Shown here: positions 1 to 64,000 of the stretch, in pieces
Layout: every line of letters begins with the position of its first letter
How positions within the stretch are numbered: the stretch's first letter is position 1
Assembly: GCA_027491155.1 (NCBI GenBank)
Contig: JAIXWR010000033.1
Span: forward strand, 124,001 to 188,000
DNA length: 64,000 nucleotides
Origin: Verrucomicrobiaceae bacterium
GTDB lineage: Bacteria > Verrucomicrobiota > Verrucomicrobiia > Verrucomicrobiales > Akkermansiaceae
Direction of reading: 5' to 3'
The notes under the pieces: model-generated
Database searches by the model: none
Seen by the model: the letters and a program-made list of their open reading frames with translations, nothing else
What the model was told of the DNA's origin: nothing
Translations under genes and position numbers: made by a program

Positions 1-1
1 C

Positions 2-697
2 CTACTTGTCCGGGTCACGCCGCAGCACCGGCAGGGCCAGCAGGGAGAACAGCAGGGCGGCGAGGGCCTGCATCCACAGCAGGTAAACCGGCCAGGGGCC
101 GAGGTGGTCGAGCAGGCTCGGGTTGACCGGCTTGCGGGCGGTGAAGCCGAAATTGGTGCCGAGCGAGGCGTTCACGGCCATCGACATGAGGAGGTAGAGA
201 TTTCCCCACAGCAGGGCGGTCAGCGGGCCTTTCCACCACGGTCGTTCCGAGCGCCAGCCGAGGACCACCGGCAGGTAGATCGCCGCGCCGACGATGGCGA
301 AGTGGTGGACGAAGAAGGTGACGAAGGCCGGGTGGGGGAAGCCGATGGTGATGGCCGGCGTGAGCAGGGCCTGGACCGTGGCGGCGAGGCCCCAGAAATA
401 GGTCAGCGTGGCCAGCAGGCGCTTGCCGGTGAGCAGGGCGAAGCCGGCGATGAAAGCGGCGATGTCGCAAAGGTGGAGCGGCAGGGAGCTGTCGAGGTCG
501 GGGTCGCCCTCGACCGTTTGCCAGGCAGCCTGGGAATAGCCGAAGGCCGCGAGGCAGAGGAAGGCGAGGAGGAAGCGGGCGATGCGTTCGTTCTTCTCCC
601 CGGACCGGCCGAGCAGGACCAGCGCGGTGACCGCGGCCAGGCCCGCGGCGACCGCCGCGCCGTGCATGGCGGTGAAGGGGACGAAGGTCGGCGGCAT
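2..697 (-). CDS. TIGR02206/YwaF-like integral membrane protein
   Basis: A 231-residue, very hydrophobic protein with about six predicted transmembrane helices. It resembles the conserved TIGR02206 (YwaF) membrane family, with features such as a LPLHLCD segment near residue 73 and a PVYLLW segment near the C-terminus. The family has no established biochemical role. The stop codon lies at the very edge of the window, so the gene is complete but its downstream context is not visible. The ATG at 697 is used because it gives the expected family length. The divergent 250-bp spacer toward the aminotransferase holds structured repeats rather than an obvious operon link. The family call is from recall of sequence style. 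Confidence 0.75.
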   Translation of the reverse strand: MPPTFVPFTAMHGAAVAAGLAAVTALVLLGRSGEKNERIARFLLAFLCLAAFGYSQAAWQTVEGDPDLDSSLPLHLCDIAAFIAGFALLTGKRLLATLTYFWGLAATVQALLTPAITIGFPHPAFVTFFVHHFAIVGAAIYLPVVLGWRSERPWWKGPLTALLWGNLYLLMSMAVNASLGTNFGFTARKPVNPSLLDHLGPWPVYLLWMQALAALLFSLLALPVLRRDPDK

Positions 698-946
698 TCG
701 CCAAGCGAATCGTTCGCTGGGGCGTCCGTCAACCGCCGGGGAAGCACCGGGTGCGCGGAGGCTCCGCCCCGCAGCAGCACGGGAGGTTTACCCTTTGGTG
801 ATGCGGACTCGAACGGGTGGCAGGCTTGCGGGGACCGCTCTGCCGGTCGCAGACCGGCGCTCCCGGACTGGGAAGCCGTTCCCCGGCGTTGACGGCAGGT
901 TCTTTCCCCCCTGAAATGCGCGGCCCGGCTGGGTCCGGGATCGTAT
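698..946. repeat. Intergenic spacer with REP-like hairpin
   Basis: A spacer between divergent genes. It contains a perfect 7-bp inverted repeat with a 3-base loop at 842-858 (GCCGGTC-GCA-GACCGGC), embedded in the phrase GACCGCTCTGCCGGTCGCAG. This looks like a dispersed extragenic palindrome. A related phrase (gcgttgacgg) recurs near 3180. No open reading frame here looks coding. Promoters for the two divergent genes must lie in this stretch, but I cannot place them. Confidence 0.5.
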
Positions 947-2116
947 ATGGACTATTCGCAGAAAATCGCCCGTCAGATCGCGTCGATTCCCCGCTCGGGA
1001 ATCCGCGATTTCTTCGAGCTCGTCCAAGGCCGGGAGGGCGTGATCTCCCTCGGCGTCGGCGAGCCCGACTTCACGACCCCCTGGCACATTCGCGAAGCCG
1101 CCATCTACGCCTTGGAGAAAGGCCACACCAGCTACACTTCCAACCTCGGCTTGCCCGCGCTGCGGAAGTCGATTGCCCGCTACGTTTCGGAATTCTTCCA
1201 CGTCGAATACGAGGCGCTGACCGAGGTGCTGGTCACCGTCGGCGTGTCGGAGGCCATCGACATCGCCCTGCGCGCCCTGGTCAATCCGGGCGACGAGGTG
1301 ATCTACCACGAGCCCTGCTACGTGTCGTATTCGCCGAGCATCGCCATGGCCTACGCGGTGCCGGTGGGGGTCCACACCCGGAAGCGCGACGGTTTTTCGC
1401 TGAAGCCCGAGGAACTCGCCAAGGTGATCACGCCGAAGAGCCGGGTGCTGATGCTGAACTTCCCGACCAACCCGACCGGCGCGACGGCGAATCGGGAGGA
1501 TCTGGAAGGCATTGCCAAGCTGTGCATCGAGCACGACCTGATGGTGCTGACCGACGAGATCTACAGCGAGCTGCGCTACGACGCGACCGAGGAGCACGTC
1601 TCGATCGCCTCGCTGCCGGGCATGAAGGAGCGCTGCGTGCTGCTGCACGGCTTCTCGAAGGCCTTCGCGATGACCGGCTTCCGTCTGGGCTATGCCTGCG
1701 CGCCGCAGCCGATCACCGAGGCGATGATGAAGATCCACCAGTACTCGATGCTCTGCGCGCCGATCATGAGCCAGATGGCGGCGATCGAGGCGCTGGAGAA
1801 CGGCGCGCCGGAAGTCGCCAAGATGCGCGACGCCTACCACCAGCGCCGGGATTTCCTCGTCAAGCGGCTCAACCAGATGAGCCTCGAGTGCCACTCGCCG
1901 GGCGGGGCCTTCTACACCTTCCCGGACATCCGCGGCACCGGACTCACGTCGAAGGATTTCGCGATGCGCCTGCTCGAAGAAGAAGGCGTCGCCGCCGTGC
2001 CGGGGAGCGCCTTCGGGGTTTCCGGCGAAGGTTTCCTGCGCTGCTGCTACGCCACCGGCTTCGATGACCTGAAGCTGGCGATGGACAAGATGGAGCGCTT
2101 CGTCGGGCGGCTGTAG
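947..2116 (+). CDS. Class I/II aminotransferase (PLP-dependent)
   Basis: A 389-residue fold-type I aminotransferase, cytosolic, transferring an amino group between an amino acid and a 2-oxo acid. The PLP Schiff-base lysine is K238 in HGFSKAFAMTGFRLGY, the classic SKxxxMTGxRxGY block. Also visible are NFPTNPTGA (substrate/PLP binding), DEIYSELRYD (the Asp that pairs with the pyridine nitrogen) and FLRCCYA near the end (the carboxylate-binding Arg). The length matches the family. It is closest in style to the PatA/AspC-like aspartate-type branch, but substrate specificity cannot be read from sequence. It stands alone between repeat-bearing spacers, so neighbours do not help. Confidence 0.9.
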   Translation: MDYSQKIARQIASIPRSGIRDFFELVQGREGVISLGVGEPDFTTPWHIREAAIYALEKGHTSYTSNLGLPALRKSIARYVSEFFHVEYEALTEVLVTVGVSEAIDIALRALVNPGDEVIYHEPCYVSYSPSIAMAYAVPVGVHTRKRDGFSLKPEELAKVITPKSRVLMLNFPTNPTGATANREDLEGIAKLCIEHDLMVLTDEIYSELRYDATEEHVSIASLPGMKERCVLLHGFSKAFAMTGFRLGYACAPQPITEAMMKIHQYSMLCAPIMSQMAAIEALENGAPEVAKMRDAYHQRRDFLVKRLNQMSLECHSPGGAFYTFPDIRGTGLTSKDFAMRLLEEEGVAAVPGSAFGVSGEGFLRCCYATGFDDLKLAMDKMERFVGRL

Positions 2117-2121
2117 CAGCA

Positions 2122-2251
2122 TGTAGCGGCGCGTCGATGACCGCCGCACTTTGTAATGCAGCACGGGAGAGTCCGTTTCAACCTGACGATCTTGATGAGC
2201 TTGTTCCGTGCTTCGATGACACCCACCGGCGGTTGCAGACGCGCCGCTACA
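2122..2251. repeat. 130-bp element with 14-bp terminal inverted repeats
   Basis: The ends are TGTAGCGGCGCGTC (2122-2135) and its exact reverse complement (2238-2251). Homology extends imperfectly inward through ACCGCCG on the left and CGGCGGT on the right. No open frame inside is convincing, although the following CDS could be read in frame from 2137. The element has the layout of a small non-autonomous palindromic repeat (MITE or BIME-like). It sits exactly between the aminotransferase stop and the next gene start, which supports the ATG at 2257 as that gene's true start. Confidence 0.55.
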
Positions 2252-2256
2252 CTCCC

Positions 2257-3027
2257 ATGAACCCGGAGCGACTTCGTCTTCAAGACCCTGACGCCTGGAT
2301 CCGAGCCCATGTCGTGCCGTTCGGCGTCTTCATGGGATTCCTGCTGCTTTTGCAAATCTTCGGCACCTTCCTCACCTGGGAGCATCCGGCGGCACCGTGG
2401 TGGCGGCATTGGCCGGAGCAGTGGGTTTATCCGCTGCAGACGCTGGTCACGCTCGGGCTGCTGGTGAAGTGGTGGAAATACTACGAGTTCCGTTGGTCGC
2501 TGAAATGGTCGGCGGTGGGGGTGGTGTTCGGGGCGGTGGGGATCGGCTTCTGGCTGCTGCCGACGGTGCTGCACGACCGGCTGGGTCTGACGGACGACGG
2601 CTGGTGGCGCTGGTTCGGGGTGGAGGCCCGGACGAAGGGCTTCAATCCGGCCGAGGCTTTCGGCGAGGGCACGCCGGCGTTCTGGGCGGCGCTGGTGATG
2701 CGCTTCGTCCGTGCGGTGGTGGTGGTGGCGCTGGTCGAGGAGATCCTTTGGCGCTCGTTCATGACGCGAATGGTGGACGACTGGGAAGGCCAGTATTGGA
2801 AGCGACCCTTCGGCGAGGCGTCGTGGAAATCGTTCGGCATCGTGACCGTGCTTTTCATGCTCGCCCACGCGCCGGTCGACTACGCCGGGGCCTTTGTTTA
2901 CGGATCGCTGACTTACCTGCTCTGCATCTGGAGCAAGAACCTCGGGGCCTGCGTGGTGATGCACGCGGTGGCGAACCTGCTGATGGGGATCTTTGCGATG
3001 GCGTATGGGAAATACGGGCTGTGGTAG
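2257..3027 (+). CDS. CPBP/CAAX-type intramembrane protease
   Basis: A 256-residue polytopic membrane protein. It has the CPBP (Abi) glutamic-type protease motifs: E161-E162-x3-R166 in EEILWRSF, a later HAPVDYAGAF motif supplying a histidine, and a third block ending near HAVANLL. It resembles the CAAX prenyl protease-related proteins found near exosortase systems in Planctomycetes and Verrucomicrobia, but no exosortase gene is visible here. An in-frame upstream start at 2137 would lie inside a repeat element, so ATG 2257 was chosen. Its substrate is unknown. Confidence 0.8.
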   Translation: MNPERLRLQDPDAWIRAHVVPFGVFMGFLLLLQIFGTFLTWEHPAAPWWRHWPEQWVYPLQTLVTLGLLVKWWKYYEFRWSLKWSAVGVVFGAVGIGFWLLPTVLHDRLGLTDDGWWRWFGVEARTKGFNPAEAFGEGTPAFWAALVMRFVRAVVVVALVEEILWRSFMTRMVDDWEGQYWKRPFGEASWKSFGIVTVLFMLAHAPVDYAGAFVYGSLTYLLCIWSKNLGACVVMHAVANLLMGIFAMAYGKYGLW

Positions 3028-3240
3028 GTTCCGTAGCGGGACGACTGTGTCGTTCCGATGAGAGCGGCCTGAGGGATGCTCGCAGCCGATAAGCCCGGGA
3101 GGCACTCGCACCGCCGGAAGGGCGCAGTCCTTCCGCTACGGGTGGAGGGACGACACCGTCGTTCCGTTGGGACCGGCCAGCGTTGACGGGCGGCTTCGAG
3201 CCCTCTGGAACGTAGCGCCGCCCGAAGCGCACCACTTGAA
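3028..3240. repeat. REP-like structured intergenic repeats
   Basis: This spacer between the convergent protease gene and purC holds nested inverted repeats. CCGTAGCGG (3031-3039) is the reverse complement of CCGCTACGG (3133-3141). Two separate hairpins share the pattern GGGACGAC-x3-GTCGTTCC (about 3038-3056 and 3147-3165). The composition suggests dispersed extragenic palindromes. They could act as terminators for the convergent genes, but there is no T-tract. Confidence 0.5.
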
Positions 3241-3248
3241 AAGTCGTG

Positions 3249-3962
3249 CTACTTCACCGCCACCTTCACCCGCTCCAGGACTTCGGCGTAGGCCTCCATC
3301 ACACCGCCGAGGTCGCGGCGGAAGCGGTCCTTGTCCATTTTCTCGCCGGTCTTGAGATCCCAGAGACGGCAGCCGTCGGGGCTGATCTCGTCGGCGAGGA
3401 CGACGGTCGAGGGATCGGTCGCGAGGCGGCCGAACTCGAGTTTGAAGTCGACCAGCTTGAGCCCGCACTCGGCGAAGAACTTGCCCAGGATGGCGTTCAC
3501 CTTGAGCGCGGATTCGCGGAGGAAGGCGAGTTCCTCCGGCGTGGCCAGCTTCAGCTCGCGGATGTAATCGTCGTTGATCAGCGGGTCGCCGAGCTCGTCG
3601 CTCTTGATGCAGAACTCGATGATCGGCTGGGAGAAAACGTGGCCTTCCGCCACGCCGGTGCGCTTGCAGAAGCTGCCGGCGGCGAGGTTGCGGATGATCA
3701 CCTCGACCATCAGGATCTCAACCTTTCGGACTTCCACGTTGGTGTCGTCGAGTTGGCGGACGAAGTGGGTCGGCACGCCTTCCTTTTCGAGGAAACCGTA
3801 GATCAGGGTGCTGATCGCGTTGTTGAGGCGGCCCTTGTCCTCGAACTGCGCCTTCTTCTCGCCGTTGAAGGCGGTGGCGTCGTTCTTGAACTCCATGCGG
3901 AGCACGTTCGGGTCCGCGGTGGCCCACAGTCGCTTCGCCTTTCCCTCGTAGAGCGGTTCCAT
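3249..3962 (-). CDS. purC: SAICAR synthetase
   Basis: Phosphoribosylaminoimidazole-succinocarboxamide synthase, a cytosolic ATP-dependent enzyme of purine synthesis that joins aspartate to CAIR. The protein is 237 residues, the normal length for the bacterial enzyme. It opens with the family signature YEGKAKRLW. Also visible are the RNLAAGSFCKRTGV substrate-binding block and LVDFKLEFGR, the second PurC signature. The longer frame reaching 4010 adds 16 residues not found in the family and overlaps the next gene, so ATG 3962 is preferred. No other pur genes are nearby. Confidence 0.95.
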   Translation of the reverse strand: MEPLYEGKAKRLWATADPNVLRMEFKNDATAFNGEKKAQFEDKGRLNNAISTLIYGFLEKEGVPTHFVRQLDDTNVEVRKVEILMVEVIIRNLAAGSFCKRTGVAEGHVFSQPIIEFCIKSDELGDPLINDDYIRELKLATPEELAFLRESALKVNAILGKFFAECGLKLVDFKLEFGRLATDPSTVVLADEISPDGCRLWDLKTGEKMDKDRFRRDLGGVMEAYAEVLERVKVAVK

Positions 3963-4006
3963 GGGCGAGAGGTAGGGAGCCGCCGCCCGGGGGTCAAGCG
4001 GAGGTC

Positions 4007-6010
4007 TCACTCGCCGCTCGAAAAGTCGGCGTTGAGGACGGTGTTCTTGCCGCCCTCATTGCCGGTGGCCTGGTTGCTGGCAAACGCGGCGCTGTCGAGC
4101 CCCTGTTCCAACGCGAGGCCGGGGCCGAAGTTCTTCTCCAGCACGTTGTTGTCGAAGGTCAGCCGGGTGGCGGCGAAGCGGACCGCCATGCCGCCGAGGA
4201 GGTTCTCGTGGCAACGGTTGCCGTGGATGCGGCCGGAGGCGGCGGAGGAGGCGACGATCCCGTATTCGCGGTTCCCGCGCAGCTCGTTCTCGCCCAGCAC
4301 GACGTCTTCGGCGGTGGTGTCGATCAGGATGCCGTTGCCGCTGTTGTCGCGGGCGATGCTGCCGTGGATGGCCGCGGAACCGCCGTCCCAGATGTCGTAG
4401 CCGTGGCCGAAATTGCCGGTCGACTCGCAGTCGGTGAACTCGATGCGGCTGCCGGCACCGCGCACGGCCACGCCGTCCCAGCCGTTGTTCTCGAACAGGC
4501 AGCGGGTGGCGACCACGCGGCCGGCTTCGACCGCGGCGAGCCCGTGGCCGGCCGAGTCGGCAACACGGCAGTCGCTCAAGGTCACTTCGGCCCCGCGGAC
4601 CAGCAGGACGGAAAAGCGGTTCGGGCCGCTGTCGAAACCGCGGTGGCGGAAGGTGATCCCGCTGACCCGGGCTCCGCCGGCATGGCGGCCGAAGGTGGCG
4701 GCGGTGCTGGTCTCGGCAGCGACCTCGATGATCGTTTTGTCGCGACCGGCCCCTTCAAGGGTGATCGCCTTGTCGATGATGACCGGGCCCTCCCAGGTGC
4801 CCTCGGCCACGACGATGCGGTCGCGGTCGCGGGAGGCCGCCACCGCTTCCGACACGGTCGCGTAGTCGGCGGGGACCTGGAGCGTCCGGGTGTAGGACGC
4901 CATTTTCTGGTAGAGCGCCGCGATCTCCGGGTCCTCGGGCGCAAGGGCGGCGGCCTCGCGCAGCCATTCGAGGGCATCGCGGTCGAACTGCCCGAGATCT
5001 CGGACCTTCGCGGCGAGGAAAAGCTCGTGGGCCCGGTTGCGGTCGCGCTGCTCCTTGTCCCGGCCGGCCTTGATCTCGGCGAGGAGGACATTGCCCTCGG
5101 GGTCTCCGGGGAAGGCCTTGGCCAACTCCTTGGCGCGGTTCTCCGCCTCGTCCCAGCGGCGCTTCTGGATGGCAGCGGTGATGGTCACCACCATGGCCTC
5201 GCGGGCCTGGGTGCTGCGGGCCTGCTCGATCTTCTTCAGGAGCTCGGAGATCTCGGTCTCGTTGGGGTATTTCTCGAGCACCTTGCGGGCGGCATTCGCG
5301 GCGTCGTCGGTGCGGCCGAGGTCGAAGGCGGCGATCGCCTCGCCGGACCAGTAACCGACAAACTGCCGGCGTTCTTCTTCCATGCCCGCCTCGATGCTGC
5401 GGCGGCCGATCTGGGCACTCCGGGCGCCGGGCTTGAGCTGTTCGATTTCCGCGTAGGCGAGATCGGCCTCGGGCCATTGGCGGGCATCGATCATCTTGGC
5501 GCCCAGGGTTTCCAGGAAGGTGAGGCGTTCCTGGATGCGGAGCTGCTCGTGCTCCTTCATCTTCTGCCAGAGGAAGCCGCCGCCGCCGAGTGCCACGGCG
5601 AGGACGAGGAACCATGCAAAGACCCGGGCCCCGCTGCCGGACCGCACGGGTTCTTCCTCATCGAGGTCTTCCGCGGGCGGAGCGGCCGGCGCAAGCGGGG
5701 CTGTCGTCACCACCGGCAGCTTGGAAGCGACATCCGCGGTGGTCTCCGAAGGCAGTCCGAGGGCGGCCGCCATCCACGACTTCCGCCGGGTTTCCTCGGG
5801 GTCTTCCCGGGACATTTCCTCGCGCAGGGCGGCCAGCGCGCGGTCGAACTCGACCAGACCGTCCTGATAACGCAGCGCGATGGTTTCGTTCGGTGCGGTG
5901 CGGACGAGATCCGCGATGCGGTCGCGGGCGGCCTTGAACTCGGCAAGGTGCTCCAGCGGATTCTCATCCGCGGACAGTCCTAGTATTCGCCGAGCCTCTT
6001 CCAGCGTCAT
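4007..6010 (-). CDS. TPR-like and right-handed beta-helix membrane protein
   Basis: A 667-residue protein. An N-terminal helical region (about 1-70) resembles a DnaJ/FHA-type adaptor segment. A proline- and acid-rich linker follows, then one transmembrane helix around 129-148, a long charged helical region with TPR-like repeats (about 155-370), and a parallel beta-helix of PbH1/NosD type (about 385-650) with recurring G-N-x-G-x-x-V patterns. The topology suggests a cytoplasmic N-terminus and an exported beta-helix that might bind or cleave polysaccharide, but no catalytic residues can be assigned. The gene is upstream of purC on the same strand with a 44-bp gap to purC's start. Function is not known. 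Confidence 0.7.
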   Translation of the reverse strand: MTLEEARRILGLSADENPLEHLAEFKAARDRIADLVRTAPNETIALRYQDGLVEFDRALAALREEMSREDPEETRRKSWMAAALGLPSETTADVASKLPVVTTAPLAPAAPPAEDLDEEEPVRSGSGARVFAWFLVLAVALGGGGFLWQKMKEHEQLRIQERLTFLETLGAKMIDARQWPEADLAYAEIEQLKPGARSAQIGRRSIEAGMEEERRQFVGYWSGEAIAAFDLGRTDDAANAARKVLEKYPNETEISELLKKIEQARSTQAREAMVVTITAAIQKRRWDEAENRAKELAKAFPGDPEGNVLLAEIKAGRDKEQRDRNRAHELFLAAKVRDLGQFDRDALEWLREAAALAPEDPEIAALYQKMASYTRTLQVPADYATVSEAVAASRDRDRIVVAEGTWEGPVIIDKAITLEGAGRDKTIIEVAAETSTAATFGRHAGGARVSGITFRHRGFDSGPNRFSVLLVRGAEVTLSDCRVADSAGHGLAAVEAGRVVATRCLFENNGWDGVAVRGAGSRIEFTDCESTGNFGHGYDIWDGGSAAIHGSIARDNSGNGILIDTTAEDVVLGENELRGNREYGIVASSAASGRIHGNRCHENLLGGMAVRFAATRLTFDNNVLEKNFGPGLALEQGLDSAAFASNQATGNEGGKNTVLNADFSSGE

Positions 6011-6082
6011 GCCGGCAGCGCTGTAGCAGTCCCGCGACGCCGGGGAAAGGGGACTTTGCGGAAATCGACTAACAGTCGGGGA

Positions 6083-7720
6083 TCAGCCCGCAAACCCTTG
6101 AACAATAGGCATCCGGCGCCCCACGCCGAAGGCCTTGGAGGTCACCCGGATGCCCGGTGCGGCCTGCTGGCGCTTCCATTCGTTGAGGTCGACCCGGCGC
6201 TGGATCCAGCGGACCAGGTGCTCCTCGTGACCGCGGGCGACGATCTCCTCGGGGGAAAGGTGCTGCTCGACGTAGAGTTCCAGGATGGCGTCGAGGATTT
6301 CGTAGGGCGGCAGGGTGTCCTGATCCTTCTGGTCGGGCCGCAATTCGGCGCTCGGCGGCTTGTCGATGGTGTTCCAGGGAATGATCTCGCGCTCCCGGTT
6401 GATCCAGCGGGAGAGCTCGTAAACCCTCATTTTCGGGAGGTCCGAGATGACGGCGAGTCCGCCGCACATGTCGCCGTAGATCGTGCAGTAGCCGACCGCC
6501 AGCTCGCTTTTGTTGCCGGTGGTCAGAAGCAGGTGCCCGAACTTGTTGGAGAGCGACATCAGGTAGAGCCCGCGGATCCGGGCCTGCATGTTCTCCTCGG
6601 TGACGTCCTCCCGGGTGCCGGCAAAGAGCGGGGCCATCGCTTCCTTCACGGAGGAAAAGGTGGCCGCGATCGGCACCGTGTCGCAGCGGATGCCGAGGTT
6701 CTTCGCCAGCTGGATCGAATCATCGACACTGCCGCCGGACGAAAAGGGGCTGGGCATGGTGAGTCCGTGGACGTTTTCCGGTCCCAGCGCCTCGGCGGCG
6801 AGCACGGCGGTCAGTGCGGAATCGATGCCGCCGCTGAGGCCGAGGCAGACGCTGCGGAAGCCGCATTTCCTCACGTAGTCGCGCAGGCCGAGGACCAGCG
6901 CCCGATAGAGCTGGGCCGGAGCCGGGTGATCCTCCACGGGACAGACATCGCTTTCCGAAAAGGGATCGACCACCCGCACGGCTTCCTCGAAGCCCGGCAT
7001 CTGCACCGCGACGCGGCCGTCCCCGTGGACGACGAGCGAATGGCCGTCGAAGACGAGCTGGTCCTGACCGCCGACGGCATTCGCGTAGATCACCGGCACG
7101 CCGGCCTCTTTCGCGATGCCGGCCATCATTTCGCGGCGGGTTTCCGGCTTGCCGAGCTGGAAGGGCGAGGCGGAAAGGTTGAGAAGGAGATCGATGCCCT
7201 TGCCGCAGAGTTCGCGGACCGGGTCGCGGTCGTAGAGCGGGCGCTCCAGGTATTCCTCGGGCCAGATGTCCTCGCAGATCGTCACGCCGAGGCGGAGGCC
7301 ATTCCAGAGGATCGGCTCGCAGGATTCGCCGGGCTCGAAATAGCGGCGCTCGTCGAAGACGTCGTAGGTCGGCAGCAGGGTCTTCCACACTCTGGCGGCG
7401 ATCTCGCCGCGATGGAGGAAGGCCGCGGCGTTGCGGAAGGGCTTGCCGGGGCGCTCGCGCTCGTGGTGGTCGACATAGCCCACCAGCAGCGGCACCTCCT
7501 TGATCTCGCCGGCGAGGTAGTCGAGGGCTTGCAGGCACTTCGGCACGAAGCGGGACTTGAAGACGAGGTCGCGAGGCGGGTAGCCGGCCAGGGAAAGCTC
7601 CGGCGAGATCACCAGTTCGGCACCCTGGTCCAGGCACTCGCGGTAGGCTTGCAGCAAGCGCTTCGCATTGCCGGGGAAATCCCCGATCACCCCGTTGATC
7701 TGTGCGATCCCGATCTTCAT
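6083..7720 (-). CDS. nadE: Glutamine-hydrolysing NAD+ synthetase
   Basis: A 545-residue two-domain enzyme that converts nicotinate adenine dinucleotide to NAD+ using glutamine and ATP. The N-terminal nitrilase-type glutaminase starts at MKIGIAQINGVIGDF. It shows the catalytic triad: Glu in SPELSLAGYPPRDL, Lys in RVWKTLLPTYDVFDE and Cys in GVTICEDIWPEE. The C-terminal synthetase domain contains the ATP P-loop LGLSGGIDSALTA and the TGNKSELAVGYCTIYGDMCG block. Six residues upstream of the chosen ATG are possible but not typical of the family. The length and both domains are intact. Confidence 0.95.
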   Translation of the reverse strand: MKIGIAQINGVIGDFPGNAKRLLQAYRECLDQGAELVISPELSLAGYPPRDLVFKSRFVPKCLQALDYLAGEIKEVPLLVGYVDHHERERPGKPFRNAAAFLHRGEIAARVWKTLLPTYDVFDERRYFEPGESCEPILWNGLRLGVTICEDIWPEEYLERPLYDRDPVRELCGKGIDLLLNLSASPFQLGKPETRREMMAGIAKEAGVPVIYANAVGGQDQLVFDGHSLVVHGDGRVAVQMPGFEEAVRVVDPFSESDVCPVEDHPAPAQLYRALVLGLRDYVRKCGFRSVCLGLSGGIDSALTAVLAAEALGPENVHGLTMPSPFSSGGSVDDSIQLAKNLGIRCDTVPIAATFSSVKEAMAPLFAGTREDVTEENMQARIRGLYLMSLSNKFGHLLLTTGNKSELAVGYCTIYGDMCGGLAVISDLPKMRVYELSRWINREREIIPWNTIDKPPSAELRPDQKDQDTLPPYEILDAILELYVEQHLSPEEIVARGHEEHLVRWIQRRVDLNEWKRQQAAPGIRVTSKAFGVGRRMPIVQGFAG

Positions 7721-8081
7721 GCGCGGCGAAGGAAGCACGGGCGGTCGCGGCGGGAAAGCGCGGGCTTGGACGGGCGGACGAATTCACCGGAGCGGGTGAG
7801 CGAACGCCGAGGTATCCCTGATATCCGTACAAGAAGAAGGGCGCGAATCGCAAATCCCCCCGGAGTCACAATTCGCACCCTTTCTGAGCCAGCGGATCGT
7901 TCTTGAAAGAAAGCGCGACCGAAATCCCCCCGGATTCAGAATCGAGCCATTGACCTTTCGGAATGATTCGCTGGGTGTGACAGGAGCCGAAGCCCCGTGC
8001 CACTGGTCAGAGATTGCCAGATAATCCGGGTTTGGGAAGAATTAATTTAGCCGAATTAAAACTTTTTTTCCGGGGCCGGAT
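7721..8081. other. Intergenic spacer, no gene seen
   Basis: About 360 bp without a convincing reading frame. It contains two imperfect copies of a phrase (GCGCGA..CG.AAATCCCCCCGGA near 7840-7865 and 7914-7933). It also has an AT-rich weak hairpin TTAATT-TAGCCG-AATTAA at about 8044-8061, just beyond the stop of the downstream minus-strand gene. The nadE promoter is probably here, but I cannot place it with confidence. Confidence 0.4.
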
Positions 8082-9026
8082 TCAGGGGGGCGCGGGAAAC
8101 TCCAGCGACAGGCCCTTGGGCTGCCAGTAGCGGACGAGTGATTTCTGGGTGGCAGGCCCTTCCGCGAGTGGGACCAGGCTTTGGGGAAGCCCGCGGTTCC
8201 GGGGCTCCTCAAGCGCGGCGCGCAGGGCGTCGAAGCGCGCCTTGCCGCCGTGGAGTTGCTGGTGCGCCAGCAGCAGGGCGGTCGCATAGGCCCGGTAGCG
8301 CTCGTCCACGGGCAGGCTTTCGAGGTAGCGCAACCAGCCGCGGCCATCGAGCGGCAGCAAGCCGGCGACCGGGATCAGAGGGATGCCCGGATCGTCCGGG
8401 CTGAGCCGGGTGCGAAGGTGTTCCCGGATCCTTTGGTCGGCGTTGCCGAAGGAGAATCGTCCGCCGCCGGCATGGGCGCTGGCGAAGTATTCCGCGAGAC
8501 CTTCGATCATCCACTGCGGGAGCCGGGCATTGGTCCGGTGCATGCAGAGGTGGACCAGTTCGTGCACCACCAGGTCCTCGTTGTTCTGCGGGGCCAGGCG
8601 GGAGCGGGCCGGGTCCGGGGCGCGGAGGAAATGCTCGCCGTGGATCAGGACCAGCGCCTTGCGGGCGACATACATGCCGGCGGTGCCGGGCACCCCGCCT
8701 TCCTCCTTGTAGGCCGAATCCCGGGCGTGGATGGCGATGCGCGCCCGCTGGCCTTCCGGCGGGGCGAACAAGGGCAGCGGGTGGGCCTTGACCGCGGCCG
8801 CGGTGGTGTCGGCGACCTGTGCCAGCCGCAGCAGGTCGTTGGGGCGCAGCTCGATGTCGGAATCGATCCGGAAGAACCGGGTGTGCCAGACCTTGCGTCC
8901 GTTTTCGTCGGGCCGGGCGACCAGCACCGCCTTGGCGGGCACGATCTCCCGCGGCAGGGGATCGGCCGCGGCAGCCGTGATCAGGAGCAGCGCCATCCAT
9001 CGCACGGGACTCCGATAGCATGGCAT
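8082..9026 (-). CDS. Exported HExxH zinc metalloprotease-like protein
   Basis: A 314-residue protein with an N-terminal hydrophobic signal segment (about residues 9-21, ending AAAADP), so probably exported. The zinc-binding HELVH motif is at 155-159, followed by a glutamate in WMIEGLAEYFAS about 15-20 residues later. This spacing is typical of gluzincin (peptidase MA-like/DUF1570-like) proteases. The C-terminal half is helical and unassigned. A second start at 8996 would leave a shorter signal peptide. The gene is divergent from the TrmH-like gene, with start codons nearly overlapping. The natural substrate is unknown. Confidence 0.7.
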   Translation of the reverse strand: MPCYRSPVRWMALLLITAAAADPLPREIVPAKAVLVARPDENGRKVWHTRFFRIDSDIELRPNDLLRLAQVADTTAAAVKAHPLPLFAPPEGQRARIAIHARDSAYKEEGGVPGTAGMYVARKALVLIHGEHFLRAPDPARSRLAPQNNEDLVVHELVHLCMHRTNARLPQWMIEGLAEYFASAHAGGGRFSFGNADQRIREHLRTRLSPDDPGIPLIPVAGLLPLDGRGWLRYLESLPVDERYRAYATALLLAHQQLHGGKARFDALRAALEEPRNRGLPQSLVPLAEGPATQKSLVRYWQPKGLSLEFPAPP

Positions 9027-9046
9027 GGTGCCAAGGTCGACCTGCT

Positions 9047-9805
9047 ATGCGGGAGAATGTCGCACGGGCATCGACCGCCGCGGAATCCGCTGCTACGGAT
9101 CGCTGCGTGGAGCCCGACTGGATGAAGATACTGCGCGACCCGGCCTGTGCGGCACCGTGGGTGATCCTCGAAGGACGCCCGGCGGTGGAAGCCGCTCTTG
9201 CCGGTTGGTGGGAGGTGTCCGGCGTGGTGATCGAGCAGGATCATCCCTGGGAGGTGCCGGCCTGGAGTGGATTGGAAGTCCGGCGGATGTCGCGGATCGA
9301 GTTGGCAGCGATGGGGTGTGCGGAACGCCACCGCGGGGTGATCGGGCTGGCGAGGATGCCGGCGGAGACCGGCGAGGTGGCCGGCTTTCTGAAATCGCTG
9401 CCTGACGATGCCCTGCTGCTGGTGCTGCCCCGGCCGGGCGACCCGCGGCTGGCGGGCGTGATGGCCGCGCGGGCCATGGAGCTCGGTGCGGCGGGTGTCC
9501 TTTTCGGGGCCGAGGGGATTTCGCCCTTTCATCCCGAGCTGGTGAACGCTTCGGGCGGCGCGGTGTTCCGTTTGCCGGTGCGGAGGGCGGACGGCGGGCA
9601 ACTCTTGCGTAGCCTGAAGGCGGCCGGGGTGGACTTGAGCGGGTGGGAAGCCGCGGCGGCACCGATCGCCGCACCGCCCGCGGCCGGCCGGCGGGCGCTG
9701 GTGGTGGGCGATGGCGAGGCGGGGCTCGGCCCGTTCTGGCAGGCCTTGTGCGACCGGCACGGCGGCGGGGGTTTGGAGGAGATCTTCCGGTCGATGGCTT
9801 CCTGA
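9047..9805 (+). CDS. TrmH/SpoU-family RNA 2'-O-methyltransferase-like
   Basis: A SpoU (SPOUT) class methylase-like protein of about 250 residues. The N-terminal part looks like the substrate-binding domain ([15 protein letters not shown]). The SPOUT core is recognisable in [46 protein letters not shown] and [13 protein letters not shown]. The motif-1 and motif-2 positions, usually DPxNxGxxxR and GxExxG, are degenerate: the arginine and part of the glycine pattern are altered, so activity is uncertain. Starts at 9020, 9047 and 9122 are all in frame. 9020 overlaps the divergent gene, so 9047 is a compromise and 9122 is also plausible. Confidence 0.7.
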
Positions 9806-9877
9806 GCGCTTGCGGGTGGCTCCGCGCGCCTGTCCTGAAAATTCACTTGCAGGCGGATCGGAATTGGGAAAGAAAGC

Positions 9878-9909
9878 GCCCCCGCGTTCCCGGCGCGGGC
9901 TTGGTTTTT
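9878..9909 (+). terminator. Likely intrinsic terminator after the TrmH-like gene
   Basis: A GC-rich stem of GCC..CGCG against CGCGGGC, with a small bulge, is followed by TTGGTTTTT. It lies about 70 bp after the TrmH-like stop and just before the tRNA gene, so it would separate the two transcripts. Confidence 0.5.
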
Positions 9910-9919
9910 GCCAGGATAT

Positions 9920-9996
9920 CGGGGTGTGGCGCAGTCTGGTAGCGCGCTTCGTTCGGGACGAAGAGGCCGTGGGTTCGAATCCCGCCACCCCGACCA
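9920..9996 (+). tRNA. tRNA-Pro (anticodon CGG)
   Basis: A full cloverleaf is visible. The acceptor stem CGGGGTG pairs with CACCCCG and is followed by A and an encoded CCA. The D arm is GCGCAGTCTGGTAGCGC. The anticodon stem CTTCG/CGAAG encloses the loop TTCGGGA, giving anticodon CGG, which reads CCG. The T arm is GTGGGTTCGAATCCCGC. Everything to the right is accessory, so this tRNA is the likely left attachment site of the island. I did not find a second copy of its 3' end within the window. Confidence 0.95.
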
Positions 9997-10015
9997 CTTA
10001 TATTTGCTTGGAATC

Positions 10016-10038
10016 AGCCCCGCTCTAAGGGCTTTTTT
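10016..10038 (+). terminator. Intrinsic terminator after tRNA-Pro
   Basis: The stem AGCCC (10016-10020) pairs with GGGCT (10029-10033) across an 8-base loop and runs directly into a T6 tract. It lies 20 bp past the tRNA's encoded CCA, the expected position for terminating the tRNA transcript. Confidence 0.75.
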
Positions 10039-10263
10039 CGTCTCGGGGTGGAAACGCCGACTCCGGGGGCGAACGTGGAAATCCGACGAAATCCGGAAAA
10101 ATGGTGCATTTTTGGCAACTGCTCTGGCAACTATTTAAGAAATCTTAAGTATCTCCCCACAGCCGGTTCTGCGGTGGTTTGAGGAGCGAGTGAGGGTGGG
10201 ACGAGAGACCGAGGGCGGCACAATCTCCGTGCCAGCGGGCGTGACCGCGATCATACTGCCGCC

Positions 10264-10746
10264 ATGGCCTCGCCCTCTTCCAAGTCCCCGCCAACCAGTT
10301 TCCCGGAGTATGCCGTTCGTCGCGAAACGATCAGCCGTTACTTCGAGCCGCCGCTGCCACGGAGCACTTTCCATGATTTTGTGAACAAGGGAGTGATCAT
10401 CCCGATGAAAGGGATCCGCGGGTTCTACCTGCTCAACGCCTCGCTGCGCCGGCTGGGACTGCGGGAGGTGCCCAAGCTGCCGGAAGAACCGGCTGCGCGC
10501 TCGTTGGAGGATATTGTCCGCCTGGCGTTCAGCCTCATAGACCCGGAGCTGTTCCCGGCGCCCTCCTGGCTGTTGACTGTGGAGGAGCTGGACATAAAGG
10601 AAGCCGACCATGCGCGGCTGCTCGCAGACCAGCACCGGGAAGCAGTCACTGCGCTCGACGGCGCAGAATTGAAGATCGCCTACCTTGGTGGAGTGCTCGA
10701 TGCCCTGGTGATGATCGAAGAGGGCATGAAAGCTGGTCGGGAGTAA
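10264..10746 (+). CDS. Hypothetical protein, first gene of the island
   Basis: A 160-residue soluble, mostly helical protein not recognised. The N-terminal third (ETISRYFEPPLPRSTFHDFV) looks like a small helix-turn-helix or excisionase-type region, with a loop that would fit recognition of DNA. The rest is charged helices ending in KIAYLGGVLDALVMIEEGM. No catalytic motif is visible. It is the first gene after the tRNA, where mobile elements often carry regulators or excision factors, but this positional argument is only an inference. Codon use is GC-rich like the backbone. Confidence 0.5.
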   Translation: MASPSSKSPPTSFPEYAVRRETISRYFEPPLPRSTFHDFVNKGVIIPMKGIRGFYLLNASLRRLGLREVPKLPEEPAARSLEDIVRLAFSLIDPELFPAPSWLLTVEELDIKEADHARLLADQHREAVTALDGAELKIAYLGGVLDALVMIEEGMKAGRE

Positions 10747-11047
10747 GGGGAGGGGCAGGTTCCAAGGTTACCGTGGCTCGGGCTCAAAGCCTCCGGATGT
10801 CCGGTTGAGCCGTGTGAAATCGAATCTGACCCAGCGTAGAAATCTGATGGTGAGTGACCTATGTCTGTCAGAGCATCCTCGGCATGATCCGCCTAGTATT
10901 TGCCACTCGCCCAGCGCTTGTCTAAAATCCTAGCGTGTCTAACAGGTAAGCCGATCCCGCCTTACGTGACCAGGTTCTCACCCGCGCTGCCGGCACCCAC
11001 GGTTCCTGGTCCTCAAGTCCAGGCAGGCACTACCCTAGGTTAGCGCC
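10747..11047. other. Intergenic spacer, no gene seen
   Basis: About 300 bp with stop codons in all frames and no strong hairpin or repeat. It presumably carries the promoter for the downstream leader ORF and helicase. Nothing more specific can be supported. Confidence 0.4.
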
Positions 11048-11119
11048 ATGAGTTTCACCGATCTATTTGCGACCGCCCGGCGCAGGTGCCATCAATTCAA
11101 TTTCCCCCAAAGTCTATGA
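11048..11119 (+). CDS. 23-codon leader ORF overlapping the helicase start
   Basis: A short frame beginning MSFTDLFATARRR and ending in CTATGA, where its stop codon overlaps the ATG of the helicase at 11116 (ATGA arrangement). It may couple translation to the helicase, or be the left-over start of a deleted gene. No similarity is recognised. Its main value is that it supports 11116 rather than 11086 as the helicase start. Confidence 0.3.
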   Translation: MSFTDLFATARRRCHQFNFPQSL

Positions 11120-14100
11120 GCATTACCCTTCCATTCCGACATCTGTCCGTTCGCGTGCCCTGGCATGATGGGGGGTGGGAAGGTGCCGTCTGCAAGAAGC
11201 CGCTGAACAATAATGCGTGCCTTTGCTTGCGTGGCATCAGTGAAAACCGGGATGACTCGTGGGAAGCAGCAAACGCCGGCAAGGACTTCGCGGACCTTGG
11301 TGAGAAGCTTCCTCCGTGTGTCCGGGAGAGATCGGGTTTCATGTCCGGCACCGAATTGACCCTCAGCATCAGCCACAAGCTGGGGCACGATGAGGACTAC
11401 AAGCACCTCATGCCTACGCCGCTGGAGATGCCCCCATACTCGTTCCCGGGGTTGCCGTTCAGTTGGGTTAGTCGGGAGGGCGCGGCGGAGCGTGAGGAAA
11501 GACTGGGAATCGGCTACGTGGAGGATCGTGAGCCGATGGCGGGCTGGAAGGCAACCGGAAGCTGGGTTCTTGATGAGGAGAATCAGAAGGCATGCTTGAA
11601 GGCTTTCTGGAGCGCTATCCGGCCGGGTAGGTCGCTGGTGTTCTTCTACGCGAAAGCGATCCCGGGGATTGAAGACAACCGGCGGGTGCTTATCGGTGCG
11701 GCGCGGGTGAGCGAGCTAAAGGGACTAAGGAAATACATCCCGGGTGACCCGAACGGCACCGGTGCGTGGGTCTGGGAGATGCCGGTAACACACACGCTGC
11801 GCCCGGATTTTCACGATGGCTTCCTCATGCCGTATCATGAACTTCTGAAGAAATCCGGTGCGGACGGAGGGCTCGACTTGTCCGACTATGTCGCATTCGC
11901 GCCTGAAGAGCACCGGGCAGAGTTCAGCTACGTCACGGAGCACGTTACTGGCGATGCCGCCTTGGGTGCGCTTGAGGAAATGCGGCGCTGCATTGAGCGG
12001 TGCAAGAGCGTGACGACGGGTCCTTGGGGACGGGTCCTTTCCTGGATCAATGACCGGATCATCGATGTTCGCAAACAGCGGGGAGCTTGTCCCGGGCTTG
12101 GCGCTGCCCTTACTGCCTTCGGCATCAAGCAGGGTGAGATTTTGGCGGCCGAGCTGACGAGGGAAATTCCGGATGCGACGGACCCTTGGTTACGGGTTGA
12201 GGAGAGCTTCACTGACAGCAAGAACCTACCTCCTGAAATGCGAGCCCACATCACGGTCTCGCTTCGTAACAAGTGGGCTGTGATCAGACCCCGGAAGGCA
12301 TATTTGCGCCTGCTGTCGCGTCTCGCGCTTTCTTCGGATCAGGCGTCGGTGTTGTGGCAGAAAGCTGACCGCATGGAAGCCGGAATCGTGGAAGATGAGG
12401 ATGCACTTCTGAGGAACCCATACTTGATCTGCGAACGGTGGACCCAGCCCTACGCCAAGGTGACTACTTCCACGGACGAACGGGGCAAGGAGGCGGAAAC
12501 GGTGAAAGTGATCCCTCCTCCGACATTCTGGACAGTGGATCGTGCGGTCTACCTGGGGCAGGCCTTGGCCAAGCATCATCCACTGCCGGGGCCCGAGCCT
12601 GCCTGGGAGTCGGATGACTCCAGGCGGATCCGTGCACTACTAGGCCACATACTGCGAGCGGCGGAACGCGAAGGCCATGCTGCGCTTCCGCTCCAGCTCC
12701 TCGTCGATCGGGCCAACGCTCTCGCCATTGAGCCGCCGGTTCAAGTTGACGAGGATTTTATCGCCGCAATGCAGCTGATTTGGGAAGCCGAACAAGAAGC
12801 TGCTGTGGAGGAGAACGAGGCCGAGGACGAGCCGGGGGAGCCGGAACTGGTTTTCCATTCATTGGCAGATGGATCCTCTCTCGTGCAGACCCTCCAACGG
12901 GAAGTGGTTACGAGGGAGATTCGGAATTTGACTCGTCGCGTGCGCAGGCTGCCGCGTCTGAGAGTAAATGCGGATTGGGCGGCCCTGCTAAACGAACACC
13001 TTCCCAAGCACGACGGCTCGGAGAGGGAGCGGAAAGCGCGAGAAGAGAAGGCTTCTGCCCTTGCCGAGATTTGCGCATCGCGGTTCTCGGTACTGGTCGG
13101 ACCGGCAGGTACGGGTAAAACCAGCATCCTCCGCACGCTGCTCGGAGAGCCGGGGATTCGCAGCCAAGGAGTGCTTCTGCTGGCACCTACCGGTAAGGCC
13201 CGCGTGCGCATGCAGACGGAAGCGCGTCATCCCGCGAAGACGATCGCGCAGTTCCTCCTGCCGTTGCAGCGCTACAACGGCCATACGGGTGACTACTCGA
13301 TCAACAGGGATGCAGAAGGCGTTAGCCGGTTCAAGACGGTGGTCGTGGATGAAGCTTCCATGCTAACCGAAGATCAGCTTGCAGCGCTGCTGGATGCAGT
13401 CAAAGCAGCCGAACGCGTCATCCTGGTGGGTGACCCGGGACAACTGCCGCCTATTGGAGTGGGCCGGCCGTTCGCAGACTTGGTCGCGGCGTTGAAGCCT
13501 GAGGTGGACTGCTGGCCGTGTGTTTCAAAGGGATATGCGGAACTTACTCAACGGATGCGGCAGGACCAGAAGGAGGGCATCCAGCCCCTGGATCTTCGGC
13601 TTGCGGAGTTTTTCAGTGGACGTGTTGCCGACGATGGGATCCTTCACCAGCTTGAATTGGAACCCGATGATGACCGGGTGCGCTGTGTGCGGTGGGACGA
13701 CACTGGGGATTTTAGGGCGAAGCTCCAAAAGGTGTTGCAGGAGGAATTTGCACTTCCATCCGGTGACCTATCCGCACTCTGCGGTACCCTTGGCGGTGTT
13801 GCTAGCCACGGGAAATGGTACTTCAATCGCGGTGCCGAGAAAAGTCTTGATGACTGGCAAATCCTTGCGCCCATGAACCTTGCTCCGGCTGGCACGGAAG
13901 AGCTAAACCGGTTCCTGCATTCGGCGATGCGGGGTAGTATGGTGAAGTACGCCAGCGGGATGCAGGACTTGAAGTTCCGGACCCTAAAGCCTCTTGGGGC
14001 CCAGCAGATCGTCTATGGCAGCAAGGTGATCAACACGGTCAATCGCCCCCACGACAGGGGCTATGTCTGGCCACATCAGGCTGAAGACGGCAGCACGCCG

Positions 14101-14991
14101 CTCCTTTATTTGGCTAATGGTGAGATCGGCATGGTGACTGGCCGGACATACCTGGCCAAAGACGGTAGCACCCCATGGTTCCCTAAGCAGATTGAAGTCT
14201 GTTTTTCGTCCCAACCTGGCTTCGCGTATTCATTTTTGGCAAAGGGGTTTGGGGATGAGGGTGACGCGCCTCTTCAGCTGGCGTACGCGATCACGGTCCA
14301 CAAATCCCAAGGGAGCGAGTTCAAAAAGACCTTCATCGTCTTGCCCAAGTCCGCAGCGACACTGTCCCGGGAGCTGCTCTACACGGCTCTGACGCGACAT
14401 AAGAACAAGGTGATCCTACTCCATGAGGGCGACATTCGTGAGCTGGCGCGATGGGCGTCCGGTTCCGCGTCCGCGACGGCAAAGCGATTCACAACCGTGA
14501 ACTTGGAGGAGGACAAGACCCGGCGTCCCCAGCCTGTAAAGGTCAAGCACCCGTCAACTGGCCGGGAGGGATGGTACGAAAGCTATCTCATACACCGCAC
14601 CCGCAGCGGCATTCTTGTCGCATCAAAGGCGGAGGTCGCCGTTGCTAATGAATTGGACTACGCCCGCGAGAAGCGTTGGCTGGATTTTACTTACGAGGAG
14701 CGACTGGTGGCGGCCGATGGATCCAGCAGGCTTCCGGACTTCACGATCCGGGACAGCCTCGGGCGAACCTTTTACTGGGAGCATTGCGGAATGCCGGACG
14801 ATCCTGGCTATGCCGAGAATTGGCAAAAGAAGCTCGCTTGGTATTCGAGCCAGGGGATCCAAGAGTGGCATGAGACGGATCATCCTGATGGCCAGTTGAT
14901 TGTGACCCGAGATTCTGGAGGTCGGCTCGACTCCGAATCTGTGAAGAAGCTAGTGCGGCAGCTGTTCGGCCCTACTACCTACAGGGGTTGA
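11116..14991 (+). CDS. Large RecD-like helicase with C-terminal nuclease-like domain
   Basis: A 1291-residue protein. Residues 1 to about 560 are a family-specific N-terminal region without recognised motifs. A superfamily 1B (RecD-like) helicase core follows: Walker A GPAGTGKT near residue 661, Walker B VVVDEASM near 742, GDPGQLPPIGVG, and the UvrD_C_2 block AYAITVHKSQGSEF followed by LLYTALTRHKN. The last 150 residues contain SKAEVAVANEL, RLPDFTI and YWEHCGM, an arrangement resembling a PD-(D/E)xK nuclease, although the final lysine is replaced. It likely unwinds and perhaps cuts DNA. The start is chosen by overlap with the leader ORF. It directly precedes BREX in the same orientation, but with a 234-bp gap. 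Confidence 0.8.
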   Translation: MSITLPFRHLSVRVPWHDGGWEGAVCKKPLNNNACLCLRGISENRDDSWEAANAGKDFADLGEKLPPCVRERSGFMSGTELTLSISHKLGHDEDYKHLMPTPLEMPPYSFPGLPFSWVSREGAAEREERLGIGYVEDREPMAGWKATGSWVLDEENQKACLKAFWSAIRPGRSLVFFYAKAIPGIEDNRRVLIGAARVSELKGLRKYIPGDPNGTGAWVWEMPVTHTLRPDFHDGFLMPYHELLKKSGADGGLDLSDYVAFAPEEHRAEFSYVTEHVTGDAALGALEEMRRCIERCKSVTTGPWGRVLSWINDRIIDVRKQRGACPGLGAALTAFGIKQGEILAAELTREIPDATDPWLRVEESFTDSKNLPPEMRAHITVSLRNKWAVIRPRKAYLRLLSRLALSSDQASVLWQKADRMEAGIVEDEDALLRNPYLICERWTQPYAKVTTSTDERGKEAETVKVIPPPTFWTVDRAVYLGQALAKHHPLPGPEPAWESDDSRRIRALLGHILRAAEREGHAALPLQLLVDRANALAIEPPVQVDEDFIAAMQLIWEAEQEAAVEENEAEDEPGEPELVFHSLADGSSLVQTLQREVVTREIRNLTRRVRRLPRLRVNADWAALLNEHLPKHDGSERERKAREEKASALAEICASRFSVLVGPAGTGKTSILRTLLGEPGIRSQGVLLLAPTGKARVRMQTEARHPAKTIAQFLLPLQRYNGHTGDYSINRDAEGVSRFKTVVVDEASMLTEDQLAALLDAVKAAERVILVGDPGQLPPIGVGRPFADLVAALKPEVDCWPCVSKGYAELTQRMRQDQKEGIQPLDLRLAEFFSGRVADDGILHQLELEPDDDRVRCVRWDDTGDFRAKLQKVLQEEFALPSGDLSALCGTLGGVASHGKWYFNRGAEKSLDDWQILAPMNLAPAGTEELNRFLHSAMRGSMVKYASGMQDLKFRTLKPLGAQQIVYGSKVINTVNRPHDRGYVWPHQAEDGSTPLLYLANGEIGMVTGRTYLAKDGSTPWFPKQIEVCFSSQPGFAYSFLAKGFGDEGDAPLQLAYAITVHKSQGSEFKKTFIVLPKSAATLSRELLYTALTRHKNKVILLHEGDIRELARWASGSASATAKRFTTVNLEEDKTRRPQPVKVKHPSTGREGWYESYLIHRTRSGILVASKAEVAVANELDYAREKRWLDFTYEERLVAADGSSRLPDFTIRDSLGRTFYWEHCGMPDDPGYAENWQKKLAWYSSQGIQEWHETDHPDGQLIVTRDSGGRLDSESVKKLVRQLFGPTTYRG

Positions 14992-15225
14992 GTCAGAGTG
15001 ACTGGAAGCTGATGATCTTCGCAGTTTATTGAAAAATAAAGGGTTGCGAAAATCCGAGGTATTCGGCGGCCCGGGTGCCTAATCATCTTGCCGCTGACCG
15101 GGGGGGGCGAGGTAGCCTTGGGCGACTTGCGAGGGGCATATCGGGAACTCTGGCCGAGCCCCGCGTTTGTCCTACCCCGACCCTCACATTCCCTGTTCTT
15201 TAGCCATCGTTTGCCTCCCCCAGCC
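14992..15225 (+). promoter_or_regulatory. Probable BREX operon control region
   Basis: A 234-bp gap between the helicase stop and brxA. It contains an AT-rich stretch with a short palindrome TTTATT-GAAA-AATAAA at 15025-15040, unusual in this GC-rich context. No gene is convincing here: the in-frame ATG at 15088 would only add a long non-homologous tail to BrxA. The BREX promoter is most likely in this segment, but no -35/-10 pair is clear enough to place. Confidence 0.35.
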
Positions 15226-15825
15226 TTGTCCACCCAACCGATTTACACAGCCACCCTGACCACCGGCTCTTTGAAGCCGCGGGAGAGCCGTGTCGTCGCC
15301 GGACTGCTGCTGGAGGGCGTGTCGGAGGCGGAGTGGAAGAGTGCCATCCAGGAGAAGAACATTCTCCAGACCCGCGCACCCGCATCCTCCCTGACCCTTG
15401 CAAGGCTCCTCCGGGCTCGTTTGGAGTGCTTCGACGGGCCGCTGTGGCTCATGGTGAGGGATGGCGACAAGCTGCTCGCCACCCAAGCGCTTCTGGCTTG
15501 TTCGGTGAAGCAAAGCGCCCTGTTGAGGGACTTCATGAACCTCGCCCTCCGCGACGAATACCGCATGTTCCGGCCGTCGCTGGCCCCCGCGGTCTGGTCG
15601 TCTTTCCTCGACGGCTGCCGCAGCAGGGATCCTGCCATGCCGGAGTGGTCGGAGAGCACCCGGGACCGCCTCCGCTCAACCGTCTATCAGATCCTGGCCC
15701 AAGCGGGCTACCTCGCCGACACCTCTTCGCGGACGCTCAAGCCCGTGACCATCATTCCCCAGCTCACCGCCTACCTTCAGGAGAAAGGAGAGCACCAACT
15801 CCTGCGTTGCCTGCAACTGCCATGA
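15226..15825 (+). CDS. brxA: BREX protein BrxA (DUF1819)
   Basis: A 199-residue DUF1819 protein, the first gene of BREX type 1 operons. BrxA is a small DNA-binding protein needed for BREX function in characterised systems. The family-like opening YTATLTTGSLKPRESRVVA is visible right after the start. The reading frame extends to an ATG at 15088, but that adds about 46 residues absent from the family. A TTG at 15226 (TTG at 15211 is the other option) gives the normal length of about 200. Its stop overlaps the brxB start (ATGA). Confidence 0.85.
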   Translation: MSTQPIYTATLTTGSLKPRESRVVAGLLLEGVSEAEWKSAIQEKNILQTRAPASSLTLARLLRARLECFDGPLWLMVRDGDKLLATQALLACSVKQSALLRDFMNLALRDEYRMFRPSLAPAVWSSFLDGCRSRDPAMPEWSESTRDRLRSTVYQILAQAGYLADTSSRTLKPVTIIPQLTAYLQEKGEHQLLRCLQLP

Positions 15826-16394
15826 CCGAGAAGCTCCAAGAGCGCCTGAACCAGATCGTGCCGAGGATCACCTCGGACGGCTTCCTGCGTACCACCGGCA
15901 TCGGGAACGAGGTCGCCTTCTACATCTTCGACTACCCCGCCGAGGAAGAGCTGAAGGTCCGCGATTACCTCACCTTTCTCACCGGGCACCTGGCCAAGAA
16001 GCACCCGGACATCCGAGTGAAGCACGTGAACTTGTTCGAGGTGGTCATCCAGTCGCTGGAGGCCCGGGGCTTCCTTGAGAAATCCTTCGAGAAGCAGAAG
16101 AAGGACGGAGATAAGGCTTTGCGCGGCACGCTGGAGCGCCAGTTCGAGGGCCCGAAGCTTGCCGCGGCCTTTGCCGAGCGGGTGAACCCCGACGAGACCG
16201 ACCTCATCCTCGTGTCCGGGATCGGCAGCGCCTACCCAATCGTCCGCACCCACAATCTGCTCTCCGCTCTCCAACCCAAGTTGGGCACAACCCCTTTGGT
16301 GGTGTTCTACCCCGGAGTCTACGACGGCAAGTATGTCCGCCTCTTCGGGAAGCTCCAAGGACCCTACTACCGCGCTTTCAAGCTCGTTCCCTGA
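15822..16394 (+). CDS. brxB: BREX protein BrxB (DUF1788)
   Basis: A 190-residue DUF1788 protein. It shows the family's characteristic order: an N-terminal GNEVAFYIFDYPAEEELKVR, a central helix-rich stretch, then the buried strands LILVSGIGSAYPIVRTHNLL and PLVVFYPGVYDG. BrxB is a conserved structural component required for BREX defence, of unknown biochemical activity. It overlaps brxA by 4 bp and sits 2 bp from brxC, so translation is coupled. The longer frame reaching back to 15333 is a shadow across brxA. Confidence 0.92.
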   Translation: MTEKLQERLNQIVPRITSDGFLRTTGIGNEVAFYIFDYPAEEELKVRDYLTFLTGHLAKKHPDIRVKHVNLFEVVIQSLEARGFLEKSFEKQKKDGDKALRGTLERQFEGPKLAAAFAERVNPDETDLILVSGIGSAYPIVRTHNLLSALQPKLGTTPLVVFYPGVYDGKYVRLFGKLQGPYYRAFKLVP

Positions 16395-16396
16395 CC

Positions 16397-19300
16397 ATGA
16401 TGACCATCCGCGAATTCTTTGAACGTGACATCACCCGCCCGATCAACGGCGTCGTCAAAGCCGACCAGCAGGACGACGGGTCGATCTGGCACGAGCTGGA
16501 CGAGTTCGTCGTCACCCACGAATTGGACAAGCATCTCCACAAGTTCATCAGCAACTACCTGGCGGTCGCCGACAACCTGAACAACCCCGAATACGCCGGG
16601 AAGATCGGGGTCTGGATCTCGGGATTCTTTGGCTCCGGTAAATCCCACTTCCTCAAGGTCCTCTCCTACGTGATGGGAAACCGGTCCCTTCAGGTGGACG
16701 GGCAGGTGAAGCGCACGGCGGAATTCTTCGAGTCGAAGATCAAGGATCCGATGTTCTACGCCGACATCAAGCGGGCGGTCGCGTTCCCCACCGATGTCAT
16801 CCTCTTCAACATCGAGACGAAATCCGATCACGCCAACAGCCGCGACGCCATCCTCTCGGTCTTGCTACGGATGCTCAACGAGCTGCAAGGCTACTCGGGG
16901 CACCCGCCTCACATCGCCCACATGGAGCGTCACCTTGACGAGCGCGGAAAGCTCACGGCGTTCCATGAGGCCTTCCTGGAGGCCACCGGGAAGACCTGGC
17001 ACTCGGAGAGGGACGCCTTCGACTTCTACGGCGACGAGATGATCGCGGCGCTGTCCAAGGCCCTTGGCCAGTCCATCGAGGCCTCGACCAAGTGGTACAA
17101 TACCGCGGAGTCGAACTTCTCCCTCACCGTCGAGAATTTCTGCCTCTGGGTGAAGGAATACCTCGACCGGAAGGGACCGGATCACCGCCTGCTGTTCTTC
17201 GCGGACGAGGTCGGGGCGTTCATCGGCAAGGACTCCCAGCTGATGCTGAACCTCCAGACCATCACCGAGACCCTCGGTACCACCTGCGGCGGCCGGGCCT
17301 GGATCATCATCACCTCCCAAGAGGACATCGACACCGTCATCGGCGAGATGAGCCGGACCCGGGTGAACGACTTCTCCCGGATCACCGCCCGCTTCACCAC
17401 CCGCATGTCGCTCTCCAGCGCGAACGTCGACGAGGTCCTCCGCGTCCGGCTGCTGGCGAAGCGCGAGGTCGGCACGAAGTTCCTGGAGAATCTCTACGGG
17501 GAGAAGGGCGACATCATCCGCAACCAGCTCACCTTCGGCGCGACCAAGATGAGCATGAAGTCCTACGCGGACGCCGCCGACTTCGCCGCCACCTACCCGT
17601 TCATCCCTTACCAGTTCCAGCTGCTCCAGAAGATCTTCGAGGCCATCCGCAAGGCCGGCGCCACCGGCATGCACCTGGCACGCGGGGAGCGCTCCCTGCT
17701 CGATGCCTTCCAGTCCGCTGCCACCCAGATCAACGACTGCGAGCCCGGCGTCCTCGTCCCGCTCTACCGCTTCTACCCGTCGATCGAGAATTTCCTCGAT
17801 ACCGCCGTCAAGCTGACCATCGAGCAGGCGGCCACCAACCACGCGCTGGAGGATTACGACGTCCGCATCCTCGAAGTCCTCTTCCTGATCCGCTACGTGG
17901 ACGAGGTGAAGGGTAACATCGACAACCTGATCGCCCTTTGCATGGAGGAGATCGATGGTAACCGCGCAAATCTCCGCCGGAAGATCGAAGCCAGCCTTTT
18001 GCGCTTGGAGAACCAGAATCTTGTCAACCGCAACGGCGACGACTTCTCCTTCTTCACCAACGAGGAGCAGGACGTGAAGCGCGAGATCAAGGCCCAGGAA
18101 ATCGATTCCGGGGCCGAGGCCAAGCTACTCGGCGACCTGATCTTCGACGAGGTCCTCAAAGAGCAGCGCAAGCACCGCTACTCGCCCAACGGCAAGGATT
18201 TCGTGTTCAACCGCATCTGCGACGGTCACCCCTACGGGAACCGGGCCGAGAATGCCATCGTCGTCCATGCCATCACCCCGCTCAACGACGACTACCACCT
18301 CTACGATGCCCCCCGCTGCACCCTCGATAGTACGACCGATGGCGGTCAGCTCATCCTGAAGATCGCCGACCATGAGTCGCTTGCCCGCGAGGCCCGGCTC
18401 TACCTCCAGACCGAGCGCTACATCGGCCGGAAGAGCGACGGGACCCAGCAGTCCTCCACCCAGAGGATCTTGCGCGAGTTCGCGGAGGACAACCGCACAC
18501 GCCGGGAGCGCCTTGTCACCACCATGACGGAGCTGGTGGGGCAGGCCGAGTTCTTTGCAGGGGGGCAACAGTTCAGGCCCAAGTCCTCCTCGCCGGTGAC
18601 CGCGATCGGAGAGGCGCTGGAGTATCTGATTCAGAACACCTTCTCCAAGATGGGCTACCTCAAGCACCTCGTCTCGGACCCCCTGAAAGAGATCCAGGCC
18701 GTCTTACGGACCAATGACATCGGCCAGCAAACGCTCACCCTCCAGACCGAGGAAGGAAATCCCAAGGCCATCCAGGAGCTGCGGACCTACCTTCAGCTCT
18801 GCGCCCAGACCAGCAAGCAAGTTGTGCTTCACGAGCTGGTGGAGGAGCGCTTCTCCAACCGTCCCTATGGCTGGCCTTCCTACGAGACCATCCTGCTGGT
18901 CGCCCGCCTGCTCGTGATCGGGGAGGTCCACTTGATCCGCGCCGGCACACGCGTCCCGCTGGACCGGGCCTACGACGAGCTGACCTCCACCGCGAAGTGG
19001 CGGCAGATCACAGTGCTCCAGCGCAAGATCACCGACCCGGGCGAACTACAGAAAGCCAGGAAGCTCGGGCAGGACCTGTTCGGCCCCATGGGACCGGACA
19101 ACGAGGAGCAGCTCCACGCCCACCTCCATTCCCAGCTCAAGACCTGGAGCGACGCCCTGCTGCAGTTCAAGCCGCTCGCCGAGACCGGCAACTACCCCGG
19201 CGGGCCGGTGATCGAGTCCGGGCTGCCGATGCTCGCCAGGCTGCTGGCCGAGACCGACCCCTTCAAGTTCCTGCAAAGCTTCCTCGCCCGGAAGGACGAC

Positions 19301-19987
19301 CTCCTCGACCTGTCGGACGGCTACCAGGACGTCAGCAACTTCTTCACGAAGCAGCGGCCCCTGTGGGAGGAGCTGCGCGCCGGCGCGGAGCGCTTCCGCC
19401 TGAACGAAATGGAGCTGAAGCGGGATCCGGAGGCCGCTCCGGCTCTTCAGCGAGTCGACCAGATTCTCCAGTCGGCCAGCCCCTACAAGATCCTCAGCGA
19501 GGCCCGGGGGCTGCTGGACAAGCTGACTGAGGTGAACTCGGCTCTCGTGTCCGCCCGGCGAGCTCAGGCCCTGGAGGCCGTGGAGAAGCAGCGTGGGCTC
19601 GCGCTCGCCGAGATCGAGTCCGCCGGCAGCCCCGATCAGCTCGCCCAGGATTTCGAGACCCGCTATCAGGGGCTGGCGGAGTCCTGCGCCAAGCAGGTGA
19701 GCGTCGCCCACCTGGATCAGGCCGCCTACGAGGCGACCCGGCTCTTCGAGACCGCCCTCACCAGCGTGGAGCGGGCGTCCGCCCCGCCGCCGTCGCCGTC
19801 TGCGACACCCGTTAAGTATCCCAAGCCCAAGCTCCCGGGGCCCAAGCCACGCCACGTGGTCGAGGTATCGTCTCTCCTGAGGAAGCCCTTCCTTGAGAAT
19901 GCCGAGGAGGTGGAGGACTTCCTGACCCGGCTCCGCACGGAGCTGACCAACGCCATCGCCCGGCAAGAGCGCATCCAGATCAAGTAA
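16397..19987 (+). CDS. brxC: BREX ATPase BrxC
   Basis: A 1196-residue P-loop ATPase, the large BREX ATP-binding subunit that assembles with BrxB, PglX and PglZ. The Walker A motif GFFGSGKS is at residues 76-83. A LLFFADEVGAFIG segment around residue 265 fits Walker B. The C-terminal half is helical, and the last 70 residues form a proline-rich linker (PPPSPSATPVKYPKPK) followed by a conserved tail ending IARQERIQIK. That tail is duplicated in diverged form at 25156-25361. The size and motif order match BREX type 1 BrxC. Confidence 0.95.
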   Translation: MMTIREFFERDITRPINGVVKADQQDDGSIWHELDEFVVTHELDKHLHKFISNYLAVADNLNNPEYAGKIGVWISGFFGSGKSHFLKVLSYVMGNRSLQVDGQVKRTAEFFESKIKDPMFYADIKRAVAFPTDVILFNIETKSDHANSRDAILSVLLRMLNELQGYSGHPPHIAHMERHLDERGKLTAFHEAFLEATGKTWHSERDAFDFYGDEMIAALSKALGQSIEASTKWYNTAESNFSLTVENFCLWVKEYLDRKGPDHRLLFFADEVGAFIGKDSQLMLNLQTITETLGTTCGGRAWIIITSQEDIDTVIGEMSRTRVNDFSRITARFTTRMSLSSANVDEVLRVRLLAKREVGTKFLENLYGEKGDIIRNQLTFGATKMSMKSYADAADFAATYPFIPYQFQLLQKIFEAIRKAGATGMHLARGERSLLDAFQSAATQINDCEPGVLVPLYRFYPSIENFLDTAVKLTIEQAATNHALEDYDVRILEVLFLIRYVDEVKGNIDNLIALCMEEIDGNRANLRRKIEASLLRLENQNLVNRNGDDFSFFTNEEQDVKREIKAQEIDSGAEAKLLGDLIFDEVLKEQRKHRYSPNGKDFVFNRICDGHPYGNRAENAIVVHAITPLNDDYHLYDAPRCTLDSTTDGGQLILKIADHESLAREARLYLQTERYIGRKSDGTQQSSTQRILREFAEDNRTRRERLVTTMTELVGQAEFFAGGQQFRPKSSSPVTAIGEALEYLIQNTFSKMGYLKHLVSDPLKEIQAVLRTNDIGQQTLTLQTEEGNPKAIQELRTYLQLCAQTSKQVVLHELVEERFSNRPYGWPSYETILLVARLLVIGEVHLIRAGTRVPLDRAYDELTSTAKWRQITVLQRKITDPGELQKARKLGQDLFGPMGPDNEEQLHAHLHSQLKTWSDALLQFKPLAETGNYPGGPVIESGLPMLARLLAETDPFKFLQSFLARKDDLLDLSDGYQDVSNFFTKQRPLWEELRAGAERFRLNEMELKRDPEAAPALQRVDQILQSASPYKILSEARGLLDKLTEVNSALVSARRAQALEAVEKQRGLALAEIESAGSPDQLAQDFETRYQGLAESCAKQVSVAHLDQAAYEATRLFETALTSVERASAPPPSPSATPVKYPKPKLPGPKPRHVVEVSSLLRKPFLENAEEVEDFLTRLRTELTNAIARQERIQIK

Positions 19988-20033
19988 CCCTGCCACCGCC
20001 TGGCTCCCCACCCCACACCCCGCACGCCACCCC

Positions 20034-21059
20034 ATGAGCAAGGACCTGACCACCTCGGAGATCGACCGCCAGAACATCCTGAATAACCGCTACGCCCTCG
20101 CCGAAATCGAGAAAGCCACTGGTATTCAAGGAATCCCGTTCGAGGGGAAGACCGTGGTGCTCAAGGAGCAGGTCGCCGCGTTTTTCGAGGTGACCCCCCG
20201 GACAGTGGACAATTACCTCGAGAAATTCAGCGAAGAATTGGGCCGGAACGGCTATGCGGTTTTGAAGGGCAAGCGACTGAAAGCCATGAAGTTGGCGATT
20301 GCGGCTCTTGATGTTCACGAAACAGAATTCGTTAACATCTCCAAAATACCTCAGCTCGGCGTCTTCGACTTCCGGGCCTTCCTGAACCTGGCGATGCTCA
20401 TGACCGAGAGTCACCGGGCCGCCTTGGTGCGCCAGATGATCCTCGATGTCGTGATCGACACGATCAACGCCCGGACCGGCGGGGGCACCAAGTACATCAA
20501 CCAGCGGGACGAGGACTTCATCCACTCCGCCTTCATCGAGGACAACTACCGTCGGCAGTTCACCGACGCGCTCCGGGACTGCGTGGCCATGGGCAATTTC
20601 AAATACGCGGTCTACACCGACAAGATCTACGTCAGCATCTTCCGCGAGAAGGCGAAGGAATACCGGAAGATCCTTCGACTGGAGGACCAGGAGGAGGTCC
20701 GCGACACCTTCTACTCGGAGATTCTCGACCTCATCGCCTCCTACGAATGCGGCTTTGCCGAGATGCTCCAGGCCCGGTCCAAGGAACGGGGCCGGATGCT
20801 CACCGCGTTCGAGTCCGACGCCCTGTTCAAGCAGTTCGAGGCCCAGCCGCTCTTGAGGCCGCTGATTGAAAAGGCCCGCAACAAGATGGCTAGCCGCGAC
20901 CTCGCGTTCAGGGATGCCCTCCACCTCCAGCTCAAGGACTACGTCACCCCGCTGGCCCCGAGCGAGTTCGAGCGCTTCATCGGGGAGAAGAGCAAGGAGC
21001 TAGCCGAGCGCCTGGAGGAGGCCAAGGACGTGATGAAACGCCTCAAGGAGCGCGAGTGA
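20034..21059 (+). CDS. HTH DNA-binding protein (RhuM-like) paired with Fic gene
   Basis: A 341-residue protein with an N-terminal helix-turn-helix region (VVLKEQVAAFFEVTPRTVDNYLEKF, split across residues about 41-65). This resembles the KilA-N/RhuM-type DNA-binding proteins often encoded beside Fic/Doc toxins. A NISKIPQLGVFDFRAFLNLAM segment and a long charged helical C-terminus follow. Its stop overlaps the Fic gene start (TGATG), so the two are translated together and this could be the antitoxin or operon regulator. It is the first cargo gene after brxC, 46 bp downstream. Confidence 0.65.
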   Translation: MSKDLTTSEIDRQNILNNRYALAEIEKATGIQGIPFEGKTVVLKEQVAAFFEVTPRTVDNYLEKFSEELGRNGYAVLKGKRLKAMKLAIAALDVHETEFVNISKIPQLGVFDFRAFLNLAMLMTESHRAALVRQMILDVVIDTINARTGGGTKYINQRDEDFIHSAFIEDNYRRQFTDALRDCVAMGNFKYAVYTDKIYVSIFREKAKEYRKILRLEDQEEVRDTFYSEILDLIASYECGFAEMLQARSKERGRMLTAFESDALFKQFEAQPLLRPLIEKARNKMASRDLAFRDALHLQLKDYVTPLAPSEFERFIGEKSKELAERLEEAKDVMKRLKERE

Positions 21060-21526
21060 TGACCTACCGCTACATCACCATCCAGAACGCCATCGATACC
21101 CACCAGCTCACGGTGGAGAAGAGCGGCGGCGGCACGCTAGGGGTTCTGGAGATCGACAAGCTGGAGAGCGTCCTGGAGCACATCCAGAACGACGATTACT
21201 ACCCCACCTTCGAGGACAAGCTGACCCATCTCTTCCACAGCGCCTGCAAGTTTCACTGCTTCCAGGACGGCAACAAGCGCATCGCCATCAACCTGTGCGC
21301 CCAGATGCTCCTCATCAACGGCTACCTCCGTGCCGGCCACTTTATCCGGGAGGCGGAGAATATCAGCTACCACGTGGCGGCGGGGAACATCTCCAAGGAC
21401 CTGCTCGGGCGCTGGATGGTCGCAGTCCTCAACGAGGACGAAGACGACGAATCCCTGAAGCTGGAAATCTACCACGCCATCTCCAACGGCATCCCAGCGG
21501 GTGAGAACGGCTTCGCTGAATCCTGA
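21059..21526 (+). CDS. Fic/Doc-family protein
   Basis: A 155-residue Fic-domain protein of the short Doc type. The catalytic motif H-C-F-Q-D-G-N-K-R (HxFxDGNKR) is intact, with histidine 66 and the phosphate-binding Asn/Lys. Fic proteins transfer AMP or another phosphate-containing group to a target protein; Doc phosphorylates EF-Tu. An alternative GTG start at 21056 adds one residue. It is co-translated with the upstream HTH protein. No inhibitory (S/T)xxxE(G/N) helix is obvious inside it, so inhibition would have to come from the partner. Its position inside BREX suggests a back-up effector role. Confidence 0.85.
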   Translation: MTYRYITIQNAIDTHQLTVEKSGGGTLGVLEIDKLESVLEHIQNDDYYPTFEDKLTHLFHSACKFHCFQDGNKRIAINLCAQMLLINGYLRAGHFIREAENISYHVAAGNISKDLLGRWMVAVLNEDEDDESLKLEIYHAISNGIPAGENGFAES

Positions 21527-21555
21527 CCCATGGCACCATCTCTGCATTCTCGCCC

Positions 21556-23028
21556 ATGACCCTCCCCACACCGCAGAACCAGGAAATCGTTGATGTCGAT
21601 GTCCGGAGTTTCGAGGAGCTGTTCGACCCATCCCTCATGCCATTGGGGGTGGATACCTACCAGCGTGGCTTTGTCTGGAGTGACGAAAAAATCCAGCAGT
21701 TGATTGGCGATCTTGCGGATTATCAGGAGGAATCGGGTCCGAAGCCCCCGTATTACATGGGCACGCTGTTGTTCCATCAGAACTCCGTGAAGCAGCGCCG
21801 GTTTGTCATCGACGGCCAGCAGCGTCTCACCGCCCTGTCCATTCTCCATCAGATTTTGAGTGGCAATCTGCCGGACCAATTCGCCCTGACCTATTCTCCC
21901 AAATCCGCCCGACGGATCCTCGCAGCGTCGAAGATCTTCAAGGAAACCCTGCGGAGACCGACTGCTTCTGTTTTTGGTGAGATCGTGTTCACCACCATCC
22001 AGGTAGAAAGGGTCGATCTGGCGTTCACGTTCTTCGACACGCAGAACAACCGTGGAGTGCCGCTTCATGCCACGGACCTGCTCAAGGCCTATCACCTCCG
22101 TGCGGTGGATGGCCATGGCAAGAACCACCGGGAGGCATTGCAATCCCTCTGCGCCCGCCGCTGGGAGGGCATTCAGCAGGGGAAGCCGGTCATGTCCCAC
22201 GATCAGGAGTTCGCCCCGAGCCTTTTCTCCAAGTTCCTCTGGCGCTCGCGATTCTGGACCGGCACAAGAGTGGTTTATGGCGGGCATGATGCCCTGATGG
22301 ATGAGTTCCAGAAGCGGGCGTGGTCCCGGCAGGGTGACAGTGACACCATCCCGCTCTACCGCTCGCGTCACAACCGGCTCGGCACCGCGCTCACGCTCAA
22401 TCCTGCGGGACACGGTGAGATCCACACCAACCGAATTTCCCTCAGCCCCAAGGCCGAGGATCTGCCCTTCGCCATCCGGCAGCCCATCCACGAGGGAATC
22501 GGCTTCTTCCTCTATGCCGACAAGTATGCAGCTCTACTGCGCCGCCTCGTTTCCGATGCCACCGACTCCTCCGAGACACTTGCGTTCCGTGAGGTTTACT
22601 CGAAATTGATGATGGCGAACTCGCACTTCCTCCGGGAGATTTTCCTCCTCGCCTCCCTGATGTATGCGGACCAGTTCGATGATGAGAAGCTTTCGGAATT
22701 CTCACACTGGATGGAGCATGCGCTGGGTGCCATCCGCCTGGAAAAACAACAGGTCCGCTACGAGGCCGCACAGAACTTTTTTAAGCATGACGCGCTGAAC
22801 CTCTTGGATGTTATCGCCCACGGTTACCGGCCCGAAGAAGCAATCCTCCACCTTCAGACCCATCATCTCAGCAGGGACACTTATGCGAAGGAGTCGGTCG
22901 AGTCCGGCAAAGGGGTCCAAGGCACCTACAAGAAGGCCGTGCTCGATTACTTCGGTCGTGACCCGGACGAGTCGCTGGCAGGCAAGCCGGGCTGGATTGC
23001 CGGGAAAATGAAAGGAGCGAAGCCATGA
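21556..23028 (+). CDS. DUF262 protein, first of a pair
   Basis: A 490-residue protein with an N-terminal DUF262 (GmrS-like, ParB-fold) domain. The YQRGFVW motif lies at 35-41 and DGQQR at 86-90, with TQNNRGVPL near residue 168. Such domains bind nucleotides and drive nuclease activity in GmrSD-type modification-dependent restriction. The C-terminal half has no clear HNH (DUF1524) signature, so the nuclease function may be supplied by the partner. It overlaps the next gene by 4 bp. Base composition is less GC-rich than BREX core genes, which fits separate acquisition. Confidence 0.85.
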   Translation: MTLPTPQNQEIVDVDVRSFEELFDPSLMPLGVDTYQRGFVWSDEKIQQLIGDLADYQEESGPKPPYYMGTLLFHQNSVKQRRFVIDGQQRLTALSILHQILSGNLPDQFALTYSPKSARRILAASKIFKETLRRPTASVFGEIVFTTIQVERVDLAFTFFDTQNNRGVPLHATDLLKAYHLRAVDGHGKNHREALQSLCARRWEGIQQGKPVMSHDQEFAPSLFSKFLWRSRFWTGTRVVYGGHDALMDEFQKRAWSRQGDSDTIPLYRSRHNRLGTALTLNPAGHGEIHTNRISLSPKAEDLPFAIRQPIHEGIGFFLYADKYAALLRRLVSDATDSSETLAFREVYSKLMMANSHFLREIFLLASLMYADQFDDEKLSEFSHWMEHALGAIRLEKQQVRYEAAQNFFKHDALNLLDVIAHGYRPEEAILHLQTHHLSRDTYAKESVESGKGVQGTYKKAVLDYFGRDPDESLAGKPGWIAGKMKGAKP

Positions 23029-25031
23029 AAATTTCCTCAAAACTCACAAGCCTTGCGGAGATCGTAGAGAAATGTCCCGTCTGGAATTTCAACATTCCGA
23101 TCTATCAGCGGCTTTATGTCTGGGGAGAGGATCAGGTGCTCACGCTCCTGAACGACCTGACAAATGCCTACGAGCGGGACGCGGACCTTTTCTTCCTCGG
23201 TGGCACCTTGCTGGTGGAGCAGGAAGGTCGATCAGGGCGGCACTTCGATCTGATCGACGGACAGCAGCGGTTCACGACCCTTTGGCTTCTTTGTCAGGTT
23301 TGGAGGAATTCCCTCAAGCCCTTCCTCACCGCTAAATCCGGAGATCGCAATGAGCCGCGTCTCCGCTTTGCTATCCGGCCTGAAGTGAACCGCTTTTTGG
23401 AGGATCTCGCATTTGGCCCCGGCGGAAGGTCGGATGCCGGGGAGGAGGCCACGCTGCGCATGCGCACAGCGATGGATCTGATGGACTCGTTGTTTGAAAG
23501 ACGTCCGCTACCCCGGGGTATCGCCAGCAAGGAAAAGCATCTTGCCGGCTTGGCGGACTACGTGTTCACCAAGGTCAAGTTCGTCATCACCTCCGTACCA
23601 CTTGAAACCGACCTCAACAAGTTGTTCGAGGTCATCAACAACCGGGGCGTGCAGTTGCAGCACCACGAGATCCTAAAGGCCCGCATGCTCGACGCCCTGC
23701 CGGAGCGCGAGCGAGGTCCCTACGCGATACTCTGGGAGGCGTGCGCGGACATGGAGAACTTCGTCGAGCGGAGCCTCAGCGGTATTTCTGGAATCCCCGC
23801 CCATGAGATCACCGGATTCTACGAGGCCTGCCTGCTGGCGAACGCTGGAACCATACGCGCCGCGGTGGATGCTCGTCTTCAGGATGGTGAGAATGTCGAT
23901 GAGTTGGGCCTCGATAGAATTCTAAGCCCCGATTATGAGGCCACGGACTCCGGGGACGAGAACACAGCGGAGGAAGAGCCTCCCATGTGGGTGCGGAGCA
24001 TTTTCGGCTTTCCCTTGTTTCTCCAACACACGCTTCGGATCTGGCTGTTCAAGGAAGGCCGCGCCGACCTGCCCCGCCTCCTTGACCGGGATTTACTGTC
24101 GTTGTTCGAGACCCATTTCCTTCACGGTGAATCCAACCGTCCGGAGAAGGTCAGGTCGTTCATCGACTTGCTCTGGAACCTGCGGGTTCTCTTCGACCAG
24201 CACATCATCAAATGGGTGGATCAGGGTGAGGAGGAAATCCACCTGATTAGCCGCATCAGCGTCAGCGAAAACAAGAGGACCGGAAGGCGCAACATGAGCC
24301 GCTCCACCGAGACGGATTCCCATCGCGGCCTTTCGCTGTTGCAGAGCATGCTCTACCACTCGCAGGAGATCACCACCCAGTATTGGCTCACCCCGTTGTT
24401 GCTTTTCATCCACGATTACCCGGGCAAGGAGGCGGAGGGGGTTACCGCCGCGTTTTTCGATTACCTGAGACATCTCGATGACCACCTGCTGGGATCCAAC
24501 GAAGAAGCCTCTCTTGCGGTGCGCACACGGCACTTCATGGAGGATCCCTGGCGGCGCTGTGAATTGATCTATCGCGAGGAACTGGAAAAGCCGAGCGGCG
24601 TGAAGTTCGCCCACTATTGGTTCTACAAATTGGAGTTCGTATTGTGGCACTCGGAGGTGAAGAAGTCGGACCTGTGGACGAGATTCCGCCTGACGGCGAA
24701 AAGCTCGGTCGAACACATTTCCCCGCAAACAGCCACCGAGCGGGACGACAATCGGGTGAAGGACACGCTTCATCACTTTGGCAACCTCGCCCTCGTCTCA
24801 CGCAGTCTGAATTCGGAGTATGGTAACCTGCCCTTCAACGAGAAGCGGCAGCGCTTCCAGAACAACAACAAGGTCCGGGTGGACTCCCTGAAGATGGATC
24901 TCATCTATGAGAATGAGCGATGGAGCGACGACCTGGCTACGGCGCACCAGGCGAAGATGATTGAATGCCTCACGGAATACTACGAACGACCGGCGCGCTC
25001 TTCCACTCTCCAGACGAAGGCCAAACCCTAG
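23025..25031 (+). CDS. DUF262-DUF1524 (GmrSD-like) nuclease, second of a pair
   Basis: A 668-residue protein combining an N-terminal DUF262 domain (YQRLYVW at 27-33, DGQQR at 78-82, VINNRGVQL around 204) with a C-terminal DUF1524/HNH region. There VEHISPQ, with the His near residue 564, is followed by FGNLALVSRSLNSEYGN. This is the GmrSD-like architecture of nucleases that in known cases cut modified phage DNA. The 4-bp overlap with the upstream DUF262 gene implies a two-protein complex. In combination with BREX it could cover phages that evade methylation-based recognition. Confidence 0.85.
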   Translation: MKISSKLTSLAEIVEKCPVWNFNIPIYQRLYVWGEDQVLTLLNDLTNAYERDADLFFLGGTLLVEQEGRSGRHFDLIDGQQRFTTLWLLCQVWRNSLKPFLTAKSGDRNEPRLRFAIRPEVNRFLEDLAFGPGGRSDAGEEATLRMRTAMDLMDSLFERRPLPRGIASKEKHLAGLADYVFTKVKFVITSVPLETDLNKLFEVINNRGVQLQHHEILKARMLDALPERERGPYAILWEACADMENFVERSLSGISGIPAHEITGFYEACLLANAGTIRAAVDARLQDGENVDELGLDRILSPDYEATDSGDENTAEEEPPMWVRSIFGFPLFLQHTLRIWLFKEGRADLPRLLDRDLLSLFETHFLHGESNRPEKVRSFIDLLWNLRVLFDQHIIKWVDQGEEEIHLISRISVSENKRTGRRNMSRSTETDSHRGLSLLQSMLYHSQEITTQYWLTPLLLFIHDYPGKEAEGVTAAFFDYLRHLDDHLLGSNEEASLAVRTRHFMEDPWRRCELIYREELEKPSGVKFAHYWFYKLEFVLWHSEVKKSDLWTRFRLTAKSSVEHISPQTATERDDNRVKDTLHHFGNLALVSRSLNSEYGNLPFNEKRQRFQNNNKVRVDSLKMDLIYENERWSDDLATAHQAKMIECLTEYYERPARSSTLQTKAKP

Positions 25032-25126
25032 GCGAAGCTCTCGAATTCCAGATCGACTCCGCCACCTCATCTCCACTTTCGATAGCTCACTGATCACTGC
25101 TCACTCGGCACCTCTTTCTCCTCTTC

Positions 25127-25361
25127 ATGAACCTCACAAAGCTCGAGACCTTCGCCCCCGCCGCCGTCGCCGTCTGCGACACCCGTCAAGAATCCCAAGC
25201 CCAATCTCCCGGGGCCCAAGCCGCGCCATGTGGTCGAGGTCTCCTCTCTCCTGAGGAAGCCCTTCCTTGAGAAGGCCGAGGAAGTGAAAGAATTCCTGAC
25301 CCGGCTTCGCAAGGAGCTGTCCAACGCCATCGCCAGACAAGAACGCATTCAGATCAAGTAA
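25127..25361 (+). pseudogene. Chimeric scar: pglX 5' end fused to brxC 3' end
   Basis: From 25121 to 25165 the sequence matches the beginning of pglX (27542-27586) with only two differences, including the ATG and the first 13 codons. From 25156 to 25361 it matches the last 206 bp of brxC (19782-19987) without gaps, ending at the same TAA, but with about seven amino-acid differences. The two parents share CCCCGCCGCC at the joint. The brxC part is out of frame with the pglX start, so no fusion protein is made. It is a recombination footprint separating two cargo cassettes. Confidence 0.9.
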
Positions 25362-25379
25362 ACACGGAGCGCGCCCACC

Positions 25380-26210
25380 ATGAAATTCTTCACCATCATC
25401 ACCCCGCTGCTGTTAGTCGGGGTGTTGGCCATGTTGCTTGTCCAAGGGCAGCAAATCAGGACCTTGCGAACGGATGTCGTGACCTTGAGGGACGAGGTCG
25501 CTTGGTCACAAGCCGGCCCCGAAGCTCCTTCCGCAGCCCCTGATGACGACCTGCATGAGGAGAGTTACAACAGCCCAAAGGACATCGCGAAAAGAATAGC
25601 AAGTGTCGCAGGTGGGGATGTTCAGGGCTTTGCTATGGCCGTGGCCGAGGTGGATGGCTGGATCTTCCATCCCGATCAGGAGGAGGCGGCGAAGGACATT
25701 ATCGGGAAACTTGTTTCTGACCTGCGCGGCATAATCAGATTGGCGATCAGCGCTGAGACCGACAAGGCGATCAAAGCTGCGAGTGGGACCGAAGGGGCGA
25801 AGCACCTGACACGCGCGGGGGAGCTGTTTGGACTTTATCCCCAGCCTTCATCGGAAGCCGAGAGGACCGAGGCCGAAGCCCTGTCGGCGACGATACTGGG
25901 GACTGCCAGACGAGTGGAGGATTTGCGCCGGCTTCGCTACAACGATTGGGCGGCCCACCAGATCGAGCAGGGCTTGAGCGGCTTCCATCAGAACAAGAAG
26001 ACGTTTGGCGATGACTCGGAAGCGTTGATCCGGTCCTGTGTGTCGACCCTCGGACCAGTGGAAACCTCCAGTCTGGAACCGGCGGTCCTCGCTCTCTATC
26101 AGGAGGCGCTTTCGATGACCACGGAAGCTCTCTCGGAACCAGGCCGGGTGAAGCTAGCCAAGGAACTTAGCTCCACGTCGATTGATCGAAAATCCCCAGC
26201 CGATTTCTAA
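25380..26210 (+). CDS. Membrane-anchored protein of unknown function (BREX cargo)
   Basis: A 276-residue protein not recognised. It starts with one hydrophobic helix (about residues 5-22), followed by a short coiled coil (QIRTLRTDVVTLRDEV), an acidic linker and a helical soluble domain of about 200 residues. Topology prediction would place that domain outside the cytoplasm if the helix is a signal anchor. There is no catalytic motif that I can see. It overlaps the next gene by 1 bp (TAATG), so the two form one cassette. It follows the recombination scar by 18 bp. Confidence 0.65.
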   Translation: MKFFTIITPLLLVGVLAMLLVQGQQIRTLRTDVVTLRDEVAWSQAGPEAPSAAPDDDLHEESYNSPKDIAKRIASVAGGDVQGFAMAVAEVDGWIFHPDQEEAAKDIIGKLVSDLRGIIRLAISAETDKAIKAASGTEGAKHLTRAGELFGLYPQPSSEAERTEAEALSATILGTARRVEDLRRLRYNDWAAHQIEQGLSGFHQNKKTFGDDSEALIRSCVSTLGPVETSSLEPAVLALYQEALSMTTEALSEPGRVKLAKELSSTSIDRKSPADF

Positions 26211-27514
26211 TGAGTGCATCACTTTGGCCCACCGTTTTGGTGGCGGTTGTCATGGCCTCCCCTTGGGCATTGGGTAGGACTTACATTCCACTTTCGGAGG
26301 CCGCCTCGGCGGGCGCGACCACCCGGTCGACCTTTCTTCCCGTGAAGTCCGAAGCCCGTCCTCTGCTGCCAGGCTTACGGCCTTCCGGCGTCGAGTTGCT
26401 GGAAGATGGACTGCGGCGAAAACAACCCCGCACGATCGGAACATCGACCAAGGAGGCCCACGCTTCAATCGTCCGGAACTGGCTGCGCAGTCCCGCCAAG
26501 CGTGCCCACATCAAGGGCTTGTACGCCGAAGCCCTCTACCTGCGGAGTAACCCGGACTGGGGCTACGTCCGCTCGCCGATCGCGAAGCAGCACGATCTCT
26601 ACACTTGGGTCAGGGGCCGTCCGACGCCCTTCACGGCGCAGGTCAAGACGCACGGCAAAGCGGACCCCGGCGTCTATGCCAGGGACATGGTCAAGGATGA
26701 CCTGTCGAATCTATTCCTTGTTCCTGATGACCACGTGGCGGGGCTCAAGGATTACTGGCGCAAGAAGATCCACGACCTCGATCAACGTGGCCTGGACGAA
26801 GAGAAGCGAGAGGCCACCCGGCAGATGGCCCGGGTCCGCGGACTTGGTTTCACCAGTGGGGCACTGGACAGCGATTTCAGCAAGAGCGCCCGGTATGTGC
26901 TTCGGGAGCGACAGGCGGCCTACGTCTCCATGGGTGCCACCCTGGCAATGGCGTTGGGCCCGGATCTGTGGAGCCTGGCCAGTACGGGTGCGCTCCCTCC
27001 TCACACTCTCTCACGCTGGGCACGATCGGGAGCGGTTGCAGGGGTAGGTAGCGCCGCGACCTATTCGCTTAAGCATGTGGCAAAGGGCTCGTGGCAGGGT
27101 GTTTGGAAAGGCAACATGCTGATTGGCTCGGCCCTGGTGCTGGCGGATACCTACTTCGTCGTTCGGGATTCCGGGGGAACGAGACAGGCGTTCTCCAATC
27201 CGGAATTTTACTACCAGCTGTCGGGAAGAATCAGCGGCACCGCTCTTGCCATTGGCGTTGGCGCGCCGGTGGCGGTTTGGACCACGGCGGTGGCGGTTGA
27301 GACGGGGCCCTTCGCCCCCGCGATTGGCGGAGCTGCGGGACTGCTGGCCGGCGGCGTCGCCTACATGGCGGGCTCGGTCGGAGGGGAGTCCGCGACCCGC
27401 TGGATCTGTCAGTCGATCAAACCCGAACTTCTGGTGGAGGCGGCCCAGCAAATGGCGGCGGGCGTCCGGCAAGAGCTTGCCGCTCGGATCGCTGATATTC
27501 AGAAGCCCCTCTAG
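26210..27514 (+). CDS. Multi-helix membrane protein with possible nuclease-like segment (BREX cargo)
   Basis: A 434-residue protein not recognised. It has an N-terminal signal-like helix (residues 5-22). A soluble region follows (about 60-210), where HDLYTWVRGRPTPFTAQVKT could be read as a D...QxK nuclease-like strand pair; this is speculative. The C-terminal half is rich in Gly and Ala and has four or five hydrophobic segments, including AIGGAAGLLAGGVAYMAGS, a glycine-zipper pattern seen in pore-forming and toxin-delivery proteins. It is co-translated with the upstream gene and lies 33 bp before pglX. Confidence 0.65.
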   Translation: MSASLWPTVLVAVVMASPWALGRTYIPLSEAASAGATTRSTFLPVKSEARPLLPGLRPSGVELLEDGLRRKQPRTIGTSTKEAHASIVRNWLRSPAKRAHIKGLYAEALYLRSNPDWGYVRSPIAKQHDLYTWVRGRPTPFTAQVKTHGKADPGVYARDMVKDDLSNLFLVPDDHVAGLKDYWRKKIHDLDQRGLDEEKREATRQMARVRGLGFTSGALDSDFSKSARYVLRERQAAYVSMGATLAMALGPDLWSLASTGALPPHTLSRWARSGAVAGVGSAATYSLKHVAKGSWQGVWKGNMLIGSALVLADTYFVVRDSGGTRQAFSNPEFYYQLSGRISGTALAIGVGAPVAVWTTAVAVETGPFAPAIGGAAGLLAGGVAYMAGSVGGESATRWICQSIKPELLVEAAQQMAAGVRQELAARIADIQKPL

Positions 27515-27547
27515 AACCCTTCTCTTTTCGCCCCCAACGCAATCTTC

Positions 27548-30500
27548 ATGAACCTCACCAAGCTCAAGACCTTCGCCCCCGCCGCCCGGAATGCCTTCAT
27601 CGACGCGGTCGCGCGCCGGGCCGGTGCCCTCGGGATCCAGGCCGGGCGGGTGGAGGCGGTCACCGAGTCGGGGGACGTCGCCCTCATTGGCGGCCAGCCC
27701 TTCCCGCGGTCCATCGTACCACTGCGGAAGCAGCTCCTCGACCTCGTCCAGCGGGACGGCTTCGGCCCGACGATGGAGTCCATGGCCTACACCTGGTTCA
27801 ACCGCCTCGTCGCCCTGCGCTTCATGGAGCTGCACGATGGCTACCTCGACCACGGCTACCGGGTCCTCAGCCACCCGGAGGGCTCCAGCCTGCCGGAGAT
27901 CCTCCAGCACGCGGAGCACGTCAGCCTGGCCGGCCTCGACCGCGACGAGGTCATCCGGCTCAAGCTGGACGGCAACCGCGACGAGGAACTGTACCGGATG
28001 CTCCTGCTGGCCCAGTGCCACGAGCTGGGCCGCATCCTCCCGTCCATCTTCAGCCGGCTGGACGACGCCACCATCCTGCTGCTGCCGGACAATCTGCTGC
28101 ATTCGGACTCCGTCGTCCGCCAGCTCGTCGGCGGCAGCGAGGAGGGGGACTGGCAGGAGGTCGAGGTTCTCGGCTGGCTCTACCAGTTCTACATCTCGGA
28201 GAAGAAGGACAAGGTCATGGCCCGCAAGAGCGCCGTGCCCACCGAGGACATCCCCGCCGTCACCCAGCTCTTCACCCCGCACTGGATCGTCCGCTACCTG
28301 GTCGAAAACTCCCTCGGCCGGCTCTGGCTGCTGAATCGCCCGGGCTCCCGGCTGCGCGAGAACAATCAGATGCCCTATTACATTGAGGGCGAGCCGGAAA
28401 CCGACTTCCTCAAGATCAACAAGCCTGAGGACATCAAGCTCGTCGACCCCGCGGTGGGGTCCGCGCACTTGCTCACCTACGCCTTCGACTTGCTCGTCCT
28501 GATCTACGAGGAGGAAGGCTACGCGCCCGCCGAGATCCCCGGCCTGATTCTGCGGCACAACCTGCACGGGCTGGATCTCTGCCCCCGCGCCGCCCAACTC
28601 GCCGAGCTGGCCCTCGTCTTCAAGGCCCGGGAAAAATCCCGTCGCTTCTTCCAGGAGGGACAATTTGTCCGCCCGAACATCATCGAACTGCGCAACGTGA
28701 GCTTCGCTGCAGGCGAGCTGCACGACTACATCCAAGCCCTCGGGCTGGACGACCTTTTCAATCGTCCCGTGCTCCAGCTGCTCCACCAGTTCGAGGAGGC
28801 GAAGAACTTCGGCTCACTGATCCAACCGTGCCTCGACGAACGCGCCATCACCGATCTTCGCCGTGCCATCGAGGTGAAGGACCTCGGTGGCCAGCTCTTC
28901 CTGCGTGAGACGCACCTCAAAGTCCTGCGTGTGCTCAACCAAGCCGAGGCGCTCACCCAGCGGTATCACGTCGTCGTTGCCAATCCGCCGTATATGGGGG
29001 ATGGGCAGCAAAATTCTACGGTAAAGGTATTTCTTCGTGAGCATTACCTAGACTCCAAAGCAGACCTTTTTGCCTGTTTCATCGAACGCAGCATCGGGCT
29101 TTCATTATCGAATGGATATGCTGGCCTCGTGACGAGACACGGTTGGATGTTTATCGCTTCCTTCGAGAAGCTACGAACACGGTTGCTGAGGGAAAAGCAG
29201 CTAGTATCCCTTGCTCATTTAGGGGCAAGAGGGTTCGACAGCATCTCGGGGGAGGTGGTACAGGTCGCGGCGTTTGTCTTTCAGAACAAGACAAGTCCAG
29301 ATGCTGTCGCTCAATTCAGAGACCTGAGGAAAGGTCGAGATGAAGCCGAGAAAGGGGTGCTATTTCTAAACCCCAATGTCCGACATATCGCCTGTGCGTC
29401 TCAGTTCCTTAGAATCCCTGGAGCTCCCCTATGCTATTGGATTTCGATAGCTGCGGTTGAAGCATTCGCTCGACATCCCCGCCTTGGAGACCTAGCTACA
29501 ATTCGTGCAGGACTGCAAACTGGGGACAACAATAGATTTCTGCGTCTGTGGCATGAGGTTGGTCAAAGCTCTCTCGGTTTTGGCTATCAGAGTCGCGCTG
29601 ACGCGAAACTGACCACAGCGAAGTGGTTTCCGATCAATAAAGGGGGCTCGTTTCGGAAGTGGTGTGGAAACTCTGAATACGTGATCAACTGGTTCAATGA
29701 CGGTGAGGAGTTAAAGCAGCAAAAGGCCGAAGATTTGGCTAGTGGCAAGATCACGGCCAACAACTCGAAGTGCTGGAATCAGGACCATTACTTTAAGCGC
29801 GGACTTTCGTGGTCAGCCGTCAGCTCAGAGGCCGTTTCAGTTCGGCTCAATGGCTACGGATACCTTTTCGACACCACAGGCCAGACCGCATTTCCTGAAG
29901 GAAACGCTAGGCATGAGACTTTGTTGGCTCTGCTGAACTCCGGAGTTGCCGAGTATTTTCTCAATGCACTTTCACCCACCATGCACTTCAACTCGGGCAA
30001 TTTCGCTGACTTGCCAGTCCCGATTTCTGTGCAAACAGATGCTCTGGTAACTGAACGGGCAAATAAATGCGTCGGCCTCGCCCGGGCCGACTGGGACAAC
30101 TTCGAGACTTCGTGGGACTTTCGCGACCAGCCGTTGCTGCGTCCGGGGCTGAAGGGCGCGACGCTGGAGGCGTGCTGGCGAAACTGGGAGGCACAGAGCA
30201 CCGCCACCATCCGCCGGATGCAGGAGCTGGAGACGGAGAACAACCGGCTCTTCATCGCCGCCTACGGCCTCGACGGAGCGTTGCAGTCCGAAGTGCCCGA
30301 GGAGCAGATCTCCCTCTTCTGCAATCCCGCCAGCCGCTACAAGAAGAAGGCGAAAAAGAAGAAGAAAACAGCCGAAGACGATGACTCTGACGACTCCGAA
30401 GCAGAAGTCGAGGCAGTGTCCGCCTATTCGCCGGAGGAGCGTTCCAAGTTCTTCAGGGCCGACACGATTCGGGAGTTCCTCTCCTACGCCATCGGCTGCA

Positions 30501-31213
30501 TGATGGGCCGCTACAGCCCCGACCACCCCGGCCTGATCCTCGCCAACGCCGGCGACAGCGCCGCGGACTTTCGCCTGAAGCTGACCGCAGCCGGGCTGCG
30601 GATGAACGAGGTGACCTTCTTGCCGGACGAGGACGGCATCCTCCCGTTGCTGGATGGCGAATGGTTCGAGGACGACATCGTCCTCCGCACGCGGGAGTTC
30701 CTCCGCGCGACCTTCGGTGCGGCCTCCGTGGACGAAAACGTCCGCTTCATCGAGGCGGCACTGGGGAGCGACCTTCGGGGCTATTACCTGAGCGACTTCT
30801 ACAAGGACCACCTCCAAACCTACAAGAACCGGCCGATCTACTGGCTCTTCTCCAGCGGCAAGCAGAAGGCCTTCCAGTGCCTCGTTTACCTCCACCGCTA
30901 CACCCCTGGCACCCTGGCCCGGATGCGCACGGAGTATGTCATCCCGCTCCAAGGCAAGCTGGCCGCCCGGATTCCCCGGCTGGAGGAAGAGATCGGCAAG
31001 GCGACCACCAGCGCTAGCCGCAAGAAGCTCCAGACCGATCTGGATAAGACCAAGAAGCAGATCGTGGAGCTGGTGGCCTACGACGAGCAGCTCCGCTCCT
31101 ACTCCGACCAAGCCATCGCCCTCGACCTGGACGACGGCGTGAAGGTCAATTACGCCAAGTTCGGCACCCTCCTCGCCGAGGCCAAGAAGGTCTGTGGCAC
31201 CAAGGACGACTGA
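27548..31213 (+). CDS. pglX: BREX adenine-specific DNA methyltransferase PglX
   Basis: A 1221-residue N6-adenine methylase that modifies one strand of an asymmetric site and is required for BREX self/non-self discrimination. The SAM-binding motif DPAVGSAHLL lies near residue 299. The catalytic motif N-P-P-Y is at 479-482. The C-terminal third is helical, with a Lys-rich segment (KKKAKKKKKT) near residue 935. The DNA from about 28985 to 30065 (residues about 480-840) is near 50% GC against about 65-70% on both sides, suggesting replacement of the target-recognition part. The first 13 codons are duplicated at 25127. Confidence 0.95.
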   Translation: MNLTKLKTFAPAARNAFIDAVARRAGALGIQAGRVEAVTESGDVALIGGQPFPRSIVPLRKQLLDLVQRDGFGPTMESMAYTWFNRLVALRFMELHDGYLDHGYRVLSHPEGSSLPEILQHAEHVSLAGLDRDEVIRLKLDGNRDEELYRMLLLAQCHELGRILPSIFSRLDDATILLLPDNLLHSDSVVRQLVGGSEEGDWQEVEVLGWLYQFYISEKKDKVMARKSAVPTEDIPAVTQLFTPHWIVRYLVENSLGRLWLLNRPGSRLRENNQMPYYIEGEPETDFLKINKPEDIKLVDPAVGSAHLLTYAFDLLVLIYEEEGYAPAEIPGLILRHNLHGLDLCPRAAQLAELALVFKAREKSRRFFQEGQFVRPNIIELRNVSFAAGELHDYIQALGLDDLFNRPVLQLLHQFEEAKNFGSLIQPCLDERAITDLRRAIEVKDLGGQLFLRETHLKVLRVLNQAEALTQRYHVVVANPPYMGDGQQNSTVKVFLREHYLDSKADLFACFIERSIGLSLSNGYAGLVTRHGWMFIASFEKLRTRLLREKQLVSLAHLGARGFDSISGEVVQVAAFVFQNKTSPDAVAQFRDLRKGRDEAEKGVLFLNPNVRHIACASQFLRIPGAPLCYWISIAAVEAFARHPRLGDLATIRAGLQTGDNNRFLRLWHEVGQSSLGFGYQSRADAKLTTAKWFPINKGGSFRKWCGNSEYVINWFNDGEELKQQKAEDLASGKITANNSKCWNQDHYFKRGLSWSAVSSEAVSVRLNGYGYLFDTTGQTAFPEGNARHETLLALLNSGVAEYFLNALSPTMHFNSGNFADLPVPISVQTDALVTERANKCVGLARADWDNFETSWDFRDQPLLRPGLKGATLEACWRNWEAQSTATIRRMQELETENNRLFIAAYGLDGALQSEVPEEQISLFCNPASRYKKKAKKKKKTAEDDDSDDSEAEVEAVSAYSPEERSKFFRADTIREFLSYAIGCMMGRYSPDHPGLILANAGDSAADFRLKLTAAGLRMNEVTFLPDEDGILPLLDGEWFEDDIVLRTREFLRATFGAASVDENVRFIEAALGSDLRGYYLSDFYKDHLQTYKNRPIYWLFSSGKQKAFQCLVYLHRYTPGTLARMRTEYVIPLQGKLAARIPRLEEEIGKATTSASRKKLQTDLDKTKKQIVELVAYDEQLRSYSDQAIALDLDDGVKVNYAKFGTLLAEAKKVCGTKDD

Positions 31214-31215
31214 TC

Positions 31216-32196
31216 ATGCACGCACCAAGCACATTCGCGACGATACTCCCCGGCAAGGGCCGCTGGCGAGCCCGGGACGTCAGCTACTGGTCGGGACCGT
31301 GGGACCGGCTGTCTGCCCTCGTTCCCTTCTTCAGCCTGGAGCCCTTCCAGATGGCCGTGGATGCTCCCGGGAACCCCTACATGAAGGCCGTGGTCAGGAA
31401 GCCGGTCAACGTCACCGAGCACCCGATTCCGGTGGGTACGGTGTCCAACACCTACCAGCTGGTGCAGCACCATGAGGTCGTCAGCCGCTGCTTCGACGGC
31501 CTCCGCGCCGCAGGAGTTTGCCCCGATCATCTTGAGTGCGAGGTAGGCCTCACCGCCTTGGGCGAGTGGATCAATTTCCGTGCCTACTTCCCGGACACCT
31601 ACAACCACGTGCCCAAAGACGGGAACCCGATCCGTCTGCGCCTGGAGTGCTTCAACTCGGTCGACGGTTCAAGCAGGTTGATCCTGTTGCTGGGCTGGTA
31701 TCGGCTGGTCTGCTCCAACGGCCTGATCATCGGTGAGACGAAGGCCGAGCTGAAGGACATCCACGACCAGAGGCTCAATATCGACGTCATCCCCGGGATG
31801 ATCGCCGCCGGCCTGAAGAAGGTTCAAGGCGACATCGCGCGGATGGGTGCCTGGTCGTCCCAAGCGGTGGATCGGACTCACCTCGAAGGATGGGTGAATG
31901 GTCCTCTTGCGAAGCAGTGGGGGAAGAAGGCGGCTTGCCGGGTGTATCACATCTGCCAGACGGGCCACGACGTCGAGATCCTCGATCCCTTCGCGAAGGG
32001 CGAAGCCACCGAGAAGCCGGTGAGCCTGAAGGACGCGGTGCCAGGGTCCGCCACACCCGCCGAGAATCTCTATGACGTCTGCCAAGTACTCTCCTGGGTC
32101 GCCACCAAGCGCAGCGATACCGAGCAGCGGCTGGCGTGGCAGGTCGAGATCCCGAGTCTGGTTTTCCTTTTGTCCCAAGCTGCGAAAGCGGCTTGA
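31216..32196 (+). CDS. DUF932 protein embedded in BREX
   Basis: A 326-residue DUF932 family protein. The hallmark LVCSNGLIIG lies near residue 175, preceded by the strand-rich region VGTVSNTYQLVQHHEV. DUF932 proteins are common on phages and plasmids, and no general function is established. The start is 2 bp after the pglX stop and the gene ends 12 bp before pglZ, so it is expressed as part of the operon. It is not one of the six core BREX type 1 genes. It may be an accessory or a captured phage or plasmid gene; the latter would fit an anti-restriction origin. Confidence 0.8.
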   Translation: MHAPSTFATILPGKGRWRARDVSYWSGPWDRLSALVPFFSLEPFQMAVDAPGNPYMKAVVRKPVNVTEHPIPVGTVSNTYQLVQHHEVVSRCFDGLRAAGVCPDHLECEVGLTALGEWINFRAYFPDTYNHVPKDGNPIRLRLECFNSVDGSSRLILLLGWYRLVCSNGLIIGETKAELKDIHDQRLNIDVIPGMIAAGLKKVQGDIARMGAWSSQAVDRTHLEGWVNGPLAKQWGKKAACRVYHICQTGHDVEILDPFAKGEATEKPVSLKDAVPGSATPAENLYDVCQVLSWVATKRSDTEQRLAWQVEIPSLVFLLSQAAKAA

Positions 32197-32208
32197 TCCC
32201 TTTCCGCA

Positions 32209-34821
32209 ATGACTTCCGACCAAATCACCACCGTGCTCGACCGCCTCTACACCGAGAGCGGCCACCGGATCGTCCTGTGGAATGATCCGGATCAGGAGTT
32301 CGCGGACTTCGTGGACAAGCTTGCCCTCGACGGGGTGACGGTCCTCCACACCGACCGGGAGTCCACGCTCCAGGTGAAGAAGCGGCTGGAACTGGACGAC
32401 CGCACCGGAAAATACCTGCTCTACAGCGCCAAGGAGCCGCCGCCGATGGACGGTGACTGGCTGCTCGACATCCGGCACTACGCCTACTCGTTCCGGGCGG
32501 ACAAGGCCTCGCTGGTCATCGACGACCTCGGCCTGATCAACCACAGCCTGCGCGGGCACCTCGTGGAGCGGAAGAAATTCTTCGAGAGCAAGGACCGCGT
32601 CCGCAAGCTCCAGGCGCTGGTGCTGCCGACCGATGTCGAGGCCGATCTAGATCGCAAGATGTTGGCGGTGCTCCTGAAGGCGGACCAGCCGGAGCTGTTC
32701 GTTTTCCTCCGCATCCTGTTCCAGCGCATGGACGAGGAGGCGGATCTGGACCTGGGCATCCCCACCTCCGCGTGGGAGCAGGTGGAAAAGTTCGGCCTGG
32801 CGGATTTCTTCTGGGAGCAGGTGCGGGATCACTTCGGCTACACCGAGGAGAACCCGGGGCTGAAGAATCTGCTCATCCGCCTGCTGGCCACGGACTTCGC
32901 CCTGACCCTGCTCGCGCTGCCACCGCCGGCGATCCAGTCCCTCAAGCTGCCGGAGTCCGGCTCCGCCAACGCCACGGTCTTCCTCTCCCAGTGGCGGGAC
33001 AGCAACAGCACTGGGGCGTCCTATGACCGGCTCTCGGCCCGGATCTCGATCCTGCTGAAGATCGCGGACAACCTCGGGAGCTACGACTTGGCCGCGCTGG
33101 AGGCCGTGCAGACCTTCCAGGATGTCGAGAAGCGGATCACCAGCCTGCTGCGGGACCGGGTGGTGGAGGGTATGGACACCATCAAGGCGGAGGACGTCCA
33201 CCGGGTGGCCAACGGCCGCATGGACGGGCACTGGGCCTCCGACAAGCTGCCGGACAATCACGACACCCCGCGCTCCGCATACCGCTCCGTCTACCTGGCA
33301 CTGGCCGCGGCCGCCGACTTCGTCGACCTCCGCCGCACCCATGCCGACGGCTTCGGGTCCACCGCGGCGGCCGACCTGTGGGATGCCTACGCGAAGGGCC
33401 TCTACCGCTTCGACCAGCTCTACCGGCAGTTCAGCGAGCACGCCGACGCGGCGGAGGCGCAGACGTGGAGCGTGCTCAAGCCACTGCGGGAACAGATCGA
33501 GCAGCACTACACCAACGGCTTTCTCGGCGCGCTGTCGCTCGCCTGGGGGGACCGGATCGATCAGGGCCTGCTTTCCGACTGGAAGATCCCCGGGGTCACC
33601 AACCAGCAGGACTTCTACCGCCAGAGCGTGTTGCCGGTGCTGGACGAGCGCGCGGACCGCAAGGTCTTCGTCATCATCAGCGACGCCTTCCGCTACGAGG
33701 CCGCCCGCGAGCTGCTGATGGAGCTGAACGGGAAGTTCCGCTTCAAGGCCTCGCTCGATACCATGCTCGGCGTGCTGCCGTCCTACACCGCTCTGGGGAT
33801 GGCCAGCCTGCTGCCCCATGAGACCCTGGCCTACAAGGCGAGTGGCGACGTTCTGGTGGACGGCCAGTCGAGCGCCGGCCTGCCTGCGCGGAACGACATC
33901 CTCGACAAGCACCAGGGGCTCGCGGTGAAGGCCGACGACCTGATGGCCATGAAGCGGGACGAGGGTCGCGACTTCATCCGGGGCAAGCGGGTGATCTACG
34001 TTTACCACAACATCGTCGATGCCGCCGGCGACTCGGCGGCGACCGAAGGCAGCACCTTCAGAGCCGTGCGAGAGGCCATTACTTCGCTGGGCCAGCTCAC
34101 CCGGCAGATCATCGACAAGCTGAACGGCAGCCATGTCTTGATCACCGCGGATCACGGATTCCTCTACCAGGACACCAGCCCCAGCCTCCCGGACAAGAGC
34201 CACCTGGCGGACAAGCCGGACGGCACGGTGATCGCAAAGAAGCGCTACCTGCTCGGGACTGACCTCCCGGGCCACCCCTCCGTATGGCGGGGCACCACGC
34301 TGGATACCGCCGGGGCGGAGGGCGGCATGGGCTTCTGGATCCCCAAGGGGACCAACCGCTTCCACTTCGTCGGTGGCGCGCGCTTCGTGCACGGCGGCGC
34401 GATGCTCCAGGAAGTGATGATCCCGGTGATCACGGTAAACGAGATCGAGGGGAAATCAAAGGCCCAGACCCAGACCCGCGAGGTCTCCGTGGTCGTCGCC
34501 GGCCAGAAGCACAAGGTCACCACCAGCCTCTACCGCTTTCAGCTCATCCAGACGGAAGCCGTCAGCGACCGGGTGAAGCCGGTGACTCTCAAGATTGCGA
34601 TCTACGACGGCGAGGACCCGGTTACCGGCGTCGCCAAGGAGACCTTCAAGAGCACCTCCGACAGCATGGTGGACCGGACCCGCTACGTGCCGCTGACCTT
34701 GCAGGCCAGGGCCTTTGACAGTAGCAAGACCTACCACCTCCGACTCATCGACGAAGAAACCGGCATCGAGAAGAGCCGCTACGACGTCATCATCGACAAA
34801 GCCTTCCATGACGACTTCTGA
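32209..34821 (+). CDS. pglZ: BREX phosphatase-like protein PglZ
   Basis: An 870-residue PglZ protein of the BREX type 1 form. The alkaline-phosphatase-superfamily core is visible: VFVIISDAFRYEAAREL near residue 485 (metal-binding Asp) and LITADHGFLYQD near 645 (metal-binding Asp/His). The N-terminal half is helical and presumably mediates complex assembly. PglZ has metal-dependent nuclease or phosphodiesterase activity in studied systems. Its last 14 bp overlap the brxL start, a coupling typical of BREX operons. Confidence 0.93.
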   Translation: MTSDQITTVLDRLYTESGHRIVLWNDPDQEFADFVDKLALDGVTVLHTDRESTLQVKKRLELDDRTGKYLLYSAKEPPPMDGDWLLDIRHYAYSFRADKASLVIDDLGLINHSLRGHLVERKKFFESKDRVRKLQALVLPTDVEADLDRKMLAVLLKADQPELFVFLRILFQRMDEEADLDLGIPTSAWEQVEKFGLADFFWEQVRDHFGYTEENPGLKNLLIRLLATDFALTLLALPPPAIQSLKLPESGSANATVFLSQWRDSNSTGASYDRLSARISILLKIADNLGSYDLAALEAVQTFQDVEKRITSLLRDRVVEGMDTIKAEDVHRVANGRMDGHWASDKLPDNHDTPRSAYRSVYLALAAAADFVDLRRTHADGFGSTAAADLWDAYAKGLYRFDQLYRQFSEHADAAEAQTWSVLKPLREQIEQHYTNGFLGALSLAWGDRIDQGLLSDWKIPGVTNQQDFYRQSVLPVLDERADRKVFVIISDAFRYEAARELLMELNGKFRFKASLDTMLGVLPSYTALGMASLLPHETLAYKASGDVLVDGQSSAGLPARNDILDKHQGLAVKADDLMAMKRDEGRDFIRGKRVIYVYHNIVDAAGDSAATEGSTFRAVREAITSLGQLTRQIIDKLNGSHVLITADHGFLYQDTSPSLPDKSHLADKPDGTVIAKKRYLLGTDLPGHPSVWRGTTLDTAGAEGGMGFWIPKGTNRFHFVGGARFVHGGAMLQEVMIPVITVNEIEGKSKAQTQTREVSVVVAGQKHKVTTSLYRFQLIQTEAVSDRVKPVTLKIAIYDGEDPVTGVAKETFKSTSDSMVDRTRYVPLTLQARAFDSSKTYHLRLIDEETGIEKSRYDVIIDKAFHDDF

Positions 34822-36862
34822 CCTCTCCATCACGCCCGACACCGTGAACCTGGACGATCTGCTCAACGATCAGTTCGCCGGCAAGGTGGTTCGCAAGGAC
34901 CTGACCAAGCTGGTGAAGGAAGGCGCCAACGTGCCGGTGTACGTCCTGGAATACCTCCTCGGCACCTACTGTGCATCCCGCGACGAGACGGTGATCGCCG
35001 AGGGCCTGAAGACGGTGAAGACCGTGTTGGCGGAGAACTACGTCCGCCCGGATGAGGCGGAGAAGGTGAAGTCGTTGATCCGGGAGCGCGGCCGGATGAA
35101 GATCATCGACAAGGTGACGGTGAAGCTGAATGAGAAGCGCGACGTCTACGAAGCGTTGCTGTCGAACCTGGGCACCAAGGGCGTCGAGGTCGGCACCCAC
35201 TTCGTGAAGCAATACGAGAAGCTGCTGGCCGGCGGGATCTGGTGCATCATCACGCTCTCCTACTTCTACGAGGAAGGCCAGAAGGGCTCGCCCTTCATCA
35301 TCGAGGAGCTGAAGCCGATCCAGATGCCGAACGTCGACTTGGGCACCTACTTCACGGGGCGCGAGGCGTTCACCGAGGACGAGTGGCTCGATGCCCTCCT
35401 GCGGTCCACCGGGATGGAGCCGGCGAACTTCGACACCCGGGTCAAATGGCACCTGCTGGCCCGGATGATCCCGCTGGTGGAGAACAATTTCAACGTCTGC
35501 GAACTCGGTCCGCGCGGCACCGGCAAGAGCCACATCTACAAGGAAATCAGCCCGAACAGCATCCTGATCTCCGGCGGTAAGACCTCGGTCGCCAACCTGT
35601 TCTACAACATGAGTTCCCGCCGGGTCGGCCTGGTGGGGCTCTGGGATGTCGTCGCCTTCGACGAGGTGGCCGGGATCAATTTCGACGACAAGGACGGGGT
35701 CCAGATCATGAAGGACTACATGGCGTCCGGCTCCTTTGCCCGCGGGCGGGACTCGATCAACGCCTCGGCCTCGATGGTCTTCGTCGGCAACATCAACCAG
35801 CCGGTGGACACCCTGGTGAAGACCAGCCACCTGCTCGCCCCGTTCCCGGAGGCGATGATCGACACCGCCTTCTTCGACCGCTTCCACTGCTACATCCCGG
35901 GCTGGGAGATCCCGAAGATGCGTCCGGAGTTCTTCACCGACCGCTACGGCTTCATCGTGGACTACCTCGCCGAGGTCATGCGCGAGCTGCGCAAGCGGAG
36001 CTTCTCCGACGCGATCAACAAGTACTTCACCCTGGGCCGCGACCTGAACCAGCGGGACACCATCGCCGTGAAGCGCACGGTGTCCGGCCTGCTGAAGCTC
36101 CTGTATCCGAACGAGGCCTACACCAAGGAGGCGGTTGGACGCTGCCTGGACTACGCCCTGGAAGGCCGCCGGCGGGTCAAGGAGCAGCTCAAGAAGATCG
36201 GTGGCATGGAGTTCTACGATGTCCACTTCAGCTACACCGACATCGAGACCGGGGACGAGAAATTCATCAGCGTGAAGGAGCAGGGCGGGGGATCCCTGAT
36301 CCCGGACGGCACCATGAACCCCGGCGTGCTGCACACTGTCGCCACCGGCAACTCCTTGCTGGGGCTCTACCGGCTGGAAACGCAGGTCACCTCCGGCAAC
36401 GGCGGTCTCAAGCTCTCCGGCCTCGGCTCCAGCGCTTCAGCCAAGGAGGGCATCAAGGTCGGCTTCGACTTCTTCAAGGCCAACGCGAGCCGGGTCAGTG
36501 CCTCGCTCAAGCCCAGCGAGCACGACTTCCACCTGCACCTCGTGGAACTTCACAATAGCGGACCGGCCAGCGCGCTCACCTTGGCCTCCTTCGTCGCCTT
36601 CTGCTCCGCGCTGCTCCAGAAGCCCGTCCAGTCGCAGCTGGTGGTCCTCGGCAGCATGAGCCTCGGCGGCAGCATCATCCCTGTCGAGAGCCTCGCGGAG
36701 ACGCTCCAGGTGGCCTTCAACTCGGGTGCCAAGCGCATCCTCCTGCCGATGGCCAGCGTCACCGACATCCCGAGCGTCCCCGGCGAGCTTTTCGCCAAGT
36801 TCCAGACCAGCTTCTACTCCGACCCAACGGATGCTGTGTTCAAGGCGCTGGGGGTGGATTGA
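34808..36862 (+). CDS. brxL: BREX AAA+/Lon-like protein BrxL
   Basis: A 684-residue protein, nearly identical in length to characterised BrxL. The AAA+ domain has Walker A GPRGTGKS at 234-241 and Walker B WDVVAFDEVAG near 280. The C-terminal Lon-protease-like domain contains SGPASALTLASFVAF, the position of the Lon serine, and GAKRILLP, the position of the Lon lysine. BrxL assembles as a DNA-translocating barrel and is needed for phage exclusion. The frame is open upstream to 34715, but ATG 34808 is where homology begins; it overlaps pglZ. Confidence 0.93.
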   Translation: MTTSDLSITPDTVNLDDLLNDQFAGKVVRKDLTKLVKEGANVPVYVLEYLLGTYCASRDETVIAEGLKTVKTVLAENYVRPDEAEKVKSLIRERGRMKIIDKVTVKLNEKRDVYEALLSNLGTKGVEVGTHFVKQYEKLLAGGIWCIITLSYFYEEGQKGSPFIIEELKPIQMPNVDLGTYFTGREAFTEDEWLDALLRSTGMEPANFDTRVKWHLLARMIPLVENNFNVCELGPRGTGKSHIYKEISPNSILISGGKTSVANLFYNMSSRRVGLVGLWDVVAFDEVAGINFDDKDGVQIMKDYMASGSFARGRDSINASASMVFVGNINQPVDTLVKTSHLLAPFPEAMIDTAFFDRFHCYIPGWEIPKMRPEFFTDRYGFIVDYLAEVMRELRKRSFSDAINKYFTLGRDLNQRDTIAVKRTVSGLLKLLYPNEAYTKEAVGRCLDYALEGRRRVKEQLKKIGGMEFYDVHFSYTDIETGDEKFISVKEQGGGSLIPDGTMNPGVLHTVATGNSLLGLYRLETQVTSGNGGLKLSGLGSSASAKEGIKVGFDFFKANASRVSASLKPSEHDFHLHLVELHNSGPASALTLASFVAFCSALLQKPVQSQLVVLGSMSLGGSIIPVESLAETLQVAFNSGAKRILLPMASVTDIPSVPGELFAKFQTSFYSDPTDAVFKALGVD

Positions 36863-36892
36863 GCAGCGGGACCCGCGGCCTCCATTGGCAAA

Positions 36893-37228
36893 ATGATTGA
36901 GAACCTGAAAATCGACCGGAAGGGCTTCCTCAGCACCTGCAATTCGCTGGAGGCGGCGATGAAGACCCGCCCGGGCACTCACTGGGTGACGCTGAGGTTC
37001 GAGCCGGGACTGCTGCGGATGGAATCGGGCTGGGGCGGCGGGATCGTTGTAACCGACGGCAAGGAGGTCGCCGTTGGCAAACTGGCCTACGCCTTCATCA
37101 AGAAGTTGATTCGCACCCAAGGCCTCGCAAAGCTGAAGAAGGACTCGCTAAGCTGCATTCTTGCGCCCGGGATCGGCAAGCTGGTTATCGAGGATGGCGC
37201 GCTGCTATTGAAGTTCACGCCGAAGTAG
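36893..37228 (+). CDS. Small unknown protein downstream of brxL
   Basis: A 111-residue protein that I do not recognise. It begins MIENLKIDRKGFLSTCNSLE and is predicted to alternate beta-strands and short helices (FEPGLLRMESGWGG, GIGKLVIEDGALLLKF). The pattern vaguely recalls half of a sliding-clamp-type repeat, but this is not a claim of homology. It starts 30 bp after brxL on the same strand, so it is probably the last gene of the BREX transcript. Confidence 0.55.
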   Translation: MIENLKIDRKGFLSTCNSLEAAMKTRPGTHWVTLRFEPGLLRMESGWGGGIVVTDGKEVAVGKLAYAFIKKLIRTQGLAKLKKDSLSCILAPGIGKLVIEDGALLLKFTPK

Positions 37229-37852
37229 ATGGAGTATGGCAAGGGTCGGTGCCTACGCCTCAGGAACTCGTCAAATTCGAGGAGGTTGAGTCGGAGGCGT
37301 CGACTGGGCCTCCTTCGTCTGCTCGATGAACTCCGGTTCGGGACCAAGGCGGGATGCGAAAAGCTTGCGATGGGTGCCGGGAAGAACTCGCACCAACGTT
37401 TTTGAAGAGCGGTGGTCAGCCCTCCTCCAAAGGAGGTTCTGAACGCAATTCAGCTGGTCGATTACATTGTAATTGCATAAGATCAACATTACTTAATTGA
37501 TTTTCTCTCCAAATCGCTCATTGTGAATAACTTGTTAACAGTTCAATGGATCGTATGGATGAATGCCTGAATCTCGCGGACACCACTACATGTGGTAGTG
37601 TCCAGAAAATAAGTACCCACCTGTGTCCTCCAGCCGACATAGGCAGGATTGACGAGGTTCACCAAAAATGCCAAAAAAACAGCGCGCCCAAGGTGCGAAC
37701 TTGGACGCGCTGCAAGTTGACTGTCGTTGTGACTTGTCTGACCGGTCTGACGGGCGCGATTTAACGCCCTGGGGTACCTGTCGGTCAAGCTGGAAGTCTG
37801 GCGGACACCGATGCCAAAGGCCGGCACAAGGCCCGAGGTAACTGACCCCGGT
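37229..37852. other. Intergenic spacer with AT-rich tract and imperfect palindrome
   Basis: About 600 bp without a convincing gene. 37440-37560 is strikingly AT-rich for this genome. A near-palindrome spans 37578-37603 (GGACACCACTAC-AT-GTGGTAGTGTCC, two mismatched columns). It is followed by AGAAAATAAGTACCCACC, which resembles insertion-sequence ends, and GGACACC recurs near 37796. This could be a decayed element end or a regulatory site upstream of the beta-family gene. Confidence 0.35.
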
Positions 37853-38848
37853 ATGTACACTATTATATTGAAAATCAAGGAGGGAGAGCTGGTTGCCCTC
37901 CAGCAAAGCCAACCAGCCTCCGATACCAGAGTGTTGCTTGAAGTCCTGCCTACACCGGCGGGACCAAATACGGAGAAGCAGCTGCGAAACACCATCGCAG
38001 CTGCCAACTGTCCCGCCGCCATAGGACTCGATTACCAGGCCCAGACTACCGACGCTCTGGATAGTTTTGAGGGGCTTATGGCGCAGATCCCGGCGACGGA
38101 TCGCCCCAAAGTGGCGCCAGTCCTCCATCTCGGCTCGGGACCCCGCGCGTTCTCAACCGCGGCGGCACATGCCGACAATCACTCGGGGGTCCTATACCTT
38201 CGAGCTAAGGTCATCACCCTCTGCGCGAACCCTGCCGAGCAGGCGTTGGACCTTATCGAGTCCAAGCGCTTTGATCCCAAGCGTGTCCGGCTGGTTGTCG
38301 ACTTTGGCGATATCGATGATCCGAATGCCTACGAGGATTGGGTTGGGGATATCGGCATCAAGGCCGCGGCGAATTCGCCCTTCGCGGATGTCAGCATCGC
38401 GGCGACCTCGTATCCCGGAAGCATCAGCAAACTTCAGCCCGGCTGGTCAAAGTTCGTCCGCCACGAGATGGAGATCTGGCAGAATCGTGCACAAGGCCGA
38501 GGCATCCACTTTGCCGACTACGGGTGCCGTTCGACCGCATTCCCGCCTCCTCCCCGCAAGTTCGCCTTACCGGTGCTGGCCCAGCTTCGCTACACTCTTC
38601 GGGATGAATACCTGGTGTACCGGGGCGAGACCTTGAAATCGGATCGCCAACAGCACTACAAAATCGGTGCCGACATGGTGAGGAAGATTGAGTATTTCGG
38701 GCCGGAGTTCAGTTGGGGTGACCTCAACATCGAGAGCCTCGGCAGAGGTCTTGGGGGGCCACGCGGCCGCAGCCAGATCATTTCCTACGAAACAGCGCAC
38801 CACCTGCTTGCTACCGAAGCTCTAGTTTCGAGGCGATCCGGGCTTTGA
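37853..38848 (+). CDS. Beta-family protein (phage T4 beta-like / sce7725-like)
   Basis: A 331-residue protein resembling the Beta_protein family named after phage T4. Typical features are the opening MYTIILKIKEGELVALQ, the PVLHLGSG segment, RVRLVVDFGDID and the C-terminal region YKIGADMVRKIEYFGPEFSWGD. The family has no proven function, but members occur next to sce7726-type nucleases in defence islands. The frame reaches 37811, but family members begin at MYxxILK, so 37853 is preferred. It is convergent with, and overlaps by 38 bp, the sce7726 gene, which is unusual for the pair. Confidence 0.7.
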   Translation: MYTIILKIKEGELVALQQSQPASDTRVLLEVLPTPAGPNTEKQLRNTIAAANCPAAIGLDYQAQTTDALDSFEGLMAQIPATDRPKVAPVLHLGSGPRAFSTAAAHADNHSGVLYLRAKVITLCANPAEQALDLIESKRFDPKRVRLVVDFGDIDDPNAYEDWVGDIGIKAAANSPFADVSIAATSYPGSISKLQPGWSKFVRHEMEIWQNRAQGRGIHFADYGCRSTAFPPPPRKFALPVLAQLRYTLRDEYLVYRGETLKSDRQQHYKIGADMVRKIEYFGPEFSWGDLNIESLGRGLGGPRGRSQIISYETAHHLLATEALVSRRSGL

Positions 38849-39395
38849 GCAGCGTCCGCATATCCTTGCATAGCCGACGCCTGCTCCCCGAGCTGGTGAC
38901 CGCCTTTGTCAGCGCAAGCTTGTCCAAGGTTGATCGCCCCTTGAGCGAGGGGGCGTGACTTCTTGCCAAGGCGACGAGGTCTTCCTTCCAGAGGAGCTGA
39001 CACTGGCGTCCGAGATCCCGGTGGGGGTTAAGGCGTGCGCGACGTTGCCAACGCAGTGAGATCCCGGCCTTGGTCGGGCAGGCGGCAATAATTCCCCACC
39101 AGGGTGGTATCACCGAAGCCACCTTGTCGAGAAAGCGGCGTGTCGTGATCAACGAGATCCGGTCAAAGTACGGGGCGTAGCCTTCGACCTGCGAAGGGAG
39201 TCGGCGAAGGGAATCGTGGTCGCTCTTGATCTCGAAGGCTTCAATGTGCCCGTTCACTAGAGCGAGGTCGACCCTGGTTTTTCCATCGGGCATCGAGAGC
39301 TCGTCAACGAGGATGTCACCAGGCTCCACAAGCTTTCCCGATAGGAACAAACGTGCAGCGTTGCGAAGCACGGGTTCTGAAATGGTGGTCTCCAT
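38811..39395 (-). CDS. sce7726-family PD-(D/E)xK nuclease-like protein
   Basis: A 194-residue protein with a PD-(D/E)xK-type core: D43 in RVDLALVNG and E55-I-K57 in IEAFEIKSDHDSLRRL. This is the motif of sce7726 family proteins, putative DNA endonucleases. The N-terminal helical region (EPVLRNAARLFLSGKL) is also typical. The C-terminal 70 residues are basic and may bind nucleic acid. Its start is 92 bp from the 3' end of the next minus-strand gene, so the two may share a transcript. It converges with the beta-family gene. Confidence 0.75.
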   Translation of the reverse strand: METTISEPVLRNAARLFLSGKLVEPGDILVDELSMPDGKTRVDLALVNGHIEAFEIKSDHDSLRRLPSQVEGYAPYFDRISLITTRRFLDKVASVIPPWWGIIAACPTKAGISLRWQRRARLNPHRDLGRQCQLLWKEDLVALARSHAPSLKGRSTLDKLALTKAVTSSGSRRRLCKDMRTLLKARIASKLELR

Positions 39396-39487
39396 GGTGG
39401 GTTGCGACGACGCTTTGTAACCTACGGGTCAAGGCTGACGCGACTCCGGCCCCGCCATGGGACGAGCTGCCCCTCACGTGGCCGCGG

Positions 39488-41344
39488 TTATTGCTGCCCG
39501 GAGTCGGGGGAGATCAACGTGTCTGTATCACCCGCGGACGGATCTCCAAGGCCCGGGATACCTTCCGATCTTGAGGGCGTGGTGTTTGTTGCCAAAGGTG
39601 GGTTGGATAGGCCCTCAACGGGATCCTCAGGAACGGCGCTGACTTTAGATTCTGGTTCGGAAGGCCAAATCGGGTAACCCGGCTCCCGAAGTGACTCGGG
39701 GAACATGTCCCCCACGGTCAGGATGTGCGGTCGGGTCGCCAAAGCAGTGGTAACGAAGTCCGATTTGGCCTTCCAGAAGTGCCATGAGTCCTTTGCAGTC
39801 CACTTGGGGCCATTGGTCAGACCATGGAGAAACCGGGTGAGCATCCAGGACAGGTACTGCTGCAAGTGGTTTGCCAGCTGAGGAAGGCATGCCGGCACCA
39901 CGCCCTTGTGGACGAGGAGGTTCCGTGCGCGGTAGATTCGCCAGAGGTGCCAGTCGAGCCGCTGGGATGAGGTGCGCAAGTCACGATGGAGGGCAGCAGG
40001 ATCATGGAGTGCTTCCCAGGCCGCATTGATCCTGTAGACCATGAGGGGATGACCGCTGACGACGTTCAACAAAGCACGGATGGGCAGGGAATTCTTGGGC
40101 TGGGTGAGGAGTGTAAGAATGTGCTCCGGGGCAACTGAATCCGTGTGACCAAGAGGGAACGGGAGACTGCGGCGATCGATTTGGGGGTTCTTCTGCAACC
40201 AGAAATGGATGCTGATAGCAAGGTAGCGGACCGTCTTGTCCACCTTTCTCCAGGTAAGGATAGGCGTCACCAGTCGGGCGACACGCGAGATGATCGTATC
40301 CCCGTCGACCACCGAGGCGAGGCACTCAAGTGCGGACCACAGATTCACCAGGCGCAGGCCATGGTCCTTCATCGAGAGGGCAAGGTTGTGAAGATCAAGC
40401 GCGGCACGTATTGCGGGCTCGTCCCTCCCGTTTGCCAATGCGCCGGCCGCTTGGTCCGCGAGTTCGACCGCATTCCGGCGAGGGTGCAGATTTCTAAATG
40501 CAGCACCGGGGTCCTTGACAGGGGTAACGCCCTTACTCAGGACCACCCAGCCGTCAGAAAGGATTTCCGGTGCCCTTTGTTGGCCATAGAGCGCCAAAAG
40601 ATTGAGATTTGCCCTGATCTCAGTCTTCAACGCCTCCAAGGCTTCCCCCGGGCGGATTCCTGACGCGGGGCTGCGTAGATAAATGACATCCTTCAAGTCC
40701 GGCAGCCCTGGAGTCTTGGGGCTGGCCTGCCTAACACGGGAGTGGTCGCAGATTTTTCGGATGGCCGTGTGCGTTTTGGCGTCCGGAGCCTCGACGGCCA
40801 CAATGCAATCGAACTCTCGGGATCCTGATGGCAATGCCTGAAGGATCCAGTCCCTGACCGCGTCCCCTCCGCGAGGAATCACCTCCTCGATTTGTGAGCA
40901 GTCAGCTTCCGTGCAGCCCTTGTGAAAGGCATACGTCGCCAAAACCGAGAGGAGAGAATCAGCTTCAGATTTCTTGCTGGCCACCTTCGTCAGGTCGAGA
41001 GTGCTGAGCCGCTCACATGCCGACTTTTCGAGAAGGCCGGAAAGATCCTCGAGTTCCAGAACTCGTCCGACGCCTGCAATCTCTGAAGGCTTGGTCGTCT
41101 GGGAAGCAAGTTGGTCCAGCATCCCGAGCATGCGAGGACCGCAGAGTGTTCGCTCGAATCCACGCTGTAGTCGCTCACCGATTTCTCCTTGAACCAGCCT
41201 CAGGTGCTTCGACCACGCATCGTGATCCTCGTGAAGATGAGCGATTGCAACTGCTTCAGACACTAAGCTGGCGATGCTGAAGAGCCGGGGATGAAAAGTG
41301 TCAGGTGTGTAGCTGCTGAACAGCTCGTGCCAGCGGCATGCCAT
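39488..41344 (-). CDS. HEPN-like protein of unknown function
   Basis: A protein of about 618 residues with no whole-length family recognised. Near residue 500 the sequence WRIYRARNLLVHKGV matches the HEPN R-N-x3-H motif of RNA-cutting domains such as those in ApeA-type abortive-infection proteins. The N-terminal region is helical, and the last 80 residues are proline/serine-rich and probably disordered. The frame opens upstream at a TTG (41440), but that start lies in a strong hairpin. M at 41344 is chosen; 41398 is also possible. It is upstream of the sce7726 gene on the same strand. Confidence 0.55.
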   Translation of the reverse strand: MACRWHELFSSYTPDTFHPRLFSIASLVSEAVAIAHLHEDHDAWSKHLRLVQGEIGERLQRGFERTLCGPRMLGMLDQLASQTTKPSEIAGVGRVLELEDLSGLLEKSACERLSTLDLTKVASKKSEADSLLSVLATYAFHKGCTEADCSQIEEVIPRGGDAVRDWILQALPSGSREFDCIVAVEAPDAKTHTAIRKICDHSRVRQASPKTPGLPDLKDVIYLRSPASGIRPGEALEALKTEIRANLNLLALYGQQRAPEILSDGWVVLSKGVTPVKDPGAAFRNLHPRRNAVELADQAAGALANGRDEPAIRAALDLHNLALSMKDHGLRLVNLWSALECLASVVDGDTIISRVARLVTPILTWRKVDKTVRYLAISIHFWLQKNPQIDRRSLPFPLGHTDSVAPEHILTLLTQPKNSLPIRALLNVVSGHPLMVYRINAAWEALHDPAALHRDLRTSSQRLDWHLWRIYRARNLLVHKGVVPACLPQLANHLQQYLSWMLTRFLHGLTNGPKWTAKDSWHFWKAKSDFVTTALATRPHILTVGDMFPESLREPGYPIWPSEPESKVSAVPEDPVEGLSNPPLATNTTPSRSEGIPGLGDPSAGDTDTLISPDSGQQ

Positions 41345-41406
41345 AAACGCGCTGCCGCTGTGGTGCGCGCTGAAAAAGTGGGAGGGGGCTATCCACATAA
41401 AAAGCG

Positions 41407-41435
41407 AATGGCACATCCGGAGAGGATGTGCCATT
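41407..41435. promoter_or_regulatory. Perfect 12-bp hairpin upstream of the HEPN-like gene
   Basis: AATGGCACATCC (41407-41418) is the exact reverse complement of 41424-41435, with loop GGAGA. It sits between the stop of the TPR-operon's last gene (41634) and the chosen start of the HEPN-like gene. It could act as a terminator of the upstream minus-strand operon, or as a leader hairpin or operator for the HEPN-like gene. Confidence 0.5.
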
Positions 41436-41633
41436 CTCAAATCAAGGGCGTTGGGAGTGGGGTTGCTGCGGATCTCTCCACATGCTTACCATCCGGCGGC
41501 CCGATATGCCGTGGCTTGACCCTTGCGGGTTCATTGAATGCCTAGAGAGACGGTAGCCAGAGCCACCCGCCGTGCAAGTAGAATTCGCTGGAACAGGCAG
41601 GTTCTATTGCCTGCCATGCGTGCGAAAGTGGTG

Positions 41634-42146
41634 TCACCCCTCCGGCGGTTCCGCGTCGAAGGGCAGGTGGAAGTGCTCGAAGACCTCCTTGGTCCGCTGG
41701 TAGATCGCCCGCTCCGACATCCCGGCGCGCTCCATCATGGCGTTGAGTGGGTCGAAGTTTTTCTGGATGAAGCGGATCAGGTCCATCGGGTCGTACTCGA
41801 CCTTAGCCATCGGTTCGCCGAGGCGCTTGTAGGCCTGGAGGTCGGGCATCAGGCACAAGGTCATCATGGTCAGGGTCTCCTCCCGCAGGTCACAGAAGAA
41901 GAACCAGTAGGGCCAGACGCGGTGGAAGTGCTGGTAGAATTTCCGGACGTCCGGGATGCCGTAGAGTTCGGCGGGGTCGTCCTCGTAGCCGTGGACCAGG
42001 AACTGGAAGCGGCCCATCAGGGCAGCCAGCTCCGGGCCCCTGGGCAGGGCGTCGGGGCCGAAGCGCTTGAGGAAGTGCGCCAGCTTGCGGTGGCGGACCT
42101 GCTCCTTGCTGAAGATGACGATGATGGGATCGGTGCCGGCGGTCAT
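41634..42146 (-). CDS. Unknown protein, third gene of the TPR-HExxH operon
   Basis: A 170-residue soluble protein that I do not recognise, with conserved-looking features MTAGTDPIIVIFSKEQVRHRK, FLVHGYEDDPAELYGIPDVRKF and an aromatic run HRVWPYWFFFCDLREE. A C-terminal helical tail contains MMERAGMSERAIYQRTKEV. No catalytic motif is evident. It starts 2 bp after the stop of the preceding gene, so it is part of the same transcript. The much longer frame on this strand (to 43787) is an artefact crossing the upstream genes. Confidence 0.65.
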   Translation of the reverse strand: MTAGTDPIIVIFSKEQVRHRKLAHFLKRFGPDALPRGPELAALMGRFQFLVHGYEDDPAELYGIPDVRKFYQHFHRVWPYWFFFCDLREETLTMMTLCLMPDLQAYKRLGEPMAKVEYDPMDLIRFIQKNFDPLNAMMERAGMSERAIYQRTKEVFEHFHLPFDAEPPEG

Positions 42147-42148
42147 GG

Positions 42149-42730
42149 TCAGTTCAAGGACGGATCGGCCCCACGGTTGACGATGTTCATGCCCATGGCC
42201 AGCAGCGTCGCCCTCGCGGCGGCGGCTTCCCGGACGCTGGGCTTGAGGCGCGGCATGAGACCGGCGAAGCGGCCGGCCGACTCGGTGTAGTCGAGCGCAG
42301 GGGGGCTGTCGAAGGCGAGGAAGGTCCCGGTGCCATCGCGCAGGATGGGCAGCAGGCTGGAGGCTGCCCGGGAGTGGTCCTCCAACATCAGCGCCACCAC
42401 TTCCTTGCGGTCGGCCGACTGGGACGGCGGGATGTTCGTGTCCAGCTCGCCGGCGGCGTTGGCATACTTGACCCAAGCCTCCACGACCAGGACGAGCGCC
42501 CGGGCGTTCTGGGCCACCGCCAGCAGCCGGGCGATCTCGGCGAAGCGGTTCTTTGCCGCCTCGTCGGCCAGGTCGGCCGGCATGCAGAACACGTAGCCGT
42601 CGTCGGTGTCGGCGATCACCGTGGCCGGGACCGATCCCGTGGTGCGCATCATGTGCATGGCGTAGTCGGTCGCCTGCCGGGCGAGTGCCTCCAGGCGGTC
42701 GGGGTGCTGGTCCGTGCGGCGACGCTTCAC
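42149..42730 (-). CDS. Unknown protein, second gene of the TPR-HExxH operon
   Basis: A 193-residue protein, start GTG. The sequence shows alternating strands and helices (PATVIADTDDGYVFCMPADLA, ARALVLVVEAWVKYA), suggesting a small alpha/beta domain. The phrase EDHSRAASSLLPILRDGTGTF lies in the C-terminal half. Not recognised. The gene lies 90 bp after the TPR-HExxH gene and 2 bp before the next, so the three are probably expressed together. Confidence 0.65.
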   Translation of the reverse strand: MKRRRTDQHPDRLEALARQATDYAMHMMRTTGSVPATVIADTDDGYVFCMPADLADEAAKNRFAEIARLLAVAQNARALVLVVEAWVKYANAAGELDTNIPPSQSADRKEVVALMLEDHSRAASSLLPILRDGTGTFLAFDSPPALDYTESAGRFAGLMPRLKPSVREAAAARATLLAMGMNIVNRGADPSLN

Positions 42731-42820
42731 GCGGGAGAGCTACCGGCGGGCGGGAGAGTTTGCGAGCGAATCCGGCGGCTTGGTCGCGGTCGGGGATGTC
42801 GGCGGCTCGCAGGTCGCCGG

Positions 42821-44788
42821 TCAGTCCCGCCGGCCCGCGTGGTAGAGATCCAGCGCGGTGGCGAACTCGTCGTTGAGGTCCATCCCGGTCTCGGATTCGG
42901 CGGGCAGGGCGCGGCGGATGCCGGCGTAAAGCAGGCACATCAGGCGGAGGCCGGTGAAGGTCTCGCCGGGGATGGACTTCAGGCGGTGGAGCTTGGAATC
43001 GTCGCTGTAGCTGATGCCGGTCTCGGCGAGGGTCCCGATCTCGTGGATGAGGTCGAGGATCCGGGCGTCCTCCATGGCGTCGAAGCGCCGGAGGGCGTCG
43101 AGTAGCAGCGGGATGGCGTCGTCGAAGCGCGCCTTGAGGCCGGCCGGGTTGGTCACGCCTCCGTTGGGCGGCGGGCCGCTGGCGGGCTGCGAGGTGAACG
43201 CACCGGGGTCCGGCCGCCATTGATACCAGTCTCGGAGGCCGAGCAGGCCGGCGACCTGGTCCACGAGGTCGTATTCGCTGCCGGGCGGGCCATCGTGCTG
43301 GTAGGCGAGGGCTTCCACCTGCCGGGCCAGCTTTAGGGTCGGGGTGGCGGCGTAGAGCGCGGTGAAATCCGTTGCCCCGCGGGTCAGTCGGTCGATGAAG
43401 ATGGCCATGGCCCCGTTCATCACGTCGTTGAGCCGGATCAGGGCGGCGGGGATGACGGCGCGGTTCTCCGGCTTGAGGCCCATCGCGGCGGCGTTGTGTG
43501 CCTGAAGGACGAGCGAGCAAAACTGTGCTTCCCGCAGCTCCTCCACCGCGGCGATCCGCTTTTCGATCAGGATGTCCAACGGGCCGTTGAACAACAGCGA
43601 CAGGCCGTCCTGAGCCACCCGGGCAACCATCTCCGTGAGCTTGGTCTCCTCGTAGCCGCCTTTCCGGGCGATGCGCTGGATCTCCTGGCGCATGTTCCCG
43701 ACAGCGGTGGCGATCCGCTCGTCGGTGGTGATGAAGAAGCGGTTGCTGCCGGCGGCGCGTGCCTGCCCGGCGAGGATGAGGTGCCACGACTCGTGGGCGA
43801 TCACGTGGTGCTTGACCATTTCGGCCGGCAGCCGCTCCTGCAGCTCGATGACGTGATGGTCGCGCCCGTGGTTCCAGGCTGCCTTGGTCAGGGCGCAGAG
43901 GGTGCCAGCGAGCGGCTTTTCGGTGGTGACGACCGGGAAGCCGGAGACGCTCTCCGCCTGGGCTTTCAGATCCTGCGAAGCCTTGAGCGACTCGCTCGCC
44001 CGGTCATTGGCGATGTGGTGGATGACCTTGACCCAATTCTCCCGGGCGGCCTGGAGCATCCGGCGCAGGCGGCTGTCGCCGAAGTTGCCGTGCTCGAACA
44101 TCGCCTGGAGCGAGTCCCGGGCGGCGGTCCAGCGGGTGGCTCCTATCTCGACCAGCGCGCGGCCGTAGTAGGCGTTCGCCAGTTTGGGATCGAGGCGGCT
44201 GGCCTCGTTGAATTCCGCGACTGCCTGGTCGGTGAGCTTTTCCTCGAAGAGCAGGTAGCCGAGGCTGTTGTGCGCGGTGGCGTCGTCAGGGGCCACCTCG
44301 CAGGCGCGGCGGATCAGCTTGAGCGCGGTGTCCCGCTGGCCGTCCTGCCGGGCGTAGTGGTTGCCGAGGATGACCAGCGCCCGGGGATCGCGCGGGTCGG
44401 TCTTGAGCACGTCGAGCAGGGTGTCGACGGCGTCGTCGGGTTTGCCGGTCTCCAGCAGCACCATGGCCAGCTCGCGCCGAGCGTCCTGGCGGGACGGGTC
44501 GAGTTCGAGCACCCGGTGGTAGAGCGAAGTCGCCTTCGGGAACTCACCCTTGCCGGCGCAGGTGGCGGCCTTGAGGTAGAGGCGCTGGGCTTCCATCACG
44601 TTGGCGGTCGGGACCTCGCCGAAATCGAGGGTGACCATGCCGTCGGCTAAGGTGATGGCCGCGCCGTCCGCCAGCTTGCCGAGGACCTTGCGGAGGGCGT
44701 CGATCAATGGGGCACCCGACAAGCCGTCAAGGCCGGCGGCCTCGGGGACGGATTTGCGGAGATCGTCGATGGGGAAGGACAGCGTCAC
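42821..44788 (-). CDS. TPR protein with HExxH metallopeptidase-like motif
   Basis: A 655-residue protein, start GTG. Residues about 65-240 form five or so TPR repeats (AQRLYLKAATCAGKGEF, ALVILGNHYARQDG, AHNSLGYLLFEEKL, AYYGRALVEIG). A domain with the zinc-binding motif H332-E-S-W-H336 follows, preceded by HHVI, then FFITTDERIATAVGNMRQE. The C-terminal 250 residues are helical and unassigned. There is no signal peptide, so it acts in the cytoplasm. The combination suggests a protein-interacting protease. It leads a three-gene operon with two unknown small proteins. Confidence 0.65.
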   Translation of the reverse strand: MTLSFPIDDLRKSVPEAAGLDGLSGAPLIDALRKVLGKLADGAAITLADGMVTLDFGEVPTANVMEAQRLYLKAATCAGKGEFPKATSLYHRVLELDPSRQDARRELAMVLLETGKPDDAVDTLLDVLKTDPRDPRALVILGNHYARQDGQRDTALKLIRRACEVAPDDATAHNSLGYLLFEEKLTDQAVAEFNEASRLDPKLANAYYGRALVEIGATRWTAARDSLQAMFEHGNFGDSRLRRMLQAARENWVKVIHHIANDRASESLKASQDLKAQAESVSGFPVVTTEKPLAGTLCALTKAAWNHGRDHHVIELQERLPAEMVKHHVIAHESWHLILAGQARAAGSNRFFITTDERIATAVGNMRQEIQRIARKGGYEETKLTEMVARVAQDGLSLLFNGPLDILIEKRIAAVEELREAQFCSLVLQAHNAAAMGLKPENRAVIPAALIRLNDVMNGAMAIFIDRLTRGATDFTALYAATPTLKLARQVEALAYQHDGPPGSEYDLVDQVAGLLGLRDWYQWRPDPGAFTSQPASGPPPNGGVTNPAGLKARFDDAIPLLLDALRRFDAMEDARILDLIHEIGTLAETGISYSDDSKLHRLKSIPGETFTGLRLMCLLYAGIRRALPAESETGMDLNDEFATALDLYHAGRRD

Positions 44789-45410
44789 GCGGGGAGGCTA
44801 GAGGAGCAGCTGACCGACTGTCCCGCCAGAAGGAGGCGGGTTCAAATGTTTGCTGCTGCTGCGGGGCGTCCGCAACCGTTCGGAGTGCATGAAATCAGGT
44901 CCATTTTTTCGCACGGTTTCTGCACACTTGTTGCACGGATTGCGCCCGGATGTTGCGCACATGGGTAGTTTTCGCTCCGAGATCCTTATGGGATAAAGGA
45001 TCCTTGAAACCATGCCCGGGCAGACCGAAACTCAAGATTTCTGCCGTGAAAAGGGGCAGAAAAGTCTTGATAACCGGCCTTCTTACAGATACTCGCGCGC
45101 GGGCGCGTTTGAAGGGAGATTAGCTTGTGATTTTGCGATAATCTCACTGCGTTCGATCGTTGTTCCAACGCCGGGTCGGCTGCGCCTCTCCGGCGTTGGA
45201 ACAACGACTCTGTGCCTGCGCACGCCGTCGAACTCGCTTCGCTCGCTTCGACGACGCCGCTTGTCACCGAGTAATTCCTCGTTCGTCACCACGTCGCCCG
45301 GAGGCACCGCCATAATCAAGAGCAAGTGCTCGCAGGGCAGCGGTTCGTTCAGTCGGGTTTTCAAACATTACGGCTGACACCCCGGGGCCGACCAAGCCAT
45401 TCCTCGAAGA
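44789..45410. repeat. Intergenic spacer with 17-bp inverted repeat
   Basis: About 620 bp between divergent genes. CGTTGTTCCAACGCCGG (45158-45174) is the exact reverse complement of 45190-45206, separated by 15 bases. A second, smaller inverted repeat CGTCGAA/TTCGACG follows near 45227-45254. Reading frames here are low-complexity and repeat-driven, not gene-like. The spacer may hold a structured RNA, a replication or partition-type site, or a decayed palindromic repeat. Promoters for the flanking genes must also be here. Confidence 0.45.
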
Positions 45411-46862
45411 ATGAAAATCACGGCAGCCACCGATGGCGACGAAAAGCCGATCAGAATGTCGGCCAAGCTGATCAACAAGGGGCACCTCCCGGTAATGGGG
45501 CACTCGCTGAATGAGATGGCCGCCGTGGCTCACCTCTACGGTCCATGGAAGTGCAATGACTTCGGCAGGTGGATTGAGCCCCATGGTTCAATCATACGGA
45601 TTCCCGGGTTGTCCAAAAAAGCGGTCACCCAGGCCATCAATAGTTTGATCGAACGTAAAATAATCGAGAAGTGGACGATCAACAACCAGGACTGCTACGA
45701 GCTGGCAGGAGCTTACAGCTTCAAGAAGCTGACCACCGCGGTGGCGAAAAGGAAGATCGAAGAGCTGATGCATCCGTCGATCACAGCGGACGAAACCACA
45801 CCGGCCGATCGCATCGAGGTGGTTCGGAAAGTGGTCCATCGAAAGAACAGTACGGAAGAGGTGGGAACCGCTCCGAGTTATTTCAACAACATCCCGGGAC
45901 CGGGCAAAAGAGGCAAAAAGCTACTCATCCAGCCTCCCGCAAAAGTGGAGTCGTCGATGCTGAGGATGGTTAGCCCCCACAACGTGTACTCAGAGCTTTC
46001 TCCCCTTGGTTGCTGCATCCGGCTGATGCTGGAGATGGTGGCCGATGATCTCGGCCGCGTGGCCGTCGATCTCGACGACCTGAGCAGCAGGCTCGGCAGG
46101 AAGATCATGGGAAGGTCGTCGAAGCAGAATCTCCAGCAGGAGATTGAGCGGATGGCAGAGCAGGGGCATCTGCGTCTGTTCGAGCGGGGCGGCGTCACGT
46201 GTGCGTACATTTGCGATGCGGCGCAGCACGGAATGAAGAAGAAGCGGCTGACAGCCGGCCTGCCATACTTTCACCCGGAACATCCGGAGTGGACGCTCGA
46301 CACCGCTGAAAACCTGTTCTTCTACACGAAGAACTACCAGGCGCATGCGCGGAACCTACTGGCGGCCACATCGAACCACTATGTCGATAAGGGCGGTACT
46401 CGCCTCAACGAGGTGTACCGCCCAATGAGCTATTTCGGTGACCAGCTCGATAAAGAAATCGCAGGGGCAACCGAACTAATCAAGAAGGCGGGCCTGGAGA
46501 TTCCGAAGGCGGACGATTTTATCCGTAATTCCCAGTGGGGCGTGCAGTCCAAGTTTTTCGTGGCGGTTGAGCACAAACTGGAGGAGTTGGCACTTGAAAT
46601 CTACTACATGGAAGAGCTCGAAGGCCCGGATTATCCATCGCGCCTCACCACGCTCGACACCGAGTCCCGGGTCAGCAGCTTGCTTGCCCCCGCTCTGTTC
46701 CAGCTGCGCTACGGCCTAACCATCAACGACTACGTGGCCGCGCTGGAAGCTAAATGGCTTCCCAAGTGGCGCTACGCCGCCGAGCAGCCATTCGGCCTGA
46801 AGCTTTTCAATTTGCTTGCTGGGCGGTTGAGCGGGGCGGGTGCTCGGGATGCTTTGAAATGA
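45411..46862 (+). CDS. Putative winged-helix protein (replication-initiator-like?)
   Basis: A 483-residue soluble protein without clear family. Two regions look like winged-helix DNA-binding units: one around residues 55-95 (IPGLSKKAVTQAINSLIERKII) and one around 205-255 (LDDLSSRLGRKIMGRSSKQN and onward). Two tandem winged helices are typical of some plasmid replication initiators, and the protein follows a palindrome-rich spacer, which would fit an origin. No catalytic motif is visible, and it could equally be a transcription regulator. The ATG at 45411 is kept; M16 is an alternative. Confidence 0.5.
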   Translation: MKITAATDGDEKPIRMSAKLINKGHLPVMGHSLNEMAAVAHLYGPWKCNDFGRWIEPHGSIIRIPGLSKKAVTQAINSLIERKIIEKWTINNQDCYELAGAYSFKKLTTAVAKRKIEELMHPSITADETTPADRIEVVRKVVHRKNSTEEVGTAPSYFNNIPGPGKRGKKLLIQPPAKVESSMLRMVSPHNVYSELSPLGCCIRLMLEMVADDLGRVAVDLDDLSSRLGRKIMGRSSKQNLQQEIERMAEQGHLRLFERGGVTCAYICDAAQHGMKKKRLTAGLPYFHPEHPEWTLDTAENLFFYTKNYQAHARNLLAATSNHYVDKGGTRLNEVYRPMSYFGDQLDKEIAGATELIKKAGLEIPKADDFIRNSQWGVQSKFFVAVEHKLEELALEIYYMEELEGPDYPSRLTTLDTESRVSSLLAPALFQLRYGLTINDYVAALEAKWLPKWRYAAEQPFGLKLFNLLAGRLSGAGARDALK

Positions 46863-46992
46863 GGCTGAAGAAGGCACCGCGCTTTGGCCAGCCGGGGGAT
46901 AGAGATCCGAGGACCGACGAGTGTCGATCCGAAGCGTGTTTTTCCCGCAGCACTGCTAGCGGCGGTAGGCTTCCGGCGCTACAAGCCTTACC

Positions 46993-47610
46993 ATGTGCAC
47001 GGCCTACGAACTCGGCAAACGCGGCGGCTCGTTTCCTGACCAGGTGAAGGCCCGCGCGATGAAGGAATTGCTGGCGCTGGTCGGCATCTCGATCATCCGC
47101 CCTACCCTGCCTGCGCCGGTGCTGATGCCGGATGGAGAGCTGCGGACGATGGTGTGGGGGTTCCGCCGCCCGGTACCAGGCGGCAAGACCAAGCAGCTCT
47201 GGCGAACCATCGTGAACAGCCGGGAGGACAAGTTGCAGGGCAGGACGTGGAGCAAGGCCTTCGGGGAGCGAAGATGCCTGATCCCGGCCGCGGCCTTCTA
47301 CGAGTGGACGGACGGCCCGGCGGGTAAGGTCCCGCTCCGGTTCGAGCGGCCCGGCGACGAGTGGCTTTGGATCGCGGGCATCTGGGAGCAGGACAAGGAG
47401 CGTGGCGAGTGCTTCTCGATGATCACCACCGAGCCCAACGAGGTTCTGGCTGCCGTCCACGACCGCATGCCGGCGGTGCTGGCACCCGAGCAAATCGGAC
47501 CCTACCTCGCGGGGGATCTGAAAGAATTTGGCCCGTCGGCGGTGGGACTCGAGTTCAGGGAGACCGCGAACTTCCTCAAAAAGCCTCCAGATCAAGGGGA
47601 GCTTTTCTGA
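46993..47610 (+). CDS. SOS response-associated peptidase (SRAP/YedK/HMCES)
   Basis: A 205-residue SRAP protein that forms a thiazolidine crosslink with abasic sites in single-stranded DNA and shields them. The active-site residues are present: Cys2 right after the initiator Met (MCTAYELG), N75 in NSREDK, E104 in AAFYEWTDG and H156 in VHDRMPA. The length is normal. It sits 125 bp upstream of dnaE2 on the same strand, a pairing that fits the DNA-damage (SOS) regulon. No LexA box could be identified with confidence. Confidence 0.92.
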   Translation: MCTAYELGKRGGSFPDQVKARAMKELLALVGISIIRPTLPAPVLMPDGELRTMVWGFRRPVPGGKTKQLWRTIVNSREDKLQGRTWSKAFGERRCLIPAAAFYEWTDGPAGKVPLRFERPGDEWLWIAGIWEQDKERGECFSMITTEPNEVLAAVHDRMPAVLAPEQIGPYLAGDLKEFGPSAVGLEFRETANFLKKPPDQGELF

Positions 47611-47734
47611 GCGGCACCGCGCTTCAGTCGGCCGGAGCGGCGGATGCCGGAACATCTCCGCTCCGCGAGCAGAGCATAGAGGAACTTGGGGTAGCAGAGG
47701 ACGAGGTGCATGGGGTGACCCTTAAAGTGTTCAT

Positions 47735-50700
47735 TTGACCACATCAAGAAAAAGCGCACGCTCCCGTGCCGTGCCACCCGCCCCGCCAGCCTTCTCCGAG
47801 TTCCATGCCCTCTCCGCGTTCTCCTTCCTCAGGGGGGCCAGTCAGCCGGAGACACTGGTCCGCCGCGCGGCGGAACTGGGATACCGGTCGATCGCGATCA
47901 CCGACCACGGCGGCTTCTACGGCAGCGCCCGCGCCCACTCCGCGGCTCAGGAAGCCGGGCTCCGCGCCATCGTCGGCACCACCTTGACCCAGCCCGACGG
48001 CTCACGGCTGCCGGTGCTTTGCGCCACCAGGGCCGGCTATCAGACCCTGTCCCGCCACCTCACCGACCTCCACACGGGCAACCTGCGTCCCCTCGGGTTG
48101 AACAACGGCGACCTCATCACGCTCAGCGGCGACCGGGAGGGGCCTGTCCTCCGCCACCTGCTGCTGGATCGGAAGGACCTCGCCCTGGCCGCCCTGGAGG
48201 CGCTGGTGGCCGCCTACGGCCGCGACAACGTGTTCGTGGAGATCCACCGGCATGAGCAGCGCGACGACGCGCGGCTGAACCGCTACCTGATCGACCTGGC
48301 CGCCCATCTCCAGCTCCCCTTGCTGGCGTCCAACGCGCCGCTCCACGCGACCCGGGAGAACCGGATGCTTGCCGATGCCTTCACCTGTCTGCGCCACCAC
48401 GTGCCGCTCGATACCGCGGGGCTGCTGCTGGCCGTCAATGGCGAGCGGCACCTCAAGTCGCCGCGGGAAATGGCCGCTCTGTTCGCGGACCTCCCGCAGG
48501 CCCTCGACAACGGCCGCCGGCTGGAGGACCGGATCGGGTTCACGCTGGAGAACCTCGGCTATCGCTTCCCCGACTTCCTCGACGGGCGCGGCAACCCGTT
48601 CTCGCTCCCCGAGCAGGCGACCTTGCTGCGGCGCTTCACCTACGCCGGGGCGGCGGGGCGCTACGGGGCGGTCCCGGCCAAGGTCCGCCGGCAACTGGAG
48701 CACGAGCTGGCGATGATCCAGCGCCTCGGCTTTCAGGGCTACTTCCTGATCGTCCACGAGCTGGTCGAGTTCGCCCGCGGCCGGGGTATTCTGTGCCAGG
48801 GCCGGGGCTCGGCGGCGAACTCCGCGGTCTGCTACTGCCTCGGCATCACCTCCTGCGACCCGGTCGCTGGCGGGCTGCTGTTCGAGCGTTTCCTCTCCGA
48901 CAACCGCAAGTCGTGGCCGGACATCGACATCGACTTCCCGTCGGGCGAGCGCCGCGAGGAGGTCATCCAGCACGTCTTCCGCAAGTACGGAGAACGCGGC
49001 GCGGCGATGACCGCCAACGTGATCACCTACCGCCCCAAGTCGGCGTTCCGTGAAATGTCGAAGGTGCTCGGCTTCCCGGCGGGGATCGCCGATCGCTTCT
49101 CCCAGCAGTCCAGCGGGTTCCGCCCCGACGAACCGGAGGAAGGCGGCGAGGAAGCCAAGCCGGTGGACTTCGAGACGCGGATGGCCAATCTGCTGCCGCC
49201 TTCCCATCCCCGTCTGCCCGCGTTGTCCCGGCTCTACCACGCGGTGCTCGGGATGCCGCGCCACCTCGGCCAGCACTCCGGCGGCATGATCGTCTGCGAC
49301 CGCGGCCTCGATGCCGTGGTGCCGCTCCAGCCGGCGACCATGCCGGGGCGCATGGTGGTTCAGTGGGACAAGGACGACTGCGAGGATCTCGGCATCGTGA
49401 AGATCGACCTGCTCGGCCTCGGGATGCTGGCGGCGATGGAGGACGCGCTGGTCATCTCCGCCGGCCGCGGCAAGCCGGTGGACCTCGCGACCATCCCGAA
49501 GGACGACCCGGCCGTGTACGACCTGCTCTGCCGCGCCGATACCATCGGGACCTTTCAGGTCGAGTCGCGCGCCCAGATGGCGACCCTGCCGATCATGAAG
49601 CCGCGCTGCTTCTACGACCTGGCCATCGAGGTGGCGATCATCCGCCCCGGGCCCATCGTCGGCGACCTGGTCCACCCGTACCTCAACCGGCGCTGCGGCA
49701 GGGACAAAATCGACTACATCCACCCCGCCTGCGAGCCGATCCTCCGGCGTACCCTCGGCGTCCCGCTGTTCCAGGAGCAGGTGCTTCGGATGGCGATGGA
49801 GGTCGCCGGCTTCACCGGGGCCGAAGCCGACGAGTTGCGCCGGGCGATGGCCTTCAAGCGCTCCGAGGACAAAATGGAGCGTGTCACTGCCAAACTGCGC
49901 GCCCGGATGACCGAGAGGGGTGTGAAGGCGGACGTCCAGGAGAAGATCGTCCACAGCATCGGCAGCTTCGCGCTCTACGGGTTCCCGGAGAGCCATGCCA
50001 TCTCCTTCGCGCTGATCGCCTACGCGTCCTGCTGGCTGAAGGTCCACCGCACGGCCGAGTTCTACACCGGGCTGATCAACCACCAGCCGATGGGCTTCTA
50101 CTCGGTCCACACGCTGATGCAGGACGCCAAGCGCCACGGCCTACGGATCTTGCCGGTCTCCTGCGTCCACAGCGCCGTAGCAAGCACCGTCATCGACGAC
50201 CACACCCTCCGGCTCGGACTGCATCGGGTCAAAGGCCTCGGCTCGGCCACCGCGGCCCGCCTCGTCGCGGAGCGGTCGGGCAAGACCTTCGTCTCCCTGG
50301 CCGACTTCCTCACACGGGTGAACCCGAACGAGAAGGAGCGCCGCCTTCTGGCGAAGGCCGGCGCGCTGAACGACTTGCCGGCCGTCGAGCACCGGCGCGA
50401 TGCCCTTTGGCAGGTCGAGCTGCCGCTCTACAACGACCTGATCACCCCGGAGACCGGCGCCCCCGTCCTCACCATGATGACGCCGGCGGAACGCCTGGCC
50501 GCCGACTTCACGACCCAGGGAGCCTCCACCGGCCCGCATCCAATGAAGTTGTGGCGGGAGCGCAACAGCAAGGAGTGCGTGTCCCGGGCCACCGACCTCC
50601 ACGGCATGTCGCTCGGTACTCCGGTCCTGGTCGCCGGCATGGCGATCTGCCGCCAGAGGCCCGGGACAGCGAAGGGTCACTGCTTCATCTCGTTGGAGGA

Positions 50701-50902
50701 CGAGACGGGCATCGCGAACCTGTTCGTGCCGAAGAAGACCTTCCAGCGGCTGAAGGGGGTCATCATTACCGAGCCGTTCCTGATCGCCCACGGCCACGTC
50801 CAGATTTCGGAGGGCGACCAGCCGACCGTGTATGTCACCGAGGTCGAGCCGCTGCCCGGGATGCAGCCCGGACATGCGGCGGGGTCGCATGATTTCCATT
50901 GA
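47735..50902 (+). CDS. dnaE2: Error-prone DNA polymerase III alpha subunit DnaE2 (ImuC)
   Basis: A 1055-residue C-family DNA polymerase. Its length and the opening FHALSAFSFLRGASQPETLV are characteristic of DnaE2 rather than replicative DnaE. Domains in order: PHP (residues about 20-280, ITDHGGFYGS), the polymerase palm with catalytic Asp residues in WPDIDIDFPSGER near 395, fingers, tandem HhH, and an OB fold with SLEDETGIANLFVP near 985. It carries out translesion synthesis. There is no ATG near the N-terminus: TTG 47735 or GTG 47771 are the options. The usual partners imuA and imuB are absent here. Confidence 0.92.
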   Translation: MTTSRKSARSRAVPPAPPAFSEFHALSAFSFLRGASQPETLVRRAAELGYRSIAITDHGGFYGSARAHSAAQEAGLRAIVGTTLTQPDGSRLPVLCATRAGYQTLSRHLTDLHTGNLRPLGLNNGDLITLSGDREGPVLRHLLLDRKDLALAALEALVAAYGRDNVFVEIHRHEQRDDARLNRYLIDLAAHLQLPLLASNAPLHATRENRMLADAFTCLRHHVPLDTAGLLLAVNGERHLKSPREMAALFADLPQALDNGRRLEDRIGFTLENLGYRFPDFLDGRGNPFSLPEQATLLRRFTYAGAAGRYGAVPAKVRRQLEHELAMIQRLGFQGYFLIVHELVEFARGRGILCQGRGSAANSAVCYCLGITSCDPVAGGLLFERFLSDNRKSWPDIDIDFPSGERREEVIQHVFRKYGERGAAMTANVITYRPKSAFREMSKVLGFPAGIADRFSQQSSGFRPDEPEEGGEEAKPVDFETRMANLLPPSHPRLPALSRLYHAVLGMPRHLGQHSGGMIVCDRGLDAVVPLQPATMPGRMVVQWDKDDCEDLGIVKIDLLGLGMLAAMEDALVISAGRGKPVDLATIPKDDPAVYDLLCRADTIGTFQVESRAQMATLPIMKPRCFYDLAIEVAIIRPGPIVGDLVHPYLNRRCGRDKIDYIHPACEPILRRTLGVPLFQEQVLRMAMEVAGFTGAEADELRRAMAFKRSEDKMERVTAKLRARMTERGVKADVQEKIVHSIGSFALYGFPESHAISFALIAYASCWLKVHRTAEFYTGLINHQPMGFYSVHTLMQDAKRHGLRILPVSCVHSAVASTVIDDHTLRLGLHRVKGLGSATAARLVAERSGKTFVSLADFLTRVNPNEKERRLLAKAGALNDLPAVEHRRDALWQVELPLYNDLITPETGAPVLTMMTPAERLAADFTTQGASTGPHPMKLWRERNSKECVSRATDLHGMSLGTPVLVAGMAICRQRPGTAKGHCFISLEDETGIANLFVPKKTFQRLKGVIITEPFLIAHGHVQISEGDQPTVYVTEVEPLPGMQPGHAAGSHDFH

Positions 50903-51156
50903 TTCGGAGTTGGGATGCGTCGAACGCGGTGACCCTTTTTGGGCAGCGGCCATGGCGACCAGCTTGAAGCTTGGGATCCCGAGGCACGGCCCGCGGAGGC
51001 GGAGGAGTGGTTCAACATCAGCCTCGTACGACCGCCGCTTCGGGCGGCTGAGGATCTCGCGGCGTCGCCAGCAAATCGAGTCGGCGAAGGCTGGGAACAC
51101 CGCGATGCTAATCTGGCAGGGCAAGCAACTCCTGGGGCAGGTCGATAAGCGGGAGA

Positions 51157-52011
51157 TCAGCGAGGAGGCGACGGTGACTCAGAAGACGGCGACCCTGGAG
51201 CTGACGCCGGAAGACGAGGAGTTTCTGAGGAGGAAGGCGAGTTTGGCGAAGTCGATCCAGATGTGAAATCGTCGATCGTCTTGGTGACCCAATGGTTGCG
51301 GCCTGCCGAAAAACCAAGGCTGAAGGCGGCAACCAGGATGCCGGCGAACGCAATCCACAAAGGAACCGGGACGTGTTGAACTAGCCAAGCGATGGTGACT
51401 TTCTCAGGTGATGCAAGCGCGGGCCTCCCGATAAGAGTCTCAAGTGCGGGCGCAGTGGGCTTTGGAGCTGCAATCGGGCTGTCGCTGTCTGACAACCGTT
51501 TGATTATAGGCCAACGCAGCTCGTTTGCGTCGGCCTCGGATAGAAGTTCGAGGCGAAGGTTGGAAACGAAAGCCTCTTCGATCTGATTTCGCCGAACGAT
51601 GGTCGGGGCTGAAACAACCATCGTTAGGATCGACTGCGAGCCCCTTATCTCAAGTTGAACGATCTCCATTCGGTCGATGTCAACAAGGTTGACGAACTCG
51701 AAGCGGACACTATCCAGTCGGTCATCGACGCCATGGATCGAGTCCAGTTCAGTGGTGGGAATTACCCTGCTTTGGCGCGTTCCGTCTTCAAAGTTCGAGC
51801 AAGTCTTGATCTCGCGTCGCCACCCGTTGCCCTTCTGAGCCTTAACGACAAGGTCGTAGGCGCTCTTTAGAGATCCAGCTTTAAAGGGTTTGTTTTTTAA
51901 CGAGCTAGTGCGGGAAACGCTCACCCCTGAGTTGTGACCTAGTTGGCTCTCGGTGACAATGCTTGGGACCACTGCCTCGACGAGATTTCCCGGCTGGCGC
52001 GTACTACCCAC
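51157..52011 (-). CDS. Hypothetical protein with C-terminal membrane helix
   Basis: A 284-residue protein, not recognised. There is a soluble, strand-rich N-terminal domain (about 45-165), a proline-rich linker, one transmembrane helix (VPLWIAFAGILVAAFSLGFS, about residues 217-236) and a low-complexity Ser/Pro tail. This tail-anchored layout recalls small-molecule or effector partners, but no function can be assigned. It lies 88 bp downstream of the XRE regulator on the same strand and may be co-transcribed with it. The coding call rests on the length and the coherent topology. Confidence 0.5.
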   Translation of the reverse strand: MGSTRQPGNLVEAVVPSIVTESQLGHNSGVSVSRTSSLKNKPFKAGSLKSAYDLVVKAQKGNGWRREIKTCSNFEDGTRQSRVIPTTELDSIHGVDDRLDSVRFEFVNLVDIDRMEIVQLEIRGSQSILTMVVSAPTIVRRNQIEEAFVSNLRLELLSEADANELRWPIIKRLSDSDSPIAAPKPTAPALETLIGRPALASPEKVTIAWLVQHVPVPLWIAFAGILVAAFSLGFSAGRNHWVTKTIDDFTSGSTSPNSPSSSETPRLPASAPGSPSSESPSPPR

Positions 52012-52098
52012 GTGGCAAGCCGGAAGAAAGCGAAGCAGGGGATGGGAAGATCAACGGCTCGTTCAAGTCGTTCCTCGTCGTGCTGCTGCTTGTGGCTC

Positions 52099-52392
52099 TC
52101 AGCCGGCCTCCCGGTCGGGATCCAACTTCGGTGACCGCTGGTCCTTCCTCCAGCGGGGCAGCTTCGACGGAACCAACGCGGCGAGGTCGCAGCGCAGTGC
52201 TTTCGACAGGATCACCATTTCCAGATCCGAGACCCCACGTACGCCGGTCTCGATGTGCGAGATGGTCGAGCGGCTGACGTCGAAGCCGAGCCGGGCGCAA
52301 CGTCCTGCCAGGTCATCCTGGCCGATCCCTGCCTGCTTGCGGAGCTTTCGCACCTGGGGGCCGATGATGTTGCGTGTCCGTCCTTCCTGCAT
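52099..52392 (-). CDS. XRE-family transcription regulator
   Basis: A 97-residue protein with a classic Cro/C1-type helix-turn-helix (VRKLRKQAGIGQDDLAGR, then VSRSTISHIETGVRGVSD). The C-terminal tail is short and basic, without a sensing domain. It is divergent from the GYF_2 operon, with a perfect 14-bp palindrome between the two, so it most likely represses that operon and itself. Confidence 0.85.
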   Translation of the reverse strand: MQEGRTRNIIGPQVRKLRKQAGIGQDDLAGRCARLGFDVSRSTISHIETGVRGVSDLEMVILSKALRCDLAALVPSKLPRWRKDQRSPKLDPDREAG

Positions 52393-52432
52393 TTCTAGCC
52401 CGACAGGGAAGCAGGCAAGGGCGGGGAATGTG

Positions 52433-52446
52433 GTATGCTAGCATAC
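52433..52446. promoter_or_regulatory. Probable operator: 14-bp perfect palindrome
   Basis: GTATGCTAGCATAC reads identically on both strands. It lies 41 bp upstream of the XRE start on one side and about 80 bp upstream of the GYF_2 operon start on the other, the expected place for an autoregulator's operator. XRE dimers bind palindromes of this size. The GATTTGACTTGA sequence just to its right could be part of a promoter. Confidence 0.6.
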
Positions 52447-52526
52447 GATTTGACTTGAGCTGCCCGGACTGGATCTTGGATCTTCGCCACAGCCGAAACA
52501 CCGGTATCGAACTCCGAGACCCTCCC

Positions 52527-53624
52527 ATGGCAGACCAGCCTCCCACCGCACCCCGCTACTACACCTGCATCGACGGAAAGGTCAGCGGCCCGCTTGTGCA
52601 AGGCACCCTTCTGGAACTGGTTGCCAAGGGGATGATCGGCAGCGGCGATCTGGTGGTCGAAGAAGGATCCGAGATCTGGAGACCCGTCCGTGAGGTTTTC
52701 CCTGACGGCACCTCGACCGTCACATCGACACCTGCGCCGCGCCGCGTCCCTCCCGTCGTCGAACAGGCAGCAGCCGACAAGAAAGGTGCTCGTGGGCAGC
52801 GCGTCATCCTGCTACTCGCCGGCATTATTGTCCTGGCGGCAGCGGCCGGGCTCCTGGGTGCCTCGGCAAAAGGGCGGAAGCGTGAGTCTGCCACGATCGC
52901 CGAGATCGAGGACTACCGAGTCAGGCATCGCAATGGAGGCACCCCACCACTCTTCCAAGCCGCAAGAGACGGTCGTGCGGATCTTGTTGTCCGGCTGATG
53001 GATGAGGGCGAATCCATCCGGGAGAGCATTGAGCCCTACAGCGGGGAACATCCCCTTCATGCCGCAGCAGCAAGTGGTCTGCCGGAAGTCGTGAAGCTCG
53101 TGCTTGCGCACGCCTCGGATCCCAACGTGACCGACAAGGACGGGGGGACGCCGCTGCATCTTGCCGCTGCCTCCGGGAACCTCGATGTCGTGCGGCTTCT
53201 ATTTGCCGCCGGTGCCACCATGGATCACGAAGATCGTAGCGGGCACCGCCCGATCCACTGCGCTGCAAGTGCGGGTCACGTGGAGATGTTGAAGCTACTC
53301 CACGAGGCGGGAGCCCCGCTTGATGTGCGCGCGGGACCTCGGGCCCGTCTGGCTGGCCAACGTGATAAAAACGACTCCCAGCTTTCCTCCCTGCTGCTGC
53401 GGCAGGGGATCAACGCGGTTGACGGCGATCAGCCAATCCATGCGGCGGCGAGGCGAGGGAAAGTCGAGGTCGTCCGCTACTTGTTGGAGCAGGGGATCAA
53501 ACCCGATGCCCCGGACAACAACAAGCGCACCCCGCGGGACTACGCCGAGCAGGAAGGACCGCTGGAGGGCGGTCGGCTGGAGGTGGTCGAACTGCTCCAA
53601 CGTCAATCTTCCCCCTCTCAATGA
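52527..53624 (+). CDS. GYF_2-transmembrane-ankyrin protein
   Basis: A 365-residue protein. It has an N-terminal GYF_2 domain (about 10-55: YYTCIDGKVSGPLVQGTLLE, then VVEEGSEIWRPVRE), a linker, one transmembrane helix near 92-112 (RVILLLAGIIVLAAAAGLLG), then five ankyrin repeats (about 135-360; for example GGTPLHLAAASGNLDVVRLL and GHRPIHCAASAGHVEMLKLL). GYF_2 domains bind proline-rich or cytoplasmic partners. The ankyrin part would be exported or periplasmic, depending on topology. It is first of three overlapping genes with the same N-terminal plan. The upstream in-frame ATG at 52374 overlaps the XRE gene and the palindrome, so 52527 is used. Confidence 0.8.
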   Translation: MADQPPTAPRYYTCIDGKVSGPLVQGTLLELVAKGMIGSGDLVVEEGSEIWRPVREVFPDGTSTVTSTPAPRRVPPVVEQAAADKKGARGQRVILLLAGIIVLAAAAGLLGASAKGRKRESATIAEIEDYRVRHRNGGTPPLFQAARDGRADLVVRLMDEGESIRESIEPYSGEHPLHAAAASGLPEVVKLVLAHASDPNVTDKDGGTPLHLAAASGNLDVVRLLFAAGATMDHEDRSGHRPIHCAASAGHVEMLKLLHEAGAPLDVRAGPRARLAGQRDKNDSQLSSLLLRQGINAVDGDQPIHAAARRGKVEVVRYLLEQGIKPDAPDNNKRTPRDYAEQEGPLEGGRLEVVELLQRQSSPSQ

Positions 53625-54592
53625 ACTGGTACTACTGCAACGATGGAACAAACGTGGTCGGCCCGCTCCCCGGGGAGGCGATTGATGCCCTGCGCCGCTG
53701 TGGCACGATCAACGACGATACCCCAGTGGTGGCCGAGGGCTCCGCGGACTGGAAGACCGTCGGGGAAGCTTTCAAGGTGGAGGCATCAGCCGGGCTCGAT
53801 ATCGATATAGGCATCTCAGAATCCTCAGGATACCGGGATGCCCAGAACATCCCTACGGCGGCAAACGGGATTCAGGAGCGAGATCATCCGGAGAATAACC
53901 ATCCGCCAGGCCAGGAGCCTTCTGTGGCGGGTAAAAATATGCCGTCTCGAAAATTGGTTGTCTGGGGTGCTGGAGGGGCGGTCCTTGCTGTGGTCGTTCT
54001 CGCAGCGGCAATCACAAAATTCGGATCGAGTTCCAATGAGCCACCGATCAGGAGCGAAGCACGCTCGCTCCCTTCGGAAACAGATCCTACGACTGGTCTC
54101 CATGTTGGAGCTAAATTGGATCAGTTTTACGAGGTGCTTGGAAAACAGAATATCACAAAGACGTTTTTCTTCGAGGGGCGCAGGAAGAATGCCTTCACCT
54201 ACCTGATTTTCGATGGGGACCCGAACTACTTGACCGCGGTTGGGTTCGATGACTCCGATATAGTCAGAGTCTTGTTTTTCAAGCTTCAAGGCGGGCGGGA
54301 GAAGGAAGGAGAAATGGATGAACAGGATATCATTGAGCTTCTCACACGATTCTCCAAATCTAGTAAATCGTGGGTGAGAATGGAAGGTGGGAGAAGCTCT
54401 GGTGCCGATTCTGCTTGGGCGGACATGTCCTCGATCTCGGGCGGCACTGGCGTCATGGCGAAGTACAGTTCAGCGGACCGGTCCCTCACTTTAGGAGTTC
54501 CCAAGGACATCGAGTCGGCATACGAAGATCTCGTCGGTGCCCGTGTGGGAGATCTTTCTGATATCGAAGTCCGGCGCAATCCGGGGCCTTGA
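53621..54592 (+). CDS. GYF_2-transmembrane protein with unknown C-terminal domain
   Basis: A 323-residue protein. It opens with a GYF_2 domain (WYYCNDGTNVVGPLPGEAID, then VVAEGSADWKTV), has a long Pro/Asp-rich linker and one transmembrane helix near 112-134 (VVWGAGGAVLAVVVLAAAIT). It ends in an unrecognised strand-rich domain (about 160-310) that starts TGLHVGAKLDQFYEVLGK. It overlaps the upstream gene by 4 bp, and its stop falls at the next gene's possible TTG start. Composition falls toward 52% GC in the C-terminal part. Confidence 0.75.
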   Translation: MNWYYCNDGTNVVGPLPGEAIDALRRCGTINDDTPVVAEGSADWKTVGEAFKVEASAGLDIDIGISESSGYRDAQNIPTAANGIQERDHPENNHPPGQEPSVAGKNMPSRKLVVWGAGGAVLAVVVLAAAITKFGSSSNEPPIRSEARSLPSETDPTTGLHVGAKLDQFYEVLGKQNITKTFFFEGRRKNAFTYLIFDGDPNYLTAVGFDDSDIVRVLFFKLQGGREKEGEMDEQDIIELLTRFSKSSKSWVRMEGGRSSGADSAWADMSSISGGTGVMAKYSSADRSLTLGVPKDIESAYEDLVGARVGDLSDIEVRRNPGP

Positions 54593-54627
54593 AGGATGTT
54601 TCCATACCTCACATCCAACCTCACGCC

Positions 54628-55353
54628 ATGGGACCCGACAAACGCGATCAATCCGCCACCTGCCAATCACATGCCGACTGGTACGTCCATATCAAGGGCG
54701 AGACCAAAGGTCCTTTCGACGAGCGGCTGCTGGGGGAGATGCTCACCAGCGGTCTAATCGAGCCAGGGACGCCAGTGGCACGCTCCGGCGATACCGGGTG
54801 GCAACCGGCTTTGTCAGTGGTGCAGACAGTTCCACCGCCAGTTACCGCGTCCCACCCTTCAGAAACCAAGGGCGAAAAGCCGGAGTCCTTGACATCGATG
54901 ATTCTGTATCTGCTGGGATCGTCCACATCGAAGGGGAGGAAGACGGCTTTGCTGTGCGCCGTCGCGTTGGTCGCAGTCCTTGTATTTTCAATGTTGCTTG
55001 GCGACTCGGGCGGCAGTGAAGGCAATCCACGGCGCGCCGGGGACGACCGCTTTTGGGAGGATCAAGCGGAGAAGCTTGCGCAGGAGGCTACCGGAGGGAG
55101 CAACCACTGCGCCCGCTGCGGAGGCACGGGACAAATTGCAAATTCAGGACGGGCGACCAACTGGAATGCACACCCCGACCCTTCGGAGAGCCTTCGGGCC
55201 GGTGCCGATCCATCGCGCTGCCGCTCTTGTAGTGGTCAAGGAACGATCCAAACCCAGTCCGGGTATGTGGTGGTCTGCCCTGACTGTACCGGGAAAGGGC
55301 AAGCTAGTTCGCGAGTCTGCGACGGATGCGGCGGGTCGGGGCGCTGGCGGTGA
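54628..55353 (+). CDS. GYF_2-transmembrane protein with DnaJ-type zinc ribbon
   Basis: A 241-residue protein. A GYF_2 domain (DWYVHIKGETKGPFDERL, then ARSGDTGWQPALSV) is followed by a transmembrane helix (ALLCAVALVAVLVFSMLLG). The C-terminus holds four CxxCxGxG-type repeats as in DnaJ: CARCGGTGQ, CRSCSGQGT, CPDCTGKGQ and CDGCGGSGR, which should bind two zinc ions. An in-frame TTG at 54589, overlapping the upstream stop, would add 13 residues; ATG 54628 is used. It completes the three-gene GYF_2 set. Confidence 0.75.
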   Translation: MGPDKRDQSATCQSHADWYVHIKGETKGPFDERLLGEMLTSGLIEPGTPVARSGDTGWQPALSVVQTVPPPVTASHPSETKGEKPESLTSMILYLLGSSTSKGRKTALLCAVALVAVLVFSMLLGDSGGSEGNPRRAGDDRFWEDQAEKLAQEATGGSNHCARCGGTGQIANSGRATNWNAHPDPSESLRAGADPSRCRSCSGQGTIQTQSGYVVVCPDCTGKGQASSRVCDGCGGSGRWR

Positions 55354-55568
55354 CAAGTTGATCTGAGTTCCAGTGCTCGTGATCAAGTTGCGACCTGAAG
55401 AATAGTTGGCCGGCCTAGACGAGTAACCCGCTGTCCAATTAATTGATGCGCGGGAAATTCGGTATGCCAACCGGAGCGGGTCCTCCTTGCGCGAAAAGAC
55501 GGGGCGCGCCGAGCGTCGCGTCGGAAACGCGTGAGCAACAGCATTCGCGGAGGTACGGGTTCGATTCC

Positions 55569-56246
55569 TCATGCCCCTGTCGCCAGAAGGTAGGACTTTT
55601 GCTGGACGGCTTGCGAGACTTGTCCCTGAAACACTTCCATGCATTCGATGATCTTTTCAGAAAGCACAGTAAAGGTGCCTTCGAGATCATCAACGTCGCC
55701 GTGAAGACTTTCGCCGTGGGCAACGCGATTCCGATAATCCATTAGTTGCTCGTCAATGAGCTTCTCCCGGAGTTCGTAGACAGGGAGATACTCAATTCCT
55801 AGCTTTAGCACGATAGACTTGAACTCTTCTGAGTTCAAATTTTGATTTTCCCTCGTTGAGATATGGGGAGACGGATCCAAGGAGAACTTCTCGGCGAGGG
55901 GGGCAGTGAAAAAAGTCATGGCCTTCGAGTAGGCAAGGTAATTTTTCATATTCACCTGTTGCGACCCGTCCAAAAATTCCCTAACAGCGAAGAACATGAA
56001 ACAAGGGTTCAGTTGGCTGTATAGCTGGCCCTGTCGCACGATGTATGACAGGTATGCTTTGGCGCACGTCTTTATAAACCCCTCCCAATGCGCATATAAA
56101 AGGACCACACCCGACCGAAACCAGATCTCCTTTTCGTGCTCTCGGGACTCCTTCAGCTTGAGTCGCACGGTTGTAAGTTCTCGCCGTCGCCAGCCAAAAT
56201 TCTGATCAAGATGTGCCTCGACCTCGGCTAAGCTCCTCAGCTTCAT
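55569..56246 (-). CDS. MAE_28990/MAE_18760-family HEPN nuclease-like protein
   Basis: A 225-residue all-helical protein of the MAE_28990 HEPN-like family. The RNase-type motif R172-N173-x3-H177 in YRNRVAHGES is intact. A typical YAHWEGFIKTCAKAYL segment lies near residue 51. HEPN domains of this sort cut RNA and are often toxins or abortive-infection effectors. Its start codon overlaps the stop of the upstream DUF262 gene. Base composition is near 50% GC, well below the neighbouring genes, as for the whole operon. Confidence 0.85.
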   Translation of the reverse strand: MKLRSLAEVEAHLDQNFGWRRRELTTVRLKLKESREHEKEIWFRSGVVLLYAHWEGFIKTCAKAYLSYIVRQGQLYSQLNPCFMFFAVREFLDGSQQVNMKNYLAYSKAMTFFTAPLAEKFSLDPSPHISTRENQNLNSEEFKSIVLKLGIEYLPVYELREKLIDEQLMDYRNRVAHGESLHGDVDDLEGTFTVLSEKIIECMEVFQGQVSQAVQQKSYLLATGA

Positions 56247-57376
56247 CAGACAAAAGCGTCAAATTGCCGCCGGGCGAGTTCAACAAGCTTAGGGAATCTT
56301 GCGATCCCGCGTTGTCCGTGGCGGGTTGCAGCGACAAACTCTGCGTCTTCCACCACTGATCGAGAGAGCGAGGTAATCGCTCGATCGATGAGATCGTCAG
56401 GCTTCCCTGTGGCAACGAGATGGGCCACGCCGCTTGTAAGGTATTCAAATAATGAGACGGAGAACTGGCCTTCGTATCGGTCCTTTGTTGGGCTAAACCT
56501 CTTGAAGGCATCATCGACTAAAACTCGGCTCAGCGCACCAAATGTTTGAATGAACAGTTGGGACTCAGAATGAAAATCTACATCCTCATCTACTAAAATT
56601 TTCTTCATCTTGGACGTTAGGAATGGCCCCATGTCCGACTCGTCGATGGCGTCGTTCGGTTGCAGCCTCGTTGCGATGAAGAAGCGTAGCACAAGCTCCA
56701 TCGGATACTTTTCCTCGGCAAGACGTTCGGACAAAGCGATGCAGGCCAGGAATTCCGGGGACTCACTTAATCCCTTCAGCCAGAGATAAGCTTCGCGCTT
56801 AAGCATAATCAAGAGGCAATTCCGCACTTCTTGTTCGGAAAGCGCTGCCCCACCGGTATTCAATCGCTGAAAAAGCTCGAACTTAGCATTCTCATCACTT
56901 TCGCGCTTGATTATTTTGAGGTCGATTTTCTCGCGCTTAAACGCTCTTTTCAATTCATCAGGTAGAGCGGATGTCCCGTTCTCCCCCTTCCAACTAACGT
57001 TTCGCAAGTGACCGAGGTAGGGCGTAGCTTCTAGTACAAGGGGTGCGGCCTCTTGTTCTCGACCATCGTCGTCCTGTTCTGTCTTCAGTTCGCCGACGAA
57101 TGAAAGTATTGTGGAAATTCGCTGCAACCCGTCGACGACGTCCCATACGCCGTCCTCTCGTTGAGCAACGAAGATTGAAGGCAAAGGGATTCCTAAAAGA
57201 ATGGATTCAATAAGCCGACTCTTCTGGAAAGGCTTCCATCTATACTGACGTTGAAACTCGGGGTGAATATCAATATCACCGTCGCGATAAATGTTGATTA
57301 GCTCGCCGATCGACATGGGATAGGCGTCGGTGTGAATTACTTGCCTGGCCTTGGAAACTTGTTCTTCGAGGCTCAT
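56246..57376 (-). CDS. DUF262 protein (GmrS-like)
   Basis: A 376-residue DUF262 protein. The PEFQRQYRW motif is at 39-47 and V-D-G-L-Q-R at 81-86, with a FQRLNTGGAALSEQEVRN segment near residue 170. There is no C-terminal HNH domain, so it is the short form that often travels with a HEPN partner. It may act as a nucleotide-driven switch or as a DNase. It lies 3 bp after the methylase gene and overlaps the HEPN gene by 1 bp. GC is low relative to flanking genes. Confidence 0.88.
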   Translation of the reverse strand: MSLEEQVSKARQVIHTDAYPMSIGELINIYRDGDIDIHPEFQRQYRWKPFQKSRLIESILLGIPLPSIFVAQREDGVWDVVDGLQRISTILSFVGELKTEQDDDGREQEAAPLVLEATPYLGHLRNVSWKGENGTSALPDELKRAFKREKIDLKIIKRESDENAKFELFQRLNTGGAALSEQEVRNCLLIMLKREAYLWLKGLSESPEFLACIALSERLAEEKYPMELVLRFFIATRLQPNDAIDESDMGPFLTSKMKKILVDEDVDFHSESQLFIQTFGALSRVLVDDAFKRFSPTKDRYEGQFSVSLFEYLTSGVAHLVATGKPDDLIDRAITSLSRSVVEDAEFVAATRHGQRGIARFPKLVELARRQFDAFV

Positions 57377-57379
57377 AAA

Positions 57380-58663
57380 TTATAGGGGAAGGTTTCTAAT
57401 GGCAGATGTCGTGAGATGACGACACCGAATTGTTTGGTCTAGGGAGGATCGGGTTCTTGGAGAACGAAGCAGATCGTAAATTAAGCGACAGGTGGCTAGC
57501 TTGCCGTCATGAGGTCGCAGCGAGATCAAATGGTTTTCAAGAGCCACTGGGCCCTTCCCCGTCACTATTGTGGCGACCGGACGGATCCGGTCTGAGGGGC
57601 TCGAAGTTCTTCGGACAGCGACAAATGGTGTGGCCACGGTTTGTGAAGGCACTCTTCTGAATTCTCCACCACAATACTCTCCAGACGATGGGAGCGACGA
57701 CGTGCAGAGATAGCGTACCAACGGTCCAGCTTGCTTATCCCTATGAGGGACAACCGTTCCCACTCGCACATTACAGATGGACTCCAACTTCGGCGACGCA
57801 TCAGGGCGTTTCCAGAGATTGGGGCAAACCGGCGCTCCACGTCGGCCCTGTAGGAGGAACACGTCCACATCGACGATCTTGCTGAACTTGCCCAAGGACT
57901 CAAACCTCTCAAACACCAGCATTTCGCCAACAATCTGCCGCCATTTTTCGTAGCGGGAGCCTGAGCGGAGCACCTCAGGTAGAATCGCGGCGACGCGCTC
58001 GCCCTCTGCAAGCAGCGCCAAAGCTTTCATGAGGAAGACAGCTGCCAACGAGGTTTTCCCAGAGGCCCAGCTCTCGTTGATCCGCACCTGATTGAAAGGT
58101 GGATTCATCACCAGCGTTGCACGCTGGGCGATTCCCTTGTTGAGGAAATCTTGCACCTGCAGCTGGGGAAATAAGTCGTCTGCCCTTCCTTTGGGATTAA
58201 ACCTCCAACGGCTGTTTCTCGATAGCGCACAAAGGAGAAGGCGACGTTTTGCCACCGAAATAAACTCTGGGTTAGTATCGGAGCCGACCAAGAGGTTCCC
58301 CCACGACTCAAGAGTCGAGGATAGCGAGGCTCGAAGTGGTAGATTTTCAGCCCACCGAAGCAACAAATCGCCAGCGCCACATGCCGGATCATATACCGCC
58401 CCACCTGTTTCCTTCGCCAACGGCTCGATCGCATGGCGGGCAATTTTTTCTGTCGTGAAAAATGCCCCGTGCCGCTTCAGCTCTGACAGCCTGACTTCGG
58501 ATCGAAGTGCTTCCGACGCGCCACCGTTCAGAGCATGGGCAACTTCTGAGCGGTAATTTTTGAATCCAAATTCCGAAATCCCGGAAATCAATGCGTCAAG
58601 GAACCTCGCATAGTCCGCATAGGGCTCCATGCCTTGGGGGTCATCGGATTCGGGGTTTACCAT
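57380..58663 (-). CDS. N6-adenine DNA methyltransferase (class I)
   Basis: A 427-residue Rossmann-fold DNA methylase of the HsdM/Eco57I-like type. SAM-binding motif I D92-P-A-C-G-A-G98 and catalytic motif N187-P-P-F190 are clear, preceded by KRHGAFFTTEKIARHAIEPL, a common lead-in for these enzymes. The C-terminal 130 residues probably recognise DNA or a partner. It is first of an operon with DUF262 and HEPN genes, so it could modify host DNA to protect it from the partner proteins. Composition is close to 52% GC. Confidence 0.88.
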   Translation of the reverse strand: MVNPESDDPQGMEPYADYARFLDALISGISEFGFKNYRSEVAHALNGGASEALRSEVRLSELKRHGAFFTTEKIARHAIEPLAKETGGAVYDPACGAGDLLLRWAENLPLRASLSSTLESWGNLLVGSDTNPEFISVAKRRLLLCALSRNSRWRFNPKGRADDLFPQLQVQDFLNKGIAQRATLVMNPPFNQVRINESWASGKTSLAAVFLMKALALLAEGERVAAILPEVLRSGSRYEKWRQIVGEMLVFERFESLGKFSKIVDVDVFLLQGRRGAPVCPNLWKRPDASPKLESICNVRVGTVVPHRDKQAGPLVRYLCTSSLPSSGEYCGGEFRRVPSQTVATPFVAVRRTSSPSDRIRPVATIVTGKGPVALENHLISLRPHDGKLATCRLIYDLLRSPRTRSSLDQTIRCRHLTTSAIRNLPL

Positions 58664-59241
58664 TTTAGGGTGTGCGCGAATGATTGGAGAGAACAGACTC
58701 TCTTCAAGCCTAGAGTTCCCGATTCTCCGTTCCGAGCATTGGTGTCTTTCGTTGCCGATTCGTCAGGGTGACGGTAATGCAAGCCCCGCATTGGCTCGGG
58801 GTAGCAGGCGCCCGCTGCAGGGCGACCCGGCGAGCCGTCCCACGAAACATGCTGAGCGAGTGTTGCGGTGGTCCCCTATAGGCCTTGCAGCAGGACTGTA
58901 GAGGAAACAACGAGATCGCGGTGAACTCCTCTCTGCGGAAGTTCGGCCGACATCGCCCACGACAGAATCGTGGTTATGCATGACGGCGTCGAAGCTTGGC
59001 AGATGCGGGCAGGTAGAGGAGGCACCCAAGTATCCTCACGCCGCCGGACCGGGCGGATTTCCCACTGGGCCTTGCCGCGCGCCTCGCTCGGAAGCGGCCT
59101 TACGCCGAGGCCGGCAACAAAGGATCTGGCGAATGTGGAAGGAGTCCAGGGCATCCGCTGTGAGCGGCGACGTAAAAAATTCAATCGGCCTTCACCTGCT
59201 TCCCGGAGGACTGCCTTTCCAGGCACGTCCTCCGGGTTGAT
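58664..59241. other. Intergenic spacer, no gene seen
   Basis: About 580 bp between two minus-strand operons. Several frames are open but none has plausible composition or motifs. It contains the promoter region for the methylase operon at its left edge and a strong hairpin at its right end, listed separately. Confidence 0.4.
59202..59236. terminator. Strong hairpin after the AAA ATPase gene
   Basis: CCCGGAGGAC-TGCC pairs with GGCA-C-GTCCTCCGGG, a 14-bp stem with a single bulged base and a 6-base loop TTTCCA. It ends 6 bp beyond the stop of the minus-strand AAA gene. The lack of a T-tract makes it an imperfect intrinsic terminator, but its location is right for one. Confidence 0.5.
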
Positions 59242-59925
59242 TCACGCGCCACGCGCCGGGGTGGCGCAGCGTCGCGTCCAGTGGGTCAGCCGGAGCAGGT
59301 CCTCCTTGCGGGCATCGATCAGGGTTTGAAGCCCGATCATGGCTTCAAACAAGTGGCGTTCCGTCGGTTCGTGGGGTCGGCTCACCCTGGTAGCGCGCGC
59401 ATAAGCCGCATGGATCTCGGCAGGCGTTAGCTCGTGCGAGGCGCGGGCGAGGATCACATTGTCGAACCCCGGGTTCCCATTGCCGAGTCGTTTCGCGGCG
59501 ATGTCCCAGATCTCGGCACGCTCCTTCACGTCGGGGAGGTCGAGGTGCCAGACCGCTTCGATCGCGTCCGCCCGCAGAAGGCCCGCGGGGAGTTCCCAGG
59601 GCCGTTCCGTCAGGGCGATGACGAAGGGCGTGGTCTCCTCCGGGTTGGCGAGCTGACGGATCAAAGGCAGGTGTTCTCGGCTCAGGTCGTCGACGAGGAG
59701 GACGCTCCCGGGGTCGATGGCTTCGAGGCTGGTGAACGACAATATAGGCCGGCCGATGGTTGCGGCAATGGCCCTGGAGACGCTGTGCTTCCCGGTGCCA
59801 GCGAGCCCGGCGAGGACGATGGCGCGCGGTGCCAGGCTGCCGCCTTCTCGAAGAAGTGGCAGATGTGCCGCGAGCCACGCCTTGATTGCGCCGAAACCGG
59901 CAAGGTTTTGGACGGCTTCGTTCAT
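59242..59925 (-). CDS. Small AAA-type ATPase
   Basis: A 227-residue AAA/P-loop protein: Walker A GLAGTGKHSVSR near 40-51, Walker B SVLLVDDLS near 73, a sensor-like FVIALTERPWELP and a C-terminal lid with LTPAEIHAAYARATR. This resembles minimal DNA-replication or transposition-type AAA proteins (DnaC/IstB/Hda-like in size) but no exact family is recognised. It overlaps the upstream hypothetical gene by 4 bp and is last of three overlapping genes. A role in loading or regulating DNA-processing proteins of a mobile element is an inference. Confidence 0.75.
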   Translation of the reverse strand: MNEAVQNLAGFGAIKAWLAAHLPLLREGGSLAPRAIVLAGLAGTGKHSVSRAIAATIGRPILSFTSLEAIDPGSVLLVDDLSREHLPLIRQLANPEETTPFVIALTERPWELPAGLLRADAIEAVWHLDLPDVKERAEIWDIAAKRLGNGNPGFDNVILARASHELTPAEIHAAYARATRVSRPHEPTERHLFEAMIGLQTLIDARKEDLLRLTHWTRRCATPARGA

Positions 59926-60458
59926 GTTCGTGCAGGGAATGGGGTTGCGGTTTCAGTCATGGTCCGCACCGTGGCGTGGCCTCGGGGATCGAGGACAAGA
60001 TCACCGTCGGGGTCTTGGCTGATGTCGATGGTGAGGTGGCCGTCGGCGCCTTCATTCTCTCGCCACTGGGAGAGGTGGACGTCGAGGTAGGCTTCGGCGG
60101 CTTTTTCGAGGAGGTCGCCGAGCCGGTGTTCGCCGTCGGGCTTCCACTTCTGGAGCAGGTCGAGGGCGAGGATGAACTCGCCTTTGGTATCGGTGACGGC
60201 GATCAGGGTGACGACGGCGTGCGTGCGGTAGCCCTCGAACTCGAAGGTGACTCGGGTGCAGCCGCGGGACACGACGAGGCCGTTGGTAGCGAGGTGCAGG
60301 AGCTGGCAGGCGATGAGGAGTAGGTCACCGAGTTTCCGGCTGGATTTGCGTTCGGCCTGCTTGAAGAGCCGGACCAGGCGGGCCGGATCTTCGCGGGCGA
60401 GTTGGGCGGGATACATGGGGTGGTGGATTGATGGATGATTGGAGGCGGGTTGCTTCAT
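59922..60458 (-). CDS. Hypothetical protein in AAA operon
   Basis: A 178-residue protein not recognised. The N-terminal region is helical and basic (RLVRLFKQAERKSSRKLGDL) and the rest strand-rich (VTFEFEGYRTHAVVTLIAVTDTKGEFILAL). It reads like a small phage- or plasmid-type protein with a beta-sheet domain. Its start overlaps the upstream gene by 4 bp and its end overlaps the AAA gene by 4 bp, so the three proteins are probably made together. Confidence 0.65.
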   Translation of the reverse strand: MKQPASNHPSIHHPMYPAQLAREDPARLVRLFKQAERKSSRKLGDLLLIACQLLHLATNGLVVSRGCTRVTFEFEGYRTHAVVTLIAVTDTKGEFILALDLLQKWKPDGEHRLGDLLEKAAEAYLDVHLSQWRENEGADGHLTIDISQDPDGDLVLDPRGHATVRTMTETATPFPART

Positions 60459-60682
60459 GACCGGAGGTAGGCCGTGTCCTTGCGTTGGTAGAGGTCGTAG
60501 GCGTCCTCCTCGGTGAGCCCGGTGAACTCGGCCGCCTGGAACGAGACCTCGTCGGGGTAGAACGAGAACAGCGTCCGGGTGGAGCCGTCCTCGAAGGTGG
60601 CGACGACCTCGGGCATGGGGTCGAGCATGCCCCGCGGCATGGGCCGGGGCATCGGGGTGATGGTTGCGGAGATGATTTTCAA
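60455..60682 (-). CDS. Small hypothetical protein, first in AAA operon
   Basis: A 75-residue protein with a basic, proline-rich start (MPRPMPRGMLDP) and an acidic C-terminal helical stretch (LTEEDAYDLYQRKDTAYLRS). The central strand VVATFEDGSTRTLFSFYPDE suggests a small barrel or hairpin fold. No family is recognised. It is coupled by a 4-bp overlap to the next gene, which supports it as real despite its length. Confidence 0.55.
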   Translation of the reverse strand: MKIISATITPMPRPMPRGMLDPMPEVVATFEDGSTRTLFSFYPDEVSFQAAEFTGLTEEDAYDLYQRKDTAYLRS

Positions 60683-60793
60683 GGTGATAGAGGATGCTGA
60701 GGGGTGGATGCGGAAAGGCCCCGCCGCAGGGTGAGTGCGGGCGGGGCCTGTTCCGGCTTTGGTGCTATGGCTGTGCGTTGTTGTGGCTGGAGA

Positions 60794-61867
60794 TCAGGAA
60801 ACGGGTTCGGGTTTGTATTTGAGCTGGTCCACGCCGCACTCGGTTGCAGGGATGTCGTCTCGCTTGCCGAGGTAGACGGGTTGGTAGACCGCGCCGCTCT
60901 GCCTGTGGGCATAGAGATACCGAGCATCGACCACGTCGCCCGGCTCTGGGACCTCGTGGTTCGGCGGGATTGTGACGTTGCCGGCGGGAGCCGGGGTGTC
61001 GCCGCCGACCGGGTAGAGGCCGAGGGTGACGCTGCGCTGCGGATTGCGGGCGAGCACGACGAACGAGGCGCTCTCGACGAACTTGAACTTCAACTGGGAT
61101 CCACCGGAGTTGGGACGGCCCGGGGTGAAGGGCGCGTCGACATCCTTGAAAACCACGCCTTCGACTCCCTCCAGCTTGAGTTCCTCGTAGGTGCCGACCT
61201 TGTCGTCGGGGCTGATCGCGGTGCTGACCCAGCGGAGGGCGGGCTGCCCGGGCGGGATGAGGGAGATCAGGCCGGCGAAGCGGTCGAGGTAGCGGCGGGC
61301 GCGGAGGTCATTGCCCTTCACTTCGAGCAGGTCGAAGGCGTGGAGGGTGTCGCCCACAGCCTCGCCGTCGATGAGGACGTCGAAGGGCAGTTCGGCGACG
61401 GCGTGGCGGATCGGGTCGGGCAAGGTGACGAGGAGGCCCCGGCGGTTGATGCCGGTGAGGTCGTCGCCCTGCTTGCGGACCAGCATCCGGCGGCCGTCGT
61501 GCTTCTGCTGGAGGCAGTGGCGGGTGTCGGTGAGCAGGCGGGCCAGCTCGTTTTCCTCGACCGGGTTGAGGAGCTGGCAGCGGATGCCGCTGTCGCGTCC
61601 CTCGTCGCCGGACTGTCGATAGGGCGTGCCGTCCTCCGACGGGGTGTAGCCCTTGGCGAGCTTGGCGGAGACCAGCTTGTCGAAGATGCCGGTCGCGGTG
61701 GCGAGCGGGACCGGAGAGCTGGTCTTGGTGCCGGTGGTCAGGGTGTTGCCGCGGCGGCCGTAGGCGTAGGTGACGATGAAGCCGTCGTCCTTCGGCTCGA
61801 TGGCGGCCTGGTAGACTTTGTCGGAGTTGCCCTCGCGGTAGTGGAGCGAGGCGGTGGTGGTGGTCAT
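60794..61867 (-). CDS. WGR-domain ATP-dependent DNA ligase
   Basis: A 357-residue fusion. Residues 1-80 are a WGR-like domain (LHYREGNSDKVYQAAIE, then VTYAYGRRGNTLTTGTK), here with YGRRG in place of the usual WGRxG. Residues 95-357 are a nucleotidyltransferase ligase core: adenylated lysine K122 in K-H-D-G-R-R (motif I), DVLIDGEAVG (motif III), EGVVFKD (motif IV) and QLKFKF (motif V), followed by an OB-like end. It probably seals nicks using ATP. WGR domains recognise DNA ends with a 5' phosphate. It stands alone on the minus strand. Confidence 0.88.
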   Translation of the reverse strand: MTTTTASLHYREGNSDKVYQAAIEPKDDGFIVTYAYGRRGNTLTTGTKTSSPVPLATATGIFDKLVSAKLAKGYTPSEDGTPYRQSGDEGRDSGIRCQLLNPVEENELARLLTDTRHCLQQKHDGRRMLVRKQGDDLTGINRRGLLVTLPDPIRHAVAELPFDVLIDGEAVGDTLHAFDLLEVKGNDLRARRYLDRFAGLISLIPPGQPALRWVSTAISPDDKVGTYEELKLEGVEGVVFKDVDAPFTPGRPNSGGSQLKFKFVESASFVVLARNPQRSVTLGLYPVGGDTPAPAGNVTIPPNHEVPEPGDVVDARYLYAHRQSGAVYQPVYLGKRDDIPATECGVDQLKYKPEPVS

Positions 61868-62162
61868 GGTTGTTTTAGGTGGGGTTGGTGTTCTTTCCTA
61901 ACTTGTTGGGAGAGAGGTGGAAGAATTCGCGCCAGAAGGTCTGCCGCAGGAGCGCGCGATGCATACGCCGCATGCCGGTTGAGCATGATTGTTAGGATTT
62001 CCTAACCATGGATCGGGCGGGAAACCCGGGCTGAAAATGGCAAAGCCGCCCCAATCGGCGTATTCGCAGGGCACTGATTTGAAGGTGCTTGGCGAGATCT
62101 CGCGACGTGTAAAACAGCGCCTTTCGGGTTTGTGAGGTTTACATGCGCCATGGCCCCTCCGG
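61868..62162. other. Divergent promoter spacer, no gene seen
   Basis: A 295-bp spacer between the divergent ligase and DUF5131 genes. No open frame is convincing and no perfect repeat is visible. It should hold both promoters. Confidence 0.35.
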
Positions 62163-63920
62163 ATGTTCCGCCCCCAAATTGAAATACCCGTGAGCAACAG
62201 AACAAAAATCCAGTGGTGCGACTCCACCGTGAACCCCGTGATGGGCTGCGATGGCTGCCCGCTTTACCCGTCAACAACGGCCGAAGTCGCCGGCCGTGTC
62301 AGCAAGCGTCTGAAGGACGAACTTGGCTTGGAGGCGGAGAATGCCCGGCAGCTGCTGAAGCTTGGATTCGCGGACCAGCCGTTCTCAGCCGTCTATCAGT
62401 TTCGTGAATCCATCGGAGCGTCGGTGAGCAGTGCTCTCCGCATCCAGGGTCACGATGCACCCAAGGCCGCGGAAATCATCACCGAGGAAATCGCATCGTC
62501 CCTCCGTTGCTACGCGGGACTCTTGCATCTCCGGTGGGGAGAGCAGCCGAGCACGCCGGGGAAGGCAGTGAACTCCGGCTATCCACTCCGTTTTGAAAAC
62601 GTGACCGAGTTTCCAGGAAGGATGGCAGATGCTGCGAAGTGGTGCGATCTGACCGGGCAGGCTCGCGAGGACAGTCCCTGGCGCGATGGTCTTCCTCGGC
62701 TGATCTTCGTGTCGGACATGGGGGACGCCCTGTCGGCGGGCGTGTCGTTCGAGTTTCTGAAGCGTGAGATCATCGACGTGGTGAATTCCCAAAAGGGCAA
62801 GGCGCACATCTGGCTGTGGCTCACCAAGCGCCCCCGCCGGATGGCAGACTTCTCGGACTGGCTTGCGGAGCAGGGAGTCGAATGGCCGGACAACCTGGTG
62901 CCGATGACATCCGTGTTGAACCAGGACATGGCGGTCCACGTGAAGCACCTGAAGCGGATTCCTGCTAAGGTCCGCGGTTTGAGTGTCGAGCCGCTGTGGG
63001 AATCGGTGGAACTCGATCTTGACGGGATCGACTGGGTGATCGTCGGCGGAGAGTCGGGTGGACACGCAAAAGTGTTCGACCTCGCGTGGGTACGGGACCT
63101 TCGTGATCACTGCGTGGCCGAGGGAAAGGCGTTTTTCATGAAGCAGCTCGGTGCCAATCCTTGGCAGGACGGCGAGCGGGTTGTTCTCAAAGACCCCCAT
63201 GGAGGGGACTGGGGCGAGTGGCCGGAGGACCTGCGGGTGAGAGAATTTCCTGCTCTGTTCGGCCAAGCCGCCGGGAACGGTGACGCGGGGCCGGCCGCCG
63301 GGGAGGTGGTTGTCATTTCACAGGCTGCGGAGAGCGGCGACCTTCCGCTCTTCGTCGAGCTGCACAAAATCGTGGTGCGCGGCTTCGCGGCGTTCTTGGA
63401 GGCTGGCGAGGCGCTGGCCGAGATCCGCCGCATGGAGCTGTGGAAGACGGCGAACTATAAAAGCTGGGGTGCCTACTGTGAGTCGCTTGTCGGGCTGTCC
63501 AAACAACAGGTGAACCGGCTGATCTGTGCGGCTCACGTATGGCGGTCGATCGTCGATGAAGTGGAACCAATTGGTTCCGGCAGCCACATTGTAACTCCTC
63601 GTTCCGAGTCGCAGCTCCGCCCGCTCGGCGGACTGAAGGACCCGGCGCAACAACGAGCAGCTTGGGTAAAAGCTGCTACGGCGGCGGGAGGGCAACCCAC
63701 TGCCAAACAGGTGACCAATGCTGTTCTGGAAATTGTGGGGCTTCCGCCTGCTGCAAAGAAGGCGGCGAAGCCAACCTGCGAGTCGCTGCGCCTCGTGATC
63801 GTCAAAGCGATTGAACTCGCGCGCGGGCATGCGGCCCACGATGAAATTGAATCTCGGCTGCGAGAGGTGTTGGCTCTGACTGAAGAAGTGCCCGATCTGC
63901 ACCTTGCGAAGGCGGGCTGA
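62163..63920 (+). CDS. DUF5131 (phage Gp37/Gp68-like) fusion protein
   Basis: A 585-residue protein. Residues 1 to about 360 are DUF5131: a Cys cluster at the start (IQWCDSTVNPVMGCDGCPLY), LWLTKRPRRMADF, VPMTSVLNQD, LSVEPLWESVEL and IVGGESGGHAK. This is the phage Gp37/Gp68 family, with a TIM-barrel and Fe-S-like cysteines reminiscent of radical SAM enzymes. From about 380 a different helical domain follows (FLEAGEALAEIRRMELWK, then YCESLVGLSKQQVNRLIC), as seen in plasmid- and phage-encoded DNA-binding proteins of ParB or methylase-associated type. A GTG at 62190 is the family-like start; ATG 62163 is the outer one. Confidence 0.8.
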   Translation: MFRPQIEIPVSNRTKIQWCDSTVNPVMGCDGCPLYPSTTAEVAGRVSKRLKDELGLEAENARQLLKLGFADQPFSAVYQFRESIGASVSSALRIQGHDAPKAAEIITEEIASSLRCYAGLLHLRWGEQPSTPGKAVNSGYPLRFENVTEFPGRMADAAKWCDLTGQAREDSPWRDGLPRLIFVSDMGDALSAGVSFEFLKREIIDVVNSQKGKAHIWLWLTKRPRRMADFSDWLAEQGVEWPDNLVPMTSVLNQDMAVHVKHLKRIPAKVRGLSVEPLWESVELDLDGIDWVIVGGESGGHAKVFDLAWVRDLRDHCVAEGKAFFMKQLGANPWQDGERVVLKDPHGGDWGEWPEDLRVREFPALFGQAAGNGDAGPAAGEVVVISQAAESGDLPLFVELHKIVVRGFAAFLEAGEALAEIRRMELWKTANYKSWGAYCESLVGLSKQQVNRLICAAHVWRSIVDEVEPIGSGSHIVTPRSESQLRPLGGLKDPAQQRAAWVKAATAAGGQPTAKQVTNAVLEIVGLPPAAKKAAKPTCESLRLVIVKAIELARGHAAHDEIESRLREVLALTEEVPDLHLAKAG

Positions 63921-63943
63921 CACCATCCTGCACCGCGCAACAT

Positions 63944-63971
63944 CCGCTCCCGCCTTCACTGGCGGGAGCGG
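63944..63971 (+). terminator. Hairpin after the DUF5131 gene
   Basis: A perfect 11-bp stem CCGCTCCCGCC/GGCGGGAGCGG with a 6-base loop, 24 bp past the stop codon. No T-run follows, so it may be a weaker or Rho-assisted terminator. Confidence 0.55.
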
Positions 63972-64000
63972 CGTATCGGCAATGCCTCAGTGGTCTTGGC

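Follow-up and report, generated by a model that had tools for sequence, protein, structure and literature searches.

A pglX-brxC remnant between two cargos of a verrucomicrobial BREX locus, probably a recombination scar left by cargo stacking

To our knowledge, there is little base-pair documentation of how defence islands come to hold several systems when no mobile-element machinery is involved. One general process, known as homology-facilitated illegitimate recombination, combines homologous exchange at one end of the incoming DNA with an illegitimate join at the opposite end, made where the sequences have a short word in common. In the portion of the article available, Kirchberger 2017 (PMC5361080) proposed a mechanism akin to this process for the T6SS of Vibrio cholerae. 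For BREX, the accessible text of PMC8565348 places brxU, a GmrSD-family enzyme, in the brxC-pglX interval of pEFER, and that of PMC11341690 counts ~9,000 genomes in which pglZ and pglX occur jointly, ~7,000 of which carry genes between BREX components. Here we describe a BREX locus in which the brxC-pglX interval holds two different cargos, separated by a fused remnant of the two flanking core genes.

The window, by which we mean the whole stretch of 64,000 nucleotides that was analysed, belongs to a genome of the family Akkermansiaceae (phylum Verrucomicrobiota) and contains a type I BREX locus in the order brxB, brxC, cargo 1, scar, cargo 2, pglX, a DUF932 gene, pglZ and brxL (Table 1). No separate brxA was identified at this locus with PADLOC or Pfam. 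The brxB reading frame has ~160 additional N-terminal residues ahead of the BrxB domain, possibly a fusion, and directly upstream of it lies a PDC-S68 defence candidate of 1301 aa that shows RecD-like similarity (11086-14991). The cargo 2 genes gave no matches in PADLOC or NCBIfam; in Pfam, gene 2 had none and gene 1 had none above the cutoff. Gene 2 (26210-27514) contains a D...QVK stretch that may resemble Mrr-type nuclease motifs. Low-complexity intergenic words (TTTCAGC-like or CTGATCACT-like) lie just 5′ of several pglX or pglX′ starts, in the window and in loci L038 and L055. Three relatives (L038, L039 and L048) have an in-frame extra ~90-155 codons in PglX, all near one point that corresponds to residues 279-288 of the window PglX, which is without them. 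In three further loci, the starts of tandem pglX genes share ~70-89% nucleotide identity (L135 2829-9751, L138 4356-11525 and L139 4268-11624), possibly reflecting dual specificity or a merodiploid intermediate.

Table 1. Features of the BREX locus and of the scar, in window coordinates
Feature	Position	Strand	Basis
brxB	15333..16394	+	PADLOC BrxB 1.3e-61; Pfam BrxB domain at residues 164-352
brxC, intact; last 206 bp (19782-19987) repeated in the scar	16397..19987	+	PADLOC BrxC; alignment
Cargo 1 gene 1, PDC-M59A	20034..21059	+	PADLOC 1.1e-106; 80% aa relative in the brxC-pglX gap of L047
Cargo 1 gene 2, PDC-M59B, Fic/Doc family	21056..21526	+	PADLOC 3.7e-35; Pfam Fic; L047 relative 83% aa
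Cargo 1 gene 3, GmrSD_N + DUF7834	21556..23028	+	Pfam
Cargo 1, second of two GmrSD-type genes	23025..25031	+	Pfam
Scar left half, pglX′: first 13 codons from the ATG at 25127, preceded by 5 bp	25122..25165	+	42/44 against 27543-27586
Scar joint, CCCCGCCGCC, common to both parents	25156..25165	+	Local alignment
Scar right half, brxC′: last 206 bp including the stop codon	25156..25361	+	187/206 against 19782-19987, gapless
Cargo 2 gene 1, N-terminus hydrophobic by eye	25380..26210	+	No family match
Cargo 2 gene 2, hydrophobic stretches by eye	26210..27514	+	No family match
pglX, intact	27548..31213	+	NCBIfam BREX-1 PglX 1335.9 bits, cutoff 500
DUF932 gene, pglX/pglZ interval	31216..32196	+	Pfam
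pglZ	32209..34821	+	PADLOC 6e-293
brxL, ORF overlaps pglZ (start approximate)	34715..36862	+	PADLOC BrxL

The piece at 25122-25361 is composed of two matches to the flanking core genes. By local alignment, the pglX′ half covers 44 bp of the pglX start with two mismatches, beginning 5 bp before the ATG; the initial annotation had given 45 bp with two changes, and apart from that length its description of this half, like its remaining coordinates, stood. It had also described a gapless 206-bp match to the 3′ end of brxC with several amino-acid changes, and the search against the window recovered exactly this (90.8% identity, E 1.5e-79), with the brxC frame open and 7 amino-acid changes in 67 codons. 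Where the two matches overlap lies the 10-bp CCCCGCCGCC, present in both parents, which bears out the shared sequence that had been noticed at the joint. Read from the pglX′ ATG, the frame runs for 47 codons and then stops, so that the two halves of the scar are mutually out of frame. Given that the pglX′ match starts 5 bp before the ATG and that brxC′ ends at the stop codon, both cargos abut the remnants just as they would abut intact genes.

Chance similarity is ruled out for both matches by their alignment scores and by shuffling, since 0 of 300 shuffled versions of the gap sequence reached the scores of the pglX′ and brxC′ remnants. It is not unusual for two gene ends to share a word of at least 10 bases somewhere (68 of 1000 random pairs of window genes), and an identical run of at least 10 bases across a randomly chosen join between two such genes had a frequency of 1.5e-5 (200,000 trials). 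What is notable is the join falling exactly on the shared 10-mer, rather than the mere existence of the 10-mer. An assembly artefact is unlikely, as the joint is probably too short for a k-mer join and another genome (L055) is arranged alike. Among the best 40 of 80 and 2 of 9 candidates in the genome of the window, we found neither a further copy of the scar nor a second BrxC besides brxC and the scar. Our best explanation of the whole treats the piece as a dead recombination scar, and a gene or control element is not the reading that we prefer.

The brxC/pglX junction is an ordinary tolerated cargo site, because it is empty in some relatives and otherwise filled in others. For instance, the junction is empty in L048, a relative with 69% identity whose brxC runs 4 bp into pglX, and several plasmid loci have brxC-pglX gaps below 50 bp. 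In closer relatives, the slot contains a 235-aa ORF (L039) or a 443-aa ORF (L038), and different cargo occupies this junction in L038, L039, L047, L049 and L051. Of cargo 1, the slot of L047 holds just genes 1 and 2, M59A (80% aa) and Fic (83% aa), with a lower identity, 69%, for its BrxC. An M59A relative (63% identical) followed by a Doc-family gene adjoins a type III restriction system in Ilyobacter, and thus the M59A/Fic pair probably moves between defence loci.

To see how often such remnants occur, brxC-pglX gaps of at least 300 bp were scanned by BLAST with the gene ends of each locus itself, accepting E values up to 0.05. For the phylum to which the window belongs, the scan was repeated with a library of all gene ends of its loci. 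The 31 gaps comprise 24 from that phylum, 3 from plasmids (L120, L123 and L124) and 4 from IMG/VR (L133, L138, L139 and L142); L140 gave results identical to those of L139, and the two count as one. Four of the loci counted (L061 and L066-L068) apparently belong to another BREX type, judging by their differing PglX starts. Loci that were truncated or in which the pglX start was unmapped were left out (L054, L059, L060, L062-L065, L069-L074, L091, L108 and L114-L119), as were L121 (no brxC annotated), L128 (a 64-bp gap), L111 and L112 (gaps of 60-299 bp) and gaps below 60 bp. The family and class searches scored a few best candidates per genome, and one class search was confined to E ≤1e-150, so that more loci exist than those scanned. 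Remnants were present in 4 of the 31 gaps, the window counted, and none was seen in the other 27. Short remnants are under-counted by this procedure, as one pglX′ (that of L055, a 17-bp alignment) fell below the threshold and was spotted by eye.

The window's arrangement recurs in this same locus, L055, which reads brxC, a 396-aa ORF (ATPase-like by eye), pglX′::brxC′, a 630-aa ORF and pglX, and its BrxC is 33% identical to that of the window. Its pglX′ measures about 17-21 bp and its brxC′ about 48 bp at 75% identity, and the fusion is in frame over 23 codons. None of 300 shuffles reached the score of this brxC′; for pglX′, the count was 0/300 with a 30-base query but 16/300 with a 53-base query, and therefore that half rests also on its position at the joint. 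On plasmid pSYLA of Synechocystis PCC 6714, the order is brxC, a DUF4351 gene, a brxC′ remnant (35 bp, 94%, E 2.5e-10), vapBC and pglX. This remnant (L120 7238-7275) starts at GGCGATCGCC, which presumably resembles the cyanobacterial HIP1 repeat. In L076, a pglX′ (a 25-bp match at 92%, 0/300 shuffles) lies ~6 bp past the brxC stop and is followed by a cargo gene and pglX. The pglX of L076 itself is in three pieces, split by ORFs that by eye are reverse-transcriptase-like and transposase-like (7618-16519, reverse-complement coordinates).

Since lengths, frames and joints vary between the remnants, those of the window, L055, pSYLA and L076 look like separate events and not like one conserved element, which suggests a recurrent by-product. 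The initial annotation had seen in the scar a mechanism for stacking defence cargo at one BREX position, and with comparable remnants in three other loci, this probably is a general route. Between pglX and pglZ, 18 gaps measuring 60 bp or more yielded no clear remnant. The matches there were short, the longest being 53 bp at 66% identity (L047), and L139 had a single exact repeat of 18 bp close to where its pglZ is estimated to begin. Within cargo 1, neither inspection by eye nor the library scan revealed a pglX′ remnant between the Fic gene and the first GmrSD gene, and the scan found no remnant in pYLMB52a (L124), which has a DUF262 gene at the brxC-pglX site.

We propose, with a probability of about 63% for the reading as a whole, that a second, diverged locus contributed through one-sided homology and a microhomology joint, and that the scar is dead. 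DNA of a second, ~9%-diverged BREX locus with a different cargo would have entered this locus. At one end, a long homologous stretch within a core gene common to both loci would probably have mediated recombination; at the other, pglX codons 10-13 would have been joined to the brxC tail at the 10-bp microhomology. Here the joint is what is seen, and the homologous end and the donor are what we infer. The cargo would have been added, not swapped, which would yield the order brxC - cargo 1 - pglX′::brxC′ - cargo 2 - pglX. Decay of the scar would have begun after the event, as changes at conserved positions suggest, and short remnants may be all that persists in such cases because long direct repeats around a cargo would recombine and delete it.

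The most serious competitor, unlikely in our estimation but deserving a full hearing, is a duplication in place. Slippage or unequal exchange between the two CCCCGCCGCC words would have doubled ~250 bp of an empty junction, after which the cargos would have entered one slot each while the dead copy drifted. The length of the repeat suits slippage, and the empty junctions described above provide a starting point. The direction of the changes also speaks for it. Over the last 44 codons of brxC there are 15 nucleotide differences, of which two relatives polarise 8; 6 of these 8 are assigned to the scar (binomial P 0.29), and the other 7 differences are ambiguous. The two pglX′ changes likewise belong to the scar. 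Such scar-side changes fit decay following duplication in place. Some of them hit conserved positions, namely a change of E to K at a brxC position where 6/6 relatives have E, and K7E in pglX′, where 7/7 relatives have lysine, which is what the decay of a dead remnant gives.

The kind of substitution, on the other hand, weighs against an origin in place. Between the native brxC tail and that of the scar there are 12 synonymous (Sd) and 7 nonsynonymous (Nd) changes, with a dN/dS of 0.18, a value comparable with the 0.10-0.26 of functional relatives over the last 46 codons, in some of which synonymous sites are near saturation. A dead copy simulated in place accumulated 11-12 nonsynonymous changes on average with a native omega of 0.05-0.3, and the probability of 7 or fewer was 0.01-0.05 over that range, or 0.001 if the native copy was unconstrained. 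The tail of L055 alone, put to the same test, gives no grounds for rejecting duplication in place (P 0.06-0.25), but in two loci the remnant ends in another stop codon than the native brxC (TAA against TAG in L055, TGA against TAG in pSYLA). Moreover, duplication in place needs three events, with exactly one slot for each cargo. Because the differences are mainly synonymous, a second, ~9%-diverged BREX locus is modestly favoured over duplication in place, although it is not proven, and we read the mixed signals to mean that the tails had probably diverged before the event and that the scar decayed afterwards. Thus, the earlier proposal that the divergence of the brxC tail favours two loci does not hold for divergence as such, given the decay-like changes at conserved sites, but it finds modest support in the synonymous excess of 12 to 7.

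The searches for a donor bear on the second-locus reading. The initial annotation had proposed looking for a BREX locus with cargo 2 only, and this came back empty: with a few best candidates scored per genome, cargo 2 gene 2 was found in 1 of 384 class genomes, which is the present one. It occurred in none of the 383 others, nor in plasmids or viral contigs (one genome per species). The full scar DNA was found only in this genome among 260 of the family, and the nearest other BrxC among the matches listed is 80% identical in amino acids. In viral contigs, BrxC gave two pattern matches, neither of them a relative, and PglX had candidate matches in 6 phage records. No homologous crossover tract was located, and neither parent had a close strain among the genomes covered, one per species. 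These negative results weaken the case for any particular donor but leave the proposed route itself unaffected.

It had also been claimed that the order of the parts is exactly what tandem duplication gives. This does not apply to the loaded interval, which would have doubled the same cargo, but it does fit an empty junction that was duplicated and then received two cargos. We consider it improbable that a loaded interval was duplicated in tandem as a merodiploid, with a later deletion from the first pglX to the second brxC and the replacement of one cargo. Full-length tandem pglX genes do exist in IMG/VR BREX loci (L135, L138 and L139), and tandem duplication driven by transformation has been published, as the accessible part of PMC3784515 describes; nevertheless, the same cargo would at first have been present twice, yet the cargos differ, and more steps are needed. 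A comparison of 19500-27800 with the window at E 0.01 showed no repeat besides the two halves of the scar, and we rejected this as the simplest route.

Two further readings have very little in their favour. Site-specific integration, in which a mobile element targets the brxC 3′ end and brings a replacement tail, could draw on the duplicated brxC 3′ ends of three loci, but it leaves the pglX′ half unexplained, the duplicated lengths vary (206, about 48 and 35 bp), and we regard it as very improbable. Integrase-driven insertion or an integron cassette was likewise discarded, as no integrase or transposase family was assigned to the six cargo genes by PADLOC, Pfam or NCBIfam. Finally, a conserved functional element such as a leader peptide, attenuator or docking site, for which the recurrence in 4 of 31 gaps and the in-frame fusion of L055 could be cited and whose presence in many unrelated loci the initial annotation had named as evidence against a scar, is rejected as hardly credible, since the remnants that recur differ in length, joint and frame from locus to locus, 27 of the 31 gaps are without one and conserved sites are mutated in the scar.

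If the scar did arise by one-sided homology and a microhomology joint, its present form may have consequences for the cargos. Cargo 1 is now flanked by two brxC tails and cargo 2 by two pglX starts, and a check of the frames indicates that exchange between either pair of repeats would leave the brxC and pglX frames open. Given that repeats flank each cargo and that the core frames stay open, we predict that either cargo could be lost cleanly. As a tentative extension, and a rather speculative one, the junction might act as a two-sided stacking slot, in which illegitimate joining adds cargo and direct repeats let homologous recombination remove either cargo, with BREX unharmed. If true, such a slot would mean integrase-free gain and loss of companion defences in BREX loci of different phyla. 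Remnants of this kind record single events and reveal which core-gene ends take part, and as they occur both in Verrucomicrobiota genomes and on a plasmid of a cyanobacterium, the route can be sought in further genomes and put to the test experimentally.

Among published work, no title or abstract start among the matches listed in a search of the open-access literature, which did not extend to preprints, described BREX remnants of this kind, and the main text of the 2026 BREX survey PMC12839542 contains neither 'recombination' nor 'between brxC'. The survey in PMC11341690 concerns the pglX-pglZ gap and not the brxC-pglX one, and in the available portion of its text recombination remnants are not mentioned. 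In the merodiploids of Streptococcus pneumoniae, tandem duplication occurs by unequal crossing-over during DNA uptake, but according to the accessible part of PMC3784515, those duplications are about 100 to 900 kb long and bordered by repeats, unlike the scar of the window. The brxU of pEFER occupies the same site and is a GmrSD-family type IV enzyme like those of cargo 1, although in the part of PMC8565348 at hand pEFER has a single cargo. The closest published parallel, as far as the available text of PMC5361080 describes it, is found in the orphan immunity arrays of the Vibrio cholerae T6SS, in which modules are added beside a conserved anchor and older parts are shifted aside. In those arrays, old effectors are displaced and immunity genes are pushed downstream, whereas in the window the slot lies between two core genes, so that each of these can leave a remnant, and both cargos stay. 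The process is of a known kind, and what distinguishes it here is the BREX setting, in which the core genes on either side have both left remnants.
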